Positions 1 through 64,000 of a stretch of 64,000 nt of DNA are shown here, piece after piece. Each line of letters starts with the position of its first letter. Position 1 is the stretch's first letter. This stretch comes from Candidatus Brocadia sinica JPN1. Its GTDB lineage: Bacteria; Planctomycetota; Brocadiia; Brocadiales; Brocadiaceae. Under the pieces are notes generated by a model that worked only from the letters and a program-made list of their open reading frames with translations, made no database searches and had not been told where the DNA came from. The stretch lies in the NCBI RefSeq assembly GCF_000949635.1, contig NZ_BAFN01000001.1, positions 558,001-622,000 of the forward strand. The letters are read 5' to 3'. A program made the translations under genes and the position numbers.

Positions 1-192
1 CCGACATCTTCGCTACCCTCTTTTCTTTTAAACAACCGAAAAGTTTGCAAAATAACGTCCGCTATATCAGAAGGAATCAATAACAAAATAAAGAGGTTAA
101 AGCGCATGGCATACGGTTATCGAGACGTCAAATACTTCTTACTCAAGATTCATCAACATTGCGGACTTCTTGACCCTAAGCTTTCAACTTAA
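1..192 (+). CDS. ISL3-type transposase, C-terminal end (partial)
   Basis: The frame is open from the window edge to a TAA at 190-192. It reads like the last 60 or so residues of an ISL3-family transposase: a SAISEGINNKIKRLKR segment followed by MAYGYRD and YFLLKIHQHCG. The EGIN..IK..KR..AYGYR pattern is the usual C-terminal signature of that family, just after the DDE catalytic domain. The catalytic part lies outside the window, so it cannot be judged whether the element is intact. The following 245 bases up to the next gene show no convincing coding signal. Confidence 0.7.
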   Translation, partial: PTSSLPSFLLNNRKVCKITSAISEGINNKIKRLKRMAYGYRDVKYFLLKIHQHCGLLDPKLST

Positions 193-437
193 ATACGAAA
201 GACACTTATTTAATGCAGGCAGATTTAATTCCTTCAAATGCACTGACATAAAAAAACTGGCTTTCGAGTTTAAATACGGCATAATTTTTTGCCATAATTT
301 ACAACTACGAATTATTCTTGTCAAGGAGCAAGCAGAACCTTACTTTGATATAGACAATGTCCCAAGCCAAAAAGTATTTTCAGTTGACAACTTCTTTTTA
401 CATCACTATCATTTTCAGAATGATTTCATTCGACAAT

Positions 438-1382
438 ATGAAGCAGCATAAAAAATTATTTCTCCTGTTCTTGCTGACATTATGCCTCAGCGGCTTCATT
501 GCACCCGTAATAAAGGTTATCCTTGATACATTGACATCATCAAGTTCTTTCATGGCAGATTTGCTGAACTATAAGCATGGAAGTTATGATTTTGGCAGGG
601 TCATGCGCCGTATCATGATGGCGATGGCCATTCTCCTTATTTTCCTCATGAGAAAACAACTGATGATCGGCTCCTTTGTCGCTCTTGGAATAAAACCTGT
701 CCAGGGTTGGTGGGAACAATTACAGATGGGATTTTTCCTGAGTACGGGGATGTTCATTTTATATATTATCTTCTTGTGGATATGTGGTACTCAAATATTT
801 CAACCCGATGCAAAATCCCCCACGGAAATGATCTTTCAACTCCTGAAAATATTATTGATCGCGGGTCTTGTGGGATGTATCGAAGAAATATTATTCCGGG
901 GATTTATCTTTCAAAGTCTGTTGGCGGACTTACAGACCGTATCCGCTATTTGTATCAGCAGTCTATTTTATTCCTTATTACACTTCTTTAAGGTAAAATT
1001 ATTGGTAACGCCCGGTTTTCAACCTTTTATTGGCTTTATCGTCATCTATCAATCCTTTAAGGATATTGCCGTAAATTTTCCTGCTATTTTACCTTTAATA
1101 ATCGGCCTTTTTCTTGTTGGCGTGGTACTCTCTTATGCATATTTTCGAACAAAGTCCCTGTATCTCGCTATTGGAATCCATGCTGGGTGGATATTTCTCA
1201 TTAAGGCGAATAAATTATTCTTTGATCATGTTGGAATGAATCTAAAGTGGTTGTTTGGCGATAGCAAAATGATTACTGGCGCACTTGGATGGAGTTTCTT
1301 AATGTTTACGTTAATTCTCATACGATTTGTAACAAAAGCAAGAGTAGCGTGCAATGGAAAAGACACTGCAAGAACTTTCTGA
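438..1382 (+). CDS. CPBP (CaaX protease/bacteriocin-processing) family membrane protease
   Basis: Multi-pass membrane protein of the CPBP/Abi intramembrane metalloprotease family. It carries the three family motifs in order: EEILFRG (the EExxxR catalytic glutamates), an FxxxLLH helix about 30 residues later, and a late HAGW motif. These would hold the catalytic water or metal inside the membrane. The start at 438 (MKQHKKLF, directly before the first hydrophobic helix) is preferred over in-frame ATGs at 357 and 420. No clear Shine-Dalgarno sequence is visible for any of them. The 3' end overlaps the lpxD start by 29 bases, suggesting translational coupling. The substrate is unknown; family members process prenylated or secreted peptides, or act in immunity to self-produced peptides. 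Confidence 0.8.
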   Translation: MKQHKKLFLLFLLTLCLSGFIAPVIKVILDTLTSSSSFMADLLNYKHGSYDFGRVMRRIMMAMAILLIFLMRKQLMIGSFVALGIKPVQGWWEQLQMGFFLSTGMFILYIIFLWICGTQIFQPDAKSPTEMIFQLLKILLIAGLVGCIEEILFRGFIFQSLLADLQTVSAICISSLFYSLLHFFKVKLLVTPGFQPFIGFIVIYQSFKDIAVNFPAILPLIIGLFLVGVVLSYAYFRTKSLYLAIGIHAGWIFLIKANKLFFDHVGMNLKWLFGDSKMITGALGWSFLMFTLILIRFVTKARVACNGKDTARTF

Positions 1383-2445
1383 GTACGTCGGTGGCACAGT
1401 CATTGGGGACCCTTCCATAAAGATACGCGGTGTCATGGGCATCGATGACGCACAGGAAGGATATATTACGTTTATATCCAATGATAAATATATAAAAAAA
1501 ATCGATCAGACGAAGGCCTCTGCCATCATCGTTTCGCCCAAATTGAAAGACACAAACCCGTCCCTTTCTCAGAAAAGGGAAAGAAGTCTTTTAGTATGCA
1601 ACAATCCCTATCTTGCCTTTGCCAAGCTGGTAGAACTCCTGATGTACAAAAAGCCCACTTACACAAAGGGTATCGATGATTCTGCCAGAATTGACAAAAC
1701 AGCTGTGATTGGACAAGACGTTTCTATCCGTTCCTACGTCACCGTCGGTCAAAACACCCATATTGGCAACCGTGTAGTGTTATACCCGTGTGTCTATATA
1801 GGAGATAATTGCATAATTGGTGATGACACCATTATTTATCCAAATGCCGTGATTTATGACGATACCGTAATTGGCAAACGAGTAACCATTCACGGCAACA
1901 CGGTTATTGGAAGCAGCGGCTTTGGATACGCGCCGGATGGCCAGAGCTATTACAAGATTCCGCAGGTCGGCACTACCGTAATCGAAGACGATGTGGATAT
2001 TGGAGCAAACACAACAATTAACCGCGCCGTGCTGGGAGAAACGATCATCCGGAAGGGCACAAAGATCGATAGCCAGGTAGTTATTTCCCATAATGTGGAG
2101 GTAGGTGAAAATTCCCTGATTGTATCCCAGGTGGGCATTGCGGGTTCGGCCAGGATCGGAAAACACGTAACCCTTGCAGGCGGCGCTGGGATTGTTGGAC
2201 ACATCCAAATAGGGGATAACGTCACCGTTGGCGGGTATTCTGGGGTTATCAATGATATTCCAAGTAATGAAACGTATCTTGGCGCTCCGGCGCTCCCTAT
2301 CAAACGGATGCGCCGATGTTATGTGATCATTGAAAAACTACCCGAAATGAGAGAATATATGAAGACCCTGGAAAAGAGGATAAAACAGTTGGAAGAACGT
2401 AATAATTTACCACAGAATACGCAAAACACACAGAGAAGACAGTAA
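1354..2445 (+). CDS. lpxD: UDP-3-O-(3-hydroxyacyl)glucosamine N-acyltransferase LpxD
   Basis: Third step of lipid A synthesis: transfers a 3-hydroxyacyl chain from ACP to the 2-amino group of UDP-3-O-acyl-glucosamine. The N-terminal uridine-binding domain spans about residues 1-105. A long left-handed beta-helix of hexapeptide repeats (IGxxV/I patterns) runs from about 110 to 320, then a short C-terminal helix with a charged coiled tail. His246 in VVISHNVEVG sits where LpxD enzymes keep the catalytic histidine, and the GSSGFGYAPDG segment is also typical. At 363 residues it is slightly longer than usual. The start lies inside the preceding protease gene, and lpxI follows after one base, so these form one operon of outer-membrane biogenesis. 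Confidence 0.95.
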   Translation: MEKTLQELSEYVGGTVIGDPSIKIRGVMGIDDAQEGYITFISNDKYIKKIDQTKASAIIVSPKLKDTNPSLSQKRERSLLVCNNPYLAFAKLVELLMYKKPTYTKGIDDSARIDKTAVIGQDVSIRSYVTVGQNTHIGNRVVLYPCVYIGDNCIIGDDTIIYPNAVIYDDTVIGKRVTIHGNTVIGSSGFGYAPDGQSYYKIPQVGTTVIEDDVDIGANTTINRAVLGETIIRKGTKIDSQVVISHNVEVGENSLIVSQVGIAGSARIGKHVTLAGGAGIVGHIQIGDNVTVGGYSGVINDIPSNETYLGAPALPIKRMRRCYVIIEKLPEMREYMKTLEKRIKQLEERNNLPQNTQNTQRRQ

Positions 2446-2446
2446 A

Positions 2447-3265
2447 ATGGAAAAACTCGGATTAATAGCAGGAAACGGCCGGTTCCCCATATTATTTGCC
2501 AAAGGGGCACGGGATAATAATGTCCCCATTATCGCTGTGGGGATTGAAGGGGAGACTTCTCCGGAAATTGAACAATACGTAGAAAAACTTTACTGGGTTG
2601 GCGTCGCCCAGATTGGCAAACTCATCAAGGTATTTAAACAGGAGCATATATCCAAGGCCGTCATGGCTGGCGGACTCAAGAAAACCAACATGTTCTCTTC
2701 CTGGAGGAATCTTCGTTTCCTGCCTGATTTAAGAACAATTAACCTCTGGTATAAACATGTAAAAAAAAGGGACGATCACTCATTGCTTGGCGCTGTCGCC
2801 AATGAATTATTGAAAGACGGTATTGAATTGCAAAATTCCACCCTCTATGTACCGCAACTGCTTGCCCAAAAGGGCACATTGACGAAAAGACAACCCACAG
2901 AAAAGGAACTGGAAGACGTTCACTTTGGATGGCACATTGCGAAAGAAATCGCAAGGCTTGGCATTGGGCAATGCATCGTGATAAAAGAAAAGGTTATTTT
3001 AGCAGTTGAAGCCCTGGAAGGCACTGATGAAGCTATCCGTCGGGGTGGAAATCTTGGGAAAGAGAATATTGTTGTCATTAAGGTCAGTAAACATGATTTT
3101 GACCCGCGATTTGATATTCCTACCGTAGGACTGGAAACTGTTACAACATTAAAAGAATCCTCTGCATCCGTCCTCGCCCTTGAAGCTGAAAAAACGCTCA
3201 TTCTGGATGTCGAAGAGACCATCCAGGCTGCCGATCGTGCACAGATTGCCATTGTTGGATTGTAA
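2447..3265 (+). CDS. lpxI: UDP-2,3-diacylglucosamine pyrophosphatase LpxI
   Basis: Hydrolyses UDP-2,3-diacylglucosamine to lipid X plus UMP. It is the LpxI (DUF1009) solution to this step, used by many bacteria lacking LpxH. The 272-residue length fits. The N-terminal half begins EKLGLIAGNGRFPILFAKGAR, with the GLIAGxGxxP family opening. The C-terminal half carries the VLAVEALEGTDEAIRRGG segment and the (D)PRFDIPTVGLETV segment, both highly characteristic. It starts one base after lpxD, so the two lipid A enzymes are co-translated. The protein is expected to act at the cytoplasmic face of the inner membrane. Confidence 0.95.
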   Translation: MEKLGLIAGNGRFPILFAKGARDNNVPIIAVGIEGETSPEIEQYVEKLYWVGVAQIGKLIKVFKQEHISKAVMAGGLKKTNMFSSWRNLRFLPDLRTINLWYKHVKKRDDHSLLGAVANELLKDGIELQNSTLYVPQLLAQKGTLTKRQPTEKELEDVHFGWHIAKEIARLGIGQCIVIKEKVILAVEALEGTDEAIRRGGNLGKENIVVIKVSKHDFDPRFDIPTVGLETVTTLKESSASVLALEAEKTLILDVEETIQAADRAQIAIVGL

Positions 3266-3319
3266 TAATTTGCGGAAACACAGAACGGAAGCAATCAAAA
3301 GTCTTATTTTTTAAACCCT

Positions 3320-4324
3320 ATGAAAATCGTTACAACCCTTTCTCTTTGTACTCTTTTTGCTCTATACCATTTTCTTGCAATCGGTTCCACCCTTGCAAAT
3401 GAGTGGGGTTTAGAAATGCAGCCCTTGGAATTGGACATGTGTGATAGTGTCATATTACATTACGACGGGAAGACATGGAGCCCTGTCTATCACAAATTCA
3501 ATACGTGGCTTGATGACATTTATGGATTTGATGACAACAACATCTTTGCAGTTGGCGCGCAAGGGGCCATACTCCATTATAATGGAAAATCATGGACGAG
3601 CCAGGAAAGCCGTACTCCTTACCGGTTGAACAAAATTTGGGGTAATAGCCCAAACAATATCTACATTTCAGGAGATTATGGCACTATTCTCCGTTACAAC
3701 GGCACGGCATGGAAAAAACAAGACGTTGGTATAAGTGAATGGCTAAGTGACGTGTGGGGTTCTAACGAAAAATACCTGTTTGTTGTGGGCACTTTGGGAA
3801 AGATATTGCATCATAATGAGGAGAAATGGAGTGAACACAATAGCGGGACTACCAATTGGCTTTATGGAATCCATGGCAACGGCAAGGACAATGTCTGGGC
3901 AGTGGGAGACTATGGTATTACGCTTCATTATAATGGGAAGAAATGGACAAAACCCATTCATAACAGCAATAACAGGCTGACGAGTGTCTGGACAGCAGAT
4001 TCAAAAAACGTATTCATTGCAGGCGCGGACGGTTTTATCATTCATTATAACAAAAGGAATTGGACACGGCAGGCAAGCGGTTCGGATAACTGGCTGAGGA
4101 GGATATGGGGCATTGATCATAATACCATTTTCGCTGTAGGAGACAACGGTACCATACTTTTTTATGATGGCACAAAATGGAACAAACAGGACAGCGGCAC
4201 CAACTATTTCCTGCTGGGTATTTGGGGAAATAGAAAGGATAATGTCTATGTTGTCGGATCCAGCAAAAAAGGTCTTTATGACCGTCTTTCAGAAGATGCA
4301 TCATCCGGATTAAAATCGAAATAA
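3320..4324 (+). CDS. Secreted beta-propeller-like repeat protein
   Basis: 334-residue protein with a cleavable signal peptide (MKIVTTLSLCTLF to about Ala26). It is then made almost entirely of seven or so repeats of about 40 residues with the pattern (I/V)WG...N.(F/Y)(A/V)VG..GTI(L/I)HYNG..W..Q.SGT..WL. This pattern is typical of BNR/Kelch-like or YCF48-like propellers, and the repeat number would close a seven-bladed ring. No catalytic residues are recognisable, so a binding or scaffolding role outside the cytoplasm is the only inference. It follows lpxI by 54 bases and ends before a clear terminator. Confidence 0.75.
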   Translation: MKIVTTLSLCTLFALYHFLAIGSTLANEWGLEMQPLELDMCDSVILHYDGKTWSPVYHKFNTWLDDIYGFDDNNIFAVGAQGAILHYNGKSWTSQESRTPYRLNKIWGNSPNNIYISGDYGTILRYNGTAWKKQDVGISEWLSDVWGSNEKYLFVVGTLGKILHHNEEKWSEHNSGTTNWLYGIHGNGKDNVWAVGDYGITLHYNGKKWTKPIHNSNNRLTSVWTADSKNVFIAGADGFIIHYNKRNWTRQASGSDNWLRRIWGIDHNTIFAVGDNGTILFYDGTKWNKQDSGTNYFLLGIWGNRKDNVYVVGSSKKGLYDRLSEDASSGLKSK

Positions 4325-4394
4325 TTTTACCTTTTGACATGTATATTTGATTTTTTACCCTTTATCTTTCATGTATTATTTTTCTGTTGTCTTT

Positions 4395-4424
4395 AAAGCT
4401 TAAATTTAGTATTTAAGCTTTTTT
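4395..4424 (+). terminator. Rho-independent terminator after the propeller gene
   Basis: Perfect inverted repeat with arms AAAGCTTAAAT and ATTTAAGCTTT around a five-base loop. The 3' arm runs into a T tract on the plus strand. It ends the lpxD-lpxI-propeller transcript. Confidence 0.75.
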
Positions 4425-4457
4425 CTCTGTGACCTCTGTGGTTAAAGGCCTTTGTTC

Positions 4458-5081
4458 ATGCAAAACACAGCAATCAGTCTTATCGGGGCAACCTTTTTCA
4501 TTGCACTAACCCATGCCATCATGCCGAATCATTGGATGCCCTTCGCACTGATAGGAAAGGGGCAAAAGTGGAGCTTGACAAAAACGATCCTCATCACTGC
4601 AATAGCAGGACTGGGTCACTCAATAACGACGACCCTCCTGGGTTTCATTATCGCCTTTCTTGGATTTCACATAACCAAATACGCTGAAACCATTGCAGAA
4701 CCCCTGGCAGGTATTATCTTAATCGTACTCGGTATTACCTTTGTCATTGTAGGCAGATTAAGGCACGGTACGCATAACCACAACCACTCAAAATTCTCAG
4801 ACAAGACCATTGCCATCTCATTATTCGCCATGTTAAGCTCCTCGCCTTGTGTCGCTGCGTTACCTCTCTTTCTTGCCGCCAGCACCTTCAGCTGGAGCAC
4901 GCTCGTGTTACTCTCAATCATCCTGTCTGCAACAACCGTCTCAGGCATGTTAGCGCTGACCACCCTGGCCTATACCGGTGTAAAGAAAATCCACCTCTGC
5001 AGCATCGAAGATTACGAAAAAGAAATCATCGGTGGCATACTGATCCTCATAGGAATAATATCGCTCATAGTGCATCATTAA
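4458..5081 (+). CDS. UreH/NicO-like six-helix membrane protein
   Basis: About 207 residues with six hydrophobic helices. The first helix carries HAIMPNHWMPF, reminiscent of the HAxxPDH signature in NicO/RcnA/HoxN-type nickel-cobalt permeases and UreH-domain proteins. A second helix begins GLGHSITTTLLG, and a His-rich cytoplasmic loop (RHGTHNHNHS) follows helix three. These histidines support handling of a transition metal; the substrate is inferred, not shown. The ATG at 4458 is preferred over a TTG two codons earlier. Confidence 0.65.
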   Translation: MQNTAISLIGATFFIALTHAIMPNHWMPFALIGKGQKWSLTKTILITAIAGLGHSITTTLLGFIIAFLGFHITKYAETIAEPLAGIILIVLGITFVIVGRLRHGTHNHNHSKFSDKTIAISLFAMLSSSPCVAALPLFLAASTFSWSTLVLLSIILSATTVSGMLALTTLAYTGVKKIHLCSIEDYEKEIIGGILILIGIISLIVHH

Positions 5082-5090
5082 GTACTTCCT

Positions 5091-5141
5091 CTCGTTCACA
5101 CGCTCTGCGTGAGAACGAGACACTGGACGCTCAGCGTCCCA
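5091..5141. repeat. REP-like double palindrome
   Basis: Two adjacent hairpins. The first pairs CTCGTTC-A-CACGC with GCGTG-A-GAACGAG around TCT. The second pairs TGGACGC with GCGTCC around TCA. This CTCGTTC...GCTCTGCG...GAACGAG type with a following GGACGCTCAGCGTCC is a known form of intergenic REP palindrome in several phyla. It differs in sequence from the palindrome family of the CRISPR island but shares the three-base-loop design. Confidence 0.65.
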
Positions 5142-5360
5142 CACAGAATAATGAAATATGAGAAGTCGATATAAATGTTTTCACGACCTCAGCCCATACT
5201 TTGTAACCTTCAAGTGGAAAAGAAAACATTTAAAGACGATAGAATGTACCAATTATGGCAGGAAGGGTTTCATCCATAACGAATACAATCGGAAGCAATG
5301 ATGCTACAGAAATGAAGATTGATAACAATCCGGTGAGAAGGGGCTATGTAGATGATCCTA

Positions 5361-5651
5361 TTACCTCTCGTCTCCCTTTCTTTCCTCCCTCTCCATCTTT
5401 TCTAAGCGCAATAGTAACCAGATGGATGCACCAATGGCAAAGGGCAAGAGGATGTATTGAATAATTTCAAGTTTTGACCGTGGCGTTGGCGGAAGCTCTG
5501 GGGGAGGAACCGGCGAGGATTGCACCTGCTGAGTAGTACTCATTGAGTTTGTTTGGGTCCCCTGTGCCAGAATGGCAAAAACGGGATATGCAATATTTGA
5601 TATGAGCAACAGGCAGAAGGCTATAAATACAGTTTTCACGGTTGAATTCAA
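5361..5651 (-). CDS. Small Pro-rich membrane protein
   Basis: 96 residues: an N-terminal signal or anchor helix (TVFIAFCLLLISNIAYPVFA), a Ser/Pro-rich linker (VPPPELPPTPRS), a second hydrophobic helix (YILLPFAIGASIWLLLRL) and a very charged tail (EKMEREERKGDER). No family recognised. It begins eight bases after the stop of the TPR lipoprotein gene on the same strand, so the two are probably co-transcribed and may act together at the envelope. Confidence 0.55.
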   Translation of the reverse strand: MNSTVKTVFIAFCLLLISNIAYPVFAILAQGTQTNSMSTTQQVQSSPVPPPELPPTPRSKLEIIQYILLPFAIGASIWLLLRLEKMEREERKGDER

Positions 5652-5659
5652 GCTCGATT

Positions 5660-6682
5660 TTATTTAATAAAGAGTAACTTCTTGTACATGTCATATTCAT
5701 CCTGAGCTTCTTTCAATTTGCCCAGCTTATTATAAGTATCACCCAGCAGAAGATGTGCATTGGCATTCCCGGGGTCCAGTTCCAGCAATTTCTCGCACGT
5801 GACAACTGCATCGTTATATAATCCCTTTTTATTGTAAGCAAACGCGAGATTATATCGTGCTTCATGATTTTTAGGATTTATGGTTACAATCTTCTTGAAA
5901 ACCTCAATGGCCTCATCAAACATCTCTTTATCATTGTAAATAACCCCGAGATTATAATAAGCATCGTCATAGCTGGGATTGATTTTCAGGGCCTGCCGGT
6001 AACATACTGCCGCCTTATCAAAAAGTTTCTTTTCACCATAAAGACAACCCAGATTATAATAAACCCCGGCATTATTGGGATTCAATGCTACATATCTTTC
6101 AAGCGCGACGATAGCATCACCAGCCATCCGCCTCTTAACATAAAAACTTCCCAGGTGGAGATACGCTTCAGAATCATTGGGATTTAATTCAATCACTTTT
6201 TTAAAGGAAGTTATTGCCTCATTCGTCATACCAAGTTTGTTACAAGCCAAAGCTTTCTTTTTATATGCATCGACCATCGTGGCATCCATCTCTGTTGCCT
6301 TGTTAAAGGACTCAACGGCCTCTTCTAACCGACCCTGATTAAAGAGTTCTAAACCTTCGCTATAAAGGTCCTGAGCCGTAACCGGCTTAACAACAGGCAA
6401 CGTAACAGGCGGAGTTTGGACAATTTGAGGAGTTTGTACAACCAGCGGAGATCGCTCAACCTCAACGGCGGGAGTTTCTTCCCTGACTACAGGTGGCAAC
6501 TGCTGCTCTTCAACGGGCGTTGAAATAATCTCTTTAAATTCCACAGGTTTTTCAACCGCATCCTCTTTCTTACCGCATCCGTAACAGGTGATTAAAAAAA
6601 TACACAGAGAAAAAGTTAAACCATTGCAAACCGATTTTAAAGAATAACAGACATCTGCCCTGCATGGATTTTTCATATTCAT
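5660..6682 (-). CDS. TPR-repeat lipoprotein
   Basis: 340 residues. The N-terminus has a hydrophobic stretch ending in a lipobox-like ITCYGC, so it is likely a lipoprotein with the Cys near residue 36. A Pro/Val-rich linker follows (about 45-100), then seven or so tetratricopeptide repeats to the end, with repeated A.YNLG..Y and LNPN signatures. TPR arrays mediate protein-protein contacts. The upstream start (MNMKNPCRADVCYS) leaves a long n-region, so a later start is possible. It leads a two-gene unit with the small membrane protein downstream. Confidence 0.8.
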   Translation of the reverse strand: MNMKNPCRADVCYSLKSVCNGLTFSLCIFLITCYGCGKKEDAVEKPVEFKEIISTPVEEQQLPPVVREETPAVEVERSPLVVQTPQIVQTPPVTLPVVKPVTAQDLYSEGLELFNQGRLEEAVESFNKATEMDATMVDAYKKKALACNKLGMTNEAITSFKKVIELNPNDSEAYLHLGSFYVKRRMAGDAIVALERYVALNPNNAGVYYNLGCLYGEKKLFDKAAVCYRQALKINPSYDDAYYNLGVIYNDKEMFDEAIEVFKKIVTINPKNHEARYNLAFAYNKKGLYNDAVVTCEKLLELDPGNANAHLLLGDTYNKLGKLKEAQDEYDMYKKLLFIK

Positions 6683-6776
6683 ACTCTTGTATTTTCCTGA
6701 AAGTTGGCAATTTTAAAGTAGACAGCATTGTAGTATGACAAGAAAAATTGTCAAGAAAAAATGCAGAACGATGTTG

Positions 6777-8275
6777 TTAAGAAAGAGTACATGGGGCAAT
6801 GCTTTTCATAAGTAACCAAATTAATTGCCCCATGTCTTTATCTAAAATATCATTATGAGCATCAGGTGGTTTATTTGCTCCCTTGTTTGAATTGTACCCG
6901 TCGACGATAATACTTGCATCAATCATTATTACTTTTCTCTTATCTTCTTTCGGTATCGATGATAATTTCTCCAAATCTGTTTTGTAATTATTTGTCCATT
7001 CGATTACCCGAAATACATCTTTGTTTTTTCTTTCCTTGCATACGCTAAACCATATTTGCCGCCCACATGCCGCGCGCCGGTAATAAAACGTGCGGTTTGA
7101 TTTGCCAGGTCATATCGGGACGTTGTCAGTGTGAAAACAGTAGGATACTCGTTAAATGCTGCATAAGGAGAGCCTTCCCATCCTTCTTCTTTAACAAACC
7201 TTTTTGCGCTGAACGCCCCCTGTAATCCTATAAAAAGATCCACGTGTGATTCTGATGAACTATTGCGCAATTCAGGTTTTATATATTCCTTACTAAAAAT
7301 TGCCTGAGAAAGGAGACGCGCTCCCATGCTGTGACCTATGGCAACAATCCCGGGACTAAAATCTTTTTTATATTCTTTCTCACAATAGTCCTTAAATTCT
7401 TCTTTTGCCGGCAATACAACGTTATGAATAATCCAATTTGCCAGCGTACATCCAATTTCATCCGCATCGTCTTATTTGGTAAAATAACTGAAAAGAAATG
7501 AGGTGTTTTTTTTCAGCCAACTATTTTCTATTCCGAACCATACGGAAGGCCATGTAAAACCAATTACAAGAGGTTTAAAGCAATCGTTTTGCTCTTTCCT
7601 GGCAACCTCTTTAATATTATCAAGTATGGTATTATAGCGATATATTGATTCCTGCTGATTGTTATTCCAACCCATAGGAAAAACAATAATGTGAGAATAT
7701 GGCCTTTCCTGCTTTTCCGGCTCTTTACGCCATGCCTGCACTTTTTCCGTTAAATCACTTACCAGCCTTTCTTTTAAGCGTTCAAGCGCCTCATATCCAT
7801 CCTCGTAATTTAAGTTATCATTCTTATAAACGTCATAGGCATTATAAAGAAAGTATGGCTTTCTGTGTGTATTAAAAGGACTGTTATCCGGTTCTTCAAA
7901 ATAACGCGCAATATGAGTTATTAACATTGCCGTGCAGTACTTTGTATATTTCACAAAATTTTTATTTCTTTTCTGTATCGCCTCCTTAATTTGACTGTTT
8001 TCACTATTTTCATCTAATTCAGGAATGAGTGAAAATCGGTCCGGATAATGCCGCTGTGGAATTCCTCCCAATGATTCTCTTTCCCTTTTTTCAATACCAA
8101 TAAGATAACCATCGTTTTTTAATGAGAGATGTGATATCCGGGCAAGGTCACTATAAGCCAGATACGTTTGTATTTTGGTGTTTTCGTAAATGTTTCTTGT
8201 TTGCATTTTATTGCCCGTGCATCCGGTAATAATTGATATTGAAAATAGCACGCTGACAAAAATATGTTTTCTCAT
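6777..8275 (-). pseudogene. Alpha/beta-hydrolase (esterase-like) lipoprotein, broken in three
   Basis: Three ORF pieces form one ancestral gene. Piece one (7472-8275) starts MRKHIFVSVLFSISIITGC, a signal peptide with lipobox, and includes IIVFPMGWNNNQQES and GFTWPSVW, typical of the early strands of this hydrolase group. A TAA at 7472-7474 interrupts it, but the same frame continues immediately with DDADEIG and then GHSMGAR (nucleophile Ser in GHSMG) in piece two (7004-7414). A frameshift near 7010 leads to piece three (6777-6974), with IMIDAS and HNDIL segments and the expected late Asp and His. One nonsense plus one frameshift makes a pseudogene more likely than a single sequencing error. 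It lies downstream of the lipoprotein at 8450 on the same strand. Confidence 0.7.
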
Positions 8276-8449
8276 TGTTACTCTCCCGGTTGCTGAATCA
8301 ATCCGAAAAGAATCCCCCCATTAACTATGATAACGCCGGTTATCTTCCAAGCGTACATTTATAGACCCGCAATAGATTTCATTGGTGAACAGAACTATAC
8401 TCCACAAGCAATGATGGAAATATTATTCTGTTACACCGCTAAGCCCGCC

Positions 8450-9949
8450 TCAATTTAAACGATTTACCTCTATTGATTCTATATATAATTCTTTCTCTGT
8501 AGATTTTTTGAGATTCACCTTGAAAATCACACCGCGAACGCCAACAGCTATAGGCCTATCAAAGAAACGCCGCAAACCAACCGCAGTATCTGAGGCAGAC
8601 ACCACGTTAACAGACCCACCCGGAACCGACTGATTTCCCAAGTTTTTGTTGTACTCATTTATTTTCTTTGCCAGTGAGAACGCATCATCTTCTTCTGTTA
8701 TCTCTATATTCTCAACAATAGTCCGTCCTTCTGTGTCTTCTATAGTGGGAGAAGTTAATGATGGCGCTGATGTTTCCACTCCTGCTGTTGAAGTTCCTTC
8801 AGCTTCTGGTTCCTGTGGTATTGTTGTCTTTTCCTTGCCCTTTTTTGGCTGCGTTCCGGTGGTTTTCGATTCTTTAGAGGCTCTAATCTTTGTTAGCCTA
8901 TCTAATTCCTTCAGCATCTTTGTTGTAATAGGTTGAACGTTTGCGGCGCCACCGCCAAACCTTCTTTTCCGAATATTCATATCGATTGCCCTGGCATAAT
9001 ACACTTCATTAATTACCGCTATCCAAATGTAATCGCTATCCTTTTTAATCTTTTCAATGAATTCGGCAGATAGAGATCGATTCTCCAATATTTCCCTGCC
9101 TGCTTCATTAAACTGTGACCGGGCCAACTTCAAAGTTATATAGTTTATACCAGAAATTCCTCTAATTCCTTCGGCACTGTTCGTTGCAATTTTATAATCA
9201 TACGGTTCAAGAATAAAATTGTTTTCTTTCCCGAGTTTTAATGAATCAGTTCGAAAGAAAATATCTGTAAGTAGCCTGGCAGGAATAGCATAAGACTCTG
9301 CTGAGGGAATTTTTAAAGAAACCTCCCCTATTTTATTCAATGAAAATCCAAGGGCGACATTTAAATATTCAATCGGGACTAATGCATTTACATCGGCTTG
9401 CGTAATGTTGGTAACGGTAAATTCGGGAAAAGCCACTTGCCTTAACCGGTTACAATCACCACCGGTAAAAACATCCTGATCACTTGTTGCAACCGGCATT
9501 ATAGAGACATCCGCCAAGTGCGCTTCATCCTTAGAAATGGATTTTTTCATGGCATCCGTTGTGCTTGGAAACGAAAAACGGTTTGTATAAAAATCATTTG
9601 CCAGGGTTGACGTACCATTCATGGATTTTAATTCATAGAGAACATTGGTAACCCAGATCCCTGCCTTGCCTAATCCCCCTACCTGTTCAATTAACTCAGT
9701 TTCATACGGATGTGTTGGAAGCAGCCAAATGTCTCCTGCCTGCACATCTTCACGGGGAGGGAAGACGGGGAAAATACCTTCTTCAGACATGGTTCTTGTC
9801 CATTCTTTATATATCAGTCCACTCTTAAATTCCCGGGAACTACATCCAGAGAATCCCATAATCGCGGCCAAACAGAAAGGCAAAGAAATTTTCTTTATGG
9901 CTCTAAAAGCATTCCTAATGCCCTGCTTCAAAATCATTGGCTTCTTCAT
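8450..9949 (-). CDS. Large lipoprotein of unknown function
   Basis: 499 residues. The N-terminus is basic, followed by a hydrophobic stretch with lipobox GFSGCSS (Cys about residue 36), so it is probably lipid-anchored. The bulk is mixed alpha/beta with no recognised enzymatic motif. A low-complexity Lys/Thr/Glu/Ser linker lies at about 350-410, and a C-terminal domain ends with KELYIESIEVNRLN. Its 5' region carries a probable riboswitch and terminator (10011-10165), so expression is likely controlled by premature termination. The pseudogenised esterase lipoprotein sits downstream and may have belonged to the same transcript. Function not assignable. Confidence 0.7.
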   Translation of the reverse strand: MKKPMILKQGIRNAFRAIKKISLPFCLAAIMGFSGCSSREFKSGLIYKEWTRTMSEEGIFPVFPPREDVQAGDIWLLPTHPYETELIEQVGGLGKAGIWVTNVLYELKSMNGTSTLANDFYTNRFSFPSTTDAMKKSISKDEAHLADVSIMPVATSDQDVFTGGDCNRLRQVAFPEFTVTNITQADVNALVPIEYLNVALGFSLNKIGEVSLKIPSAESYAIPARLLTDIFFRTDSLKLGKENNFILEPYDYKIATNSAEGIRGISGINYITLKLARSQFNEAGREILENRSLSAEFIEKIKKDSDYIWIAVINEVYYARAIDMNIRKRRFGGGAANVQPITTKMLKELDRLTKIRASKESKTTGTQPKKGKEKTTIPQEPEAEGTSTAGVETSAPSLTSPTIEDTEGRTIVENIEITEEDDAFSLAKKINEYNKNLGNQSVPGGSVNVVSASDTAVGLRRFFDRPIAVGVRGVIFKVNLKKSTEKELYIESIEVNRLN

Positions 9950-10010
9950 AAAACCCTCCGATTCTTAAAATATGAGTTTAGTTTCTTCTCTTGATGATAC
10001 GTCAAGAAAA

Positions 10011-10062
10011 CAAAAAAGCCTTACCGCCAGGATATTCTATAGAAATCTTCGGCAGTAAGGCT
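10011..10062 (-). terminator. Intrinsic terminator in the leader of the lipoprotein gene
   Basis: On the minus strand GCCTTACTGCC pairs with GGCGGTAAGGC (one mismatch) across a 20-odd-base loop and is followed at once by TTTTTTG. It sits between the riboswitch-like element and the gene it precedes, as an expression platform would. The 5' arm is almost duplicated just upstream (AACCTTACTTCC), offering an alternative partner for the same 3' arm. Confidence 0.7.
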
Positions 10063-10067
10063 ATCTT

Positions 10068-10165
10068 TTTTGGAAGTAAGGTTGTCTTTTTTACATCCAT
10101 GTAAGCTAAAGACCCTCCCTTTGCGTCCCCTGTTCTCCCAGGGTTTTGCTCTTTTCGTATATTTT
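10068..10165 (-). promoter_or_regulatory. GEMM-like (cyclic-di-GMP-I class) riboswitch
   Basis: On the minus strand: AAAAGAGCAAAACC, then a hairpin CCCTG/CAGGG closed by a GAGA tetraloop, then the exact GACGCAAAG signature (plus 10119-10127), then a second stem GGGTCTTT/AAAGACaaCC. The order GCAAACC - GNRA hairpin - GGGACGCAAAG - long P3 helix is the hallmark of GEMM-I riboswitches that sense c-di-GMP, or cGAMP in a variant class. The P1 closing helix is not clearly formed, and the ligand cannot be decided by eye. The other bases of the 9950-10444 gap show no gene. Confidence 0.65.
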
Positions 10166-10444
10166 TGCTTTTCAGAAATCAGCAAAAACCATCCGCAAAT
10201 TTCAGGGTAAATCTACCACAAACAAACGCATTGTCAAGAAAATACCAGGTTAAAGATACAAGGTTTACTGTGGATTTTTCTTGATTGTTTCTTTACGCTT
10301 TTCTGATATGATAATAACACTTCTCAGTAATTCTTGTAGTACCACCTTTTAAAAATTTCTTTTTTACAAATTTTACAACCCCTTTCTCTTCCTTTTTAGG
10401 GGGGATTTGGATGCGGCTTTGCAAAACTATGAATTGAGACAACT

Positions 10445-12115
10445 ATGGTAAACAATGTCAAACATCTGATAATCATTGGCGGTGTCGCGGCCGGGATGAA
10501 GGCGGCGGCCAAGGCACGGCGTGAGTCGCCTGCGATGAAAATTACTGTCATAACAGACGAACAATACATCTCCTACGCGGGTTGTGGCATGCCCTATTTT
10601 ATCGGGGATATCATCAGGGATTCAAAAAAACTCATCCTTCGGGAACCGATCTATTTTAAGAACATGCATAACATTACCGTCCTTACCAGGCATCTGGCAA
10701 CGGCCATTGACACCATGTCCAAACAGGTAAGGGCCAGGGACATTGAAAAGGGCCAAGAACTTGTCTTCGATTATGACAAGCTCATCATTGCCACAGGGGC
10801 ACAACCCATTGTTCCTCCCCTCCCAGGCATTTCTCTGAATAACATCTTTACGTTAAGAACGATTGATGACACATTAAAGATACGGGCTTTTGTGGATGGC
10901 GGGCAGGTAAAAAACGCTGTAATCGTGGGTGGCGGACTTATTGGTATGGAAATGGTGGAAAATCTGGTTCTGCGAGGTATTAAGGTGACCGTTGTTGAAC
11001 TCCTGGATCAAATCTTGCCCCCGCTGGACAAGGATATGGCATCAATTGTTCAGAAGTACTTAATGGGAAAAGGCATCGAGATCATCACATCGGATGGTGT
11101 AAAGTCCTTCGAGGGAAATGACAATACGGTAATAAAAGTTATTACTGACAAACGGCAGTTGCCTGCAGACATGGTTATTCTCTCCATCGGCATAAAACCC
11201 AATATCAAACTGGCTCAGGAGTCTGGTATAGAGATTGGCACAGCACGGGCCATAAAGGTAAATGAGCGTATGGAGACAAACATCCCTGGGGTATATGCTG
11301 TTGGGGATTGCGCAGAAAATATCCATTTAGTAACTGGCAAACCAGCGTGGATTGCGTTAGGTTCAACAGCAGCCAAAATGGGACGTGTTGCCGCTATCAA
11401 TGCAACAGGTGGCTCTGATACCTTTAGGGGTGTCCTGGGGACCTTGATTGTAAAGATTTTTGAATTGAATGTCGGAAAGGTAGGTCTCTCCGAGCGGGAG
11501 GCCGTAAAGGAAGGGTTTCTGGTCGAATCTGCTATTGTCCCGGCAGGAGATAAGGCCCATTACTACCCTGAGACAAGGGACATTATTATCAAACTCATTG
11601 CCGATAAGACTACAAAAAAACTCCTGGGAGCAGAAATCGTTGGGGAAGGTGTGGTCGATAAACGCATTGATATTATCGCAACAGCTCTTACTTTTGGCGC
11701 AACGGTTGACCAAATCTCCAAGCTCGACCTGGCCTATGCCCCTCCTTACGCCATGTCCATGGATGCTATTATTGTGGCTGCCAATGTTTTGGGCAATAAA
11801 TTATCTGGAAAGACGGAGGGCATCCTTCCCCATCAGGTTGCAGAAAGGCTGGATCGAAACGAGGATTTTGTATTGCTTGATGTAAGGACAGACTTAGAGT
11901 ATAAGAGCGGCCATATCAAGGGATCTAAACACATTCCCCTGGATAAACTTGCATCACGGGCTCATGAACTCGACATCTCCGGGGAAATTATCACTTACTG
12001 CCGTGCAGGCCTGCGAGCTGCACAGGCCTATCGCATCTTAAAAAATGCAGGATTTAGCAATGTGAAGTACATGGATGGCAGCATTCTGGCATGGACGTAT
12101 GGAATGGAAAAATAA
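10445..12115 (+). CDS. CoA-disulfide reductase-like flavoenzyme with C-terminal rhodanese domain
   Basis: 556 residues. The N-terminal FAD-binding motif is IIIGGVAAGMKAAAKARR. The single redox cysteine is at about residue 47 in SYAGCGMPY, the arrangement of CoA-disulfide reductases, NADH oxidases and persulfide reductases. The NAD(P)-binding motif is VIVGGGLIGMEMVE, with the second FAD motif in VYAVGDCAE and the dimerisation domain to about residue 450. A rhodanese domain follows, with catalytic Cys519 in YCRAGLRA. Fusions of this kind reduce CoA-persulfide or polysulfide in several anaerobes (established for the family). The role here, sulfur-species reduction or CoA redox balance, is inferred. 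Confidence 0.9.
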   Translation: MVNNVKHLIIIGGVAAGMKAAAKARRESPAMKITVITDEQYISYAGCGMPYFIGDIIRDSKKLILREPIYFKNMHNITVLTRHLATAIDTMSKQVRARDIEKGQELVFDYDKLIIATGAQPIVPPLPGISLNNIFTLRTIDDTLKIRAFVDGGQVKNAVIVGGGLIGMEMVENLVLRGIKVTVVELLDQILPPLDKDMASIVQKYLMGKGIEIITSDGVKSFEGNDNTVIKVITDKRQLPADMVILSIGIKPNIKLAQESGIEIGTARAIKVNERMETNIPGVYAVGDCAENIHLVTGKPAWIALGSTAAKMGRVAAINATGGSDTFRGVLGTLIVKIFELNVGKVGLSEREAVKEGFLVESAIVPAGDKAHYYPETRDIIIKLIADKTTKKLLGAEIVGEGVVDKRIDIIATALTFGATVDQISKLDLAYAPPYAMSMDAIIVAANVLGNKLSGKTEGILPHQVAERLDRNEDFVLLDVRTDLEYKSGHIKGSKHIPLDKLASRAHELDISGEIITYCRAGLRAAQAYRILKNAGFSNVKYMDGSILAWTYGMEK

Positions 12116-12140
12116 TACTTTTACAAAAAATATAGTATTT

Positions 12141-12668
12141 ATGGATAAAGAAAAGCTATTTACGGTGTATCATGAAATTTATGCAACAAATTTTGGTTTC
12201 ATGTCATGCATAGAAAAATGTGATGGCAGGTGCGAACAGAAGCCGTTGTCCGTGCTCTTGCCGTATGAGAATGAATTTATCTTTACACGGAGCGGCAAAC
12301 ATATATGCAATGAAACGCTCAAGTTACCGAAAGGCGCCCTCGAAATTATTGGCAATACCTGCAACTTTACCGATGGCGTACAATGCTTTATCCACACGCA
12401 TCGTCCCATTGCCTGCCGCTTGTATCCCTTCTATCCAAATTTAACAGATAATGATGAATTAGAACTGCTCATCGATGACTACTGTCCGCTTACAGAATCA
12501 TTGATCAGGGACTCTGCCTATGTATCTAATATCATATCGGCATTAAACAAGCTTATACCTTTAATCGATAAGGATTACTGGAAGATGCTGAACCAAATAC
12601 CGTCACACCTCTGGGATGATACCTGTAAGGTAAGGCGTGTGTGCGTATTGGCTAAAGACTTGCAATGA
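12141..12668 (+). CDS. YkgJ-like cysteine-cluster protein
   Basis: 175 residues from MDKEKLF. Cysteines are placed as in the YkgJ family (Fe-S or zinc cluster): SCIEKCDGRC near the start, a Cys pair around NTCNFTDGVQCFIH, then RPIACRLYPFYP and DDYCPLT. Family members are thought to bind an Fe-S cluster; biochemical function is poorly known. The longer in-frame start at 12075 would overlap the preceding reductase gene and lacks family similarity, so the ATG at 12141 is used. It ends 65 bases before the convergent amidohydrolase gene. Confidence 0.75.
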   Translation: MDKEKLFTVYHEIYATNFGFMSCIEKCDGRCEQKPLSVLLPYENEFIFTRSGKHICNETLKLPKGALEIIGNTCNFTDGVQCFIHTHRPIACRLYPFYPNLTDNDELELLIDDYCPLTESLIRDSAYVSNIISALNKLIPLIDKDYWKMLNQIPSHLWDDTCKVRRVCVLAKDLQ

Positions 12669-12733
12669 ACCGTACCCGTCATAATTTTCAATCAGAGTTG
12701 CGACGTAGACGCGCCAGAAAGTTTATAACACCT

Positions 12734-13978
12734 TTAGATGGAAGATGCCTGATAGCAAATACTGCCGGAAATGAGGGTAAATATATTTTTTGAGGCGGCA
12801 TCGAAAAGTTGGCTGTAAACATCCTTTTGACTACCATCCGGCAATCTGATTCCACAGAGGTCTGCCTCAAAACCCTCCCTGATTTGTCCCACGTGTGATT
12901 CAAGGCCAAGCGCCTTTGCCCCATTTATCGTAGCCATAGAGAGTAAGGTTTGTGGTGAAATAGCATAGTGAAGAGATAAGAATTTCATCTCGTCCAGGAT
13001 GCTTAAGGTGTCGTTGCTTGCCAGACTGTCGGTGCCCAGTCCGACAGTGATCCCTGCTTCCAACAGCTTCCGTACGGGATGGTTTGTGTGTCCAAAAAAA
13101 CGGTGGCTCCTGGGACAAAACGCAACACTTGCCCTGAAAAATTTCATCAGGGAGATTTCTTCTTCGGTAATATAATTGCAATGGATAAGGATCGGATGAT
13201 TATCTAAAATCCCTGTTCCCTTCAGATATTCTATGGGAGTAAGTCCCGGTGGTTGCCAGTTCGCTGGCATAGCACGCAACTGCCGTAAAAAGGCGGGAAA
13301 ATTCCCCGTGCCCTTTGCCAGAAATTCAATCTCGTCCTGTGTCTCTGCAATGTGTGTACAAAGAAACATACCCGTCTGTCTGGCAAATCGAGCCACTGCC
13401 TCGTATAACTCCTTCGAAACGGAATACGGCGCATGGGGGGAGAGCCCTGCACGAAACAAAATATCTGTTCCATATTCATGCGTTAACAATTCAGATTGAA
13501 TTTTTGCAAGAACATCCTTTGCATGGTCGGGATTCAGGTCAATGACTTCTTTATAAACAACCTTACGTAAAGGACTCTTTTTTAATACAGAAAAAGAATA
13601 CTCAGTATTGGCAATGTCTGCAACCGTGGTAGTACCTGCCTCAATGCAAAGCTTAATCCCTTTTTCTATCGACGAGGTATAGTCCCCTTCTTTCCATCGT
13701 ATCCTTGCCCCTATTAATTGAAAGACCCAGTGGGTAAAATTATTCGTTGGTTTAATGTGATTATGCAGGCTGGTTAAATCAAGGTGGGTATGAATGTTGA
13801 TAAATCCCGGAATGATTACGGCATTTCCCAAATCAATAATCTTATCAATCCCGGCAAGCGCCTTGATTTCGTCAAAGGTGCCAGTGCGGTATATCTTTGT
13901 ACCGTTAACGGCCACCGCCCCGTTCTCAATACATCTTTCCGGATTGAGAATGAGATACTTCGACCTTATCATGAGCAT
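12734..13978 (-). CDS. Amidohydrolase of the MtaD / aminofutalosine deaminase group
   Basis: 414 residues with the metal-dependent amidohydrolase fold: GFINIHTHLDLT (HxH), THIAETQDE and HCNYITEEE later, and the GLGTDSLASND aspartate motif near the end of the barrel. This arrangement fits S-adenosylhomocysteine / 5'-methylthioadenosine / aminofutalosine deaminases and related SsnA-type enzymes, which deaminate adenine-type nucleosides. The purine nucleoside phosphorylase-like MTAP gene is only about 1 kb away on the same strand, supporting a nucleoside salvage or futalosine-menaquinone role. The exact substrate cannot be fixed from sequence alone. Confidence 0.8.
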   Translation of the reverse strand: MLMIRSKYLILNPERCIENGAVAVNGTKIYRTGTFDEIKALAGIDKIIDLGNAVIIPGFINIHTHLDLTSLHNHIKPTNNFTHWVFQLIGARIRWKEGDYTSSIEKGIKLCIEAGTTTVADIANTEYSFSVLKKSPLRKVVYKEVIDLNPDHAKDVLAKIQSELLTHEYGTDILFRAGLSPHAPYSVSKELYEAVARFARQTGMFLCTHIAETQDEIEFLAKGTGNFPAFLRQLRAMPANWQPPGLTPIEYLKGTGILDNHPILIHCNYITEEEISLMKFFRASVAFCPRSHRFFGHTNHPVRKLLEAGITVGLGTDSLASNDTLSILDEMKFLSLHYAISPQTLLSMATINGAKALGLESHVGQIREGFEADLCGIRLPDGSQKDVYSQLFDAASKNIFTLISGSICYQASSI

Positions 13979-14112
13979 AGTAATATTTTATTCAACAATT
14001 GCATTAAATTTGAACGATGTTGGTAAACTCTCAAAATAGCTGCGTTCGTTTTCATCCTTTCAAGCATTATACTTTATCTTTGAGTGTTGAATGGCTGAAA
14101 CTCATCGCTGAC

Positions 14113-14826
14113 TTATTCTATCGATAGTCCCACTCTTGACGATAAGGCATTTGTAACACGATCAACCTCATCGGCTAATTCCTGGAGTTTTGCCATTACT
14201 GTTTTTGCATTTTCGTTTGCCTTTGTAATATAGGGTTTTAGTGTTACAATCCCCGTTGTGGTAAGATCATTGCCAAGCGCTGTTTTTATATCTGTCAGAT
14301 CACTAATGAAAGGTTGATACGTACTCTGCACTTTTTGCGCCAGGTTTGTGATACGGCTAAATGTATTGCTCACTTCCCCGCGCCGTTCTTTTCCCTTTGA
14401 ACGTAATTCTGAATTGATGATGTTTGATAACTCTTTCTCCCAGGTATCGAAATATTGTTTCCCTTTCATAGCCATATCATCAGCATGTTTACTCATATTG
14501 CGCGAGTTTTCTGTTGTACGGTCCAGTTGTTTTACAAAATTTTTATAAGGCTTGTAAAGATCTCCCTCTCCGGTTTTTGCAATCTGGTTCAGCGCCGTAA
14601 GAGTCTCAGTTACCTGATTGAGATTCTTCGACAGTTCTTTGCGGAATTCTTCAATGCTTGATACCGCCTTTTGTTTTTTTTCAGGACCGGTTGTGGCACA
14701 ACCAGAAAAAAAAGCCTGAGATCCCCACAGAATAATGAAAAAAGTTGCAAGGCCAAGCGCATTCCATATGATTGGCCCTTTTTGCTGTTTATACTTCTGT
14801 AACCATTCATCGGTATATTTCAACAT
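14113..14826 (-). CDS. DUF2959-like membrane-anchored helical protein
   Basis: 237 residues: a transmembrane or signal segment near residues 20-40 ending in FFSGCATTGPEKK (possible lipobox), followed by an all-helical domain. The domain contains KQYFDTWEKEL, RRGEVSNTFSRI, a YQPFISDLTDIKTALGNDL stretch and a final helix ELADEVDRV. The order and spacing resemble the DUF2959 family of periplasmic proteins of unknown function. The anchor is preceded by about 20 polar residues, unusual for a lipoprotein, so a simple N-in membrane anchor is also possible. Confidence 0.6.
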   Translation of the reverse strand: MLKYTDEWLQKYKQQKGPIIWNALGLATFFIILWGSQAFFSGCATTGPEKKQKAVSSIEEFRKELSKNLNQVTETLTALNQIAKTGEGDLYKPYKNFVKQLDRTTENSRNMSKHADDMAMKGKQYFDTWEKELSNIINSELRSKGKERRGEVSNTFSRITNLAQKVQSTYQPFISDLTDIKTALGNDLTTTGIVTLKPYITKANENAKTVMAKLQELADEVDRVTNALSSRVGLSIE

Positions 14827-14909
14827 ATCCTATCATCTCCCCCTGTAAAATAATTTATATAAAATGGCATGATAAAATGTTTTGCTTGCGGAAAAAAGGC
14901 AAGGGGCTG

Positions 14910-15795
14910 CTAATAATTCGTCACCCAACCATGCCAATCTGGCCCAATATTCCCGCGTTTTTTATAACGTTCCATCAAAGACTGGCATTGGCACAGTGTA
15001 CTTTGTTGTCCTATATTTTGTGCAATCTCTTTTATGATAATAGGGAAACGGGATACGGCGTTTTCCACGGCCTTACGGTCGGCGTCGCTGGAAAGTCCCT
15101 CAAATAATTCTCCAGCCTTAAATGGCCTGTCAACAACCCCCTCTGCGTAGTTGGTGACATAGCAGATGGCGGCATAACACAACTCCAGTTCCTTTGCTAA
15201 AAAGACCTCTGGCACAAGGGTCATGCCGACCAGATTACCCCCATAGAACTTATATTTTCTTATCTCCGCGGGCGTTTCCAAACGAGGTCCTTGAGTGCAT
15301 ACATAGGTACCCTTACCGGAAAAATTAATTTTTAGATTTTTTAATGAATTTTTGATACATTCCCGTAATGTCGTACAGAAGACCGGTGATTGACGGATAA
15401 ATCCTATACCCTGATTTTTATAAAACGTAGATTCCCTGCCGTGTGTCTCATCCACGACATCGTCGATAATGACATATTCACCGATTTGATAGGATGTATT
15501 CATAGCCCCCGGACCTGACCACGAAATAATCTGTTTGACCCCGAGTTCTTTGAGGGCATAAATGTTCGCCCGATAATTAACAAAAGGGGCTGTGAGGCTG
15601 TATCCCTTTTCTCCGTGCCTCGAAAGGAAAAGCATCTCACCCGATGTGTCCTGAATATGATATATCGGTTGTGAAGGTCCAAAGGGCGTCTGGATCTCAC
15701 CAATCCTTTTCCCCCTGGACACTGCCTCTCCGGAGCAGGTCATAAGCCTGACTGCCCCCAATTATGGCAAAAGGTACATTGAGGTTATATTTCAC
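14910..15795 (-). CDS. S-methyl-5'-thioadenosine phosphorylase-like protein, frameshifted near its N-terminus
   Basis: The long frame (14910 to about 15761) has MTAP/PNP features: QTPFGPSQPIY, HGEKGYSLTAPFVNYRANIYALKELGV, the TYVCTQGPRLETPAEIRKYK substrate loop and the LVGMTLVPEVFLAKELELCYAAI core. It lacks the essential start. That start, VPFAIIGGSQAYDLL with the phosphate-binding IIGG, is found just upstream in another frame, with a possible GTG start at 15793-15795. The two frames would join at a GGGGGAAAAGG run near 15700: one missing A restores a continuous protein of usual length. This is either an indel (real or sequencing) or a slippage site. Probable role: phosphorolysis of MTA or a related nucleoside, alongside the amidohydrolase. 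Confidence 0.7.
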
Positions 15796-16234
15796 CTGAA
15801 AATACCCAATGGTCAAATCTTTTTTGTTTTGGATTTTTGAATTTTGCCAAACTTGAATGTGGTGATAAAAGATACTGAAATGACCGTCAAAAAACAACTG
15901 CAAAATACAACATCGTCTATGAATTGACAAACAGCCCTTTATGATTATTGCAAGTCGCAATCCCTTCTCCATTGGGGCAATAATTCCTTATGAGACACAT
16001 TAAGGTGATGGACGAGGGACGACAGACGAAAGGCAATCAGCTAGCTTCTACAGAAAGAGTCTACTTTTCGATATTTCAAATATCTCCATTACAGTTTCAA
16101 ACGCCAACTTATAAACCTCTAAATCTCTCACACGTTCTATCCTTCTCGTTTCTTTTTCTTCACCCATGTTCCCTCCTTCCCCCTCCCTCCTCTTTCGTCC
16201 TTCATGCCTTCTCCCTCGTCCATCCTCTCTCCTT
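15796..16234. other. Gap between MTAP and the CRISPR array
   Basis: No gene. It contains an orphan half-repeat (15954-15968). A 13-base inverted repeat GATGGACGAGGGA occurs at 16007-16019 and, as its complement, at 16212-16224. Just before the array lies an almost pure pyrimidine tract (about 16140-16235). Confidence 0.5.
15954..15968 (-). repeat. Orphan CRISPR half-repeat
   Basis: GTCGCAATCCCTTCT matches 15 of 15 bases of one end of the CRISPR repeat (the crRNA-handle end) but continues with unrelated sequence. It lies 266 bases beyond the degenerate end of the array, so it may be a relic of a longer array. Confidence 0.5.
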
Positions 16235-16619
16235 ATTTCAATCCCTTCTATTACAGGTCTTCATTCATACTGGCAGGGGGCTACAGATATTGCCATTTTT
16301 TATGTCGCAATCCCTTCTATTACAGGTCTTCATTCATACAATCGCAATAGACAGCATTACAAGGCTTTAGGCTTGTCGCAATCCCTTCTATTACAGGTCT
16401 TCATTCATACGAGGGGTTGCCGGTAGATGGTGGTTGCGCAACGTGTCGCAATCCCTTCTATTACAGGTCTTCATTCATACAAAAAGACCCTTGAAATTCG
16501 CACTTGGCCTACAAGTCGCAATCCCTTCTATTACAGGTCTTCATTCATACCCCGACCTAAAGCAAGTGGGGTGGGAGCAATGTGTCGCAATCCCTTCTAT
16601 TACAGGTCTTCATTCATAC
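16235..16619 (-). CRISPR. CRISPR array, six 36-nt repeats and five spacers
   Basis: Repeats at 16235-16270, 16304-16339, 16375-16410, 16445-16480, 16515-16550 and 16584-16619. On the plus strand each starts GTCGCAATCCCTTC and ends GGTCTTCATTCATAC. Spacers are 33, 35, 34, 34 and 33 nt. The first copy differs at its first bases (ATTT for GTCG), the normal sign of the leader-distal end. On the minus strand each repeat ends in ATTGCGAC, the same 8-nt 5' handle known from Thermus type III crRNAs. The array is therefore read on the minus strand, like the cas genes, with the leader on the cas2 side. Five copies are identical. Confidence 0.97.
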
Positions 16620-16721
16620 GGCACCCCTTTCCTTTCTCTTGTATTGACAAGTATTTACAAAATCGAGTTTTTACTATAGCGGACGTCCTAAAAGTTAGCC
16701 TGAAAATATTCCTGAAATATT
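16620..16721 (-). promoter_or_regulatory. CRISPR leader
   Basis: About 100 AT-rich bases between the cas2 stop and the first repeat in transcription direction. A -10-like TATAGT lies at 16673-16678 (minus strand). The upstream edge overlaps the tandem half-site motif at 16703-16723. Leader polarity agrees with the degenerate repeat at the other end. Confidence 0.65.
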
Positions 16722-16723
16722 TC
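16703..16723 (-). promoter_or_regulatory. Tandem 10-mer operator-like site, copy 1 (leader)
   Basis: On the minus strand half-site GAAATATTTC, one A, then GGAATATTTT. It matches copies 2 and 3 at 17 and 18 of 21 positions. It overlaps the cas2 stop codon and lies about 25-45 bases upstream of the leader -10-like box. Confidence 0.6.
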
Positions 16724-16997
16724 ATAAAAATATCTCCACTCCTTCCGGAACCCTGTCTCCCTGACCAAGCGCCACAAATTTACTACGAGATGGTAGTGGG
16801 TAAATCCGTATATCATCTTCGTTACCATCAATTATGTCTTTAAGTTTTTCCTTCAATTCCGTTAATTCCGGCCAGGCAAGTTTACAAAAAAACACCGAAT
16901 ACTGGATATGCGTGCCGATCCCCGAGAGCGTTTTAAAGACCTTCTTTAGCCTTTTTTCATTCGTAATGTCGTAGCAGACAATATAATTGCTCTTCAT
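16722..16997 (-). CDS. cas2: Cas2 (leader-adjacent copy)
   Basis: 91 residues with the Cas2 ferredoxin-like fold pattern: YIVCYDITNEKRLKKVFKTLSGIGTHIQYSVF, with the conserved Asp in strand one (YDI), then a C-terminal IYPLPSRS strand. Cas2 dimers bridge Cas1 dimers in the spacer integrase. It starts 14 bases after the degenerate cas1 gene and ends about 100 bases before the array, the usual end of an adaptation operon. It clearly differs in sequence from the second Cas2 at 19321. Confidence 0.92.
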   Translation of the reverse strand: MKSNYIVCYDITNEKRLKKVFKTLSGIGTHIQYSVFFCKLAWPELTELKEKLKDIIDGNEDDIRIYPLPSRSKFVALGQGDRVPEGVEIFL

Positions 16998-17011
16998 AAT
17001 TTACGATTAAA

Positions 17012-17848
17012 TTATAAATAATGCCTCAATTCCCCACCGAACCTCAGTTCCCTGATAAGCTCAAATATACCGTCAATAATATGCTCTGTCATGGTTACTA
17101 AAACGTCTTTCCTATTTTCAAAACGTACAGCTATTGCCTTTATATCTTCAGACGATATCCCTTTGCTTCTACGATGGCCAACGCCCCTTTTCCCACAAAA
17201 GAATTGAATGGATTGGATATCAATCTCGGGGCCAAGTATGTAGCAAATGTCCAGGGCAAGGCCAAAATCGCGCCTCCTGTGCATCACTCCCATATGAGGG
17301 TCGAGGTCAGACGATAGTAATTTGCCTACAACCATTTCCACAAAGAGGGCGGAAACGGCATTACGAATGAGTTGAAATATTTCATGATACGGCGATGTCG
17401 CATTATCTATTACTTGCTGATATTCTTGTTCTTTGAGACCGACCGTGATATAGTGATCCGGCATCTGCCTTTTCAAAAGCCGTTTCAGGACGTCAATCTG
17501 GACCCTCTGGCGATATGCCTTCAGAAAGGTCATAAACCGCTGGGTAGTATAATCCGACTCAAGGAATACCTTTTGATCTTTATACTGTTCCGGCAGATAC
17601 TGTTTATACGGCAGAGTTACCGCTATCTGGTTGCCCTTCCTGTCAAGGAATGTTACCGGAACATTATTTTGGGTAAAGAGGGTTATCAAACTGGTTTCCA
17701 GTTTAATATTCCCGGTAATGATCACCCGTTGAATCATCCTTGCAGGCACGCGCCTGCCGGACTTTCCCCCTTCCTTTACCACAAGGGAAGGGCCGTCTCT
17801 CATAACGTTGAGGGTCGTATTTTCATTCAGGTAAAGTGTTCTTTCCAT
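17012..17848 (-). CDS. Divergent Cas1 paralogue, probably catalytically impaired
   Basis: 278 residues. The N-terminal beta domain (LYLNENTTLNV..., VPARMIQRVIITGNIKLET, VPVTFLDRKGNQ) and the LDPHMGVMH segment show it is a Cas1. His190 of the metal site is kept, and Asp200 matches the first Asp. The metal-binding acidic residue three positions later (Glu244 in the neighbour, D-x-x-E) is Tyr203 here. No EG-A-x-x-Y glutamate helix is visible; the nearest candidate is Glu140 in LKEQE. About 40 residues of the usual C-terminal half are rearranged or absent. It overlaps the canonical cas1 by 26 bases, so the two are translationally coupled and may form a mixed complex. The alternative is a decaying duplicate. 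Confidence 0.85.
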   Translation of the reverse strand: MERTLYLNENTTLNVMRDGPSLVVKEGGKSGRRVPARMIQRVIITGNIKLETSLITLFTQNNVPVTFLDRKGNQIAVTLPYKQYLPEQYKDQKVFLESDYTTQRFMTFLKAYRQRVQIDVLKRLLKRQMPDHYITVGLKEQEYQQVIDNATSPYHEIFQLIRNAVSALFVEMVVGKLLSSDLDPHMGVMHRRRDFGLALDICYILGPEIDIQSIQFFCGKRGVGHRRSKGISSEDIKAIAVRFENRKDVLVTMTEHIIDGIFELIRELRFGGELRHYL

Positions 17849-18785
17849 CCATGATCCTCACTGAAATATCCCGTATCTTCCTGGCAATGTCTTTTCTCAC
17901 CGGTTCAACCCATGCTTCGTAAACCGGATAAAACTCCTTCCTGGCATCTTTCTTTAAATAAACGCCGTCATTCTCCTGCACGAAATTTTTGGGGGTATAT
18001 TTTCCATCTTTAAACATCTCCCACACGAATCGGTCTGCCATGGGTCGAAACGGTTCAATCAGGTCACAGGCAAGGGATTCACGCCCGTAATCAAAGCAAT
18101 GATAAAAGCCAATCGTGGGATCAAGCCCTGCAACCTGTATCTCCCTCACTGCTTCATAATGAATCAGCGTATAGCAGAGTGACAGCATTGCATTTACCGG
18201 GTCTTTCGGTGGCCTTCTGGTCCGGGTTTTAAACCCAAGGGACTCCGGGAACAGTTCGGTAAATGCGGAGAAATATGCATTTGAAGCAGCGCCCTCATAT
18301 CCTCTCAGACTCTCAAGGGACTCACATCCTGAGGTAATCCCCCTTAAAATATTCTCAAGAATACCAAAGACATTACAAAATGTCGCCTTCACATTGTCCC
18401 TACCCTTGATTTTTATAGCCTCTCCAAGAAATCTGCTTTGCTGCCCTATCTTTTCAATGATAATTTCTTTCGATACCGTTATAGCAAAATCATTGTCCAG
18501 GGACTTTTCGTATTGTTTGACCCTCAGCATGCCGTTATTATGGATGCGGCCGGTGAGGATGCCTCTGTATTGAAGCCCCCTGCCTGACAGGAATATAACG
18601 TTACAACCGTTGTCTGCAAGTTTGTGGAGTACACTTGTTTCTATCGTATTACTACCGGCTATTATTACCCGGTTGAGAGGCCTTATAGGAACGATGCCCT
18701 CCCTTTCCCCGTCCAGGTAAAAGGCGATTGATTCACCGTCGAGTTTTATATGATAACCCTTTCTGTCGATATATAAGGTGCCCAT
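17823..18785 (-). CDS. cas1: Cas1 integrase (canonical)
   Basis: 320 residues with a complete catalytic set: Glu164 in RGYEGAASNAYF, DPVNAMLSLCYTL, His229 in LDPTIGFYH, and Asp241/Glu244 in ACDLIEPFRPMAD. It is the metal-dependent integrase that joins new spacers into the array with Cas2. The C-terminus continues through the typical YLKKDARKEFYPVYEAWVEP segment. The gene overlaps the following divergent cas1 and belongs to the cas1-cas1-cas2 unit next to the array. The gap 5' of it holds three palindromic repeats. Confidence 0.95.
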   Translation of the reverse strand: MGTLYIDRKGYHIKLDGESIAFYLDGEREGIVPIRPLNRVIIAGSNTIETSVLHKLADNGCNVIFLSGRGLQYRGILTGRIHNNGMLRVKQYEKSLDNDFAITVSKEIIIEKIGQQSRFLGEAIKIKGRDNVKATFCNVFGILENILRGITSGCESLESLRGYEGAASNAYFSAFTELFPESLGFKTRTRRPPKDPVNAMLSLCYTLIHYEAVREIQVAGLDPTIGFYHCFDYGRESLACDLIEPFRPMADRFVWEMFKDGKYTPKNFVQENDGVYLKKDARKEFYPVYEAWVEPVRKDIARKIRDISVRIMDGKNTLPE

Positions 18786-18952
18786 GGTATCGTTGTAATA
18801 ATTCGAAATTTATGCCTTCCGGCAACTACACATGATAGCCGCATGACTTTAGCCTGCGTGGAACTTGTGATAAACTCTTTTATATATGCCCCAGAAGCGC
18901 ACCCTAAAGGGATGCGGCTACCTGATTGAAATTCCTTGCAATATTTCATTAT

Positions 18953-18984
18953 GCACGGACAAACAAAGTTTGTCCGTGCCACCC
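18953..18984. repeat. Island palindrome (GACAAAC type)
   Basis: GCACGGACAAAC-AAA-GTTTGTCCGTGC followed by CACCC. Arms of 11-12 bases, loop 3. Confidence 0.8.
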
Positions 18985-19148
18985 TGTTTCTTTTTCCCCT
19001 TGTCCACAGATTCTATAGTTTCATTAATATTATTTTTCACAACCATGATGTTCTGCCGGTTTTCTTTCAATACTGATGCATGTCTCATTGCGGTGTTTAC
19101 CAATGGTGCGTTTTTTAAGATGACGTCCTCAACAAACGAATGCCATGA

Positions 19149-19180
19149 GGGTGGCACTGACAAACTCTGTTTGTCAGTGT
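19149..19180. repeat. Island palindrome (CTGACAAAC variant)
   Basis: GGGTGG then CACTGACAAAC-TCT-GTTTGTCAGTG. It forms a pair with the next element across a 34-base linker that recurs in similar form at 24881-24912. Confidence 0.8.
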
Positions 19181-19214
19181 TCCGCAATCCTTATCGTTGC
19201 GTGTATTCAAACAT

Positions 19215-19272
19215 GCACGGACAAACGATCCCAGTTTAAAACATACTGGGACATGGTTTGCCTGCGCCACCC
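19215..19272. repeat. Island palindrome, long-loop form
   Basis: Outer arms GCACGGACAAAC and GGTTTGCCTGCGCCACC (imperfect), with an inner GATCCCAGTTT / AAAACATACTGGGAC stem. Same flanks as the short palindromes. Confidence 0.75.
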
Positions 19273-19320
19273 CGAAAATCGCTTACATAAAACGAAAATT
19301 CCTGTACAATTACGTATCAT

Positions 19321-19602
19321 TTAACCGAAATAAAAAAACTCCGGGTCTTTTGGAGGCACTGCTGCACCAAGGGTATGAGACCTGCTTCTCCCGTCCAGGG
19401 AAAAGATATGAATCCGGTCTGTACTTTCATCAATAATACTTGATACGCCGACAATAACCTCTCTCAGCTCGCCCTGTGTAAGGAAACACTCAAATACAGA
19501 CTTCTGGCCGCCCGTGCTGAAACCCTTCAGGAAATACCTTACCCGGTTAAGACGTTTGGATGTGCATATATCGTATGCCACAATATAAAGATCTCTTTGC
19601 AT
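19321..19602 (-). CDS. cas2: Cas2 (second copy)
   Basis: 93 residues: LYIVAYDICTSKRLNRVRYFLKGFSTGGQKSVFECFL carries the conserved strand-one Asp and helix, followed by the RIHIFSLDGRSRS strand. Cas2 family is clear. It lies about 535 bases upstream of the canonical cas1, separated by three palindromes, and 225 bases downstream of cas6. Two cas1 and two cas2 in one locus suggest either two adaptation modules brought together or a four-gene module. A 29-base hairpin (19607-19635) and an operator-like site (19643-19663) precede its start. Confidence 0.92.
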   Translation of the reverse strand: MQRDLYIVAYDICTSKRLNRVRYFLKGFSTGGQKSVFECFLTQGELREVIVGVSSIIDESTDRIHIFSLDGRSRSHTLGAAVPPKDPEFFYFG

Positions 19603-19606
19603 GGAA

Positions 19607-19635
19607 GTATTTTACTTTCATGAGAAGTAAAATAC
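19607..19635 (-). promoter_or_regulatory. Hairpin in the cas2 5' region
   Basis: GTATTTTACTT and AAGTAAAATAC form perfect 11-base arms around a 7-base loop, ending four bases before the cas2 start codon. It could mask ribosome access or act as an operator. Confidence 0.5.
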
Positions 19636-19642
19636 CAAAAAA

Positions 19643-19663
19643 GAAATATTTCAGAAACATTCC
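19643..19663 (+). promoter_or_regulatory. Tandem 10-mer operator-like site, copy 2 (upstream of cas2/cas1)
   Basis: GAAATATTTC, one A, then GAAACATTCC on the plus strand, 41-61 bases upstream of the minus-strand cas2 start. It shares 18 of 21 positions with copy 3 and flanking TTTCTT...TTTTG bases too. Confidence 0.6.
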
Positions 19664-19696
19664 CTCCGTAACTGTCATTTCGACCCCTTCGCTTTT

Positions 19697-19811
19697 GTCA
19701 TTTCGAGGAACGAAGTGACGAGAAATCTTTTGCTCAGGACAAGCTCCGGGAGAAATCCTTGTTCCGAGTGTACTGATGAATCCTAAGATTCCTCGCTCCG
19801 CTCGGAATGAC
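19697..19811. repeat. MITE-like inverted repeat
   Basis: Begins TGTCATTTCGAGGAACGAAG and ends GCTCCGCTCGGAATGACA, so the termini are complementary (TGTCATTTCGAG with CTCGGAATGACA). This TCATTTCGAG / CGAAATGACA type of intergenic element is widespread in bacteria. It sits between cas6 and cas2. Confidence 0.65.
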
Positions 19812-19827
19812 AAGTGAGGTGGGGATT

Positions 19828-20841
19828 TCATCCTCCTTTGTGACCAAAGATCGTTGCTGTTTCATCATACGAGATTATGTATTTTCCCAGTCCAAAACTT
19901 GTTCCCTTTCCAACGTGGAGTATCTTTCCTGCCTCAATGAAAGGAGAAAAAGGCGAAATAGCGCCGGTATATACGATATTTCCTACGAACCCGCCGAGCT
20001 TCATCCTTGTATCCTGCCTTCGTGAGTACCGTTCCCAGTCATGCCATCTAAGGTTTGTTTCCTTTATACTTATTGTACGTGCCTTATCGATAAGCATGCG
20101 GTGATAGCCCTCATCTGCCGGACTTTTTTTACAGTGATAATGCCTGAGTAAAAACAGTCGTCTCAGGAGTTGTCTGATGAAGACATGAAATTCCAGGTCA
20201 ATCGTCAGTTTACCGTCATACTTGAGACGGGTAGGAGTGAGAAATCTCAAGGTAATTTCTTCAGGGGCATCATGTACGGAGTCGGAAACATTTTCCTCCA
20301 TTATGGCAAGGATAGACGGACGTAAGTCTATGTATTCTTCGCTGAAGGATTCGACTTTACGGGTTTTGGAACGGTAAATTGATTGCGTATCGCCCCGGGG
20401 GCTGACCGTATGCACCTTCTGAAGCTGGCAACTTCCCCTTCCCCTTCCAATGCCATTTTTCCCCAGCAGACCAAAGGTGTAAATAAAATAGGGCAGGTAT
20501 TGTATCGCATCGCCAATGAGTATGAGACCCATGGAAAATGTCTGTCCTGCGAGATACCGTTGTTTCTCTTCCTCAGGTGGTTCTATAATAAATGGATGGG
20601 GTATGGCATTTACCTTACCAAGGATGTTGGCTTCATCAGGAGAGTAAGATTCAAAGATATATGCATAGACACATCTTTGTTTGAGCAGGCAGTCACGGCA
20701 ATCCCCTTTCTTCAGGGCGCAGACAACCTTTTTGAACTGTGTGCCGAATGCCCCTCTGAAGGTTGACCCTTTGTATGAAGGAAGATATATTTCCTCTTCC
20801 GCCTCAAAAATAAAGGTAAAGCGTTTATAGGGTATCTTCAT
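19828..20841 (-). CDS. cas6: Cas6-type pre-crRNA endoribonuclease (DUF2276-like RAMP)
   Basis: 337 residues. It opens with a RAMP strand (YKRFTFIFEAEEEIYLPSYKGSTFRGAFG), then a Cys cluster (CALKKGDCRDCLLKQRC) typical of this Cas6 group, IIEPPEE, and a central GLLGKNGIGRGRG glycine-rich loop. It ends with ISPFSPFIEAGKILHVGKGTSFGLGKY, the G-rich C-terminal loop of Cas6. Type III systems use such a protein to cut the repeat and leave the 8-nt handle. It is encoded with the two CARF genes upstream and cas2/cas1 downstream on the same strand. Confidence 0.88.
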   Translation of the reverse strand: MKIPYKRFTFIFEAEEEIYLPSYKGSTFRGAFGTQFKKVVCALKKGDCRDCLLKQRCVYAYIFESYSPDEANILGKVNAIPHPFIIEPPEEEKQRYLAGQTFSMGLILIGDAIQYLPYFIYTFGLLGKNGIGRGRGSCQLQKVHTVSPRGDTQSIYRSKTRKVESFSEEYIDLRPSILAIMEENVSDSVHDAPEEITLRFLTPTRLKYDGKLTIDLEFHVFIRQLLRRLFLLRHYHCKKSPADEGYHRMLIDKARTISIKETNLRWHDWERYSRRQDTRMKLGGFVGNIVYTGAISPFSPFIEAGKILHVGKGTSFGLGKYIISYDETATIFGHKGG

Positions 20842-20884
20842 GGTTTATTAATTATTGATAACTTTTTGTCTAATCACTCGTTGC

Positions 20885-20909
20885 GGGTTCAATTTTGTAA
20901 ATTGAACCC
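20885..20909. repeat. 11-3-11 palindrome, unrelated sequence
   Basis: GGGTTCAATTT-TGT-AAATTGAACCC. Same architecture as the island palindromes but a different stem. Confidence 0.6.
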
Positions 20910-20953
20910 CAACATTTTTTCTCAAGCTTAACATCAGAATATTTAAAATAGAT

Positions 20954-20978
20954 GGGAGCAGGTTACAAACCTGCTCCC
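20954..20978. repeat. 11-3-11 palindrome, unrelated sequence
   Basis: GGGAGCAGGTT-ACA-AACCTGCTCCC, 45 bases from the previous palindrome, between the CARF gene stop and cas6. Confidence 0.6.
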
Positions 20979-21001
20979 GCCTTAGCTAAATAATTATAAA
21001 T

Positions 21002-22315
21002 TTACGTAACTTTCATTGAATTACCTATGCTTTTTAAATCATTGGGAAACTGTATTAATTCAATTCTTTTCTTTTTGTCCGTTTTATATAAACTATCTAT
21101 CAGTTGTCGGAGCAGTTCGATGATTGCGGGGGAGATGTTGTTGTAGACATCACAAGCAATTGCTTTAAGTCCATGAGCAAAAAGACTCTCATTCCTGTAT
21201 TTGAGAAAGTCTTTTATCCTGTTTTTACATTTCTGGTGCCACGGATGAATAACAGGGTCGTTTAATTCTGACAGCAGTTCATAGCCCTGCATGAGACCTA
21301 TTTGTATTTTATTTTCTTCATTTCGGTGTTTTTCCAATTTTGTTTTAAATTCTTCCCTTAATGTAGATAGCTGTCCCAGTGCTATATTTCCTGTATCCTG
21401 ATTGTATTGGGCTTTAAGCCGTATTTGAGCCACAAGTTCCAATGACCGATATATCCGCCCAATTGCATCTTCATAACGACCCTGATTTGCCCTGCGCTCG
21501 GCATTAAAAAGAATATCTTCTGCAATAATATAACTTAAGACATTATTCTCAACATCGGTTTTTATCTTTTCAAGAGGAATTACATAGTCCACGAAATATT
21601 TTCTGTAGGGATTCAAGTATTGATACGCCGAGACGTGATCAAAGCGATCCCAAGCATCAAAGCCTTTGCATATGTTCAAATATGTTTGAATTTCCTGATT
21701 CTTCTCGTTGCTCAGGGAAAGTTTAATTGATGACTCCAGCAGGTTTATAGCGCCCGAAAAGTCAAATCTGGCGAGTAAAGATTCCGCCAACGCAAGATTT
21801 TTATTTGCCAGTGTGTCGTAAACTGCAATTGGTCTGATGTATTCGGTTTTGTCCGTCACTTTATCGAGATTTGCCCTCGTTCCGGCAACGAGAACAAATT
21901 CACAGGTACCGTCATCCAGAGCGGCAGAGGCAAGTCCGGCAGTCATGCTCTTTGTGCCGCCGGTATAATCGATAACTATTTTATCAGGATTAAGTCTCAA
22001 CCGTATTTCCGTTACTTTCTTTTTGCTTATCTGATAGCAGTCATTGAGATTATCAAAATCTTTTATCTTTACGCATTCCCACGAGCCATCTTTTAAATTA
22101 CACTGCGAAGGAATCCCCGGAAGAAAAGATTTTTTTGAGGGGTCGGTTTTATCCCTCACTTCTACTCTTTCGGTAATTTGAATATAAGACCCTTTTGTTG
22201 TTGGGAGGTCATCGGAACAGAGAAATACAATATAATCAGGTTTGTTATCACGTATCGATTTAACTACAGGTTCATGCGAACCGCCAACGGTAAGAATTAA
22301 GACCTTTTTCATCAC
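21002..22315 (-). CDS. CARF-HEPN protein, TIGR02710 family (Csm6-like RNase)
   Basis: 437 residues. The N-terminal CARF domain opens KVLILTVGGSHEPVVKSI and contains the family segment VIDYTGGTKSMTAGLASAAL, the cyclic oligoadenylate pocket region. A long helical middle follows, and then a HEPN domain with Arg374-x6-His381 (RNESLFAHG), the RNase active pair. The family is the TIGR02710 CRISPR accessory group. Predicted action: cleave RNA when Cas10 makes cyclic oligoadenylate. A paralogue lies immediately upstream (22765), sharing YTGGTK and the R-x6-H motif but quite different elsewhere, so the two may respond to different ligands or cleave different sites. Confidence 0.88.
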   Translation of the reverse strand: MMKKVLILTVGGSHEPVVKSIRDNKPDYIVFLCSDDLPTTKGSYIQITERVEVRDKTDPSKKSFLPGIPSQCNLKDGSWECVKIKDFDNLNDCYQISKKKVTEIRLRLNPDKIVIDYTGGTKSMTAGLASAALDDGTCEFVLVAGTRANLDKVTDKTEYIRPIAVYDTLANKNLALAESLLARFDFSGAINLLESSIKLSLSNEKNQEIQTYLNICKGFDAWDRFDHVSAYQYLNPYRKYFVDYVIPLEKIKTDVENNVLSYIIAEDILFNAERRANQGRYEDAIGRIYRSLELVAQIRLKAQYNQDTGNIALGQLSTLREEFKTKLEKHRNEENKIQIGLMQGYELLSELNDPVIHPWHQKCKNRIKDFLKYRNESLFAHGLKAIACDVYNNISPAIIELLRQLIDSLYKTDKKKRIELIQFPNDLKSIGNSMKVT

Positions 22316-22369
22316 GTAATCGTTCGCCCTATTCTATGAACTGCGCAAAACGTTGAACCCATAACAAGT

Positions 22370-22401
22370 GGGTGGCACGGACAAACTTTGTTTGTCCGTG
22401 T
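22370..22401. repeat. Island palindrome (ACGGACAAAC type)
   Basis: GGTGGCACGGACAAAC-TTT-GTTTGTCCGTG, perfect 11-base arms. Confidence 0.8.
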
Positions 22402-22491
22402 TTCGCTATTCCATTTTCAATAGCGAATGGTTTTTCAGTGTTGTTTTGAGTTCCTGATTTAGTAGATAACTATTTACAAGTTTTCCAGAAA

Positions 22492-22520
22492 GCACGGATA
22501 AACCAGCTTATCCGTGCCAC
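22492..22520. repeat. Island palindrome, worn copy
   Basis: GCACGGATAA-ACCAGC-TTATCCGTGCCAC; the stem is shortened at the loop. It directly abuts the decayed RAYT gene. Confidence 0.7.
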
Positions 22521-22533
22521 TCTTTTTCACTAC

Positions 22534-22762
22534 TCAAAGATTTATTTCATCAACAGCTAAAACAACCTCTCTTTCTTCTATATACCAACCCGCACCTGAC
22601 CACTTCCATTCTTGTGGATTAAGGACAAGTCCTCTACGCACTGGATTTCTGTGCATATAGTGAATTTTTTCAAAGAGTTCACCTTTGCTTGTGATATTTC
22701 GATCGTGGCCAGTACGGTTTGGCAAAATCTAAAAACCTCTCTCGACCTGAGTTTAACAGTTA
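22534..22762 (-). pseudogene. Remnant of a REP-associated tyrosine transposase
   Basis: The last 50 residues (RNITSKGELFEKIHYMHRNPVRRGLVLNPQEWKWSG...) match the C-terminus of the complete transposase at 24245 almost residue for residue. Homology continues upstream in another frame (KLTVKLRSREVFRF) to about 22762, so a frameshift and a large 5' deletion have destroyed it. Palindromes flank it on the downstream side, as expected for such a transposase and its own elements. Confidence 0.8.
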
Positions 22763-22764
22763 AT

Positions 22765-23991
22765 TTATATATTTAATCTGGGAAATACTATTACGTCTTC
22801 TGCCCTGAATATGTTGAGATCCAGGATAAATTCCTTGAATTTCAGGTAGGTATTTTCACCTGCACAGTCAAATCCATGGACAAGATACGAATTGTTTCTC
22901 TGTGATTGAATCTGGCGGAATTGCGGTAACCGTTTATGAAATTCCTTACCCAGGTCATCCCCCAGCACTTCGAGTAATTCAAATGCGGTGCTTTGTGGTA
23001 TCTTTATCTTTCCATCTTTTTTGTCTTTGTATTTACTAATAAATGCATCCCTCACCTGCTGCGGTATTTTTTCCTCACTCACATTACTTGTATCTACCCC
23101 ATGTTTGTCCAGTAACCTTTCCTGGGCGAGCATTTCAACGACCCTGTAGAGCCGCACTATGGCGTCATCTATTTTTCCCTCGTCAAAGCGTCGTTCTGCG
23201 TTTGAGAATATATCCAGGATAAACAACCTGTCAGGCTGTCTTCGTTGTTGAGAAAGTAGTTCCAGCTGTGGTTTTAGCTGAAGGGTGGCCTTTGCAAACA
23301 ATCGTATTCTTTCGTCTTCTGTTTCCAAGAGTTCCTCTATCCGTGCCCTTTCAAATTTCCCCTTTGCGTCGCCGTGTCTGAACAGGTCCCAGTTGTAGTA
23401 ACCATCAATAAGAAAGCTCAATTTTTTAAATACCGTTTTGTATCTGGTGCTCTTTTCCAATGCTTCATCGGCCAACTCCTTCGCCGCCTTGAACTGGTTG
23501 GTATTAAACAAGAAGGATATCTTCTTCCGTTCATCTATGGCAAGAAAGTCCCAGGGGTTAACGCTCTTGCAGACCTTTTCCTTACCATTGATGACGATCC
23601 CCACACCACCCTTTGTTCTTTCTGCCCCTCCTACATACGAAAAGCTAAATCCGTGTGTAATGGCAGAAAGGGAGAGGGCGACGGACATATTCTTAGTCCC
23701 GCCGGTATAGTCCACAATAACCTCATCGCTGCGGTAGCCCTTTGACAACACACGTTTAACAGCCTCTTCCGCCTTGCCGAAGCAGTGGTAGAGGTCGTTG
23801 ACATCATCAGCGAGGGTTGTTTCGTTTTTTATGCTGTGCCCTGCTTCCTGTATCCCTTTTTTAATCTCCGGTACATAGTCGCAGGTATCCTGAGAGGCGA
23901 GGAAGGACACAAATTCCGGCCGGTATTCTGTAATGGATTTTATAATCGGCGCTGTCGTCCCGCCCACAGAAATTATCATAGCCCTGACCAT
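22765..23991 (-). CDS. CARF-HEPN protein, TIGR02710 family, second copy
   Basis: 408 residues. The CARF start is RAMIISVGGTTAPIIKSITEY, with VIVDYTGGTKNMSVALSLSAI and VGGAERTKGGVGIVINGKE in the ligand-binding domain. The C-terminal HEPN motif is Arg365-x6-His372 (RNNSYLVHG). It is organised like the neighbour at 21002, with a shared mid-region helix FSNAERRFDEGKIDDAIVRLYR (compare FNAERRANQGRYEDAIGRIYR). Predicted cyclic-oligoadenylate-activated ribonuclease acting with the type III-A effector. The intervening transposase remnant suggests the pair was split by insertion after duplication. Confidence 0.88.
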   Translation of the reverse strand: MVRAMIISVGGTTAPIIKSITEYRPEFVSFLASQDTCDYVPEIKKGIQEAGHSIKNETTLADDVNDLYHCFGKAEEAVKRVLSKGYRSDEVIVDYTGGTKNMSVALSLSAITHGFSFSYVGGAERTKGGVGIVINGKEKVCKSVNPWDFLAIDERKKISFLFNTNQFKAAKELADEALEKSTRYKTVFKKLSFLIDGYYNWDLFRHGDAKGKFERARIEELLETEDERIRLFAKATLQLKPQLELLSQQRRQPDRLFILDIFSNAERRFDEGKIDDAIVRLYRVVEMLAQERLLDKHGVDTSNVSEEKIPQQVRDAFISKYKDKKDGKIKIPQSTAFELLEVLGDDLGKEFHKRLPQFRQIQSQRNNSYLVHGFDCAGENTYLKFKEFILDLNIFRAEDVIVFPRLNI

Positions 23992-24038
23992 TTTATTATC
24001 TCCAACGTATTCTATAGTAATATTACTTATTCAAGAAT

Positions 24039-24070
24039 GCATGGACAAACAAAGTTTGTCCATGCCACCC
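24039..24070. repeat. Island palindrome (ATGGACAAAC variant)
   Basis: GCATGGACAAAC-AAA-GTTTGTCCATGC then CACCC. The paired C-to-T change keeps the stem intact, a compensatory difference from the CACGGAC form. Confidence 0.8.
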
Positions 24071-24130
24071 TTCCAGTCAATGAAGAGATTTTCTCCCTAT
24101 CCACATACTTTTCTACTTCTTCCACCTTTT

Positions 24131-24162
24131 TGGGTGGCACTGACAAACTCTGTTTGTCAGTG
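24131..24162. repeat. Island palindrome (CTGACAAAC variant)
   Basis: GGGTGGCACTGACAAAC-TCT-GTTTGTCAGTG. Followed after about 35 bases by the next copy, the same pair arrangement as at 19149/19215. Confidence 0.8.
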
Positions 24163-24197
24163 TTTTATCATCCGTATTAATGCACGTATTCGAATAA

Positions 24198-24229
24198 GCA
24201 CGGACAAACAAAGTTTGTCCGTGCCACCC
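24198..24229. repeat. Island palindrome (ACGGACAAAC type)
   Basis: GCACGGACAAAC-AAA-GTTTGTCCGTGC then CACCC, just downstream of the transposase stop. Confidence 0.8.
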
Positions 24230-24244
24230 TTTTTTGCTATTTAT

Positions 24245-24829
24245 TCATAGATTCATTTTATCAACTGCTAAAACAACCTCTCTTTCTCCTGCATACCAAC
24301 CTGCACTTGACCACTTCCATTCCTGTGGATTAAGGACAAGTCCTCTGCGTACCGGATTCCTGTGCATATAGTTGATCTTTTCCAGGAGTTCGTCTTTGCT
24401 TGTGATATTTCGGTCGTAGCCAGGACCGGCTTGCCAGAATCTAAAAACCTCCCTTGATCCGAGTTTAACAGTTAATTTATCCAGCCAAGTACGATCATTT
24501 TTCTCCAAATAATGTTTCGCCCTTCTCGCTACTGACTGTTTAATAGCTTTTAAAAACAGAGAAATGTTGTAATTCTCAACCAACGGATAAACCAAGAGGT
24601 GAGCATGTTCTGGCATGATTACGTATGCCCACAGGGCATATTGATATTTCTCTTTAGCCATGATAATTGATTCAATAAGCCAATTTCTCGTTCTATCTTT
24701 ACTCAACAATGGAAGACCCTGATAGCAGGAAAACGTTAAAAAATGCGCATGGCATGGAACATTATAATGACGAATGGTTTTTCTGTGTTGCTGGGTTGTA
24801 TTGTAATTTGGTTGTATAGGATTTTTCAT
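24245..24829 (-). CDS. REP-associated tyrosine transposase (RAYT, IS200-like Y1)
   Basis: 194 residues. It opens with RHYNVPCHAHFLTFSCYQGLPLL, carries the HUH motif in MPEHAHLLVYPL, and has the C-terminal YMHRNPVRRGLV motif with the candidate nucleophile Tyr, then W..SS..WY. These are the features of RAYTs, single-stranded DNA transposases that recognise and presumably spread REP palindromes (established for the E. coli and Pseudomonas families). Palindromes stand on both sides (24131-24229 and 24848-24971). The reading frame is intact. Confidence 0.9.
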   Translation of the reverse strand: MKNPIQPNYNTTQQHRKTIRHYNVPCHAHFLTFSCYQGLPLLSKDRTRNWLIESIIMAKEKYQYALWAYVIMPEHAHLLVYPLVENYNISLFLKAIKQSVARRAKHYLEKNDRTWLDKLTVKLGSREVFRFWQAGPGYDRNITSKDELLEKINYMHRNPVRRGLVLNPQEWKWSSAGWYAGEREVVLAVDKMNL

Positions 24830-24847
24830 TTTTTTATGCGTTCAACA

Positions 24848-24880
24848 GGGTGGCACTGACAAACTCTGTTTGTCAGTGTT
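24848..24880. repeat. Island palindrome (CTGACAAAC variant)
   Basis: GGGTGGCACTGACAAAC-TCT-GTTTGTCAGTG, 20 bases upstream of the transposase start on the minus strand. Confidence 0.8.
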
Positions 24881-24912
24881 GCACATTCCATATCAATGTG
24901 TGTATTCAAACA

Positions 24913-24971
24913 TGCATGGACAAACGATCCCCGTTCAAGGCGTACGGTGACATGGTTTGTCCATGCCACCC
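24913..24971. repeat. Island palindrome, long-loop form
   Basis: GCATGGACAAAC, then GATCCCCGTTCAAGG / CGTACGGTGAC inner bases, then GGTTTGTCCATGCCACC. Outer arms perfectly complementary. Confidence 0.75.
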
Positions 24972-24978
24972 AATTTAA

Positions 24979-25383
24979 TTATCTAAAAGTATAGAGATTT
25001 AATTCAATTTCCTTCCTGATAACATCAAAGTGTTTATCAAGGGTAAGGAGTTTTACCTTATTTGAGCTCGCCATTACTGAAATGTAACAGTCTGCAAGCC
25101 CGACTATTTCCTCTTTCAGGCGCAACGAGAAAGACAATTCACCTGCTTTTTCCCATAGTTCGGTGGAATCAGGGAGAAAGTCAAATACGTGTAAGAATTC
25201 CTTTAACACATCGAGTTCCTTCTGTGACTTTGCGCCCTGTATTAACTCGGCAAGCACAATACCAGTACAGCAAATGCGACTGCTGTCTATCAATTCCAGA
25301 ACGATTTTATGGTAAGGGACTTTCTTCCTGAAAAACTCAATCCACGCAGAGGTGTCAACGAGGATCTTATCCGAGCCTTTCAT
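24979..25383 (-). CDS. vapC: VapC-type PIN-domain toxin
   Basis: 134 residues with the PIN active-site acids: Asp10 in ILVDTSAWIEFF, Glu46 in VLAELIQG, Asp98 in GLADCYISVMA, and a later LLTLDKHF aspartate. PIN toxins are Mg-dependent RNases that cut tRNA or rRNA and are held in check by a cognate antitoxin. The start overlaps the end of the antitoxin gene by 17 bases, the usual coupled order. It sits inside the CRISPR island between the transposase and csm5, as many addiction modules do in defence islands. Confidence 0.9.
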   Translation of the reverse strand: MKGSDKILVDTSAWIEFFRKKVPYHKIVLELIDSSRICCTGIVLAELIQGAKSQKELDVLKEFLHVFDFLPDSTELWEKAGELSFSLRLKEEIVGLADCYISVMASSNKVKLLTLDKHFDVIRKEIELNLYTFR

Positions 25384-25576
25384 CTTCGTGCCTGAGCTTA
25401 TCTGCGGACTTTATAAATTCCATCTTGCCTGCCATAGATTTTATTCGTTCCATTTTTTTTAGCCGTATTTCGTCTTTAATAGCCTTTATTACAGCCTCCG
25501 TCTTGCTTTTTGCCTCAATGGTCGACATTAATTCATCTATCAAGGAATTGGGTAATGTTATGGTTGTTCTAGACAT
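25367..25576 (-). CDS. vapB: Ribbon-helix-helix antitoxin (VapB-type)
   Basis: 69 residues from MSRTTITLPNSLIDELM, the classic beta-strand of an RHH DNA-binding antitoxin, followed by SKTEAVIKAIKDEIRLKKMERI and a charged C-terminus expected to wrap the toxin. The start at 25576 is chosen because the strand starts there; the upstream extension to 25633 is hydrophobic and not family-like. It is expected to repress its own promoter in the region 25577-25700. Confidence 0.85.
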   Translation of the reverse strand: MSRTTITLPNSLIDELMSTIEAKSKTEAVIKAIKDEIRLKKMERIKSMAGKMEFIKSADKLRHEDERLG

Positions 25577-25709
25577 ATATATTCTCCACAATAGTATGCT
25601 TATAACTAGCATAAATATTTTACAAATATTCATGCCAACTTACAAGTGGTATTTATGCTGATTCGTTTTTATAATTAACGCCAAAGGCATAGAAATTTTA
25701 AACTTGCAA

Positions 25710-25768
25710 GGGTGGCACGGACAAACCATGTCCCAGGATGTCTTGAACTGGGATCGTTTGTCCGTGCA
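25710..25768. repeat. Island palindrome, long-loop form, opposite orientation
   Basis: GGTGGCACGGACAAACC...TCCCAG...CTGGGATCGTTTGTCCGTGC; same outer arms as 19215 and 24913 but inverted. Confidence 0.75.
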
Positions 25769-25845
25769 GAATTCATTCCTTGTCGTTTTCGAATCCATTA
25801 ATGATTTTTTAAGTGCTTTAGTTCGTTTTCCAGCTTCATAAAGTT

Positions 25846-25980
25846 TCAGGATATAATCTCCATTACTGCCCAGCCGAAAGGGACAAGTCCGTTATTTGAG
25901 GCGGGATTACCTGATTCAGAGGCAAGCCAGGTAGTAGTTGCATGATCTAGGAATTTTGGAGGCTTGTCTTTTCCTTCCAT
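25846..25980 (-). pseudogene. C-terminal remnant of a CRISPR RAMP-like protein
   Basis: 44 codons ending in NNGLVPFGWAVMEIIS after a PPKFLDHATTTWLASESG segment. A C-terminal (P)xGW strand is typical of Csm/Cmr RAMP subunits. The same frame upstream, beyond a TAA, also looks coding (YSYLINDAVYKQWARK). Probably the tail of a lost type III gene; the family call is tentative. Confidence 0.4.
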
Positions 25981-26046
25981 GATTTTTTAATGTACCTGTT
26001 TCCTTGCCCACTGTTTATACACAGCGTCATTAATCAGATACGAATA

Positions 26047-26110
26047 TGTCATTCCCGCGGAAGCGGGAATCCAGAAAAGCACTGGATTCAGGGTCAAGCC
26101 CGGAATGACA
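26047..26110. repeat. Intergenic inverted-repeat element (ATTCCCGCGGAAGCGGGAAT type)
   Basis: Starts TGTCATTCCCGCGGAAGCGG and ends AGCCCGGAATGACA. Terminal TGTCATTCC/GGAATGACA are complementary and an internal CCCGCggaaGCGGG hairpin is perfect. This is a widely scattered bacterial repeat. Confidence 0.7.
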
Positions 26111-26236
26111 GACAGTTGTAAACTTATGTCGCTATGTATAGCTTCCTCAACAACCTCATGTTTGAGCCTTCGCCTTTTAATAACTTTTCTAGTTTTTGCA
26201 GATATTTCCTCAAAATTGAGTTTCTTTTTTATTTTG

Positions 26237-27506
26237 TTAATTTTCTATTATCAATTTTACCCATCCCAAAGTATCCTGCTCGTTATTTGATAAGTTTACA
26301 ATACGCCGTGTCTTTAGGAAATTACCGCTGTAGCTTGTGTTTTTCGTGGCATGACAAAAGACATTATTATAAAGGTCTTTATCTTTATCTTTAACAAGCA
26401 ACCCTATCGTGAGACTAAGATATCCTTCGTTTTTGCCTATTCGGATAATGGGACTCGTTGGGATGTTTTGTTGCATTATATATTGAAGTATTGAAACTAT
26501 TTTTGGTTTATTGAGTTTTGAAAAATAGCCTATTTCTTCATAAAGAAGCCTATCTGTAAACTCATAACAACACTGTAATAGATTTTTTATGTCTGAAACC
26601 ACCCATTTTTGTTCATGGGTAAAACCAAGTTTATCAAGTATTGTCTTATTATTCTCTAATTTAAAACCCTGGCAGGTAAAGACCGTATCTTTTTTGCAAA
26701 GTTCCTGAAAAAGGGGGAAACCTCTGCTTATCCCCGTTACCTCAAAGTTTGAGACAAATAAACAATTAATGGATGCTATTAACTCTGTATCTCCTATATG
26801 GAGTAATTTAAGAAGGTCGTATTTTGCATCATTTTTGTCAATGACTCTAAAAAGTTTATTTTGTAAGGTATCTTCTATTTTCCCCATTTCGTTAGTAAGT
26901 TTCTTTTTTACATCATTAACCCATCTTCCTTTTTGTCCTGATATTTGTTGTAACTCTTTTCTATAGTTATTCCCGAAATTTTCTAACTCTTTTTTTAAAA
27001 TATCTCCAATGACCTTCATCTTGTAAGAGATGATAAGCTACAGCAGTTCTTATCCCACCTTTTATCTCCGTACCAGGAATGTATGACTTATTGTTTTGCT
27101 TGGTAAAACAGTCAATATCTACATTGCTAAAAATTTTCGTTTCTGCTTTGACAGAATAGAGGAAATTATTATTGAACTTGTTTTTTGTAGTCGTATCTCT
27201 TATAGAATTTTCGATAAATTCTTTTAAACTTAACTTTTTTTGTGCATCTCTAAGGGTTTGGTTTATTTTTCTCTTTTCCTCTTCGTCTCTTTCTTTTCTT
27301 TTTTGCGTTTCTAATCGTTCTATTTCTCCAATGTTCTGTTCAAGCCACAACATAAATCTTTGTTTTTGTTGAGTTGTAAGATTTTCCATAATCTTATTTG
27401 AATCATATAACAAAACATTTTCTCTATTTGCTATATATGCCAATCCATTATATTTTTCACCATTCCCAATATGAACCGGTGATAAAGTTTTAATTTGAAG
27501 TCTCAT
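26237..27506 (-). CDS. csm5: Csm5 RAMP subunit, frameshifted at an A7 run
   Basis: The N-terminal part (27506 to about 26970) starts MRLQIKTLSPVHIGNGEKYNG after a good GGAGG seven bases upstream. It includes YIPGTEIKGGIRTAVAYHLL, the Csm5/RAMP opening and Gly-rich segment. The C-terminal part (26237-27019) is in another frame and ends DTLGWVKLIIEN, the Csm5 end. The frames meet in TTTTAAAAAAAGAG near 26995; removing one A gives a continuous protein of about 420 residues (YFKKELENFG). Csm5 caps the 3' end of the Csm-crRNA complex. The break may be an indel, a sequencing error or slippage at the A run. Confidence 0.8.
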
Positions 27507-28546
27507 TTTGAACCTCCAATATTGCCAAACACAGGAAAAGCGAATCCATACTGCCTTATTTTTTGACCACCTATTTCTTTGACTACAGGACATTGACCAT
27601 AGAATGGTTTTCTTTCTTTAGCCTCAAAACAAGAACCTTCTTTCAGATATATAACCTTTGATTTCCAGATATCCTCACCCTTAAATTCTGCCTCAGAGTC
27701 TACTTTAGAACGATACGGAAATATTGCATAAAACATGGATTTACTCTCTGGGTTTATTTCAGCAATATCAGGAATATATCGGGAAAGGGTGATAAAATTA
27801 CAAGCAGTATCATTTCCTACGGAAATTGTATTTAATGTCTCTATCTTAAATCTTCCCTTCCCTACTGAACGATTGCCGCCTATACCCTTGTCTTCCAGGT
27901 AGCGAAAGATTGGCTTAAAAGATTCAATATTATCCGTCTTTATCAGGAAATGCAGTTTAAATGCAGGACTTGCAAAGTATTCCTCCTGATAAAAGGTCTG
28001 CCCCTCCTCGCCAGTAGACATGGTAAGCCGATCAATAGCATTTTTTTGTACCAATTCACTTTTCAGTAAAGGTTCTTTCTCTACAAAATTGAACCCTTCT
28101 AATTCCTTTTTGCTCATTAATAGCTTCCCTTTGAGTTTCACTTCGTCATTAAGATATTCCTGAAATAATATCTTTTCTGATACGTTATTCAAAAATCTGC
28201 TAAATAGGGCAAATGAAAAGTATTCAGATTTTTTAAATTTCTTATACTTAGTGATAATTTCAACCTTTTCTTTTTTTATCTTTGCCATTTCATAAATATC
28301 AGATGCAGAAAGGCCAGGCGATGTAGGTTTCGGGAAAAAGAAAATGTCGTTATTACATTCAATATAAGGGAAAGAAGAAGAAAGTATAAATTCCGGCTTT
28401 TCCTGATAGTTTTCTAAAATTGTTGCAAGTTTGGTTTCGTTATATATCCTCTTTATCCCCCAGCAAATGGCACCGAACAGGGTATCAGATGAAGGAAATC
28501 CTGAAAAAGGTGACACTGGACTAAGTTTTATTTGATAGTTTTTCAT
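27503..28546 (-). CDS. csm4: Csm4 RAMP subunit
   Basis: 347 residues. Opens with YQIKLSPVSPFSGFPSSDTLFGAICWGI, the Csm4/Cmr3-type first strand with (S)DTLFGA. Contains YASPAFKLHFLIK and the glycine-rich GIGGNRSVGKGRF loop. Csm4 binds the 5' handle of the crRNA and contacts Cas10. The start overlaps csm3 by 26 bases and has GAGGG upstream; the stop overlaps the csm5 start by four bases, giving tight translational coupling. Confidence 0.92.
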   Translation of the reverse strand: MKNYQIKLSPVSPFSGFPSSDTLFGAICWGIKRIYNETKLATILENYQEKPEFILSSSFPYIECNNDIFFFPKPTSPGLSASDIYEMAKIKKEKVEIITKYKKFKKSEYFSFALFSRFLNNVSEKILFQEYLNDEVKLKGKLLMSKKELEGFNFVEKEPLLKSELVQKNAIDRLTMSTGEEGQTFYQEEYFASPAFKLHFLIKTDNIESFKPIFRYLEDKGIGGNRSVGKGRFKIETLNTISVGNDTACNFITLSRYIPDIAEINPESKSMFYAIFPYRSKVDSEAEFKGEDIWKSKVIYLKEGSCFEAKERKPFYGQCPVVKEIGGQKIRQYGFAFPVFGNIGGSK

Positions 28547-29375
28547 CTTTACCCTCTATTGTTTTTAATAAACTATCAAAACTTTTATAAATATCTCTGG
28601 CATTTTTACAATTATCGTTCACTGGTACTACTAATTCATCCACACCTTTAGTATAGTAAGCCAGGCTTCGTTTCATAATCTTAATATTTTCAAATACCAC
28701 CTTACCAGAACCTCTGCTTCCACTCCCACCAAGTGCACTGTCCTCAAGGAGCATCATACCTTCAAAGACCTTTTTCAGTTTTTGAATGTCGTCATTCTTG
28801 TAAAGGTCAAAGAGCATCTCAACTTCAAAAACAGAATCGGCAGGCACCCTTTCCATTGACCGCGGCATTGCTTCCGACGTTAGCCTGTCTATTACATTTT
28901 CACTCTTTACTTCTGTATAGATTTTTTCGCCAAGGTATGTTTTCCATGTTTCAATTGTTCCTTTCCTCTGCTCTTCTGGCAAAATCTTCCCATTATCTTC
29001 ACACAGCCCTTTTGGAAAACTGTCACGTATTGTAAGACGTGTAGGTTCTTTAACTGACGTTGCAGCAGAACAGCCATATATAAAACAAATGTCACAATTT
29101 CCACATTCGCATAGTTTGCCTTTCCACTTTCCATTTTCTTGTTTAAAATTTACTTTATTATTAGCCCACTCTAACAAACTTCTCATTTTCCCTTTTAAAG
29201 AAGAACCAGGAATATACGGATACCCTGTAATCGGGTCTTTGATTACCGGATTATCCATACCACCAATTTCAAAACCTTCGTCAGTACCTCCAATATGAAG
29301 TCCTGTAAGACAACGTAAATCTGCTTTAATAATATATTTCCCTGAAAATTCGTAATTGCTCTTTTCTTCAGTCAT
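28521..29375 (-). CDS. csm3: Csm3 backbone RAMP nuclease
   Basis: 284 residues: TGLHIGGTDEGFEIGGMDNPVIKDPITGYPYIPGSSLKGKMRSL. Asp41 in GGMDNPV is the target-RNA cleaving aspartate of Csm3 and the GSSLKGKMR stretch is invariant in the family. A Cys-rich insertion (CECGNCDICFIYGC) and a final GGSGSRGSGKV loop follow. Several copies form the Csm filament and cut bound RNA every six nucleotides (known for Csm3). Strong GGGGGA ribosome site upstream. Confidence 0.95.
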   Translation of the reverse strand: MTEEKSNYEFSGKYIIKADLRCLTGLHIGGTDEGFEIGGMDNPVIKDPITGYPYIPGSSLKGKMRSLLEWANNKVNFKQENGKWKGKLCECGNCDICFIYGCSAATSVKEPTRLTIRDSFPKGLCEDNGKILPEEQRKGTIETWKTYLGEKIYTEVKSENVIDRLTSEAMPRSMERVPADSVFEVEMLFDLYKNDDIQKLKKVFEGMMLLEDSALGGSGSRGSGKVVFENIKIMKRSLAYYTKGVDELVVPVNDNCKNARDIYKSFDSLLKTIEGKDEKLSNKT

Positions 29376-29378
29376 TTT

Positions 29379-29792
29379 CTAATCCCCCTTTTCCATTTTA
29401 TGATAGGCAAGTACCGCAGAGAGAAAGTCCACAAAACAATTAAAATCCTTAACTGTTGGTATTTTTTCAGGATTGAGACATGTCTTCATCAAGTCATAAA
29501 AGTTTTTACTGATGAGATTTCTCCCTAGCGCATAAGCAAGTTCAGGCATTAAGAGATAGAGTTCAGCTTTTTCTACTTTAAAGTCATTTTTTTTGCCTTT
29601 ATAGTTTGCCTGTATCTGTTTAATATGACCAAAAAATTTTCGCAATTGTGTAACTTTCATTTTTTCTCGTACGTCTTTTGCTATTATATGTGCAGCGCCA
29701 TTCTCTTTTGCGTAAAATTCAGGGTCAATAGTCGAAAATGTTTTAAGAGTCTGAATATTTTGCTTCACGTTATCAATAGTTATTTCTGGCAT
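29379..29792 (-). CDS. csm2: Csm2 small subunit
   Basis: 137 residues, all helical: DVREKMKVTQLRKFFGHIKQIQ and LYLLMPELAYALGRN are typical of Csm2, the small subunit that forms the belly of the type III-A complex. It is placed between cas10 and csm3 with gaps of three bases on both sides. The GGGGGAG ribosome site lies seven bases before the start. No catalytic residues expected. Confidence 0.9.
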   Translation of the reverse strand: MPEITIDNVKQNIQTLKTFSTIDPEFYAKENGAAHIIAKDVREKMKVTQLRKFFGHIKQIQANYKGKKNDFKVEKAELYLLMPELAYALGRNLISKNFYDLMKTCLNPEKIPTVKDFNCFVDFLSAVLAYHKMEKGD

Positions 29793-29795
29793 TTT

Positions 29796-32195
29796 TTACT
29801 CCCCCTTTCTTAATTTCAGTAAGGCATAACTTGTCGGTATTTGAATATGTTTAAAATAACAATTTTTATCTGTAATAAGTGTTTCTTTTAATTTATTTCT
29901 TAGTTCATCGTCTTTAACATTCCTTGCCAACTGATAAATAATGGCAGGGATAAAATTGGGGTCTTGTCCACTTTTGTATTGTTTGTGTTTTCTTAACAAT
30001 TCATGAACAAAACCCCTGGGCAGCTTTTTCCTGGAATTCTCACTGTTAATGTAACTGTGTAAATCCTCGCCAAAATCGAGCAACTCTTTTACACATACTC
30101 CACCATTAACAATCCATTCTACCGTATCCCCAAAGAGAGTTATTCGTTTTCTGCCATTATCTTTAGAAGTATTCAATTGTTCGCCAGCAGCCTTTGCCGC
30201 AAGGCTTATTGGATATTTGGGTTTGCAGAGGAATATCCCGGCAGAAATGTTTATATCGGGATTATGGCAGGTATAAGCCTTGAATTCATCCTGTATTTTT
30301 AGTGCAAGTTTTGGCATTTCACTCCATGGACCAATTATCAGGAGGTCGTCACCGCCTGAATAAACAGTATAAAAAATCTGTGTTACCTTGTCTCTATGCT
30401 CCCATTTTGATTCACTTCTCCATTGTTCAAAGATTTCATTACATATCTTATTCAGATAACCACCAAAAAACATGTCCATCGAACGGCTTAACGCAGCTAT
30501 CCTTGATATGGACTTTCTTTTGGAATGTTGTTCTTCCTCAAGTCCAAGAGTAAAGATAAGCCCAAGGTGGTCAACGTCCATCTTTAGTATTCCAAGTCGT
30601 TTATCTCCAATACTTGTATCGGCTATAATTTCAAAACTCAAGACATTGCCTTTTTTTACTTGTTTATCTTCGTCGGTCGGGTCGTTGCCGATTGAAAAAT
30701 CTGCATTTGCCAAAGGTGCCGTGTTTCCTATGAAACGAAAACCAGTTTGAAGCTTATCAAGTTTATTTATCTTTTCGATAGCCAAAATCTTTTTCGATTT
30801 TAGCAAATTTTCGGTTATCAGCTTGTCGTTTTCCAGCAAGTAAACTGTACCAAACTCACCAAAAGGAACGGGTAAACCATCTATATTTTCCAAATCCTTG
30901 TTCCTAAAAATCAGATACGAAGTATTTGGAAGCTTGTTGCCTATATTTTTGTGTAAATTGCAAAGTTCACATGGCTCATCATTTGTTACTGTACTGATAC
31001 CACAAGCCTTACAGACCTTAATTACGTTCCTGTCGGAAGTTTCTTCAATCCAGAAGGTAGCGTCTGTAAAAGAAGACAAAAATTTCTTCTTTTTGGCAAT
31101 CGTCAATTTATCATTTAACTTCAACAATAAATCGCCGTAGCCTTTTAATGTGTCTTGATTTGCTTCAACACTTTCAAGCACCAATCCCAGTTCACCACCA
31201 TACATTTTGAAGAGCCATTTATTGACATCGGTCTGAACACTTTTTAATATTTGTTTTGATTCTCCAGTATTGGGAAGGAGCAATTCAAACCTTCCACCTC
31301 CACTGTACAGGATATTTGTGCTAAATAAACTAACCTGTTCTATGATATGCCTTGCAATTACATCCTGAAGCAAAAGTAAATAAAACGACCGTCCTCTCAG
31401 CATCTTTGAAATACCTTTAACTCCCTGTGCCTTTGTAATCCGGTAAATAAAGTTCTGAATGCCTGATATATCGCCTCCAACAATGAGAAATTTATTATCA
31501 GAAGATTTATCCATTTTTTCGCAGTGATAAAGGCACCCGGTAATGGCGGCAGTAGTTTTAGCATGGTCAAAAAGTGAAATATCGGGTTCATCCTTGTATG
31601 TAGCGCTAGGAATACACCAGGTATATTTTTGGAGGATGGAATAAAGAATATTTAGATAAGAAGAAATGCTATATGTTGGAATACTTTTAACTTCTTTTTC
31701 AAAACTTTCCCATAAATTTTTATATTCGTCTTTCAAACTTTGCCTGGGAAGTTTATCATTTGGAAATAACTTGCTTTTTTCAAGAGACAGCGTTTCTAGA
31801 CGGTAGGCAAAATCATTTGTATTTTTAGTATTATTACCCAAAGATATTTGTTCAAAAACTGATAAAAGCCGTTCTTTGTCAGGATCGCCAGTCTTTTCTT
31901 CATCATCAAGACTTATTCTATCCATACCAGCAGACAAGGCATCTGCAAGGGTAATTATGTCTGCATGATCATGATGTGTATTTATTGCGGAAGCTATTTT
32001 TTCTTTTTCTTCCTCTCCCAATAAAATCCGTATCTTTTCTGCAAAAAGATTTTGAAAACATTCCAAACCTAAAGAAGCGTGATTCCTTGATTTCCGTGCT
32101 TTTTCGTCCAGTCCTCTTTGATAAAATTTTCCTATATCATGCAACAATGCCGCAAGCACAACCGTCTGATATTCCCTTTTCTGTTTTTCGTCCAT
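29796..32195 (-). CDS. csm1: Cas10/Csm1, type III-A signature protein
   Basis: About 799 residues. N-terminal HD nuclease: LLHDIGKF with His19/Asp20, and NTHHDHAD. First palm domain with GGDISGIQNFIYRI, a zinc-binding CKACG...CELC segment at about 400-430, then the second palm with the GGDD cyclase motif (YSGGDDLLI, about residue 614). The D4 helical tail closes the protein. Both active centres look intact, so ssDNA cutting and cyclic oligoadenylate synthesis are predicted. An ATG at 32207 is possible, but GGAGA lies at the right distance before 32195, so that start is preferred. It heads the csm1-2-3-4-5 operon. Confidence 0.96.
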   Translation of the reverse strand: MDEKQKREYQTVVLAALLHDIGKFYQRGLDEKARKSRNHASLGLECFQNLFAEKIRILLGEEEKEKIASAINTHHDHADIITLADALSAGMDRISLDDEEKTGDPDKERLLSVFEQISLGNNTKNTNDFAYRLETLSLEKSKLFPNDKLPRQSLKDEYKNLWESFEKEVKSIPTYSISSYLNILYSILQKYTWCIPSATYKDEPDISLFDHAKTTAAITGCLYHCEKMDKSSDNKFLIVGGDISGIQNFIYRITKAQGVKGISKMLRGRSFYLLLLQDVIARHIIEQVSLFSTNILYSGGGRFELLLPNTGESKQILKSVQTDVNKWLFKMYGGELGLVLESVEANQDTLKGYGDLLLKLNDKLTIAKKKKFLSSFTDATFWIEETSDRNVIKVCKACGISTVTNDEPCELCNLHKNIGNKLPNTSYLIFRNKDLENIDGLPVPFGEFGTVYLLENDKLITENLLKSKKILAIEKINKLDKLQTGFRFIGNTAPLANADFSIGNDPTDEDKQVKKGNVLSFEIIADTSIGDKRLGILKMDVDHLGLIFTLGLEEEQHSKRKSISRIAALSRSMDMFFGGYLNKICNEIFEQWRSESKWEHRDKVTQIFYTVYSGGDDLLIIGPWSEMPKLALKIQDEFKAYTCHNPDINISAGIFLCKPKYPISLAAKAAGEQLNTSKDNGRKRITLFGDTVEWIVNGGVCVKELLDFGEDLHSYINSENSRKKLPRGFVHELLRKHKQYKSGQDPNFIPAIIYQLARNVKDDELRNKLKETLITDKNCYFKHIQIPTSYALLKLRKGE

Positions 32196-32273
32196 AGTGT
32201 TCTCCATTATTTATTCATTTCCAGGCAAAAGTTCAGTAGACAGCGAAGGCACAAAGATAGCAAGGATTAGATT

Positions 32274-32333
32274 ATGCACGGACAAACGATCCCCGTTCAA
32301 GGCATACGGGGATATGGTTTGTCCGTGCCACCC
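32274..32333. repeat. Island palindrome, long-loop form
   Basis: GCACGGACAAACGATCCCCG... and ...CGGGGATATGGTTTGTCCGTGC then CACCC; arms and inner CCCCG/CGGGG stem perfect. It lies in the probable csm1 5' untranslated region. Confidence 0.8.
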
Positions 32334-32422
32334 TGTTATCAATTTAAAATTCACATTTTATGCGTCCTCTGCGGCTAATCACTTCTATATTTTTACCACA
32401 ATCCGTTAAAGACACAAAATAA

Positions 32423-32443
32423 GAAACATTTCAGGAATATTCC
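32423..32443 (+). promoter_or_regulatory. Tandem 10-mer operator-like site, copy 3 (upstream of csm1)
   Basis: GAAACATTTC, one A, then GGAATATTCC on the plus strand. Each 10-mer is close to palindromic, the second perfectly. About 230 bases upstream of the csm1 start, in the gap after the CARF-winged-helix gene. Confidence 0.6.
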
Positions 32444-32592
32444 TACTGTTTTATTTTAACAGTTCAGCCCCACCGCGGAGAACGCTAAGGTCGCAGAGAG
32501 TATGATAGAGGGTAAACGAAAAAAGTATACAAATTCCATCTCTTCCCTTTATTTCAGCGTTCTTTGCACCCTCTGCGGTGAACTATTCCGTT

Positions 32593-33738
32593 TTATCCTA
32601 TCACCATTTTCCCCTTCTCCAGCCTTAATCCATACTGCGTACTCCCATAGGCACCGATAGACGTTATCGTATAAAAGGGGACATGTGTTTTGTCCCGAAT
32701 ACCATCTTCGATTTTCCTTCTTACCTTACTGATAACCTGCCGTAGTATTTTTGAAGAGATTCCGCCCCGTTTCCCATACTTTTCATAAAGCTCCCCACCC
32801 TTCAAAGAATCCTTCCCAAAGATCCTTTCATAACATGCAATAAAGGCATTCAATCCTTCCCTTCCCGTCAAATACCCAACTGAGGTATAACAATCAGTGC
32901 ATTCGAGACAATATTTTCTTTCGGGATGCGGGCAGTGGCTAAGCTTTCGCTCCATGAGTATTATGTAAAGGGATAGCTCCATTGGTGTGAAATCAATAGT
33001 CCGGTCACCGATTTCAAGCGACCTGTCGCTCAGATTTACCCTGAGAGGTTCCTGCATCAGCGCCGTATCTATCCCTTCCTGTCCCTGGCGGACAAGTTCT
33101 CTAAAGTTATTACTGCCCAGTCGTAATTTTTCCTTCAGGCGGATAAACGGCAGCTCTGCCAACTGAACACCAGCCATATCGGTGCTTATTTTTTTCTCCT
33201 TTCCATCAGGCATCCTGCATAGTATCAGTTTCGGCTTTCTGGGAGGATAGAAGAAGTCGGGATTACTTTCAAATTCCGGACTTACCAGGACATGATACAG
33301 TTTATCCCACGGCCTGCCAAAGAGCTGCAAGGCGCCGCCAAGATAGAACCCCATGGTCTTGCGGCCCCCGGCAATAGAACAATGAAGCCGTATTGTTACG
33401 TCACGAGCCTTTTCTCTGATAAATCCCGTTATGATATCCCCGGCTGCCTCGTTCTCTTCGTTATCTCTTATATCCTGCAATGGGACGTCATGGGAATTCT
33501 TTATCACGATAAGGCAATCTTCGGTAAAGGAGATTCCGGGAAGTCTATATTCCTCTATGAGTCGCTTGAGCATGCCTTGCCTGATGAGCGTATCGGCAAT
33601 CAGTTGTTTGCCATGCGAGGTGGTAATGATATAGAGTTCTTTAACAAATACAGGTGGGATATTTTTTGATAGCGCGTAAATTGTCTCGGTAACAATCTGA
33701 GGGGTAGCGCCTGCTACGCAGATAAGGATGTCTTTCAT
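32593..33738 (-). CDS. CARF protein of the NE0113 family (TIGR02584) with C-terminal winged helix
   Basis: 381 residues. The N-terminal CARF half opens ILICVAGATPQIVTETIYAL and has the family block HCSIAGGRKTMGFYLGGALQLFGR then VLVSPEFESNPDFFYPPR, diagnostic of the NE0113 group. From about residue 225 it looks like an OmpR/PhoB-type winged helix: LEIGDRTIDFTPMELSLYIIL, then a Cys-containing insertion, a recognition helix region ISSKILRQVISKVRRKIEDG, and the wing YTITSIGAYGSTQYGL. The CARF half would bind cyclic oligoadenylate and the tail DNA. No nuclease motif is seen. It lies upstream of csm1 on the same strand and is the best candidate regulator of the locus. Confidence 0.85.
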   Translation of the reverse strand: MKDILICVAGATPQIVTETIYALSKNIPPVFVKELYIITTSHGKQLIADTLIRQGMLKRLIEEYRLPGISFTEDCLIVIKNSHDVPLQDIRDNEENEAAGDIITGFIREKARDVTIRLHCSIAGGRKTMGFYLGGALQLFGRPWDKLYHVLVSPEFESNPDFFYPPRKPKLILCRMPDGKEKKISTDMAGVQLAELPFIRLKEKLRLGSNNFRELVRQGQEGIDTALMQEPLRVNLSDRSLEIGDRTIDFTPMELSLYIILMERKLSHCPHPERKYCLECTDCYTSVGYLTGREGLNAFIACYERIFGKDSLKGGELYEKYGKRGGISSKILRQVISKVRRKIEDGIRDKTHVPFYTITSIGAYGSTQYGLRLEKGKMVIG

Positions 33739-33924
33739 CTTTTACCGTAAGAAACTGTCTGAGAAGAGGTTTTTACAAAATACCGTAAGCAGGTATTAGC
33801 AGGTGGCTTGACTTTGACGGTTTATGTAACCACGGTAATCGTAAAACATCTGCTTTGGCGCGGGTATCGTAACAACTTCGCATATTCTAGTCAACAAATA
33901 TCTCATGGGAAAAGATTATTGCTC

Positions 33925-33965
33925 TTAGGCGCTTAGCGCCTAAACATCGACAATTTATTGTCGAT
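33925..33965. repeat. Two adjacent perfect palindromes
   Basis: TTAGGCGC-TTA-GCGCCTAA followed two bases later by ATCGACAA-TTTA-TTGTCGAT. A double-hairpin layout like a BIME but unrelated in sequence. Confidence 0.6.
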
Positions 33966-34109
33966 TAATATAGCTAGCTCGTTGAGATGATATGATTTAT
34001 ACATTTTTGTTGATTTTGTAAGGTTAATTTAATTCAAAAAATACAAAGAATATTATCGATAAGATATACTCTAAAATGCTCAGAAAATGTGAATTTTAAT
34101 TAATAACAG

Positions 34110-34141
34110 GGTGGCACGGACAAACTTTGTTTGTCCGTGTT
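34110..34141. repeat. Island palindrome (ACGGACAAAC type)
   Basis: GGTGGCACGGACAAAC-TTT-GTTTGTCCGTG, identical stem to 22370. Confidence 0.8.
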
Positions 34142-34241
34142 GAACTTGCACGAGATTATTTATGAATTGTTCATTTTGAAATTTGGATAGACAATACAAG
34201 TCCGATCATTGCAAGTACAAAGCATTATGCAGTATTGCAAA

Positions 34242-34274
34242 AACACGGACAAGCTATGCTTGTCCGTGCCACCC
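34242..34274. repeat. Island palindrome (ACGGACAAGC variant)
   Basis: CACGGACAAGC-TAT-GCTTGTCCGTG then CCACCCC. A paired A-to-G / T-to-C change preserves the stem. Confidence 0.8.
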
Positions 34275-34394
34275 CGTTAGATCATAGTTACAATGTATCA
34301 AGTTTATAAATCACAAATTGTGAGCCTCCGGTATATATTCAGCATTTTACTGCGCTTTATCGCCACCTTTCCCAAGCGCAGTCTTGGGAAAGGC

Positions 34395-34511
34395 GTAGTA
34401 TCTTCCAAAGATAATTTTGACATTTCCAGCAACATTAACCCTGTCAGGGTTGACTCACGAATTTGGTGCTTCGGATTTTGTCTTTTCCGACTTGTTCGGG
34501 CTAGGTTCATG
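34395..34511. repeat. Dispersed repeat, copy 1
   Basis: Starts GTAGTATCTTCC-AAAGATAATTTTGACATTT, has a palindromic AACCCTGTCAGGGTT and ends GTTCGGGCTAGG. The same string of motifs recurs at 57353-57478 with about 80-85 percent identity by eye. Confidence 0.65.
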
Positions 34512-34672
34512 GTAAATATTTCATTTTTATGTCGTACCTGATAAATAAAAAGATGTAAAAACAGATGTAACCAGAAAAGAATTGAATTTGCTTGAAACCA
34601 TTGAAAATACTGATAAAATTAGACGATATAAGAAAACAGTTAAAAACATGAAAGGGGATAAAAGAGGCTACT

Positions 34673-35284
34673 ATGCTACGTGGAATTATCTTTGATATGG
34701 ACGGCACGCTTACCAAACCCAACGTAGACTTTGCAGCCCTTGAGCGGGAAATCGGCGCTAAGGTGGGGTTCATTATCGATTATGCGGAAAGGTCAAGCCC
34801 TGAAGAGCGGAAAAGGGCACTGGAAATCCTTGAACGTTATGAGGCACAGGCTGCAATGGAGTCCGAACTCAATGAAGGAGTATTGGAAATGCTGGAATTT
34901 GTCTCCAAAAAGCAGTTAAAAAAGGCGCTTTTAACCCGTAATTCCCGCAAATCAGTAAATACGGTGCTTCGTAAACACAATTTGCATTTTGAATTTATCG
35001 TGAGCCGGGAAGATACCAAACCAAAACCCGCCCCTGATCCCATTTTTCTGCTGAGTAAATGGATGGATATCCATACCGATCACTTGTTAATGGTGGGTGA
35101 TTACAAATATGATATCATGTGCGGCAAGGCAGCGGGAACCAAGACAGCCCTGCTTCGCTATGCAGAGTATGTGGAAACAGAACTCTCTCCTGACTTTGAA
35201 ATAGATAGTATCCGGGAAGTCATCCACATAATCGAGCATTTTGAACAAATGAGCACAGATTTGCATGGAGGACGCAATGAATAG
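34673..35284 (+). CDS. HAD-superfamily phosphatase (phosphoglycolate phosphatase-like)
   Basis: 203 residues with the four HAD motifs: GIIFDMDGTLTKP (nucleophile and acid/base Asp), a KKALLTRNSRKSV threonine/serine motif, the KPKPAPDP lysine, and VGDYKYDIMCGKAAG with the metal aspartates. A small helical cap lies between motifs one and two. The fold fits GPH/beta-phosphoglucomutase-like phosphatases; the true substrate is unknown. The stop overlaps the following lolA-like start by eight bases. Confidence 0.88.
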   Translation: MLRGIIFDMDGTLTKPNVDFAALEREIGAKVGFIIDYAERSSPEERKRALEILERYEAQAAMESELNEGVLEMLEFVSKKQLKKALLTRNSRKSVNTVLRKHNLHFEFIVSREDTKPKPAPDPIFLLSKWMDIHTDHLLMVGDYKYDIMCGKAAGTKTALLRYAEYVETELSPDFEIDSIREVIHIIEHFEQMSTDLHGGRNE

Positions 35285-35981
35285 AAACAGGTTCATTTTA
35301 TTTACCCTCTTCATCACGGGTAGTATCTTTTTTCATGGGCTGGCCCTTTCGATGGCAGCTTCTGTAGCAAAAAACCTCGACGATATCCTTTCAGAGATAG
35401 ACAAGGCCAATACCGCATTCAAAACCTTGAAGGCGGATGTAACGTTTACCCGCACGATCACCCTGCTTGAATCTACCGAGACGTCACAGGGTGAGATGCA
35501 TTACAAAAAACCCAAAAGGCTGTACCTGAAATTTCAACCACCCCGCAATGAGATAAATATTGTGGATGGAAAATATGTATGGGTATATCATCCGGCAGAG
35601 AAGCAGGTAGAAAAATACGAAATGGATAAAAGTAAACAGTCCTCGCAGGGGCTCAGTTTTTTTGAATTTGGTTACGGGGAATCTGTGGAATCAGCAAAAA
35701 AAGATTATAAAATTACCCTGCTGGAAGCAAAGGAAGTCGGTAAAAAACGGTTTTATATCCTGGATTTAGTACCCAAAGAACCAAAATCCCAATATTCCAA
35801 TATCCGCCTGTGGGTGGAGGACGGATTCTGGCTGCCAGACAAGATAGAACTGTACGAGAGTGAGGGCGAAGTGGTTAATATCATCGAGCTGAAAAACATT
35901 AAGCTGAACAAGGGCATGTCCGACAAGCTGTTCACATTCAAAGTACCAAGAGGGGTCGAGGTTATCGAACCATTTCAATAA
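35277..35981 (+). CDS. lolA: LolA-like outer-membrane lipoprotein carrier
   Basis: 234 residues. Signal peptide (FILFTLFITGSIFFHGLALS), then the LolA pattern: a TLKADVTFTRTITL strand, GEMHYKKPKRLYLKFQPP, an IVDGKYVWVYHPAEKQVEKY segment, YILDLVPKEP and LWVEDGFWLPDKIEL. LolA carries lipoproteins across the periplasm to LolB or the outer membrane. The start at 35277 is chosen over 35265 because the GGAGG overlapping the upstream ATG is well spaced for the later one. It suits an organism with the lipoproteins and lipid A genes seen elsewhere in the window. Confidence 0.82.
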   Translation: MNRNRFILFTLFITGSIFFHGLALSMAASVAKNLDDILSEIDKANTAFKTLKADVTFTRTITLLESTETSQGEMHYKKPKRLYLKFQPPRNEINIVDGKYVWVYHPAEKQVEKYEMDKSKQSSQGLSFFEFGYGESVESAKKDYKITLLEAKEVGKKRFYILDLVPKEPKSQYSNIRLWVEDGFWLPDKIELYESEGEVVNIIELKNIKLNKGMSDKLFTFKVPRGVEVIEPFQ

Positions 35982-36026
35982 AGCTTATACAAACAGGGCA
36001 AGCAACAAGCAACTACGGAATCTTGA

Positions 36027-37202
36027 TTACAGCCCCCTAAAACACGAACGCAATATTTCTGCTGCCCGATGGATTATCTGTAATTTCTGCATGGCAATTT
36101 CATTTGTGTTAACCGGACGGTCGGCAAACGTGCCAAAGCCACAATCCGGATTCAGGTAGATTTGCTCAGGTCGGCGGTATTTTATTAGCGATTTTACCTT
36201 GTTTACCACAAAGTCAACGGTTTCCACTCTGGTCGTACGCGGATCAACAACACCCAGTCCGATCTCTTTATCAGGGGGCAAATCAGCAAGCACATCGATG
36301 CTTCCAGCCCTTTCAGTGGCATACTCCAGCACGAATTGGCGGACATTCATCCGGCTGAAATAGGGAACGAGGGGATCATAGGCGCCCCGAAGCAGAACGT
36401 CTTCCCGCTGACTCCAGTTGCCCCGGCAAACATGCAGAGCGGTCTTCACCTTTCCATTGATGCCTTCCACAACCCTGTTCAGCAGGTCAACGGCAAAATG
36501 CAATTCTTCTTCAGGACTGCTTTTTTCTGACAATGCCGCACACATAAAGGTATGTGTTTCATGAGGTCCCGTAAATGCCACCTCGGTAAGCACCGGTTCA
36601 TCGAACTGAATAAACGTGCAACCCGCATTACGCAACGCCATAAGTTCTTCCCGGAGAATGTTGACGACATCATTTCCCAAAGACTCTTTGTCAGGATAGA
36701 AGTTGTAGGACAGGCTCCTTACCCACAGAGAACGGGTCAGGAGATATGGCCCAGGCAGAGTTACCTTGATGGGTTTGTTGGTATGCTGTTTTAAGAACAG
36801 ATAGTCGTTCAGAACCAGTGGATGTAATCGCCTCAACTTACCAGTCACTACCGGATTTTTCAGGGCGAAGGCCGGCACATCCAGGGCATTGAGCAGCCGT
36901 TCGAATGCAGCCTTATCTTCCACATAACCGAGCATTTCCGCCAGGCTCATCAATTGAATGCCTTCAACATGCTCTGCGACAAAAGAGTAGAAGTTGTCAC
37001 GGCGCTGCTCACCATCCGTCACGATATCCACACCCGCTCCTTCCTGCAGCCTGAGCGCCTCCAGCACTGCATTATGGGCAATTGGATCAAATTCTTGATC
37101 CCCGATCAGGCCTTTTTGCCTTCTGCCCAGAGCTTTCAAAACAGCCTTTGATCGCGGCAGACTGCCAACCACAGTAACGGGAAATAATGGAATGTCCTGC
37201 AT
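36027..37202 (-). CDS. Core-MetE methionine synthase-like protein
   Basis: 391 residues: only the catalytic barrel of cobalamin-independent methionine synthase, without the N-terminal half of full MetE (about 750 residues). Visible features: VVGSLPRS opening, DGEQRRDNFYSF, IQFDEPVLTE, zinc ligands in HVCRGNWS and the Cys of YLNPDCGFGTF. Short MetE proteins (the Mes families) methylate homocysteine from donors other than methyl-tetrahydrofolate polyglutamate, for example corrinoid proteins; the donor here is unknown. It is the last gene of the TusA-DsrE-OsmC operon, linking that operon to sulfur amino acid synthesis. Confidence 0.82.
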   Translation of the reverse strand: MQDIPLFPVTVVGSLPRSKAVLKALGRRQKGLIGDQEFDPIAHNAVLEALRLQEGAGVDIVTDGEQRRDNFYSFVAEHVEGIQLMSLAEMLGYVEDKAAFERLLNALDVPAFALKNPVVTGKLRRLHPLVLNDYLFLKQHTNKPIKVTLPGPYLLTRSLWVRSLSYNFYPDKESLGNDVVNILREELMALRNAGCTFIQFDEPVLTEVAFTGPHETHTFMCAALSEKSSPEEELHFAVDLLNRVVEGINGKVKTALHVCRGNWSQREDVLLRGAYDPLVPYFSRMNVRQFVLEYATERAGSIDVLADLPPDKEIGLGVVDPRTTRVETVDFVVNKVKSLIKYRRPEQIYLNPDCGFGTFADRPVNTNEIAMQKLQIIHRAAEILRSCFRGL

Positions 37203-37215
37203 AAGAAAAAGGGTC

Positions 37216-37956
37216 TTAGATAACTCTCATACCAATATTTATGTCAATCTGACGGATTAATGTATTGGTAACGGGCGAGGCAACTATTGTCTCCTGCCAG
37301 ATTTGACTTAAAACCTCCTCATCCGCATCGGATTGGACGTAAATTGTGCCTGTTATCTCTTTCAAACCGCTGTGACCTTCCTGTTCGGTACCGAGAAAAA
37401 CGAAGATATTGTCGATTTGTCCGCTCAGGGAAATTTCCAGTTCATCAACTCTGATGTTTTGCTGAGAAGCACGAATCTGGAAGCCCATAATCAAACAGGC
37501 CCCGAATGCGCCCAGGACATACTCAACAGCGCTGGGGGCATCATCTTTGACATCAAAGCTGGCGGGCTGGCCAACCATCCAGGAATGGTTGCGGCAGAAG
37601 ACTTTAGCCTGCATTCCCCCATTCCAGTGAATGCGTGTCTGCCAGCGGTAATTGCGGGCTTTCCCATAATCTTCTTCCGCTTTTTTATCGCCGCTGCTTT
37701 TCCGGACAAAATATTTATAATGGCCGGCACCCGACCGCCAGCCCAGATACGGATTTTTGGTCATCCGGCACCACGCGGGCAGGTCTTCCTTAACATTGAC
37801 CTCCGTACTGCGGATCTCCAGAATCTGGCCGTCCGGCACCTGATTCATTGCCTTGCGAATAAGCAGAAGCAAACCCGAACCACAGTCAAGGTTGCCGCCT
37901 TCACAGACATGTGGCGTTTCGAGGTCGTCTGGTACACGAAGATCACTTTCCGACAT
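37216..37956 (-). CDS. TusA-like / OsmC fusion protein
   Basis: 246 residues. Residues 15-80 resemble TusA (LDCGSGLLLLIRKAMNQVPDGQILEIRST...LPAWCRM) but the sulfur-carrier Cys is in C-G-S-G rather than CPxP. A short linker leads to an OsmC domain with the expected two cysteines (FCRNHSW and FGACLIMGFQIRASQ). OsmC proteins reduce peroxides or handle thiols. Fused to a sulfur carrier it may move or detoxify sulfane sulfur. It is 13 bases from the core-MetE gene and five bases from the DsrE gene. Confidence 0.75.
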   Translation of the reverse strand: MSESDLRVPDDLETPHVCEGGNLDCGSGLLLLIRKAMNQVPDGQILEIRSTEVNVKEDLPAWCRMTKNPYLGWRSGAGHYKYFVRKSSGDKKAEEDYGKARNYRWQTRIHWNGGMQAKVFCRNHSWMVGQPASFDVKDDAPSAVEYVLGAFGACLIMGFQIRASQQNIRVDELEISLSGQIDNIFVFLGTEQEGHSGLKEITGTIYVQSDADEEVLSQIWQETIVASPVTNTLIRQIDINIGMRVI

Positions 37957-37961
37957 TTCTA

Positions 37962-38321
37962 TTAATACGTAATGCAGGAGCCGCCGGTAGTTAAAAATTC
38001 AACCACTTTGGCTCCACCAACAATCGTCGCCCCTTTCACGAGATTATTTCCATCCAATCCCCGCTTCTTAAAACATGGGGAACAAACCCAAATTTTTCCC
38101 TCTGCTTCCACAAAGTCATCCATGAGCTGTTTGAGAGGAGCGAAGCCTTCTTCGTGAATATCATCAGTATAACCTTTTGAGGAAAGACGCACACCTTCCA
38201 CGGTAAGAAACACTACCGTCTCGACACCAGATGCGGCTGAGGCATTTGCAACCACGAAACCAACGGTCGCCTTGTCAGAATTATCCTTCGCATGGGTAAT
38301 ACTAACCATAAATTTTGCCAT
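37962..38321 (-). CDS. DsrE-family sulfurtransferase-like protein
   Basis: 119 residues: ITHAKDNSDKATVGFVVANASAA, VVFLTVEGVRLSSKGY, and a Cys-pair loop KIWVCSPCFKKRGL with a C-terminal GATIVGGAKVVEFL helix. DsrE/TusD proteins pass persulfide sulfur between partners. Its stop is just upstream of the TusA-OsmC start and its start codon touches the stop of the TusA-like gene, so translation is coupled. Confidence 0.82.
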   Translation of the reverse strand: MAKFMVSITHAKDNSDKATVGFVVANASAASGVETVVFLTVEGVRLSSKGYTDDIHEEGFAPLKQLMDDFVEAEGKIWVCSPCFKKRGLDGNNLVKGATIVGGAKVVEFLTTGGSCITY

Positions 38322-38584
38322 TATTTACAACTTCCTTTCTTAATGTAATAATACACGTTGTTTTCACCACAGGGACCTGCCAGAAATACATGTCCCCTCA
38401 TCTTGCACCAGGACAGAATATCCGCCGGCGCTCCCTGATCAAGGGAACGCACTTTCATTACCTGGCCAGCTTTCAGGGGTTTTAACGCCTTCATCAGCGC
38501 AATAATTAAATCACCACACCCCATCTCTCCCAAATCGATTTCGACATCAGGCAGAATGTTTTTTTGATCAGTTATTTTAGACAT
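38321..38584 (-). CDS. TusA-like sulfur carrier
   Basis: 87 residues from MSKITDQKN: EIDLGEMGCGDLIIALMKALKPLKAGQVMKVRSLDQG, then DILSWCKMRGHVFLAG. The helix and strand order is that of TusA, but the CPxP motif is replaced by C-G-D-L while the Cys is kept. This is the same deviation as in the fused protein downstream, so both may share a partner. A start 11 codons earlier (38617) is also open but less family-like. First gene of the four-gene sulfur operon. Confidence 0.75.
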   Translation of the reverse strand: MSKITDQKNILPDVEIDLGEMGCGDLIIALMKALKPLKAGQVMKVRSLDQGAPADILSWCKMRGHVFLAGPCGENNVYYYIKKGSCK

Positions 38585-38640
38585 AGAACAGAAACCAATT
38601 TTACCTTTGACTGGCATTGAAGATAACCTTCAGGTAAACG

Positions 38641-38958
38641 TTACCTGCCAAGTATCTTGAGACCAGCCACACCTAAGAGAATGAGTAGAATGCAACAAAT
38701 ACGACCCCAGTCACGGGGCTCATGAAACAAGAATATACCCGCTATTACTGTTCCAACGGTGCCGATACCCGTCCATACTGCGTAAGAAGTACCGATAGGA
38801 AGACCACGCGCAGCGATGCCTAAGAGCACAAAACTCATTATCATGGCAAATGCAGTTACCATTGACGGCAATAGCCGTGTAAAGCCATGAGTATATTTTA
38901 GCCCAACTGCCCAGACAACTTCAAAAATACCTGCTACAAACAGAAGAATCCAACTCAT
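38641..38958 (-). CDS. Small multidrug resistance exporter (SugE/Gdx type)
   Basis: 105 residues, four membrane helices. Opens [31 protein letters not shown]; the membrane Glu in helix one (FEVVWA) is the coupling residue of SMR proteins and [11 protein letters not shown] is typical of the SugE/Gdx guanidinium exporters. It acts as an antiparallel dimer exchanging protons for the cation. It lies 56 bases upstream of the TusA-like gene on the same strand; co-transcription is possible. No guanidine riboswitch was seen upstream. Confidence 0.88.
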
Positions 38959-39394
38959 ATTTGGTACATATGCAATGTTTTTAAATCTACAGAGAAAAAT
39001 CCATCTATCATAAAATTTATTGTTTTTACAAAAAGCTGCTATTTTTATAATTGAAATTCCAATAAATTACAATACTAAATACTATTGTAATATGTTATAC
39101 CTCGTACAAGAAAGCACTTAATTAGGTTTTCGGCTACTTAAAATTCTATTTTCGCAATGACGGTCCACCCCCTCCACCCCCTGCCAGCGGGGGACAAGAT
39201 GTTGTCTCCCTCATTTAGGGGAATAAGGGGGCGGAAATTTTCGTTTGAAATTTTCATACAATCAAGATAAATGATTACCATTTTAATCTTATTGAAATGA
39301 AATAGCCCTTTCTGGCTTGCAGGTCGCCCTCGGCAGTTTCATTATAATAATAATAAATATCATCCTTGGTAATTACTACGGGGTCAACAAACAC
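38959..39394. other. Gap between the SMR gene and ubiA
   Basis: No gene. Contains a copy of a dispersed repeat at 39118-39160 and G/C-run hairpin sequence (CCCCCTGCCAGCGGGGG, near 39180). Confidence 0.45.
39118..39160. repeat. Dispersed short repeat, copy 1
   Basis: TTAATTAGGTTTTCGGCTAC then TTAAAATTCTATTTTCGC, recurring with a few changes at 52747-52788. Confidence 0.6.
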
Positions 39395-40291
39395 GTGTCC
39401 AGATTGTTCACCTATCTGAAATTTCTGAGGCCATTTACCCTGTTCCCACCTGCTATTGGCATGATTTCTGGTGGAATTGCGGCCCTTGGAGCATACCCAA
39501 AATACGAATTTTCGTCTGAAATCGCAATCCATATCACCTTGGGCTCATTGATGGCCACATTGCTCAACGGGGCATCAAATGCCCTGAACCAGATCTATGA
39601 CCTGGAGATTGACAAAATCAATAAGCCACACCGTTACCTGCCATCGGGAAAAATTACCATAAGGGAGGCGTGGATAATTGCATCTGCCTTATTTATCATA
39701 TCGCTAATCCTTGCGGGATTGGTAAACTGGCAATGTTTTATGATGGCAGCCATTGCGACCGTCATGACATACTTTTATTCTGCCCCGCCGTTAAGGACAA
39801 AACGACTGGGAATTGTTGCTAATATTACCATAGCCATACCCCGGGGAGTACTTCTGAAGGTATGCGGCTGGTCTACGATAAAAACCATTTACAAATATGA
39901 ACCCTGGCTGATCGGCCTGATCTTTGGCCTGTTTTTGCTGGGTGCAACCTCCACAAAAGATTTTTCGGATATCAGGGGCGACAGGGCAAATGGCTGCGTG
40001 ACTCTCCCAATCAGGTACGGTGTAAGACAGGCTGCATGGATGATCGCAGGATTTTTTATCTTTCCCTTCCTCTTAATGCCGTGGGGGGTAAATCATGGCA
40101 TTCTAACGGGAAACCCACATATTTTAAGGATGGCTGGATTCAGTTTATCTGCATGGGGATTGTACGTTGCCGCCTTATTGGTGCGTAAGTCCGGGGAGTT
40201 GACAACCTCAGAAAATCATATTGCATGGAGGCATATGTATTGGATGATGATGATTACCCAGGGTATTTTTGCTGTGGCATATTTGGTATAG
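39395..40291 (+). CDS. UbiA-family prenyltransferase
   Basis: About 298 residues with eight or nine membrane helices. The two Asp-rich motifs are present: NALNQIYDLEIDKINKPHRYLPSG and later STKDFSDIRGDRANGCVTLP. UbiA enzymes attach prenyl chains to aromatic or other acceptors (quinones, haem O, archaeal-type lipids). The start is uncertain: GTG at 39395 (SRLFTYLKFLRPFTL) fits the family, whereas a TTG at 39317 would add an unlikely hydrophobic tail. The acceptor cannot be inferred here. A ruined phosphodiesterase gene follows on the same strand. Confidence 0.82.
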   Translation: MSRLFTYLKFLRPFTLFPPAIGMISGGIAALGAYPKYEFSSEIAIHITLGSLMATLLNGASNALNQIYDLEIDKINKPHRYLPSGKITIREAWIIASALFIISLILAGLVNWQCFMMAAIATVMTYFYSAPPLRTKRLGIVANITIAIPRGVLLKVCGWSTIKTIYKYEPWLIGLIFGLFLLGATSTKDFSDIRGDRANGCVTLPIRYGVRQAAWMIAGFFIFPFLLMPWGVNHGILTGNPHILRMAGFSLSAWGLYVAALLVRKSGELTTSENHIAWRHMYWMMMITQGIFAVAYLV

Positions 40292-40347
40292 CATAGAAAT
40301 AATTTCACCACAAGGTCGCAAAGAACGCTAGGGAGAATTCATGTAAG

Positions 40348-41447
40348 GTGGTTATTTTGGCCTTTGACGGCGCTGATATGAATCTGACAAAACAGTGGAT
40401 GCAGGAGGGACATCTGCCTAACCTCGACAGACTGCAAAAAATAGGGTGCTTTCAGCCGCTTGTGCCACCTTGTCCGCCACAAACCCCCCGTCTTCTGGGC
40501 GTCTTTTTCCACCGGAAAAAATCCGGGAAAGACAACGATATTCGACTTTCTGAAAAGAGACCCCAATACCTATATGCCGGACTCAGCCATGAATTCCGTG
40601 AGCAAACAACCGGTATTGTGGGGAAAATGGACAGCCGTTATCATTGCACCATCAGCAGGAGCGGCTTTCTTTCTCATGGTGTTTTTCAGCCTGTTCCTTA
40701 CTCACTGCACAAAGATAACTTCATTGGCCGCCTCCGTTGGAAGTGCGATAACGGTCTGCGGAATAATATTTTTTACAGTCCAACGCTTCCTTCCTCAGGA
40801 AAAACCTCTTGTAATTAACAACCAGCAGGGCAAGACACTCTGGGAATTAGCAACGGAGCACGGAATTAAAACACGTGTCATACGTTTCCCCAATACCTTC
40901 CCACCCGAACCCATGAAGGATGGCGAGATACTGTCAGGACTCGGGGTACCCGACATACGCGGTACGATGGGCACCTTTTCCTATTACACAACTGAACATA
41001 CTGCCCAAAAGGAAATACGGAGATGGGAGGAAAAACCATCCAAATTACATAGTCTGATTATTAAAAACGGGACGTCTGATCAAATCCAGACCTTCAAAGA
41101 GGGTGAATGGAGCAACTGGTTCGTCTTGAAATTCTCGTTTAATCCCTTTATTAAGATGTGAAGACCTCTTTGGCCGTGGGCAATTCTGGCCCAACGTGGA
41201 TTGGTATAATACCAGGGCTTATGCCCTGGGTCTTGGAGATATCTATATTAACTTGCAGGGACGGGAGGTATACGGCATCGTGCGACCCGGAAGGCAATAT
41301 GAAAAGTTACGGGACAACATGAAACAAAAATTAGAGGCATGAATAGATGACGAAAATGGACAAAAACCTGTGCGACGCGTCTATAAACGGGAGGAGGCCT
41401 ACAAAGATTTCGATCCTAACCTTGTCCCGGACTTAATCCTTGTATGA
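40348..41447 (+). pseudogene. Type I phosphodiesterase / nucleotide pyrophosphatase, broken
   Basis: The gene starts VVILAFDGADMNLTKQWMQEGHLPNLDRL, the metal-binding opening of the family. It shifts frame at a C6 run near 40486 (PPQTP to VFWASFSTGKNPGKTTIFDFLKRDP) and continues with two membrane helices and GLGVPDIRGTMG. It hits a stop at 41159, then shows only C-terminal fragments (WYNTRAYALGLGDIYINLQGREVYGIV and beyond) with more stops and a large internal deletion. Clearly dead. It may once have worked with the adjacent UbiA protein. Confidence 0.85.
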
Positions 41448-41457
41448 CTAAAATATC

Positions 41458-42459
41458 TTAATTAATAACCTTAACAAAGACACCCGCTTTCAGGCTGTTT
41501 AAATACTGGGTTTTTAATCTACTAATTTCTTCACGATAAATTTTTTTGTAAATTTCCTCCTGTACTGCTTCAAATTCCTGTACTTTCTCAGGCTTGATAA
41601 GTTCCATTTTGAAGATATGATATCCAACAGGAGATCCGATAATTTTGCTACATTCATTATCCTTTAAATTATAAGCGGCATCCCGAAGGTCTTTCCTTAA
41701 TTCATTGACTTCCTCAAAAGTCCACAGGCCACCGTTTTCTGCTTTCTGCCCATCAGAATATTGTTTGGCCAGCGCTGAAAAGTCCTCACCTTTTTTAATC
41801 CGATTCATTACATTTTGTGCTACAGAAAACGTTTCTTCTTTGTTATTGTTATGAGCGGAGAACTTAATCATGATATGCCGCAGGCTCACCTCTTTTTTTT
41901 CCCGGAATTCGTCAATATTCTCCGTATAATAACGCCTTAGTAATTTAGGCTGGACTTTAACCTTGTTATAGACATTCTCCTTCATTATCTTGTCTATCAT
42001 AATATCTTCCTTAAGTTCGTTTTTCTTTTCGATAGGATTTATCCCCTGAGATTCGGCGATTTCATAATATTTTGATAATGAACCCACGTTTTTAACCGCA
42101 CCTTTCATGAAGGAATCAAGGTCTTTTTCGACCTCTTTCATTTGCATCATATCCGTACCGAATATCCGCTGAGCCTCTTTTATCAGTACCTTTCTGTTAA
42201 TCAATTCGTCCAGCGTGTCCTTCAGTATTTCATCAACCTTCTCAAGAAACTCCTTTTCCTTATATCTTTCCTGCGCCTCTTTAATGGCTACCGCAGCGCG
42301 CCGGACAACATCTCCCTGGGTAATAATCTCGTCACCCACAATAGCCTTAATAGAATTAATACTGTTTTCACTCAAGTCGCTCACAGCCCCATATGAAACG
42401 GCATACTCAATTAAAAAAACAGATAAAAACGCTATGCTATATCGTATCAACATTTTCAA
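41458..42459 (-). CDS. SurA-like peptidyl-prolyl isomerase (parvulin)
   Basis: 333 residues: signal peptide (LIRYSIAFLSVFLIEYAVS), an N-terminal SurA-type helical chaperone region with IKAIVGDEIITQGDV, and a parvulin domain at about 190-290 (VSLRHIMIKFS, FSALAKQYSDGQKAENGGLWTFEEV, IIGSPVGYHIFKM). It folds outer-membrane proteins in the periplasm. It lies 51 bases downstream of mfd on the same strand and probably shares its transcript. Confidence 0.85.
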   Translation of the reverse strand: MKMLIRYSIAFLSVFLIEYAVSYGAVSDLSENSINSIKAIVGDEIITQGDVVRRAAVAIKEAQERYKEKEFLEKVDEILKDTLDELINRKVLIKEAQRIFGTDMMQMKEVEKDLDSFMKGAVKNVGSLSKYYEIAESQGINPIEKKNELKEDIMIDKIMKENVYNKVKVQPKLLRRYYTENIDEFREKKEVSLRHIMIKFSAHNNNKEETFSVAQNVMNRIKKGEDFSALAKQYSDGQKAENGGLWTFEEVNELRKDLRDAAYNLKDNECSKIIGSPVGYHIFKMELIKPEKVQEFEAVQEEIYKKIYREEISRLKTQYLNSLKAGVFVKVIN

Positions 42460-42510
42460 AATATATCCCCTTCTATAAAGATTCCGGAGACAACATTTTA
42501 TCTCTTTCTT

Positions 42511-45500
42511 CTAAATTTTAATAGTTTTTTTCAGAAATTCCAGCAAATCTTCCGGTGGCATCCCTTTTCCGGGAAGTCTCAGATGCAAAGTATCTTCGTT
42601 AATAACCCGGATATGTTTTTTTACTTTATACAAACTTATCTCCGCTTTTTTCAAATCAGCAACCTGTATAATTAAGACACCATCTACCTGTACCAGAGAA
42701 CGAATTTTCGACTGCTGGGCAATAATCCTTAATTCACTCTCGGAAAGCAGGTTTTTTACAGGACGAGGTAAATTACCAAACCGGTCTGTTATTTCATCTG
42801 CAATAGACCTTACCTCCTCAAAGGTAACGGAACGATTCAGTCTCCGGTAGATATCCATTTTTAAAGCATCCTCCCGGATATAATTATTGGGAATAAAAGA
42901 TTCCAAATTAAGATCAATGGAAACATCCATGGGTTCGCTTATCGGTTCATGCCTTGCCTTTTTCACTGCCAATTCCAATAAACGGCAATACATCTCATAC
43001 CCTACGGCAGCAATATGGCCATGCTGCTCCGTTCCCAGGATATTCCCGGCGCCACGGATCTCCAGGTCTCGCATGGCAATCCGAAACCCTGCGCCCAATT
43101 CAGCAAATTCCTCAATAGCCTTCACGCGTTTTTCTGCTTCGGGGGTAATCGGACGGTCGATGGGTAATATGATATAGGCATAAGCACGATGTTTGTATCG
43201 ACCCACCCTTCCCCGCAACTGATGCAGATCGGCAAGACCAAAGGTATCGGCACAGTTGATAAATATCGTGTTGACGTTTGGAATGTCCAGACCTGATTCA
43301 ATAATTGTCGTGGACACCAGGATATCAGCACGACCTTCCACAAATTCTCGCATCCTTTGTTCCATAAGTTTTTCATCCATCTGTCCATGAACCGTCATGA
43401 TCCTCGCCTCCGGCACAATCCCGGATAAAGTCCTGGCAATACGTTCGATATTATACACACGGTTATGAACAAAGTACACCTGGCCGTCACGGTTAAGTTC
43501 CAGCCTGATGGCCTGACGGATACACTCCGGATCGAATCGAATAATTTTTGTATGTACTGCCTGCCTGCTCAATGGGGGAGTATTCAGCGAGGATATATCT
43601 TTAATACCCATCAGCGACATATGCAGGGTTCTGGGAATTGGCGTAGCTGTCAAAGTAAGCACATCGACCATCTGTCGCAATTTCTTAAGCCGTTCCTTAT
43701 GTTCAACTCCGAATCGCTGCTCTTCGTCAATAATCACGAGACCCAGGTCTTTAAAATAGACGTCTTTCTGCAACAGCCGATGGGTACCGATGAGAATATC
43801 TATAGAACCGGCAGCCGTCTTCTCCAGTGTTTCCTTCTGCTCCCCGCGTGTCTTAAATCTGCTTAACACACCAATCTTAACGGGATAATCGGCCATGCGT
43901 TCTGAAAAAGTAACAAAGTGCTGCTGCGCAAGAATAGTTGTGGGAACCAGCACGGCCACCTGCTTCCCAAACATTACTGCCTTGAAGGCCGCCCGCATGG
44001 CAAGCTCCGTTTTCCCATACCCGACATCACCACAAATGAGCCGGTCCATGGGCATCTTCGATTCCATATCGCACTTAATATCTTTTATGACCTCAAGCTG
44101 GTCGGGAGTTTCTTCGTAGATGAATGATTCCTCAAATTCCCTCTGCCATTCCGTATCTGCCGGGTAGGCAATACCCTCCTTTGCATTTCGCAACGCCTGC
44201 ATATGCAGTAAATCGCTGGCAACATCAGCAATTGCATTCTCTGCTCTTTTCTTTCGAACTTCCCAATATTTGGAACCGATCTTATCGAGCCTGGGTCTGT
44301 GGTCAGAGCCGCCAATATACTTCTGTACCAGTTCAATCTTCGTTGCAGGTACATATATCTTTGTTCCCTCATCAAATTCTAATACAAGATACTCTCTTTT
44401 ATGCCCCTCATCTTCCAGTGTTTCCATACCCAAAAAACGTCCGATGCCGTGGCTTATATGTACCACATAATCCCCTTTTTTCAGGTCAAGAAAAGAATCT
44501 AGCGCCCTGGCATGAACAGGTTTTTTCGACTCACGGCGCTGTTGATAACGATGAAAGATTTCGTGATGAGCAAGAAAGGCGACCCGGATATCAGAAAATT
44601 GGAAACCACGGCTAAGATGACCTATACGCAATGCGAACCGGCCATTATCATTCATATCTGAACTACTGATAATCTCCTGAAACCGCTGTTCCTCAGCTTT
44701 GTTGTTACAAAATACAACCGTACGGTCATTAGCCTCAATCACCTTGCCAAGTTCTGATGTGATTTCCTGAATATGCTGGGGAAAATTGTCCACGGATTTT
44801 ACTTGAAATGTATAATCCCCGTTGTTTGACGCCAGGGGCAATTTCGATAAGGCTATTTTCTTGAAAGCGCTGAAAAGGCGGAAGATTTCATCAGTTTTGA
44901 ACAACGCCTCTTTGTCGTCCATACCGTCCAGCGCTCTCCTTGCCCGGTCTTCTATCCTTGCAGGTTCCTTGAGGACAATCCAGGTATCTTTACTAAGGTA
45001 TGTCAGGAGAGATGTTTTTTCATGTTCTGATCGAATCGGGGAATCCCCTGGACAATCACCTTTTTCAGCCAGTTTTCTCTCCTCTTTTACTCCCCCTTCG
45101 CTAGGGAAAGTACCTTGAGTACGACTCATGGTACGATAAATTTTATCATGCGATAGTATCTGGCAAGCATCTAATTCCCGTTCGGAGAGCTGAGATTCAA
45201 CATGAAATCTGCGAATGGATTCAATTTCGTCTCCGAAATACTCGATACGGCAAGGGACATCTGAAGCAAACGGGAAAATATCTACAATACCCCCCCGCAA
45301 GGCATATTCCCCTGCATTTTCAACCTGACAGGTCAGCCGGTAGTGATGCTCCTGCAACCATGCAATGAGCTTTTCCAGGGGGTATTCACGATTTTTCTGG
45401 ATTCTCAGAACATTCTCAGAAATGGATCTGGAAGAGGGCACGGGCTGCAAAAGAGACTGGATGGGCGCTACGACAATATCCAATTTGTCATCGGCATGGA

Positions 45501-45855
45501 TATCGCCATGAAGCATCCGATTGAGAATTTGAAGCCTTCGCGCCGGTGTATCATCCTCATCTTCGAAGTCGTCCAGAAAAATGTTTTCGCTGGCGGGAAA
45601 GAGGCTGGCATGGCCGTGGAAAAAAGTATTCAGGTCTTCAGTATCTTCCTGAGCTTCTTCAATACCGGATACAACCAAAAGTACCTTGGGTACTGCACGG
45701 GTTATCCTTACCCGCTCATTGGCAACCGCCGCTATAAAGAAGGATGCAGATGACCCCCATAATCCGTTGACAGCGCAATTCATTCCTTCGCGGAGATGAC
45801 ATACAATCTCCCTGAATTGTTTATTTCTTTGTAACTTGTCAATAAGACCCACCAT
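42511..45855 (-). CDS. mfd: Transcription-repair coupling factor Mfd
   Basis: 1114 residues, the normal size. A UvrB-like N-terminal region includes GEYALRGGIVDIFPF and RIEYFGDEIESIRRF. The RNA-polymerase-interacting (CarD-like) domain lies at about 457-515 (GDYVVHISHGIGRFLG). The SF2 translocase has Walker A GDVGYGKTE at 609-617, DEEQ at 710-713, TATPIPRTL, and the RecG-like HGQM and SGLDIPNVNT motifs. The C-terminal TRCF domain starts near LDLNLESFIPNNYI. It removes stalled polymerase from damaged DNA and recruits UvrA. All motifs look intact. Confidence 0.97.
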   Translation of the reverse strand: MVGLIDKLQRNKQFREIVCHLREGMNCAVNGLWGSSASFFIAAVANERVRITRAVPKVLLVVSGIEEAQEDTEDLNTFFHGHASLFPASENIFLDDFEDEDDTPARRLQILNRMLHGDIHADDKLDIVVAPIQSLLQPVPSSRSISENVLRIQKNREYPLEKLIAWLQEHHYRLTCQVENAGEYALRGGIVDIFPFASDVPCRIEYFGDEIESIRRFHVESQLSERELDACQILSHDKIYRTMSRTQGTFPSEGGVKEERKLAEKGDCPGDSPIRSEHEKTSLLTYLSKDTWIVLKEPARIEDRARRALDGMDDKEALFKTDEIFRLFSAFKKIALSKLPLASNNGDYTFQVKSVDNFPQHIQEITSELGKVIEANDRTVVFCNNKAEEQRFQEIISSSDMNDNGRFALRIGHLSRGFQFSDIRVAFLAHHEIFHRYQQRRESKKPVHARALDSFLDLKKGDYVVHISHGIGRFLGMETLEDEGHKREYLVLEFDEGTKIYVPATKIELVQKYIGGSDHRPRLDKIGSKYWEVRKKRAENAIADVASDLLHMQALRNAKEGIAYPADTEWQREFEESFIYEETPDQLEVIKDIKCDMESKMPMDRLICGDVGYGKTELAMRAAFKAVMFGKQVAVLVPTTILAQQHFVTFSERMADYPVKIGVLSRFKTRGEQKETLEKTAAGSIDILIGTHRLLQKDVYFKDLGLVIIDEEQRFGVEHKERLKKLRQMVDVLTLTATPIPRTLHMSLMGIKDISSLNTPPLSRQAVHTKIIRFDPECIRQAIRLELNRDGQVYFVHNRVYNIERIARTLSGIVPEARIMTVHGQMDEKLMEQRMREFVEGRADILVSTTIIESGLDIPNVNTIFINCADTFGLADLHQLRGRVGRYKHRAYAYIILPIDRPITPEAEKRVKAIEEFAELGAGFRIAMRDLEIRGAGNILGTEQHGHIAAVGYEMYCRLLELAVKKARHEPISEPMDVSIDLNLESFIPNNYIREDALKMDIYRRLNRSVTFEEVRSIADEITDRFGNLPRPVKNLLSESELRIIAQQSKIRSLVQVDGVLIIQVADLKKAEISLYKVKKHIRVINEDTLHLRLPGKGMPPEDLLEFLKKTIKI

Positions 45856-46063
45856 TAGCAGGACACAACAATAAGGAACTGAAAAGGCTAAACTGTTACA
45901 AAAAATTATACTATATAATTATTACAGAACAATGAAAAGCTCAACTCTCTGCACCAAATAATGAGGCATTAGGTGATTTTTGAGGTATACAAAATAGAAG
46001 TGTCCTTGATAAGGGATGCGGTAGTCCCTGAAGAATGGCCTTTGGCAAGTTTTTGTGATTCTA

Positions 46064-46546
46064 TCAATAAATTCGTTTATCCTCTCGTTTGTGCCAAAAT
46101 TCAAAAAGTTCTAAATTTTCCTTCCGAAGCAAATCTCCAACAATTTCTATCGGACTGCTACCGAATTGTTTCATTTCCCTGTTTGAAATGGTCAGTTCAC
46201 TGAATCCTAACTTTTTTGCATCCTCTATCCGTGCGCCATAAACAATCTTAGAAATTTTTGCCCAGTGGCATGCGCTAAAACACATGGGGCACGGTTCGCA
46301 GGTCGAATAAATAATACAGCCAGACAGGTCTACGGTATTCAATTTTTTACAGGCTTCTCTGATTGCGTGAATCTCGGCATGTGCAGTGATGTCCGTACTT
46401 TCCCAAACGATATTATGAACACAACTGACAATTTCCCCTTCTTTTGTTATACATACCCCAAAGGGTGTTTGCCCATTTTCAATACCCTTTCGTGCCTTGC
46501 TGATGGCAAGTCTCATGAATTTTTCATCTGCGTTGGTCATCTTCAT
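46064..46546 (-). CDS. Nucleoside/nucleobase deaminase (guanine deaminase-like)
   Basis: 160 residues of the cytidine-deaminase fold: zinc site HAEIHAI with the proton-shuttling Glu, and STCEPCPMCFSACHWA (PCxxC). NGQTPFGVCITKEGEIVS at the start and RIEDAKKLGF later fit the guanine deaminase/TadA-like subgroup, which hydrolyses amino groups of purines or tRNA adenosine. The C-terminus lacks the longer TadA tail and fits a free-base enzyme better. Substrate inferred only. The ATG at 46546 (MKMTNADEKF) gives the normal length. Confidence 0.85.
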   Translation of the reverse strand: MKMTNADEKFMRLAISKARKGIENGQTPFGVCITKEGEIVSCVHNIVWESTDITAHAEIHAIREACKKLNTVDLSGCIIYSTCEPCPMCFSACHWAKISKIVYGARIEDAKKLGFSELTISNREMKQFGSSPIEIVGDLLRKENLELFEFWHKREDKRIY

Positions 46547-46657
46547 AAATCTTTAGCCTATCTCAGGACATAAATAATACTGAGAATTCGTTTCTTTCCA
46601 CCAAAATAAAGCTAATAATTGAGACTCACGTTCACCATTAACGCGAGGGCATGGTAA

Positions 46658-47752
46658 CTATGCCTTGAGAAGACAGGCATGGGCACAAAGCCCCGCACCA
46701 AAGGCAACCATTACACACCAATCCCCGGGTTGAATACTACCCCTATCTAAGATCTCTTGTAACACAAAAAATACTGTTGGTGAAGACATATTTCCATACC
46801 TTGCCAAAACATCACGGGTTGCATGCAGATGAACTTCAGAAAGTCCTATTTCATTTCTGATTGCGTCGATTATCTTTTCACCTCCCGGATGGAATGCCCA
46901 ATGTTTAATATCCTCAATCCGCAGTCCCCACGGTCTTAACAGGTCAGTCACTACTTTGGCAACCGTCTTACTAGCTATCTCCGGCAGGGAAACGGAAAGC
47001 TGATTGTGGAGTTGCCCATTTCTGTAAACGTAACGTATATCATCACGATGCCGGGGCTCATAACGACTGACCGAGTCAATCAATGCCAACCCCTCCGGGC
47101 GTCTCCAGAGCACAGAGGCAGCCGCACCATCAGCAAAGATTGCATTCGATACTATTAAACTCAAATCATCATCCATCTGAAATGTGGCACTGCAGATCTC
47201 CACTGAAACGCTTACGATTACCCCTTCGCCAGACCCTTTTAACATATCTTCGCATATCTGTAAGTTTGGAATTGCCCCCCCGCACCCACTACCGACCAGG
47301 TCATGGGCTCGTACCTTATCTGATATACCTAACTTTTCTATGAGATAGGTTGATATGCCAGGACAGATGTAACCGGTGCAAGTATTAACCACCAATCCTG
47401 ACACATCCTCCATTGTCAATCCAATCAGTGTTAGAGCATTAACAATTGCCTGAGACGAAAGGTTAACTGCCCAGTGTGTGTAGCGGGCAATGCGGTTATC
47501 CGGGTGTTCATCAACAAGACATGCGAGATCGTCAACCGCAAGATGTCTGCGTGATACGCCAGGATGAGCAAAAATCTTTCGCAAGATCGCTAAACTTTTA
47601 GGACTCAGTTTATCCGAGTAGTGTTTTACAAGAAATGCCCCTGCCTGGGCTTGATTTACTGTGTAAGGTGGTGTGGCAACTGCAATCGATGCTATGTGCG
47701 CCTTCCCATTCGTAGAGTTCAAGGATAACCTTTTATCATTATTCGTCATCAA
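46658..47752 (-). CDS. Type III polyketide synthase (chalcone/stilbene synthase-like)
   Basis: 364 residues with the thiolase-fold triad: Cys157 in HDLVGSGCGGAIPNL, His288 in KHWAFHPGGEKI, Asn321 in ARYGNMSSPT. It also has the GVSRRH segment and the GFGAG-like final loop (VAFGAGLCAH). Bacterial enzymes of this kind make alkyl-resorcinols, pyrones or similar from acyl-CoA and malonyl-CoA. It starts six bases after a cobalamin-binding radical SAM gene, so the two form an operon and probably one pathway. The product cannot be predicted. Confidence 0.9.
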   Translation of the reverse strand: MMTNNDKRLSLNSTNGKAHIASIAVATPPYTVNQAQAGAFLVKHYSDKLSPKSLAILRKIFAHPGVSRRHLAVDDLACLVDEHPDNRIARYTHWAVNLSSQAIVNALTLIGLTMEDVSGLVVNTCTGYICPGISTYLIEKLGISDKVRAHDLVGSGCGGAIPNLQICEDMLKGSGEGVIVSVSVEICSATFQMDDDLSLIVSNAIFADGAAASVLWRRPEGLALIDSVSRYEPRHRDDIRYVYRNGQLHNQLSVSLPEIASKTVAKVVTDLLRPWGLRIEDIKHWAFHPGGEKIIDAIRNEIGLSEVHLHATRDVLARYGNMSSPTVFFVLQEILDRGSIQPGDWCVMVAFGAGLCAHACLLKA

Positions 47753-47758
47753 AGTATT

Positions 47759-49186
47759 TTATACGTCCATTCCCAAAAATCTGAGTCCCCGTCGAATATT
47801 ACGTGTGTGTTTCCAGAGAGGAGACTTGATTCCCAATTTGTATCCCAGTCGATTCATTGCCGGCAAAAAAGAGAAGCCGATGGTATTTGAGTTGATATAG
47901 TTCATGTGAGCAGCCATTACTTTCTGCAAGGTACTTTGCAACCAGTCCAGCTCAAGAGCAGGCGAAAAATAAAATACAGGTTCCAGCATTTCTTCAGCGG
48001 AAAGTGCCAGAATTTCTTCTCTCCGTGCTATCTGCTCGAGTTCTGTGCCAGGATAAATACGTATCCCAATATTGAAAAATGCTACGTCTTCCGGACGTAT
48101 AAAACGTTCCGCAAAGAGGAGCGTTTCCTGCACAGTTGCCCCGGTCTCACCCGGCCCCCCAAGCATAAATATCCAGAGGCAAGGCAACTTGTGCCGCTGA
48201 ATAACCCGGGCTGCATTATAGACATCTTCCACAGTAAAACCTTTGTTGAGTCCTTCTAAAACAGTACCAGATGCACTTTCAACGGTAATACCGATACCAA
48301 CAAAACCTGCTTTCTCCATTACTGTAAGAAGATCATCGTCTATAAAAAGAGGGTTCAATTCGAGGCTCTGGAGACGGACATCGGGTCGAACTCTTGCAAG
48401 ACCGTCACATACAGCCAATGCATGATCATACGGAGAATTAAACACATTATCAACGAATTCGATATCCCTTAGCCCCAGTGCAGCAAGATGCTGAATAGTA
48501 TCAACCACACTCCCGGAAGCAGACAAACGATAATCATGCCCTTCAATTTTTCTATACGTACAGTATACACATTTGAAGTGGCATCCGAGTTTCGTTTGTA
48601 TGGGAACAGTCGATAACCTAGACAGGTAGGCACGTATATTAATCCAGCGGTGAAAATCAGGAACCAGACAACCATCCGAAAAACGGACAACGGAACCGGT
48701 AGTTTTTTTAAAGGTATTATCCTCAAGCCATGCAATACCCGGTATCCTATCGGGTATCTCATTTTGTGAAAGCGATTCTAACAATTCTGGAAAAACAACT
48801 TCTCCATCTCCCAGTATCGCCCAGTCAGCCCCTGTGTAACGAAGTAATTCTTCGGGCATTACAGCAACCGCAGCACCCCCGAGAACAAGAGTTGCCTGCG
48901 TCCTGCTTCGAATAGTATCTACCAGTGGTTTCAACTCCTTAAAAAACGCCACTGGATTTTGCATGTCGTTATTATCGATGTTTCGGACTGAAAGACCCAC
49001 AATATCCGGATTCAACTTTTCAAGTTTCGCTTTCAGGACACCCAATGGGTCTCGCTCAAACATCAAATCCAACACCCTCACCCTGTAGCCAGCCTTCTCA
49101 GCTGCCTCTGCCACTGAACATGCGCCAATAGGCATAACAGGCACAGGATTTCTATAACGATTAGTAATGACAATAAGGATATTCAC
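47759..49186 (-). CDS. B12-binding-domain radical SAM protein
   Basis: 475 residues. An N-terminal cobalamin-binding-like Rossmann domain (MNILIVITNRYRNPVPVMPIGACSVAEAAEKAGYRVRVLDL, IVGLSVRNID, LVLGGAAVAVMPEEL) is followed by a radical SAM domain with CHFKCVYCTYRK (CxxxCxxC). Later features are IEFVDNVFN, LNPLF, GITVESASGTVLEGLNKG and a FMLGGPGE segment. No DxHxxG is visible, so true B12 binding is uncertain, as in many such proteins. Similar proteins methylate unactivated carbons or build rings. It precedes the type III PKS in the operon. Confidence 0.88.
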   Translation of the reverse strand: MNILIVITNRYRNPVPVMPIGACSVAEAAEKAGYRVRVLDLMFERDPLGVLKAKLEKLNPDIVGLSVRNIDNNDMQNPVAFFKELKPLVDTIRSRTQATLVLGGAAVAVMPEELLRYTGADWAILGDGEVVFPELLESLSQNEIPDRIPGIAWLEDNTFKKTTGSVVRFSDGCLVPDFHRWINIRAYLSRLSTVPIQTKLGCHFKCVYCTYRKIEGHDYRLSASGSVVDTIQHLAALGLRDIEFVDNVFNSPYDHALAVCDGLARVRPDVRLQSLELNPLFIDDDLLTVMEKAGFVGIGITVESASGTVLEGLNKGFTVEDVYNAARVIQRHKLPCLWIFMLGGPGETGATVQETLLFAERFIRPEDVAFFNIGIRIYPGTELEQIARREEILALSAEEMLEPVFYFSPALELDWLQSTLQKVMAAHMNYINSNTIGFSFLPAMNRLGYKLGIKSPLWKHTRNIRRGLRFLGMDV

Positions 49187-49589
49187 ATGTTTTATTAATG
49201 CCTCTCAATTTCCATTCATTATCCAAAGATTTTTCGTTACATAAGGAGAACCAACCCTTTTTTTACAAATAAATACTGGAGTATTTGGAAAAAGTAAAGC
49301 CCCATTCACAGCATGATGGCATGATTATTTGAGTGACTGATCCGTAAGAAAGGAGCTGGAAGTAAGAAAAAGTTTAGCACATAATGTATGGGAATGCAAG
49401 TATCATACGTTTGGTACTGAAGAGATGACGTTAGATTATCCAAGGTTTCGCTGTTTCATTCTGGTTACAGAATAATCTCAGGACTCAGCATCCACTGCAA
49501 AGCCCACGATCCATTATCTTCTCTTTTCAGACCAATCATTCTCGCAGTTTTTCAATTATTTTTTCGGTACGTTCTGGTATAATTCATTC
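49187..49589. other. Gap between divergent operons
   Basis: 403 bases; no gene, repeat or clear regulatory structure recognised. It must carry the promoters for the radical SAM-PKS operon (minus) and the archaemetzincin gene (plus). Confidence 0.4.
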
Positions 49590-50132
49590 ATGCGAATTGC
49601 AGAAGCCTCTAAAACAGAAGTACTTTTCATCGTCCCACTTGGCCCGGTACCAAAAGAGGTCTTACATTTCCTGCAAATTGAACTAACCCAAAGGTTGGGC
49701 TTTCATATACAGGTGAGTAAGGCCAATCCTCTTCCACAATACGCCTTCAATCCCGGGAGAAATCAATATTACTCTACAAAGATTTTGGAGAGGCTAAGAG
49801 GATTAAAGGTAAAGGATGCGTGGGTGCTTGGCATTATCGATACTGATTTATATGTGCCGGAATTGAATTTCGCCTTTGGTGAGGCATATATTGCAGATAA
49901 GGTTTGCATCATATCACTCATGAGACTTCGCCAGGAGTATTATGGCCTACCGAAAAATGAAAATCTCTTTTTGTTGCGGACATTAAAAGAGGCGATCCAC
50001 GAGATCGGACATACTTACGGATTAGGTCACTGTAAAGATCCGAGGTGTATAATGCGCTTTTCCAATTCCCTCAGAGATACAGATATAAAGGGACCAGACT
50101 TCTGTTCCAGGTGTATGGTGAAACTCAAATAG
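49590..50132 (+). CDS. Archaemetzincin-family metalloprotease
   Basis: 180 residues. The zinc site HEIGHTYGLGHC (HExxHxxGxxH) is followed by CKDPRCIMRFSNSL with the metzincin Met-turn and FCSRCMVKL, the extra CxxC typical of archaemetzincins. The N-terminal part has VPLGPVPKEVLHFLQIEL, YSTKILERL and GIIDTDLYVPELNFAFGEA. Biological substrates of this family are unknown. It stands alone, with DUF72 following 112 bases later. Confidence 0.88.
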   Translation: MRIAEASKTEVLFIVPLGPVPKEVLHFLQIELTQRLGFHIQVSKANPLPQYAFNPGRNQYYSTKILERLRGLKVKDAWVLGIIDTDLYVPELNFAFGEAYIADKVCIISLMRLRQEYYGLPKNENLFLLRTLKEAIHEIGHTYGLGHCKDPRCIMRFSNSLRDTDIKGPDFCSRCMVKLK

Positions 50133-50244
50133 AGAAAGAATTAATTTAGGACACCGATTTTCACAGTAGTACGCTGATATCAACCAGTATGGATAAAATC
50201 GAAATAATCTGTGTAATCTGCGAAATCTGTGGTTCCAAAAGATT

Positions 50245-50952
50245 ATGATACAGATTGGTTGCTGCGGTTTCCCCGTTGCAAGGCAAAAATACTTCGACAC
50301 ATTCAGGGTCGTAGAACTCCAGCAGACCTTTTATCAACCGCCTCTATCGTCAACCATCCAGAAGTGGCGCAATGAAGCTCCACCTGATTTTGAATATACG
50401 TTGAAAGCATGGCAATTGATAACCCATGAACCCAGTTCTCCAACGTATCGGAGGCTGAAGATAAATATCCCTCAATCGAAAGAAAAGAATTACGGTTCAT
50501 TTAAGCCAACCGATGAGGTATATGCAGCCTGGGAAAAGACAAAGGCGATTGCTGACACATTACATGCAAAGGTCATTGTATTTCAATGTCCCGCCTCCTT
50601 TGAACCTACAGGCGAAAATAAGAGTAACCTGAAAAGATTCTTCTATTCCATGAAATCAGATAGGTATATCTTTGCCTGGGAACCAAGGGGAAGATGGGGT
50701 AAGAAGGAGATAAAAACTATTTGCAAGGAACTCAATCTGATTCACTGCGTAGATCCCTTTAAATCAAAACCAACCTTTGGAAGTATCCGTTACTATCGCT
50801 TGCATGGCATAGGCGGTTATCGATATAAATACACACAAGAGGACATGAATACACTAAAGAACTTTGTGAAAGAGAAAATCGATATCGATGTTATGTTCAA
50901 TAATATCTCCATGTATGACGATGCGCTGGCATTCAAAAGATTTTTTCTATAG
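50245..50952 (+). CDS. DUF72 family protein
   Basis: 235 residues: IQIGCCGFPVARQKYFDTFRVVELQQTFYQPP, FEYTLKAWQLITHEP, a VIVFQCPASF strand, FAWEPRGRW and IRYYRLHGIGGYRYKYTQEDM. The order follows the TIM-barrel DUF72/YecE family, whose function is not established. The sequence stays in frame throughout and no partner gene is close. Confidence 0.85.
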   Translation: MIQIGCCGFPVARQKYFDTFRVVELQQTFYQPPLSSTIQKWRNEAPPDFEYTLKAWQLITHEPSSPTYRRLKINIPQSKEKNYGSFKPTDEVYAAWEKTKAIADTLHAKVIVFQCPASFEPTGENKSNLKRFFYSMKSDRYIFAWEPRGRWGKKEIKTICKELNLIHCVDPFKSKPTFGSIRYYRLHGIGGYRYKYTQEDMNTLKNFVKEKIDIDVMFNNISMYDDALAFKRFFL

Positions 50953-51157
50953 ACTTTGAAAATTTGAATTGCAACTTTTATTTGAATATCTTCCGACCTG
51001 TTATAATTTGACAAAGAATGATTTTATGGTATATATTGAGGCAATTAAGGCAATACATAAATAAAAATGCATATTGACTTCCTTCAGCAAAACCTAGTAA
51101 ACTTCAATTAGTGTGACAAAAAATCAAACGTAAGTATATACTGGAGAGGAAGTTATT

Positions 51158-52066
51158 ATGAATAAACCATACCAAGAAATAAGTCTTCTGGAATTTCAGA
51201 CAAAATACCAAACAGAAGAAGATTGTGAAAAAAGGCTCTTTGATCTCCGCTGGCCACAAGGATTTGCTTGTCCCAGTTGCGGGCATCAAGAATATTACCA
51301 TGTTACTAAGCGTAAATTGTATCAGTGCAAAAAATGTCGGCATCAGACATCTTTGACAGCCGGAACGGTAATGCATAATACGAGGACTTCGCTTCTGCTC
51401 TGGTTCTGGGCAATATATCTGACAAGTACTGATAAACGTGGGTTTTCTGCTTTGTCTCTCTCTAAGAAGCTTGGTCTGAGCTATTGGAAAGCCTGGACGA
51501 TGTTGCACAAGATTCGCCATGCGATGAAGAACCGTGATTCTACCTATCAACTGACTGGGATTGTTGAGATCGATGACTCTTTCTTTGGCAGTTCCACGAA
51601 GGGAAGTAGTAAACGCGGTCGTGGTACTTCGAAAACAGCTGTAATTGTTGAAGCATCTACCCATGGCGATGCCGTTGGCTTTGCCAAAATGACCGTGGTA
51701 GACAAAGTAGACAGTGCATCCATTGACCATCTCGTAAAAGCGAGTGTGAGAGTAAATCAACCGGTTAAGACCGATGGTTTGCCTGTCTATACTATTGTTA
51801 GCAAAAGTGGACATAATCACATACAAGAAATCGTTAAAGGTAAAAAGGCCCATGAAGTACTCAAATGGACACACATTTTGATCTCTAACGCCAAATCATT
51901 TATCATGGGAACTTTCCATAGATTCGGGAAAAAACATTTACAAGCATATCTTGATGAATTTTGTTATCGGTTTAATCGCAGAAAATGGGAGCTTCAACTC
52001 TTTGATAGATTAGTTACTGCCTGTGTTAACTCCCAGGCTATTTACTTTGCTGAGCTAACTCAATAA
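51158..52066 (+). CDS. IS1595-family (ISXO2-like) transposase
   Basis: 302 residues. N-terminal zinc ribbon (CPSCGHQEYYHVTKRKLYQCKKC), then HQTSLTAGTVMHNTR and a helix-turn-helix-like LSKKLGLSYWKAWTMLHKIRHAM. The ISXO2 catalytic domain starts VEIDDSFFG and ends GTFHRFGKKHLQAYLDEFCYRFNRRKW. The frame is intact. Terminal inverted repeats could not be identified with confidence in the flanking 200 bases. Confidence 0.88.
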   Translation: MNKPYQEISLLEFQTKYQTEEDCEKRLFDLRWPQGFACPSCGHQEYYHVTKRKLYQCKKCRHQTSLTAGTVMHNTRTSLLLWFWAIYLTSTDKRGFSALSLSKKLGLSYWKAWTMLHKIRHAMKNRDSTYQLTGIVEIDDSFFGSSTKGSSKRGRGTSKTAVIVEASTHGDAVGFAKMTVVDKVDSASIDHLVKASVRVNQPVKTDGLPVYTIVSKSGHNHIQEIVKGKKAHEVLKWTHILISNAKSFIMGTFHRFGKKHLQAYLDEFCYRFNRRKWELQLFDRLVTACVNSQAIYFAELTQ

Positions 52067-52245
52067 CCATTTAAATAAATGTCAGGTTGCAAAGAGCGAA
52101 ATATTTGAAATCAAATAGCCGCAACCAAAGATAACCTCCCTTTAGTCTCCTCCTTCGCAAAGAGGGGGGGCTAGGAGGAGGTAAATACTTATAAAAAAGA
52201 GTTTTTACAGAGTATACTTTACTGTTAAAAACCGGAGGATTTCTT

Positions 52246-52707
52246 ATGTCAAAAAGCATTTGGGGAAAACGCAGGAAGGTGCTACTGAAAATTGCAGAAT
52301 TTTCTGCAGGTAACGTAGTCATTGGCGGGGCACCAAAACCAGGCGCTGAAATCCCATCACACATCGCCCTGATCGCCACGGATATGGTCATGTGCGCGAT
52401 GATTCATGAAGAATACTTCAGTGAGAGTATCTCAGAGCATAGCATCCTCGAAATCCTTGGCAAAGCCGGCATACTCCTTGTCGTGGCAGGTGGTGGAGGG
52501 TATGCGATTGCCAAAAGCGCATCGGGGCTCATTGCAGAGGTCGCCAATTTTTTTGGTCCAATCGGCTGGATTACTTCTGGAATGCTCGCAGCGGGAGGAA
52601 CTGCATTGCTGGGGCTTCTATGGATGACTATTGTCGATTGGGCGTATCGGAAGCAAGTAACTCTCAAAGATGCCGCTCTTGCAATATCCCGAAAAACAGC
52701 AATTTAA
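52246..52707 (+). CDS. Glycine-rich membrane protein of unknown function
   Basis: 153 residues. A basic N-terminus (SKSIWGKRRKVLLKI), two long hydrophobic segments (AGILLVVAGGGGYAIAK and FFGPIGWITSGMLAAGGTALLGLLW) and a conserved-looking IGGAPKPGAEIPSHIALI stretch. GG-rich helices recall DUF697-like or pore-associated proteins, but no firm family is recognised. An AACCGGAGGA ribosome site precedes the start. It sits between the IS1595 element and an HhH protein. Confidence 0.6.
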   Translation: MSKSIWGKRRKVLLKIAEFSAGNVVIGGAPKPGAEIPSHIALIATDMVMCAMIHEEYFSESISEHSILEILGKAGILLVVAGGGGYAIAKSASGLIAEVANFFGPIGWITSGMLAAGGTALLGLLWMTIVDWAYRKQVTLKDAALAISRKTAI

Positions 52708-52746
52708 GGTATCCCCTGAAAACCTCACCGGGCTTATAGTAGTCAA

Positions 52747-52788
52747 CTAATTAGGCCTTCGGCGACTTAAAATATCTATTTTCGCCAC
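52747..52788. repeat. Dispersed short repeat, copy 2
   Basis: CTAATTAGGCCTTCGGCGAC then TTAAAATATCTATTTTCGC; the partner is at 39118-39160. Just upstream of the HhH protein gene. Confidence 0.6.
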
Positions 52789-52804
52789 AAAAATTGCCAT
52801 AATT

Positions 52805-53512
52805 ATGGAAAATGGAAAAGATACGATTAAAAAACTCATTTCTGCACTTGGCGGAAAATTTTCTAAGGAACTTGGAATTGACCTATCCAAAGGGGATTCC
52901 CACGAGATATTCAAGTGGTTCCTCGCCTCAAAGTTATTTGGCGCCCGCATAGGTACGAATATCGCTATAAAGACCTATAAGGAATTTGAGAGATGCGGAG
53001 TTGTTTCTCCGGAAAGAATTCTTGAGACTGGCTGGGATGGACTGGTGAGGATACTGGACGACGGAGGCTATGCAAGATACGACTTCTCCACGGCAACAAA
53101 ACTGTTGGAAATTACGAAGGATTTAACAAGGAACTATGCAGGTAATCTGAACAGGATCCACCAAATGGCAAAGAACGAGCCCGATCTTGAGAATCTCCTG
53201 AAAGGTCTGGGAAAAGGTATCGGTGACGTAACAGTAAACATATTCTTGCGGGAACTTCGTAACGTGTGGACTAAGGCAAGACCCACACCCTCTGAGCTAG
53301 TGATACTGGCTGCAGGAAACTTAGGCCTCACAAAACTAGGCGAGGATCCCTTAAATGCCCTTGAAAAGGTTTGGGCATTGCAAAAGACTAAAAACAGGGA
53401 CTTTTGTGACTTCGAGGCGGCACTCTTAAAACTAGGAAAGGATTATTGCAAGAAACAAAAACATGACGCCTGCCCATTAGGGGACGAATGTAGATGTAAA
53501 AAGGTTAAATAG
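52805..53512 (+). CDS. HhH DNA glycosylase-like protein with Cys-rich tail
   Basis: 235 residues. A helical core with a helix-hairpin-helix segment (LLKGLGKGIGDVTVNIFLREL), then a C-terminal CxnCxxxxxC set (YCKKQKHDACPLGDECRC) where endonuclease III-like proteins hold a 4Fe-4S cluster. The hairpin resembles HhH-GPD base-excision enzymes. The usual catalytic Lys of lyases is not obvious and an Asp follows the hairpin (GIGDV). The N-terminal part (KWFLASKLFGARIG) is also of the EndoIII kind. Activity is therefore plausible but unproven. Confidence 0.7.
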   Translation: MENGKDTIKKLISALGGKFSKELGIDLSKGDSHEIFKWFLASKLFGARIGTNIAIKTYKEFERCGVVSPERILETGWDGLVRILDDGGYARYDFSTATKLLEITKDLTRNYAGNLNRIHQMAKNEPDLENLLKGLGKGIGDVTVNIFLRELRNVWTKARPTPSELVILAAGNLGLTKLGEDPLNALEKVWALQKTKNRDFCDFEAALLKLGKDYCKKQKHDACPLGDECRCKKVK

Positions 53513-53724
53513 CACAGTTTTGAGATTGCAAAAGTGCGAGACTCTTATAACCATACACAACCAGGGATGTCTATCCCTCCGGTGAGAAATCCTGGCTAGT
53601 CTCCTTTTTTAAAACGGAGACCAGGGGGATTTGTCAACGGATAATGGCATTTGAGAGACAGAGTTACCTTGAAGGGGCCTAAGGGAAGTCTTAGGATACT
53701 CAACGTGCGTGGCGATGCTCAAGA

Positions 53725-53755
53725 AAAGGCTATCTCGAGGATACAGATAGCCTTT
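53725..53755. terminator. Probable bidirectional terminator
   Basis: Perfect 11-base arms AAAGGCTATCT / AGATAGCCTTT around a nine-base loop, between convergent genes ending at 53512 (plus) and 53813 (minus). The A and T ends of the arms serve both strands. Confidence 0.55.
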
Positions 53756-53812
53756 CATATGTTCCCTCAACTCCAGTGTGTTTCTTCTGATGATCATTTA
53801 CGATAGTTTCTT

Positions 53813-55597
53813 CTAAGCCACTTTTACCCCGACACACACCTTTATCGCAGCATTTAATTCCTTCAATAAATCTTCAAGATTGACCGGGTTAATCTGCACT
53901 GCTTGCCCTAAGCTGATTGTTCTGGCAAGGGTGTTTCTGAGGATGGGGTTTTTTAGTTGTTTGAATCCAAACCCTACCAATATCTCCAGTGTTTGCGGAT
54001 ACTGCTTGATGAGTTGATAGACGTTTGTGTTTGCAGTTGCGATTTTGATTTGCTCTGAGGGTTCTTCTTCTGTGTCGAGTTGCATAGTTTTCCATGCATT
54101 TATACCAAAGAAAAACATGGCTGCGTATTCAAGAAAGCCACTCATTCCCATAACAGGATAAAGTTGCGGATAGAGATGAGTGGCAATCGGCTGGGCAGCT
54201 ACCCTGAATACACATCCAATATTTATAAACACGAAAGTTGCGTTGAGTAGTTTCGGACTGCACAATTTTACCCCTTTGCTCAAGGGAATCATCTTGGAGG
54301 CGCATCCCAGGATCATCATGCTGATAAATCCGACAAAAATTGCGTGCCGGTATGCGCCAAACAGGGCATGAGAAACTCGTTCTCCCGAAAGAGTTTCATA
54401 AACCGTAAAAGTCAGGAGCGCACCTTCAGAAACAAATAACCACACGAGTGCGGCTCTGATATATTTTCTAAATCCAGTCGGTAAATTAACAGGATTTTTA
54501 ACCGTTTTTCTTCTGTTGAATAAATTCAGATTATAAATAAATAAAAATACTCCAAACGTCTCCAGGACGCCTGCAATACAAAAAACCGCGGCAAAAAAAC
54601 CATGGAGATTGCTGGTATATTCCTTGTAAAACTCCGAGATTGTCCGTAATGCGATTGAAATATTCAGGATATACAACACATAGCCGCTGATTTTTTGGTT
54701 GGGCTCCTGTATGCCCAGAAAAATCGGCAAAGTCTTGGTAAAGATTCCGATAATAACCATGCAGGCAAATCCCACGATCTGGATATGACGAATAGGGTTC
54801 TTAAAGACATCCGGGATGTCTGTATTTCCCACAACATTAAAATGGAAGTAAAGAGCGACAAAAGCAATGGCCTGGATGATGAACCAGAGATAACTGGACA
54901 GGAGAAACCCTTCGTAAATTTCGAACTTTTGTTTTTCCGAGGAAAAATACGTCCTGCAAATAACGTAGATGAAAACGGCTATCGATGCGGCTTGAAGCGC
55001 ACACCCAATCAACGCGGGTATCTTTAAGAAAAAGAGACCCGAATAGTATGAAGTTGTCTTAAAGACGAAAGAGAGAAAAATGCCGGCTACCATCAAAAAA
55101 AAAGATTTGTAAGCCAGCGGCGTGCTGTAAAGCAGGGCGTTCCAAAATTTGGGTAAGGCAAAATATGAAATACCCATGATGAATAAACCGACCCACCCGT
55201 ACACCTGCGTGTCGCCGTGTGTTTCGGTAAGTATCCAGGATACGGAAGTCAAGGAATTTTTAAATGCCATGAAGGCCAATAGCGATGCCCCATAGAGACA
55301 TCCGGTTGAAAGCACAATGATAATGGCTGTTTTTACGAAGAGTTCGTAAACGTGTTCGGTTTGCGGTCTTGTAATTGCGACGTCGCTAGCTGAATCAACT
55401 TGCCCATCGATAAGTTTCTGAAGATCATCAATTAGTTTGGCAGGACTGATATTATGCATTTTGGCGAAAAAGGAAAGGGGTTTGTCGGGGAGGATATTAC
55501 CACCACACATAATGCCGTAAGTCTCAAAGATTCGGCGGGTTACAGGGAATTTTTCAACAATATCTTTGACGGTATTTTCTGGCCGTATCCTTTCCAT
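53813..55597 (-). CDS. Multi-pass membrane protein with DUF1858-like domains at both ends (NnrS-like)
   Basis: 594 residues. The N-terminus (IRPENTVKDIVEKFPVTRRIFETYGIMCGGNILPDKPL) is DUF1858/ScdA-N-like. About 12 membrane helices follow (110-510) with several in-membrane His residues (for example HIQIVGFACMVIIGIFTKTLPIFLGI), reminiscent of NnrS or haem-copper oxidase subunit I. The C-terminus repeats a DUF1858-like unit (NVYQLIKQYPQTLEILVGFGF). Proteins like NnrS are linked to nitric oxide metabolism in denitrifiers; a nitrogen-oxide link is plausible here but not shown. It is a solitary gene. Confidence 0.72.
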   Translation of the reverse strand: MERIRPENTVKDIVEKFPVTRRIFETYGIMCGGNILPDKPLSFFAKMHNISPAKLIDDLQKLIDGQVDSASDVAITRPQTEHVYELFVKTAIIIVLSTGCLYGASLLAFMAFKNSLTSVSWILTETHGDTQVYGWVGLFIMGISYFALPKFWNALLYSTPLAYKSFFLMVAGIFLSFVFKTTSYYSGLFFLKIPALIGCALQAASIAVFIYVICRTYFSSEKQKFEIYEGFLLSSYLWFIIQAIAFVALYFHFNVVGNTDIPDVFKNPIRHIQIVGFACMVIIGIFTKTLPIFLGIQEPNQKISGYVLYILNISIALRTISEFYKEYTSNLHGFFAAVFCIAGVLETFGVFLFIYNLNLFNRRKTVKNPVNLPTGFRKYIRAALVWLFVSEGALLTFTVYETLSGERVSHALFGAYRHAIFVGFISMMILGCASKMIPLSKGVKLCSPKLLNATFVFINIGCVFRVAAQPIATHLYPQLYPVMGMSGFLEYAAMFFFGINAWKTMQLDTEEEPSEQIKIATANTNVYQLIKQYPQTLEILVGFGFKQLKNPILRNTLARTISLGQAVQINPVNLEDLLKELNAAIKVCVGVKVA

Positions 55598-55944
55598 AGA
55601 TGTGGTTCCTTACGTTGATATCGTAAAACGGTCCACGCTGCGCGCAACGACATCCCTGAAAACATCTTGTAATTTATTCAGCACATCGTGATAATAATAT
55701 GAAACAATTACTAAAATGTAATATATCAGACATGTAAAGTAGTGTCAATGACTTTCTAGAAACAGGCATTTGCACTAAATGAGTTATTTGATACTGAATG
55801 GTAAATACTATAGTTTTCTGTTCTTGATAAATCCAAATTTCGGATTTCGTGCTTCGGGTTTAGCGGTTTTTCATGAACAAAAACTCACAAATATTAAAAA
55901 AGGTTTTTATAAGGTAATACTCTAAGAGAATTTGTGTAAAAATC
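55598..55944. other. Gap upstream of trkH
   Basis: 347 bases, no gene. Near 55838 a short string (AATTTCGGATTTCGTGCTTC) resembles the core of the dispersed repeat at 34395 and 57353. No riboswitch was recognised. Confidence 0.4.
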
Positions 55945-57282
55945 ATGTCCATTTTCACCCTTTCCCCTCATCGACTCCTGCTCATTGGGTTTCTTTCTAT
56001 TATCACAATAGGCTCTCTTCTCCTGACGCTGCCTGTGGCTTCTGCATCTGGCGGTTCACAATCGTTCATTGATGCCTTGTTTGCGGCCACATCAGCCATC
56101 TCTACCACGGGATTGACTGTGGTAGACGTGGGTAGTTTTTATTCCCTTTTTGGTCAGATCGTTATTCTCACGCTAATCCAGATCGGGGGATTAGGATACA
56201 TGATTTTTATTGTTTTGGTCATGTCGGGACTTGGCATACGGCCATCGTTGAGTGGGAAATTAATCCTGCAGGAAGCATTGACTGGTCCACCGTATGAGGA
56301 AGTCGTCCGGTTTAGCAAAATGGTCATCAGTATAACTTTTGCGTTCGAGTTTTTGGGAGCCGTGGTTTTAAGTCTCTTTTGGATGAAGGAATTTTCCGTA
56401 AAACACGCCATCTATTTGGGGGTGTTTCATTCCGTCTCCGCCTTTTGTACTGCGGGTTTTAGTTTGTTTTCCGACAACCTCTGTGCATATCGTGACAGCG
56501 TTATTGTAAACATCACAATAGGTGTCCTTTGCATTGGAGGTAGTATCGGGTTTATTGTAATTTATGATATCTATTATGCGATCTTTGGGAAACCAAAGGA
56601 AGATGAGCCACCAAAGAGACTTTTGGTCCATACCAAACTTGTGTTGGTCATGCTTCCGACTCTCCTGATTACCGGGGTATTCTTAATATTCGTTTCAGAA
56701 TGGTCTACGCCATTCCCATCATTTAAAGACAGATTTTTAGTCTCGATATTTCACACAATATCAGCTTCAACCACAACCGGTTTTAATACCGTAGCTACGG
56801 GAACGATGAAAACCATGGGGTTAACCACGATGATTCTGTTGATGTATATCGGCGCTTCTCCCGGTGGCACTGGTGGTGGAGTGAAGACAACTACCTTTGG
56901 ATTATTGATTTCATCGATTATCTCTGTCGTGTCCATGCATGACGAATTGATAATGTTTGGCAGGCATATATCCAGCAAAACAAAGGACAGGTCGTTTGTC
57001 ATCTGCGCCATTGCCGTTTTACTGATCATACTGGATGTTTTAATCCTGTCTGTAACAGAAAATGCGTCTTTTATGGAAATAGTATTTGAAGCCGTATCCG
57101 CATTTGGAACGGTAGGACTTTCAACGGGCATCACGCCTTCATTGAGTATAACGGGTAAGATGGTTCTTTCTGCCACCATGTTAATTGGGAGGGTGGGTCC
57201 ACTTGCCTTAGGGTATTCCATCAGGGGCAAGCGCAGGCCGGTTCCGATTAAATATCCGGAAGGTGTAATGTTGGTTGGATAA
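55945..57282 (+). CDS. trkH: TrkH/KtrB-type potassium transporter
   Basis: 445 residues with four M1-P-M2 repeats. Selectivity-filter glycines are visible in SAISTTGLTV, SAFCTAGFSL, SASTTTGFNT and SAFGTVGLS, the pattern of SKT-family K+ channels. The loop GASPGGTGGGVKTTT is also typical. It passes K+ across the inner membrane under control of a cytoplasmic RCK protein, here the trkA gene 218 bases downstream. A TATA-rich tail and a dispersed repeat separate the two. Confidence 0.93.
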   Translation: MSIFTLSPHRLLLIGFLSIITIGSLLLTLPVASASGGSQSFIDALFAATSAISTTGLTVVDVGSFYSLFGQIVILTLIQIGGLGYMIFIVLVMSGLGIRPSLSGKLILQEALTGPPYEEVVRFSKMVISITFAFEFLGAVVLSLFWMKEFSVKHAIYLGVFHSVSAFCTAGFSLFSDNLCAYRDSVIVNITIGVLCIGGSIGFIVIYDIYYAIFGKPKEDEPPKRLLVHTKLVLVMLPTLLITGVFLIFVSEWSTPFPSFKDRFLVSIFHTISASTTTGFNTVATGTMKTMGLTTMILLMYIGASPGGTGGGVKTTTFGLLISSIISVVSMHDELIMFGRHISSKTKDRSFVICAIAVLLIILDVLILSVTENASFMEIVFEAVSAFGTVGLSTGITPSLSITGKMVLSATMLIGRVGPLALGYSIRGKRRPVPIKYPEGVMLVG

Positions 57283-57352
57283 TAAAAAATATCAGCCTTT
57301 TTATTTTGCTTAGTTTAGGCTATTGTGTTATTTTTAGAAACAGAAACTTTTT

Positions 57353-57478
57353 GTAGTATCTTCAAAAGATAATTTTGACATTTTTAGCAAAAAATATGAA
57401 TAAAATTAACCCTGACAGGGTTGACTCACGAATTTCATGCTTCGGATTTTTATCTTTTTCAACTCGTTCGGGTTGGGT
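57353..57478. repeat. Dispersed repeat, copy 2
   Basis: GTAGTATCTTC-AAAAGATAATTTTGACATTT, palindromic AACCCTGACAGGGTT, then GTTCGGGTTGGG. Same layout as 34395-34511 with an internal insertion of about 12 bases. It lies between trkH and trkA. Confidence 0.65.
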
Positions 57479-57500
57479 ACTACTCCTGAGGACTTGAGGT

Positions 57501-58193
57501 ATGAGACAGTTTGCTGTAATTGGATTGGGAAGATTTGGCCGCAAGATAGCTGAGACATTAGCGAAAAAAGGCGCTCCTGTCATTGCGATTGACAGCAATC
57601 AGGAATTGGTGGAAAAAGTAAGCGATTTTGTCACAAAGTCCATTCAGATGGACAGCACTGATGAGAAGGCGCTGTTGGCTGGAGGTATCAAAGATGTAGA
57701 TGTGGCAGTGGTAAGCATGGGTGAGGATATTGAGTCGAGTGTCCTTACAACGGCGCTTCTGAAAAATCTGGATATTAAAGAAATTGTTGCAAGGGCATGC
57801 ACGCCGCTCCACGCACAAATATTAAAGATGGTGGGCGCTACCCGCGTCGTATTTCCTGAAGAAGATATGGGCATTCGGGTAGCCAACAGCATCCTTTCGC
57901 CTGGCGTCCTGGAATATATTGAATTGGGCGCCGATTATACCCTTGCAGAGATTGAGGCAAAGAGCGAAAGTATCGGGCATTCAATCAGTGAGCTGGACTT
58001 GAGGACAAAATACGGGATCAATGTCCTGATTGTTAAAAGAAAGATTTATGAAGCGGGAGAAAACAGAGAAGAACCAATAGAAAAAGAAGTTAAGGTTTTG
58101 CCTACCTCCGATTATAAGATTCAGGAAGGGGACATCCTTGTCGTTGTCGGTAGCAGTGAGGACATCGAATCTTTTGAGAAACACATGAAGTAG
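57501..58193 (+). CDS. trkA: TrkA/KtrA RCK subunit of the potassium transporter
   Basis: 230 residues. N-terminal NAD(H)/ATP-binding Rossmann domain: FAVIGLGRFGRKIAETLAKKGAPVIAIDSN, VAVVSMGEDIESSVLTTALLKNL, VARA. C-terminal TrkA-C domain (YTLAEIEAKSESIGHSISEL, then IQEGDILVVVGSSEDIESFEKHMK). It gates the neighbouring TrkH channel. A single RCK unit, as in KtrA, rather than the two-unit enterobacterial TrkA. A weak hairpin (AAAGTC/GACTTT) at 58210-58225 may terminate the transcript. Confidence 0.93.
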   Translation: MRQFAVIGLGRFGRKIAETLAKKGAPVIAIDSNQELVEKVSDFVTKSIQMDSTDEKALLAGGIKDVDVAVVSMGEDIESSVLTTALLKNLDIKEIVARACTPLHAQILKMVGATRVVFPEEDMGIRVANSILSPGVLEYIELGADYTLAEIEAKSESIGHSISELDLRTKYGINVLIVKRKIYEAGENREEPIEKEVKVLPTSDYKIQEGDILVVVGSSEDIESFEKHMK

Positions 58194-58441
58194 CCTGGCT
58201 CTTTTGTAAAAAGTCGGGCGACTTTATTGCACAGGTAAAAATAAAAAATCAAAATTCAGATTTTCATTTTCATTAAGCGGATTTCCGGGTAATATGAAAA
58301 ACGAAATCCCCCTTAAACCAGGGGGACTCAGGGGGATTGTAAAATACCCTGATAAAAAGAAGACCATGAGAAAAACACAACCATTCTATCCCCTTTGGCA
58401 GGGGGACTAACGAGAATGCGAAAGAGAGAATATTTTACTAC

Positions 58442-59218
58442 ATGCGGAGCATCGCTTTAACAAATCAAAAGGGGGGAGTGGCAAAGACAACGACCACTGT
58501 TAATCTCGGCGCCTGCCTTGCGCAGATGGGCAAAAGGGTGCTTTTAGTTGATCTGGATCCCCAGGGAAATCTCAGTTCATGGTTAGGACTTGATATCCAC
58601 AGCCTCGAACGGTCTATGTACAATGTGTTTTTGGAAGAGGTCTATTTTGAAGAAATTCTGACGAAGACATGCGTTGAAAATATGACCCTGGCGCCCGCCA
58701 ATGTGGCGCTGGCAGGTGTTGAACGGATTCTTGCCCATGAAAAAGGCAGAGACCTCATTCTGCGGAAACGTCTGTCGTCAGTTGCAGGCAAATATGATTA
58801 TATCATGTTGGATTGTCCGCCCTCGCTGGGACTGATTACCATTAATGCATTAACCTTTGTCAAAGAGGTCTTCATTCCGTTAGAAACGAAGGTACTGGCC
58901 CTAAATGGTCTGGTAACCTTGATGAATACCGTACAGGTGGTTAAAGAAAGACTGAATCACAACCTGGAGGTAACTGGTATCATTGCCTGTCGGTTTGATG
59001 GTCGGACAAATCTCAGTAACGAGGTGTACAATCAGATTAAAGAACGTTTTACCGAGAAGGTTTTTCATTCCATTATCAGAGAAAATACCCGCCTTGCAGA
59101 ATGTCCTATCTCCGGAAAACCGATTACCCTGTACGCACCGGATAGTCCGGGCGCCATAGACTACACGAATTTAGCGAAAGAAGTATTGGAAAGAGAGAAA
59201 ACTACCGTTGATCGGTGA
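58442..59218 (+). CDS. ParA/Soj-type ATPase
   Basis: 258 residues. Deviant Walker A KGGVAKTTT preceded by IALTNQ, Walker B ALLVDLDPQGNLSSWLG-like segment and DYIMLDCPPSLGLITINAL. The C-terminal ALNGLVTLMNTVQVVKERL, GIIACRFDGRTNLSNEV and SGKPITLYAPDSPGAIDY are Soj-like. It acts in segregation or positioning of DNA or protein cargo. No ParB gene or parS-like site was seen adjacent, so the partner is elsewhere or it is an orphan. Confidence 0.92.
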   Translation: MRSIALTNQKGGVAKTTTTVNLGACLAQMGKRVLLVDLDPQGNLSSWLGLDIHSLERSMYNVFLEEVYFEEILTKTCVENMTLAPANVALAGVERILAHEKGRDLILRKRLSSVAGKYDYIMLDCPPSLGLITINALTFVKEVFIPLETKVLALNGLVTLMNTVQVVKERLNHNLEVTGIIACRFDGRTNLSNEVYNQIKERFTEKVFHSIIRENTRLAECPISGKPITLYAPDSPGAIDYTNLAKEVLEREKTTVDR

Positions 59219-59323
59219 GGTGCAATCTTGCAGCATTGGCAGACGCCTTACTTAGCAGAGGCCCCAATCTATGCTATGAGCTTTTTTCTCATGCTGTGAA
59301 AATCGAGGAGTCTAATTTGTCCA

Positions 59324-60313
59324 ATGGTAAATCATGGGAAGACCATAGTGTTTTGGTCTGCACTCATATTTATTTTTTCCGTGTCATTCCGGATTTCTGT
59401 GGGAATTGCCAAAGAAAGAATCACGCCGCCATCCAGGACTCATGCCAGTGAAAATACCGTCATCATAATTCGAAGCCAGCGAATTGCGGCTTATAACGAG
59501 GCAATTAAGGGTTTCGAGGAAGGCTGTAAAGGGAAAAATATCTCCATAAAGGCAATCTATGATTTAAAAGGGGATATTGAAGAATGTAAAAGGGTTATTC
59601 AAACTATCAAAAGCGAAGAACTCAAACCCCGACTTATCTTCGCTGTGGGTGTACTGGCAGCAACCCTCGCAAAAGAGCAATTTACCGATATCCCCATGAT
59701 ATTTTGCATGGTTATTAATCATGAGCGCTTTAATTTAGAGGGGGCTAACGTCACCGGTATTTCTTCAGAGGCATCGTTAGAAGATCAGTTTGCCATTCTC
59801 AAAGAGATCCTTGGCACACAGAAGAACGTGGGGGTTATTTATGACCCAACAAAAACCGGGAAAATTATCTCAGAAGCGACTGCCGTGGCGGAGAGATTTG
59901 AATTCAATCTTATCAAAACAGAGGTCTTGTCCGAAAAAGAGGTTGCAGCTGCATTAAAAAATAGTATCAAGGGAATTGATGCATTGTGGATAGTGCCTGA
60001 CGGCACGGTAGTTACAAAAGATTCACTCGATGCGATCTTCAAAAAAACCCTGAAAAATCGTCTGCCGACTTTTTGTACTTCAAGCGCAATTGTTAAGGCA
60101 GGCGCCCTGATTTCTATTTCTCCGGATTACCGATACACGGGTCTGCAGGCTGCCCAACTGGCACAAACGTTGTTAAATGCCCCGACGACAACCTCATTAG
60201 GTGTTAAACAACCAGATAAATTAACATTAACCTTAAATACCCAAACGGCTGAGATAATTGGGATAAATCTGTCATCGATTAAATCCCGTGATGATATAGT
60301 CTTGTATCCATGA
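59324..60313 (+). CDS. ABC-transporter-type substrate-binding protein
   Basis: 329 residues. Signal peptide (IVFWSALIFIFSVSFRISVGIA), then the ABC_sub_bind pattern: VIIIRSQRIAAYNEAIKGFEEGCKG, FAVGVLAATLAKEQF, DIPMIFCMVIN, GISSEASLEDQFAILKEILG, VGVIYDPTKTGKI and a final TLNTQTAEIIGI. Such periplasmic proteins bind amino acids or similar ligands. No permease or ATPase genes follow. Instead, 23 bases later, a large sensor kinase starts, so the protein probably delivers a ligand signal to it. Confidence 0.85.
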   Translation: MVNHGKTIVFWSALIFIFSVSFRISVGIAKERITPPSRTHASENTVIIIRSQRIAAYNEAIKGFEEGCKGKNISIKAIYDLKGDIEECKRVIQTIKSEELKPRLIFAVGVLAATLAKEQFTDIPMIFCMVINHERFNLEGANVTGISSEASLEDQFAILKEILGTQKNVGVIYDPTKTGKIISEATAVAERFEFNLIKTEVLSEKEVAAALKNSIKGIDALWIVPDGTVVTKDSLDAIFKKTLKNRLPTFCTSSAIVKAGALISISPDYRYTGLQAAQLAQTLLNAPTTTSLGVKQPDKLTLTLNTQTAEIIGINLSSIKSRDDIVLYP

Positions 60314-60336
60314 ATACCTATTAATTTTGAAATCAT

Positions 60337-63300
60337 ATGATTGGTATCCGTACAAAACTTATCCTTTTTATGAGTTCGCTGGTAATCATTATTGGCACAT
60401 TCAGTTGCCTGTTCTTTTTAATTCATGCAAAAAGGCAACAGGAGGAGGCGTTAAAAAGTTTTGGTACCTCCCTTGTGATGCTGCTCGCCCAGGATATCGA
60501 AGTCAAACATGCCCTGAGTTACTCACAACATGCATTCCTTGATACCCCTGTCAAAAGGATAAAGGCGCTCGACAGGGAAGGAGAAATTGCTTATTTGCGC
60601 ATATCAGGCATCCACTCGGTCTTGTCCGAGGAGAAGGCGCCTTGGCTTGACATCGAAATGAAAGAAATTCCCGCCGGAAAAGGTTCTCAAAATCTGGGCA
60701 TACTACTTACCGATTGCATACTTGCCTCTTCACGGGAGGCATTTTATGATTTTTCTGTGCCTGTTCTCGAAACGGCTTTTTCAGAGGAGGTATTTGCCGC
60801 ACAGGTGTTGGAAATAATCCCCGTAAAAACAAGGCAATATACCCTGGGTTTTGTGCAAATTGGCTTATCTCCGGATAAATTAAACAAAAGGATTCATAAG
60901 ATCCTCTGGCGAAGCGTTATCCCGATGGGTTTAATCATAATTTTAGGCGGGATATCTATTACCATTTTTCTCACAAAATACATTGTTTTGCCATTGCAGC
61001 AAATGGCGGGTATTACGCTTGACATTGCCAGGGGTGATCTTACGCGTACGGTAAAAGTCTATTCAAAAGATGAGATTGGACAATTGTCCATGAATTTTAA
61101 CCACATGACCCATTCGCTGAAGATATCGTATGATGAGCTAAAGCAGGAAATTGCAGAGCGAAAGAGGACCGAGGCGTTATTAAAGTATCGGGCCAGAATA
61201 GAGGAGCTCTTAGCAACCATATCAACATACTTTATCAACCTGGCGCCAGACGAGGTGGATATCGGGATAAACCGTGCGTTGAAAATGATCGGGGAATTCG
61301 CTGGTGTTGACCGCAGTTATGTCTTTCTGTACTCGGATGGTGAAGAGAAGATGGACAATTCGCATGAGTGGTGCGCGGAGGGAATTCAACCACAAAAGGA
61401 AAACCTGAAAGGAGTTCCTGTTCATCATTTTCCGTGGGGGATGGAGAAACTAAGGCAGTTTGAAACTATTCATATCCCCAGGGTGAGCGAGCTGTCCGAT
61501 TGTGCAAACGCCGAAAGAGAACTGCTACAATCACAAGATATTCAGTCTTTAGTAATCGTTCCCATGATTTATGGCGGGTCAACTGTTGGACTTCTGGGGT
61601 TTGATTCTGTCCGGCGGGAAACAGCATGGACGAGCGAAGATATCACTATGCTGAAAATGGTGGCGGAAATATTTGTTAATGCGTTAGAACACAAACGAAT
61701 GGAAGAAATGTTGCGAAAAGCAAACAGTGAATTAGAAATGCGCGTTCTTGAACGGACTGTCGAACTTTCAAATGCCAATGAACTTCTCAAAGAGGAGATT
61801 GCTGAACATAAAAAGGCGAAGGATGAATTAAGGAAATATGAAATACTCATTTCTGAAATAAGTGATTTGCCGTATATTTGTGATGCAAGCGGAAACGTAT
61901 TATTTGTAAATCGCACCTTTAAAAAACTTACCGGTCACAAACCTGAAGAATTTATCGGAAAGCCATTCGCACCTCTTTTCGACGAAGAGAATCTGAAAAA
62001 AGCAATGGATTTCTATGCAAGGACATTGAATGGAGAAAGTTTGGAATTTGAGCTTCTTTTCAAAGATACTGGTATATTATGTGAATATAAGAATCTTCCT
62101 TTGAGAGATGAGAATGGAAATATAATTGGAGTTATTGGTATTGCCAGAGATATCACCGAGCGTCAAAGAATGATTAATGCCTTGCGTCAGGCAAAAGTTT
62201 ATGCTGAAAATCTTATTGAGACCGCCAATGTAATGGTTGTAGGGCTGGATGTGATGGGGAATATTCAGATATTTAACAAGGCCGCCGAAGAAATTACGGG
62301 TTATAAAAAAGTCGAGGTTCGTGGTAAAAATTGGTTTGAAATAATTGGTCCCAGGGATAAACATCCCCATGTGTGGCTGGATTTTACCAAATGGCAGTCA
62401 GGTGGTCAGTTGATCAAGGCCTTTGAAAACCACATTTTTACGAAATCCGGTAGAAAGAGATACATTTCATGGCAGAACAGTGAGGTGCGGGAGCAAGGAA
62501 AAGTTACGGGAACGATCTCCTTTGGGATCGATATTACCGAGCAAAAGCGAACGAAGGAATTGGTGGAGCGAATGCGTCTGACGGCGTTTGTCAGGGACGT
62601 AGGGATTGCCCTTACCGAGGGTAATACCCTGCATGAAATTCTTCGCCATTGCGCAGAGGCCATAGTCAATAATCTCGATGCGGCGTTCGCTCGCATCTGG
62701 ACACTGAACGAGGAAGAAAACGTGCTGGAATTGCAGGCCAGCGCCGGGATGTACACTCATAGAAATGGTTCCCATAGCAGAATTCCTGTTGGCAAATTCA
62801 AGGTCGGACTTATTGCCCGGGAGCGCAAACCTCATTTGACAAACTCCGTTATCGACGATCCATATATCAGCGACAAGAACTGGGTAAAACGGGAAGGAAT
62901 GGTTGCCTTTGCCGGATATCCCCTGGTTGTACAGGATCGTCTGGTAGGAGTTGTTGCGATGTTTTCCCGCAAATCGTTTAGCGAATTCATCTTCAGGGCT
63001 TTAGCCTCTGCATCTGACATAATTGCGCTTGGTATCGCACGGAAGCAAGGGGAGGAAACACTCCGTATGAGTGAAAGGAAGTATAGAATACTGCTTGAAA
63101 ATCTTCCCCAAAAAATATTTTATAAGGATAAAAATTCAATTTATGTATCCTGTAACGAAAACTATGCCAGGGATTTAAATATCCAACCGGATGAAATTGT
63201 TGGCAAGACGGACTATGATTTTTTTCATAAAAATTTAGCTGAAAAGTACATTGCAGATGATAGAAGGATTATGAGGTCAGGACAAACGGAGGATATGGAA

Positions 63301-64000
63301 GAAAAATACACAAAGGAGGGACGTGAATTGATTGTACATACGGTTAAAACTCCAATAAGAGATGAAAGGGGCGAAATAATAGGCATATTAGGTGTTTTCT
63401 GGGATGTTACCGAAAAGGTGGCATTGCAGATGGAGGCTATACGCTCCCGACATCTGGTATCGTTGGGTGAACTGGCGGCAGGTGTGGCTCATGAGATCAA
63501 CAACCCCATAACGGGTATCATCAACTGTGCCCAGATACTGGTCAACAAAAGTCATAAAGGGAGCAGAGAAAATGACGTTGCTCATCGAATTGTAAAAGAA
63601 GGGTACCGCATAGCCAATATAGTAAAGAGTCTTCTCTATTTTGCCAGGCCAACTGACAGGAAAGAGCAAAGGAGCGCTGTTCACGTACGTGAAATATTGT
63701 CTGATACGCTCGTTCTGATAGAGGCACAATTAAGAAAGGATAGTATTAAATTAACTCTGAATATTCCCGAAGAACTAACCAGGATAATAGTATACCCTCA
63801 GCAGATTCAGCAGGTCTTTTTAAATATCATAAGTAACGCGCGGTATGCCTTGAATTGTAAATATCCAGGAAAACATGACAGAAAAATCCTTGAGATTCGA
63901 GCTGAAGAAGTAACCATGAAGAATTGTCCCTCCGTAAAGGTTGCCTTTTATGATCAGGGCACCGGTATACCTGCCAATATCTTAGATAAGGTAATGAATC
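60337..64000 (+). CDS. Multidomain sensor histidine kinase (3' end beyond window)
   Basis: Open over 1221 codons to the window edge. Membrane segment near residues 8-28, extracytoplasmic sensor domain, second helix at about 195-215, then a HAMP domain (YIVLPLQQMAGITLDIARGDLTRTVKVYSKDEIGQLS), GAF at about 290-450, a coiled stretch, PAS at about 500-610 ending DITERQ, second PAS ending DITEQKR, second GAF, third PAS ending DVTEKVA. HisKA follows with phosphoacceptor His1052 in AAGVAHEINNP. The ATPase domain begins with the N-box (FLNIISNARYAL) and G1 (DQGTGIP). The response regulator is not in view. Coupled to the substrate-binding gene upstream. Confidence 0.93.
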   Translation, partial: MIGIRTKLILFMSSLVIIIGTFSCLFFLIHAKRQQEEALKSFGTSLVMLLAQDIEVKHALSYSQHAFLDTPVKRIKALDREGEIAYLRISGIHSVLSEEKAPWLDIEMKEIPAGKGSQNLGILLTDCILASSREAFYDFSVPVLETAFSEEVFAAQVLEIIPVKTRQYTLGFVQIGLSPDKLNKRIHKILWRSVIPMGLIIILGGISITIFLTKYIVLPLQQMAGITLDIARGDLTRTVKVYSKDEIGQLSMNFNHMTHSLKISYDELKQEIAERKRTEALLKYRARIEELLATISTYFINLAPDEVDIGINRALKMIGEFAGVDRSYVFLYSDGEEKMDNSHEWCAEGIQPQKENLKGVPVHHFPWGMEKLRQFETIHIPRVSELSDCANAERELLQSQDIQSLVIVPMIYGGSTVGLLGFDSVRRETAWTSEDITMLKMVAEIFVNALEHKRMEEMLRKANSELEMRVLERTVELSNANELLKEEIAEHKKAKDELRKYEILISEISDLPYICDASGNVLFVNRTFKKLTGHKPEEFIGKPFAPLFDEENLKKAMDFYARTLNGESLEFELLFKDTGILCEYKNLPLRDENGNIIGVIGIARDITERQRMINALRQAKVYAENLIETANVMVVGLDVMGNIQIFNKAAEEITGYKKVEVRGKNWFEIIGPRDKHPHVWLDFTKWQSGGQLIKAFENHIFTKSGRKRYISWQNSEVREQGKVTGTISFGIDITEQKRTKELVERMRLTAFVRDVGIALTEGNTLHEILRHCAEAIVNNLDAAFARIWTLNEEENVLELQASAGMYTHRNGSHSRIPVGKFKVGLIARERKPHLTNSVIDDPYISDKNWVKREGMVAFAGYPLVVQDRLVGVVAMFSRKSFSEFIFRALASASDIIALGIARKQGEETLRMSERKYRILLENLPQKIFYKDKNSIYVSCNENYARDLNIQPDEIVGKTDYDFFHKNLAEKYIADDRRIMRSGQTEDMEEKYTKEGRELIVHTVKTPIRDERGEIIGILGVFWDVTEKVALQMEAIRSRHLVSLGELAAGVAHEINNPITGIINCAQILVNKSHKGSRENDVAHRIVKEGYRIANIVKSLLYFARPTDRKEQRSAVHVREILSDTLVLIEAQLRKDSIKLTLNIPEELTRIIVYPQQIQQVFLNIISNARYALNCKYPGKHDRKILEIRAEEVTMKNCPSVKVAFYDQGTGIPANILDKVMN

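Follow-up and report, generated by a model that had tools for sequence, protein, structure and literature searches.

The window, a stretch of 64,000 nt from the 4.08 Mb genome of Candidatus Brocadia sinica JPN1, carries a type III-A CRISPR–Cas locus (Table 1). Read along the minus strand in order of decreasing coordinate, cas10, csm2, csm3, csm4, and csm5 are followed by two genes for CARF–HEPN nucleases and by cas6. On the low-coordinate side of cas6 come, in this order, cas2a, cas1a, cas1b, cas2b, a leader, and a CRISPR array. The closest matches to the window are found in anammox bacteria (Candidatus Jettenia, Loosdrechtia, and Kuenenia), and it belongs to their family, the Brocadiaceae. 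The assignment to type III-A follows from matches to TIGR02578 (652 bits, cas10/csm1), TIGR02582 (211 bits, csm3), and TIGR01899 (43 bits, csm5), with cas6 also present (PF10040, 72 bits). At this locus no Cas4 gene is recognised and no reverse transcriptase (RT) is seen; Cas6 is a separate gene.

Table 1. Features of the type III-A locus (positions in the window)
Feature	Position	Strand	Description
CRISPR array	16238..16619	-	six 36-nt repeats, GTATGAATGAAGACCTGTAATAGAAGGGATTGCGAC on the minus strand; spacers 33–35 nt
Leader	16620..16721	-	from the cas2b stop to the first repeat
cas2b	16722..16997	-	Cas2, second subfamily; HIQYSVFFC core, C-terminal GVEIFL
cas1b	17012..17848	-	catalytically degenerate Cas1, 278 aa; K139/H190/D200/Y203
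cas1a	17823..18785	-	canonical Cas1, 320 aa; E164/H229/D241/E244, RPPKDPVNA motif
cas2a	19321..19602	-	Cas2, first subfamily; STGGQKSVFECFLT core, C-terminal FFYFG
cas6	19828..20841	-	often neighbours the four-gene adaptation module
CARF–HEPN (Csx1/Csm6-type) ancillary nuclease, copy 1	21002..22315	-	
CARF–HEPN (Csx1/Csm6-type) ancillary nuclease, copy 2	22765..23991	-	
Type III-A effector genes, whole block	26237..32207	-	
csm5, split over two frames	26237..27593	-	profile match
csm4	27503..28546	-	position and matches to relatives
csm3	28521..29375	-	profile match
csm2	29379..29792	-	position and matches to relatives
cas10/csm1	29796..32207	-	profile match

A sequence-only reading of this DNA had noted two Cas1 and two Cas2 genes, with the Cas1 pair coupled and each Cas1 near a distinct Cas2. 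The four open reading frames lie where that reading placed them; Pfam and NCBIfam identify both Cas1, and both small frames match the Cas2 family PF09827 (76 and 57 bits). The start codon of cas1b is inside cas1a, with an overlap of 26 nt, and the gap between cas1b and cas2b is 14 nt. The spacing between cas2a and cas1a is 535 nt here, with REP-like repeats, and 8 nt in three relatives. Each Cas1 does have its own neighbor, cas2a before cas1a and cas2b after cas1b, the two Cas2 belonging to separate subfamilies.

The six-repeat array and its leader, also in the window, did not figure in that reading. The distal repeat, at low coordinate, is degenerate, which indicates that the leader end of the array faces cas2b. 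The leader sequence is conserved in those other Brocadiaceae loci where an array is readable beside cas2b. The arrays that follow the conserved leader hold different spacers, so adaptation continued after the lineages had diverged.

Active sites and fold of the two Cas1, and the two Cas2 subfamilies

Cas1a matches PF01867 over its full length (268 bits) and NCBIfam agrees (TIGR00287, 216 bits). Cas1b is recognised as a Cas1 through its N-terminal half only (PF01867, 56 bits, positions 9–124 of the 283 of the profile); with TIGR00287 it scores 49.5 bits, below the equivalog cut-off of 71.7 bits. The Cas1 models of PADLOC also match Cas1b.

The residues E164, H229, D241, and E244 of Cas1a are exactly those attributed to it from the sequence and are invariant in 16/16 orthologues. 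For Cas1b, H190 and D200 had been listed as kept, Y203 as standing in the place of a metal-binding acid, and the EG helix as not recognisable, and all of this is borne out. The profile–profile match between Cas1b and Cas1a (probability 98.8) pairs D200 with D241, Y203 with E244, and K139 with E164, and the MAFFT alignment is concordant. With K139 and Y203 in place of the two acids, Cas1b lacks the Glu–His–Asp–Glu catalytic set. In the Cas1b family, the position equivalent to Glu164 is K or R (13/15), the one equivalent to Glu244 is occupied by Y, H, F, or R, with no acid in any member (n = 15), and the two catalytic acids never occur together. The G-x-E-G and RPPxDPxNA motifs are present in 16/16 Cas1a and in 0/15 Cas1b. 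The five closest relatives have His in place of Y203, and position 190 varies (H in nine, N in three, D in two, K in one; n = 15). Judged from these alignments, Cas1b is a conserved Cas1 pseudoenzyme with a systematically lost active site. Mean identity within the family is 0.47 for the N-terminal half versus 0.32 for the rest.

Predicted with AlphaFold from five Cas1b rows alone, the structure is poor (pLDDT 52.5); after addition of Cas1a paralogue rows, the model reaches a pLDDT of 72.5 and a pTM of 0.62. With Foldseek and VIA-align, the best matches of this second model are without exception Cas1 structures (PDB, Z up to 15.6), and Cas1b thus keeps the Cas1 fold. Since the model is moderate and built with Cas1a rows, it is sufficient for fold recognition, not for metal geometry, and a rearranged metal site that uses E140 and D200, though unlikely, would be compatible with it.

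Cas2a and Cas2b form one clade each (support 100/99 in both cases). Their cores are distinct (STGGQKS in Cas2a vs. HIQYS in Cas2b), and the C-terminal tails are conserved yet different (FFYFG in Cas2a vs. GVEIFL in Cas2b). In known structures, the C-terminal tail of Cas2 docks on Cas1.

Distribution, co-divergence, and selection

The ordered set cas6, cas2a, cas1a, cas1b, cas2b is found in seven Brocadiaceae genomes. Scanning 84,980 species genomes brought in a deltaproteobacterial MAG that carries the tandem cas2a, cas1a, cas1b, cas2b, cas6; its proteins are 39% (Cas1b), 51% (Cas1a), 61% (Cas2a), and 64% (Cas2b) identical to those of the window. In the phylum of that MAG, Cas1b occurs in 13/395 sampled genomes. 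The module is present in at least 11 genomes of the phylum (the MAG and ten further loci that were read, all ten with the two Cas1 genes and a Cas2 of each subfamily); the Cas2 genes of the Cas1b-positive genomes G640 and G686 were left out of this reading. The tandem pair is therefore seen across two phyla; its absence from relatives would have spoken against the sequence-only reading, and the outcome of this check goes against decay. No match to the module was found on plasmids, and no viral copies were confirmed in IMG/VR.

Across the loci, the overlap between cas1a and cas1b is usually 17–29 nt; in two of them (L069 and L071) the two genes are several kilobases apart. In most loci, cas6 accompanies the module. 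Between locus L041 and the window, Csm3 is 40% and Cas10 30% identical, whereas Cas6 and the four adaptation proteins are 82–87% identical. The effectors thus diverge more than the adaptation proteins, and the module accordingly travels as a unit.

When 50 Cas1 sequences are placed in one tree, all Cas1b group together (100/97), as do the partner Cas1a (95/89); the two clades branch in similar order and the other Cas1 fall outside both. Pairwise distances in Cas1a and in Cas1b are correlated (r = 0.97 over 15 loci). A profile of the Cas1a clade (A6) gives at least 307 bits in 18 genomes (seven Brocadiaceae and 11 others), whereas no other genome exceeds 263 bits. Cas1b is present in 18/18 of these genomes, none having a Cas1a of this clade alone, a co-occurrence that is an independent test only for the four genomes outside the rows of the profile (G015, G624, G640, and G686), because A6 was built mostly from loci picked for having Cas1b.

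Full-length cas1b frames are kept across the two phyla, down to about 20% identity. In six Brocadiaceae genomes, dN/dS (YN00) is 0.13–0.23 for cas1b and 0.13–0.25 for cas1a, with several comparisons at a dS close to 1 or higher. For the cas2 genes dN/dS is mostly lower than for the cas1 genes, although for such short genes dS is unreliable in some pairs. The relaxed selection that a degenerate copy might show is not found, dN/dS of cas1b being equal to that of cas1a. In one relative (genome G015, locus L040), cas1b is frameshifted beside a short array, and in another (genome G570, locus L063) it contains an in-frame TAG; either case could reflect an error in the sequence or a genuine loss. On the equal dN/dS and the conservation in relatives, the candidate explanation of cas1b as a decaying duplicate was rejected. 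The retention of the four-gene set across distant bacteria suggests instead that the dead Cas1 is probably a working structural partner and not junk.

A putative heteromeric integrase

Solved integrases contain four identical Cas1 and a Cas2 dimer in a two-fold symmetric arrangement. Active Cas1 lie at both ends of the repeat channel, inactive Cas1 make up its walls, and Cas2 its floor (PMC12259127). In the type III Cas6–RT–Cas1–Cas2 structure, catalytic and non-catalytic Cas1 conformers are seen (PMC8102632), and in type II-A the repeat is touched by a non-catalytic Cas1 (PMC6895254). That known hexamers mix active and inactive Cas1 subunits (PMC8102632, PMC12259127) was counted in favor of the following reading. 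On balance, the sequence data argue that Cas1b is probably an obligate partner of Cas1a, in the non-catalytic position of a heteromeric Cas1a/Cas1b–Cas2a/Cas2b integrase. Two Cas1a–Cas1b heterodimers would probably be bridged by one Cas2a–Cas2b heterodimer. Cas1a would carry out both strand-transfer reactions, and Cas1b would be the wall subunit, binding DNA, Cas1a, and Cas2. The split between catalytic and non-catalytic subunits, reached elsewhere by identical subunits, would here be hard-wired in two genes. Two unlike Cas2 subunits could break the two-fold symmetry further, and a complex with broken symmetry may distinguish the leader from the spacer side, or tell the two prespacer ends apart. 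The sequence-only reading had proposed an asymmetric integrase or, failing that, decay; the former, as a heteromer, is at present the best explanation suggested by the comparisons and the latter has fallen away.

Co-occurrence and co-divergence of Cas1a and Cas1b would also be expected if the role of Cas1b were separate but obligate. Rather unlikely, in our view, although the best placed of the alternatives, is that Cas1b and Cas2b constitute a separate accessory complex (for prespacer capture or leader recognition) feeding an ordinary Cas1a–Cas2a integrase. The gene order cas2a–cas1a–cas1b–cas2b does suggest two pairs, with cas2b the next cas gene after cas1b in every inspected locus and cas2a preceding cas1a, and the conserved C-terminal tails differ between the two Cas2 subfamilies. 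However, the tightest junction in most loci is the overlap between cas1a and cas1b, which favors co-assembly of the two Cas1, and Cas1b has no extra DNA-binding domain. Further, Cas1 dimerises through its β domain, located in the N-terminal half, and the better conservation of precisely that half in Cas1b fits a wall subunit.

It is improbable that Cas1b has a regulatory role, such as throttling spacer uptake by poisoning Cas1a complexes as a dominant-negative subunit: a dead paralogue produced by overlapping translation is a plausible inhibitor, but regulators are usually lost occasionally, while every Cas1a found in the clade comes with a Cas1b, and the second Cas2 would be left unexplained. 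Slightly less probable still is an exchange of strand transfer for some other catalysis at a rearranged site made of E140, H185, H190, and D200. Conservation of E140 and Y143 (12/15), of H185 (14/15), and of an acid, D or E, at position 200 (14/15) would agree with it; yet the most divergent members (L069, L070, and L072) replace or lose most such residues and keep the locus. Decay of a Cas1a duplicate, to which the missing active-site residues and the two disrupted copies could point, is refuted for the family by an ω the same as that of cas1a, by the full-length frames, and by the descent of Cas1b as one ancient clade rather than as repeated local duplicates, and, barely credible overall, could apply at most to single genomes such as G015.

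A more specific form of the heteromeric integrase, which we put forward tentatively and consider possible at most, is that the four gene products form an intrinsically asymmetric complex whose built-in asymmetry would set the leader-side end of the spacer without Cas4 or a PAM. If true, such an asymmetric orientation matters especially for type III systems, in which spacers must be antisense to the target RNA. Cas4–Cas1–Cas2 complexes (PDB 7mi5; Pyrococcus furiosus Cas4-1/Cas4-2) are asymmetric. There, as proposed for the module of the window, a dedicated protein gives the asymmetry between prespacer ends; but it comes from Cas4 and the PAM, and at the present locus no Cas4 gene is recognised.

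Relation to known systems and significance

The canonical (Cas1)4–(Cas2)2 integrases (E. coli I-E, type I-F Cas1–2/3, type II-A) have the same fold, and in them likewise only two Cas1 do the chemistry while the other two wall the repeat channel (PMC12259127, PMC8102632). They are, however, made of one Cas1 gene product and a Cas2 homodimer, whereas the window has two Cas1 and two Cas2 genes. The Thiomicrospira Cas6–RT–Cas1–Cas2 protein shares with the window the type III setting with cas6 and the presence of subunits designated catalytic Cas1a and non-catalytic Cas1b (PMC8102632), but these are conformers of one fused protein and not, as here, the products of separate genes.

The Cas1b family has been noticed before, as a PADLOC profile. 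The PADLOC-DB entry PDLC01185 (“Cas1, diverged variant, second in the loci”) matches Cas1b alone in 7/7 genomes and nothing in 14 control genomes, nine of them with an ordinary Cas1. The scores are low (21–36 bits, over the N-terminal half only) and the entry has no curated cut-off; the best score, 60 bits, is that of a very divergent member (L070). As the name of the entry says, a second Cas1 beside a canonical Cas1 is true of all inspected loci. The entry is silent on a partner Cas2, on activity, and on mechanism. In the open-licence literature, neither the source of PDLC01185 nor a paper on a tandem, second, inactive, or diverged Cas1 module was found, and the module may have been described elsewhere. 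This obligate module of two Cas1 and two Cas2 looks like a form of CRISPR adaptation machinery that has so far gone undescribed. The present analysis adds that the family is linked to a second Cas2 subfamily, that it co-occurs obligately with a single Cas1a clade, how selection acts on it, and that the loss of its active site is systematic.

Cas1–Cas2 integrases are two-fold symmetric, and yet the spacers that they insert must all have the same orientation; of their identical Cas1 subunits, half are chemically idle. With the non-catalytic Cas1 and the second Cas2 as genes of their own, each position could be mutated separately, which would allow a direct test of where directionality comes from and of what the silent subunits do. 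For a Cas1 family otherwise found only as the name of a profile, the heteromeric integrase would provide a plausible function.

Effector and nuclease genes of the cas locus

The csm5 sequence (26237-27593 of the window) is divided between two overlapping frames, which join where seven A residues stand in a row (about 26990-26996); the break may be a frameshift, a sequence error, or homopolymer slippage. At 21002-23991, two non-identical CARF-HEPN nucleases of one family occur near each other. The relatives yielded only one clear counterpart, matching the copy at 22765-23991.

Dispersed palindromes and gene spacing

Numerous REP-like palindromes (core CACGGACAAACTTTGTTTGTCCGTGCCACC) are dispersed over the cas locus (18940-34280), with a transposase-like ORF amid them and a fragment of that ORF. 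Copies are present in the 535-nt gap between cas2a and cas1a, a separation absent from several relatives. In Candidatus Kuenenia hertensis (L042:4610-6980), an interval of about 2.4 kb that carries unrelated ORFs separates cas1b from cas2b, but both cas2b and the leader persist.

Distant arrays and further cas1 genes

The repeat 3′ end GAAGGGATT(G/A)(C/A)GAC is common to the window repeats and to arrays adjoining the dual-Cas1 modules of distant genomes (loci with L numbers in the table).

Coordinates of palindromes, ORFs and arrays
Feature	Coordinates	Sequence
REP-like palindromes (examples)	18942-18989, 19148-19272, 22362-22402, 24847-24971	window
Transposase-like ORF	24245-24829	window
Fragment of transposase-like ORF	22534-22725	window
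Arrays with the repeat 3′ end of the window	10522-10844	L046
	54-784	L065
	8838-13196	L070
	8726-11990	L072

In the genome containing the window, additional cas1 genes or fragments are found (G000:C1 positions 298134, 302709, 346001, 360803, 777728, and 3962282), some with internal stops, and thus this genome has other, partly broken adaptation modules.

Follow-up and report, generated by a model that had tools for sequence, protein, structure and literature searches.

A CARF protein with an OmpR-like tail as a candidate regulator of the type III CRISPR-Cas island in Candidatus Brocadia sinica

Among CARF proteins, a classification of which was reportedly published in NAR in 2020, the archaeal Csa3 proteins are the closest described parallel to the protein considered here. 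Csa3a and Csa3b combine an N-terminal CARF domain with a C-terminal winged helix and act on adaptation genes and cmr genes, and Csa3a also acts on a leader motif (PMC4333418; PMC7480081; PMC9456107). Csa3a, described as MarR-like, activates adaptation genes (PMC4333418). Csa3b binds an analogue of cyclic oligoadenylate (cOA), represses adaptation and activates cmr (PMC7480081), and the Csa3 of S. solfataricus is a cA4 binder without ring nuclease activity (PMC8844856). Further, NE0113 proteins were predicted as transcription regulators in 2014 (PMC4012209), and the 2025 classification counts transcriptional regulators among the cOA effectors (PMC12669027).

The window analysed here, a whole stretch of 64,000 nucleotides, comes from Candidatus Brocadia sinica JPN1, an anammox planctomycete with a genome of 4.08 Mb (G000). 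It holds a type III CRISPR-Cas island whose minus-strand order, between 33738 and 16304, is CARF-OmpR, cas10-csm2-csm3-csm4-csm5 (split), vapBC, a REP-associated transposase, two Csm6-HEPN genes, cas6, cas2, cas1, cas1', cas2' and the array (Table 1). The neighbouring Cas10 retains the GGDD motif that a sequence-only reading had called intact (YSGGDDLLIIG). The first protein of the island probably shares with Csa3a and Csa3b the order of CARF domain and winged helix, the latter suggested here by profile and a weak model. Unlike Csa3, it is bacterial, its CARF domain is of the NE0113 type, its tail is OmpR-like with a Cys4 insertion, and a single 21-bp site recurs before three outputs. It is best read as a bacterial counterpart of archaeal Csa3, and is probably a cOA-sensing activator of the whole type III island that works via the 21-bp sites.

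Table 1. Features of the type III CRISPR-Cas island, by position in the window
Feature	Position	Strand	Basis or sequence
CARF-OmpR protein gene	32593..33738	minus	open 381-aa ORF, CARF profiles, orthologues
CARF domain, Cas_NE0113 type, ~residues 1-206	33121..33738	minus	PF09623, TIGR02584
OmpR/PhoB-like winged-helix domain (likely), ~residues 231-381	32596..33048	minus	hhalign, fold comparison, weak Trans_reg_C
Predicted recognition helix, SSKILRQVISKVRRKIEDG region	32698..32754	minus	hhalign alignment and tail model
Cys4 insertion C-x7-C-x2-C-x2-C	32890..32934	minus	invariance in aligned domains
21-bp site upstream of cas10-csm operon	32423..32443	minus	GGAATATTCCTGAAATGTTTC
cas10/csm1, intact GGDD	29796..32207	minus	TIGR02578 1.7e-195; translation
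csm2, csm3, csm4, csm5 (two frames)	26237..29792	minus	profile matches
REP-associated tyrosine transposase	24245-24829		
Csm6-type protein with HEPN	22765..23991	minus	PF09670 3.8e-40
Csm6-type protein with HEPN	21002..22315	minus	PF09670 5.4e-30
cas6	19828..20841	minus	PF10040 9.6e-20
21-bp site 40 bp upstream of cas2 (cas2-cas1-cas1'-cas2')	19643..19663	minus	GGAATGTTTCTGAAATATTTC
cas2	19321..19602	minus	PF09827 2.6e-15
cas1	17823..18785	minus	PF01867 1.3e-79
cas1' (divergent second cas1)	17012..17848	minus	PF01867 5.4e-15, N-terminal part only
cas2' (second cas2)	16722..16997	minus	PF09827 1.9e-21
21-bp site in CRISPR leader, 83 bp before first repeat	16703..16723	minus	GAAATATTTCAGGAATATTTT, one mismatch
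CRISPR array, five clear repeats	16304..16619	minus	GTATGAATGAAGACCTGTAATAGAAGGGATTGCGAC (minus strand); degenerate copy precedes 16304

Several other traits of the island were observed. The gene cas1' overlaps cas1 and is followed by cas2'; on inspection it lacks the GxEG stretch of cas1, and a Cas1-Cas1' pairing is possible. In csm5 (26237-27593), two overlapping frames meet near a TTTTAAAAAAAG run, which may reflect a pseudogene, a sequencing error or a programmed frameshift. REP-like GGGTGGCACGGACAAAC palindromes are repeated at 24025-25782, 32261-32334 and 34105-34279, near the transposase. The GGCACGGACAAAC repeats resemble REP elements of the REP-associated transposase and were set apart from the 21-bp sites.

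The CARF protein and its C-terminal tail

The CARF-OmpR ORF is a real gene, because it matches family profiles and has orthologous ORFs with 78-82% identity in relatives, the closest named carriers' species being Ca. Kuenenia hertensis, Ca. Loosdrechtia aerotolerans and Ca. Jettenia ecosi. The proposed reading frame is open throughout and holds all the strings quoted from it (SIAGGRKTMGFYLGG, DFTPMELSLYIIL, CPHPERKYCLECTDC, SSKILRQVISKVRRKI and TITSIGAYGSTQYGL). The NE0113-type CARF block that had been assigned to its N-terminus is recovered by both PF09623 (Cas_NE0113; E=7.6e-44, residues 12-206, 150.4 bits against a cut-off of 23) and TIGR02584 (E=1e-70, residues 4-205, 238 bits against 80.65), and membership of the Cas_NE0113/CARF5 family extends to a full-length match with the PADLOC model CARF5--CARF (E=4e-106 across residues 1-379). 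Viral and phage sequence collections yielded no relatives. A frameshift breaks the ORF in G026, whose 21-bp sites are nonetheless retained, which counts against a regulatory link. On a Vibrio casei plasmid (L017, 10001-13771), an NE0113-type CARF protein precedes genes for an ADP-ribosylglycohydrolase and a metallophosphoesterase; the 21-kb stretch covered there lists no further cas gene.

The NCBI name of TIGR02584, 'CRISPR-associated ring nuclease Csm6', would make the protein a ring nuclease or Csm6-like effector. Of its two motifs, GAT (residues 10-12) and SIAGGRK (residues 121-127), the former fits the GxS/T motif tied to ring cleavage (PMC8844856), and cleavage could go together with regulation. 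As in Csm6/Csx1 effectors, a CARF sensor lies by type III genes; unlike in those effectors, profile search detected no HEPN RNase domain, Cas_NE0113 being the sole domain found. The C-terminal halves of six orthologues share no RX4-6H pair, and the island already holds two HEPN Csm6 proteins; we regard a ring nuclease or Csm6-like effector as very unlikely.

The sequence-only reading had placed an OmpR-like winged helix in the C-terminal tail, and this tail resembles OmpR/PhoB response regulators in its winged-helix profile and strand-helix order. In hhalign, a profile of 13 tail domains matched a set of four E. coli OmpR-type domains at 92.9% (E=3.7e-7, 74 columns), and single OmpR-type targets at 58.6, 1.1, 77.9 and 73.0%; the maximum among 99 decoy pieces, each a single sequence, was about 1.5-1.6%. 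With smaller alignment subsets the value ranged from 18%, for the three standalone proteins, through 58% and 72% to 81%, so the outcome hinges on alignment breadth. The Pfam Trans_reg_C profile (PF00486) reached 14.3 bits, below its gathering cut-off of 26.2, and a match to PmrA was weak (0.0084).

Structure prediction pointed in the same direction at low confidence. The full-length model, from three sequences, was too poor for use (pLDDT 46). The tail-only model (pLDDT 57) shows strands, a helix, further helices, a long helix and a C-terminal hairpin in that order. VIA-align comparison of this model placed OmpR/PhoB/CadC/ToxR-type domains at all of ranks 1-28 of the 33 listed (Z 5.9-3.5; next row 2.6), with no MarR-type rows among those 33, which leaves room for a MarR-type winged helix; the top seven Foldseek rows were CadC, PhoB, BaeR, NsrR and CovR, with a best E of 0.46. 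An OmpR-like fold is likely, and we assign the CARF plus OmpR-like architecture with high confidence. The protein differs from OmpR/PhoB regulators in its CARF sensor, in its Cys-rich insertion, in its sub-threshold Trans_reg_C score and in the lack of a receiver domain, none being found by profile search at its N-terminus.

The Cys-rich insertion noticed earlier consists of C269, C277, C280 and C283, which are invariant in 7/7 aligned C-terminal domains, three of them merely 27-30% identical, and it is a probable metal site. The four cysteines are missing from four gammaproteobacterial relatives. They are kept in three standalone tail proteins without CARF (L012:1057-1665, L013:1432-1947 and L016:1483-1983; open frames of 167-207 aa), which come from two genomes of another family of the order and have no recognised cas neighbours in the short stretches covered. 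The existence of such standalone Cys4 proteins suggests that the tail is a module also used on its own. Searched over 392 genomes of the phylum, the tail profile matched at least eight, a lower bound because G006 and G039, matched in another search, were not among them.

The 21-bp sites and their placement

The DNA around the gene supplies the strongest evidence. The three 21-bp sites that the sequence-only reading had mentioned all exist in the window. Their pattern, GRAAYRTTYCNGRAAYRTTYC, consists of two 10-bp half-sites with an 11-bp period. Tandem sites with an 11-bp period are likewise used by OmpR/PhoB regulators. Shuffles of the window give a chance expectation of 0.02-0.09 matches. Under a PWM built from 20 non-window sites, with L045 left out as a copy of L042, the sites of the window score 30.5, 27.7 and 26.1; leaving aside an offset, overlapping match at 16714, the next place reaches 9.2 (25612, near vapB). 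Six random 64-kb strings had PWM maxima of 6.9-22.0, so a lone match scoring near 20 carries little weight. Downstream of the CARF gene, GAAATATTTCTGAAATGTTTC forms a conserved footprint amid mostly unalignable intergenic DNA; it aligns in 7/8 loci (L042 and L045 looking identical) and is missing from L002.

Sites precede cas10 in six genomes besides the window (G013 lacks one there), cas2 in the window, G015, G026, G022, G025 and G021, and vapB in G013 and G021. Leader sites were found at eight arrays in seven genomes. With a site before effector genes, adaptation genes and the array, the protein probably switches the whole island together. The mapped sites keep a single orientation relative to transcription and lie just upstream of a -35-like sequence: TTG stands at +6 to +8 past the site in 15/16 non-leader sites, and TAACTTTT follows leader-type sites in 9/9 cases. 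The -10 assignment downstream is looser than that of the -35-like element. Activators that bind next to RNA polymerase, on its upstream side, are typically arranged in this way. From orientation and position, activation of all three outputs appears the most likely sign of regulation, and it is moderately favoured.

The same protein and sites could act with the opposite sign, as resting repression lifted by the alarm or as a shut-off tightened by the ligand. Csa3b binds adaptation promoters and represses acquisition, and a cOA analogue strengthens its binding (PMC7480081), so the sign could be reversed in CARF-OmpR as well; site position alone is compatible with either. However, the sites are placed ahead of the -35-like element and not over the start, and the mapped ones keep one orientation, which makes repression an unlikely reading.

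A second alternative concerns the leader, where the site would serve spacer integration, the protein positioning Cas1-Cas2 with transcription control secondary. Such a role would suit the near-fixed spacing of the leader site, which lies 83 bp from the first repeat in seven of the eight mapped arrays and 84 bp in the other. The Csa3a of Sulfolobus recognises a leader-distal motif (-143 to -94) and modulates Cas1 (PMC9456107). However, cas10 and cas2 also have this element in front of them, at places where integration is not expected, and we regard a primary role in integration as improbable to a similar degree.

Co-occurrence of the protein and the site

Exact sites were present in 8/8 protein-carrying genomes and 0/25 non-carriers among the 33 family genomes searched (G000 2, G006 1, G013 2, G015 2, G021 5, G022 3, G025 4 and G026 4), and the relatives' cas2 and leader sites had played no part in making the pattern. 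All but one of the 23 exact sites lie inside CRISPR islands, the exception being G026:C1:50969. One-mismatch matches occur in 9/25 non-carriers, and at up to one mismatch the backwards pattern gave 5 matches in the 33 genomes against 44 for the forward pattern. The hypergeometric probability of the distribution is 7.2e-8, or 4.9e-6 among Cas10 carriers and 0.006 within genera, values that ignore relatedness and the possibly mis-binned contig of G006. The eight carriers are not independent, and seven are left if G006 is discounted; its contig C157 (L045) looks identical to the Jettenia-like G022 in aligned flanks and was probably mis-binned or lately transferred.

Because the protein co-occurs with one operator-like site, a regulatory role is strongly favoured, and CARF-OmpR quite probably acts on the 21-bp sites themselves. 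However, protein and sites share one island, so their co-occurrence is partly expected and co-inheritance alone could produce it. Another factor, in or outside the island, might then bind the element and the CARF protein act otherwise; cas1', for instance, is likewise limited to carriers (7/8, and none of the other genomes among the 33). Against a different binder, the exact site is missing from non-carriers that have Cas10, Cas1 or near-identical repeats. Cas10 scores over its cut-off in 21/33 genomes, 13 of them non-carriers, and Cas1 in 25/33, 17 of them non-carriers; in the non-carriers G004 and G008, whose repeats are near-identical, the best match in the leaders has at least five mismatches. 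VapB, the other DNA-binding candidate noticed in the islands, is ruled out by its distribution: it was not found in G022, G025 and G026, each with 3-4 exact sites, and 73-86% identical copies occur in six genomes without exact sites. Binding by another factor is improbable, more so than either a reversed sign or an integration role, and we retain CARF-OmpR as the candidate binder.

Some loci count against regulation by CARF-OmpR: no site was found beside its gene in G013 or at several Cas10 genes elsewhere in carrier genomes. The site was also not found around the standalone tail genes (none at up to two mismatches, 3/3 loci), and nothing convincing lay near the four gammaproteobacterial relatives (at up to three mismatches, one match each in two of the four). 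The results at these last two groups of loci mark the site as a lineage-specific trait.

As a mechanism, we propose that CARF-OmpR is a one-component transcription factor of the type III island. Its CARF domain would bind cOA produced by Cas10, a ligand we consider likely, and its OmpR-like winged helices would bind the 21-bp element as a head-to-tail dimer. The ligand-bound protein would then activate the effector operon, the adaptation operon and the array leader, and the alarm would thereby be coupled to increased effector, crRNA and spacer acquisition.

Exchange of effector cassettes and its meaning

The genes behind the site vary among carriers. Cas10 beside the CARF gene in L001, L003, L043 and L044 is only ~29-36% identical to that of the window. 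Behind the site, G022 and G006 carry the first 27 csm1 codons (85% identity), and in G022 a type III-B set, cmr1-cmr2-cmr3-cmr4, comes next. In G021, one site lies ahead of a nucleotidyltransferase/HEPN pair and the next ahead of cas10. The cas10, csm2 and csm3 genes of the window have 77-90% protein identity to those of G003, a genus mate without protein and site. At the DNA level its Csm cassette is 84% identical to that of G003, the similarity setting in at 32219, which is 12 bp ahead of the cas10 start codon. From these comparisons, the promoter with the site and the effector genes have separate histories, effector cassettes (other III-A types and a III-B Cmr set) having been swapped while protein and site stayed.

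Two neighbouring arrangements were also observed. In L044 (8180-9108), a HEPN/nucleotidyltransferase pair next to the CARF gene has a 21-bp site of its own in front of it. Directly before the CARF gene, a small ORF or stretch similar to Cas6 over the N-terminal third of that protein occurs in L043 (10089-10475), where it overlaps the CARF gene start, and in the same place in L001, L003, L042 and L045; it is missing in the window.

New here are the putative regulon, which is unusually clear, the OmpR-like tail and the cassette swapping, regulation by NE0113 proteins having already been predicted in 2014. Target sites, a regulon and an OmpR-type affinity were not met with in the passages of that account consulted (PMC4012209), and a literature search in which subscription journals were thinly covered found no published account of this CARF-OmpR regulon. 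Within the same coverage, the experimental cases of cOA feedback on immune-system transcription found in print are archaeal Csa3-type proteins. A named protein, 21-bp sites and three outputs put the question of bacterial cOA feedback within direct experimental reach, and the cassettes that nature has exchanged behind one site offer ready-made comparisons. We give even weight to the broader idea that a bacterial cOA sensor ties the alarm to effector, crRNA and memory via a single operator, forming a regulator-plus-site chassis for swappable cassettes (several III-A, one III-B and one HEPN/nucleotidyltransferase pair). If CARF-OmpR is an activator, effector, guide and memory would all rise upon infection, a point relevant to type III spacer acquisition during attack.
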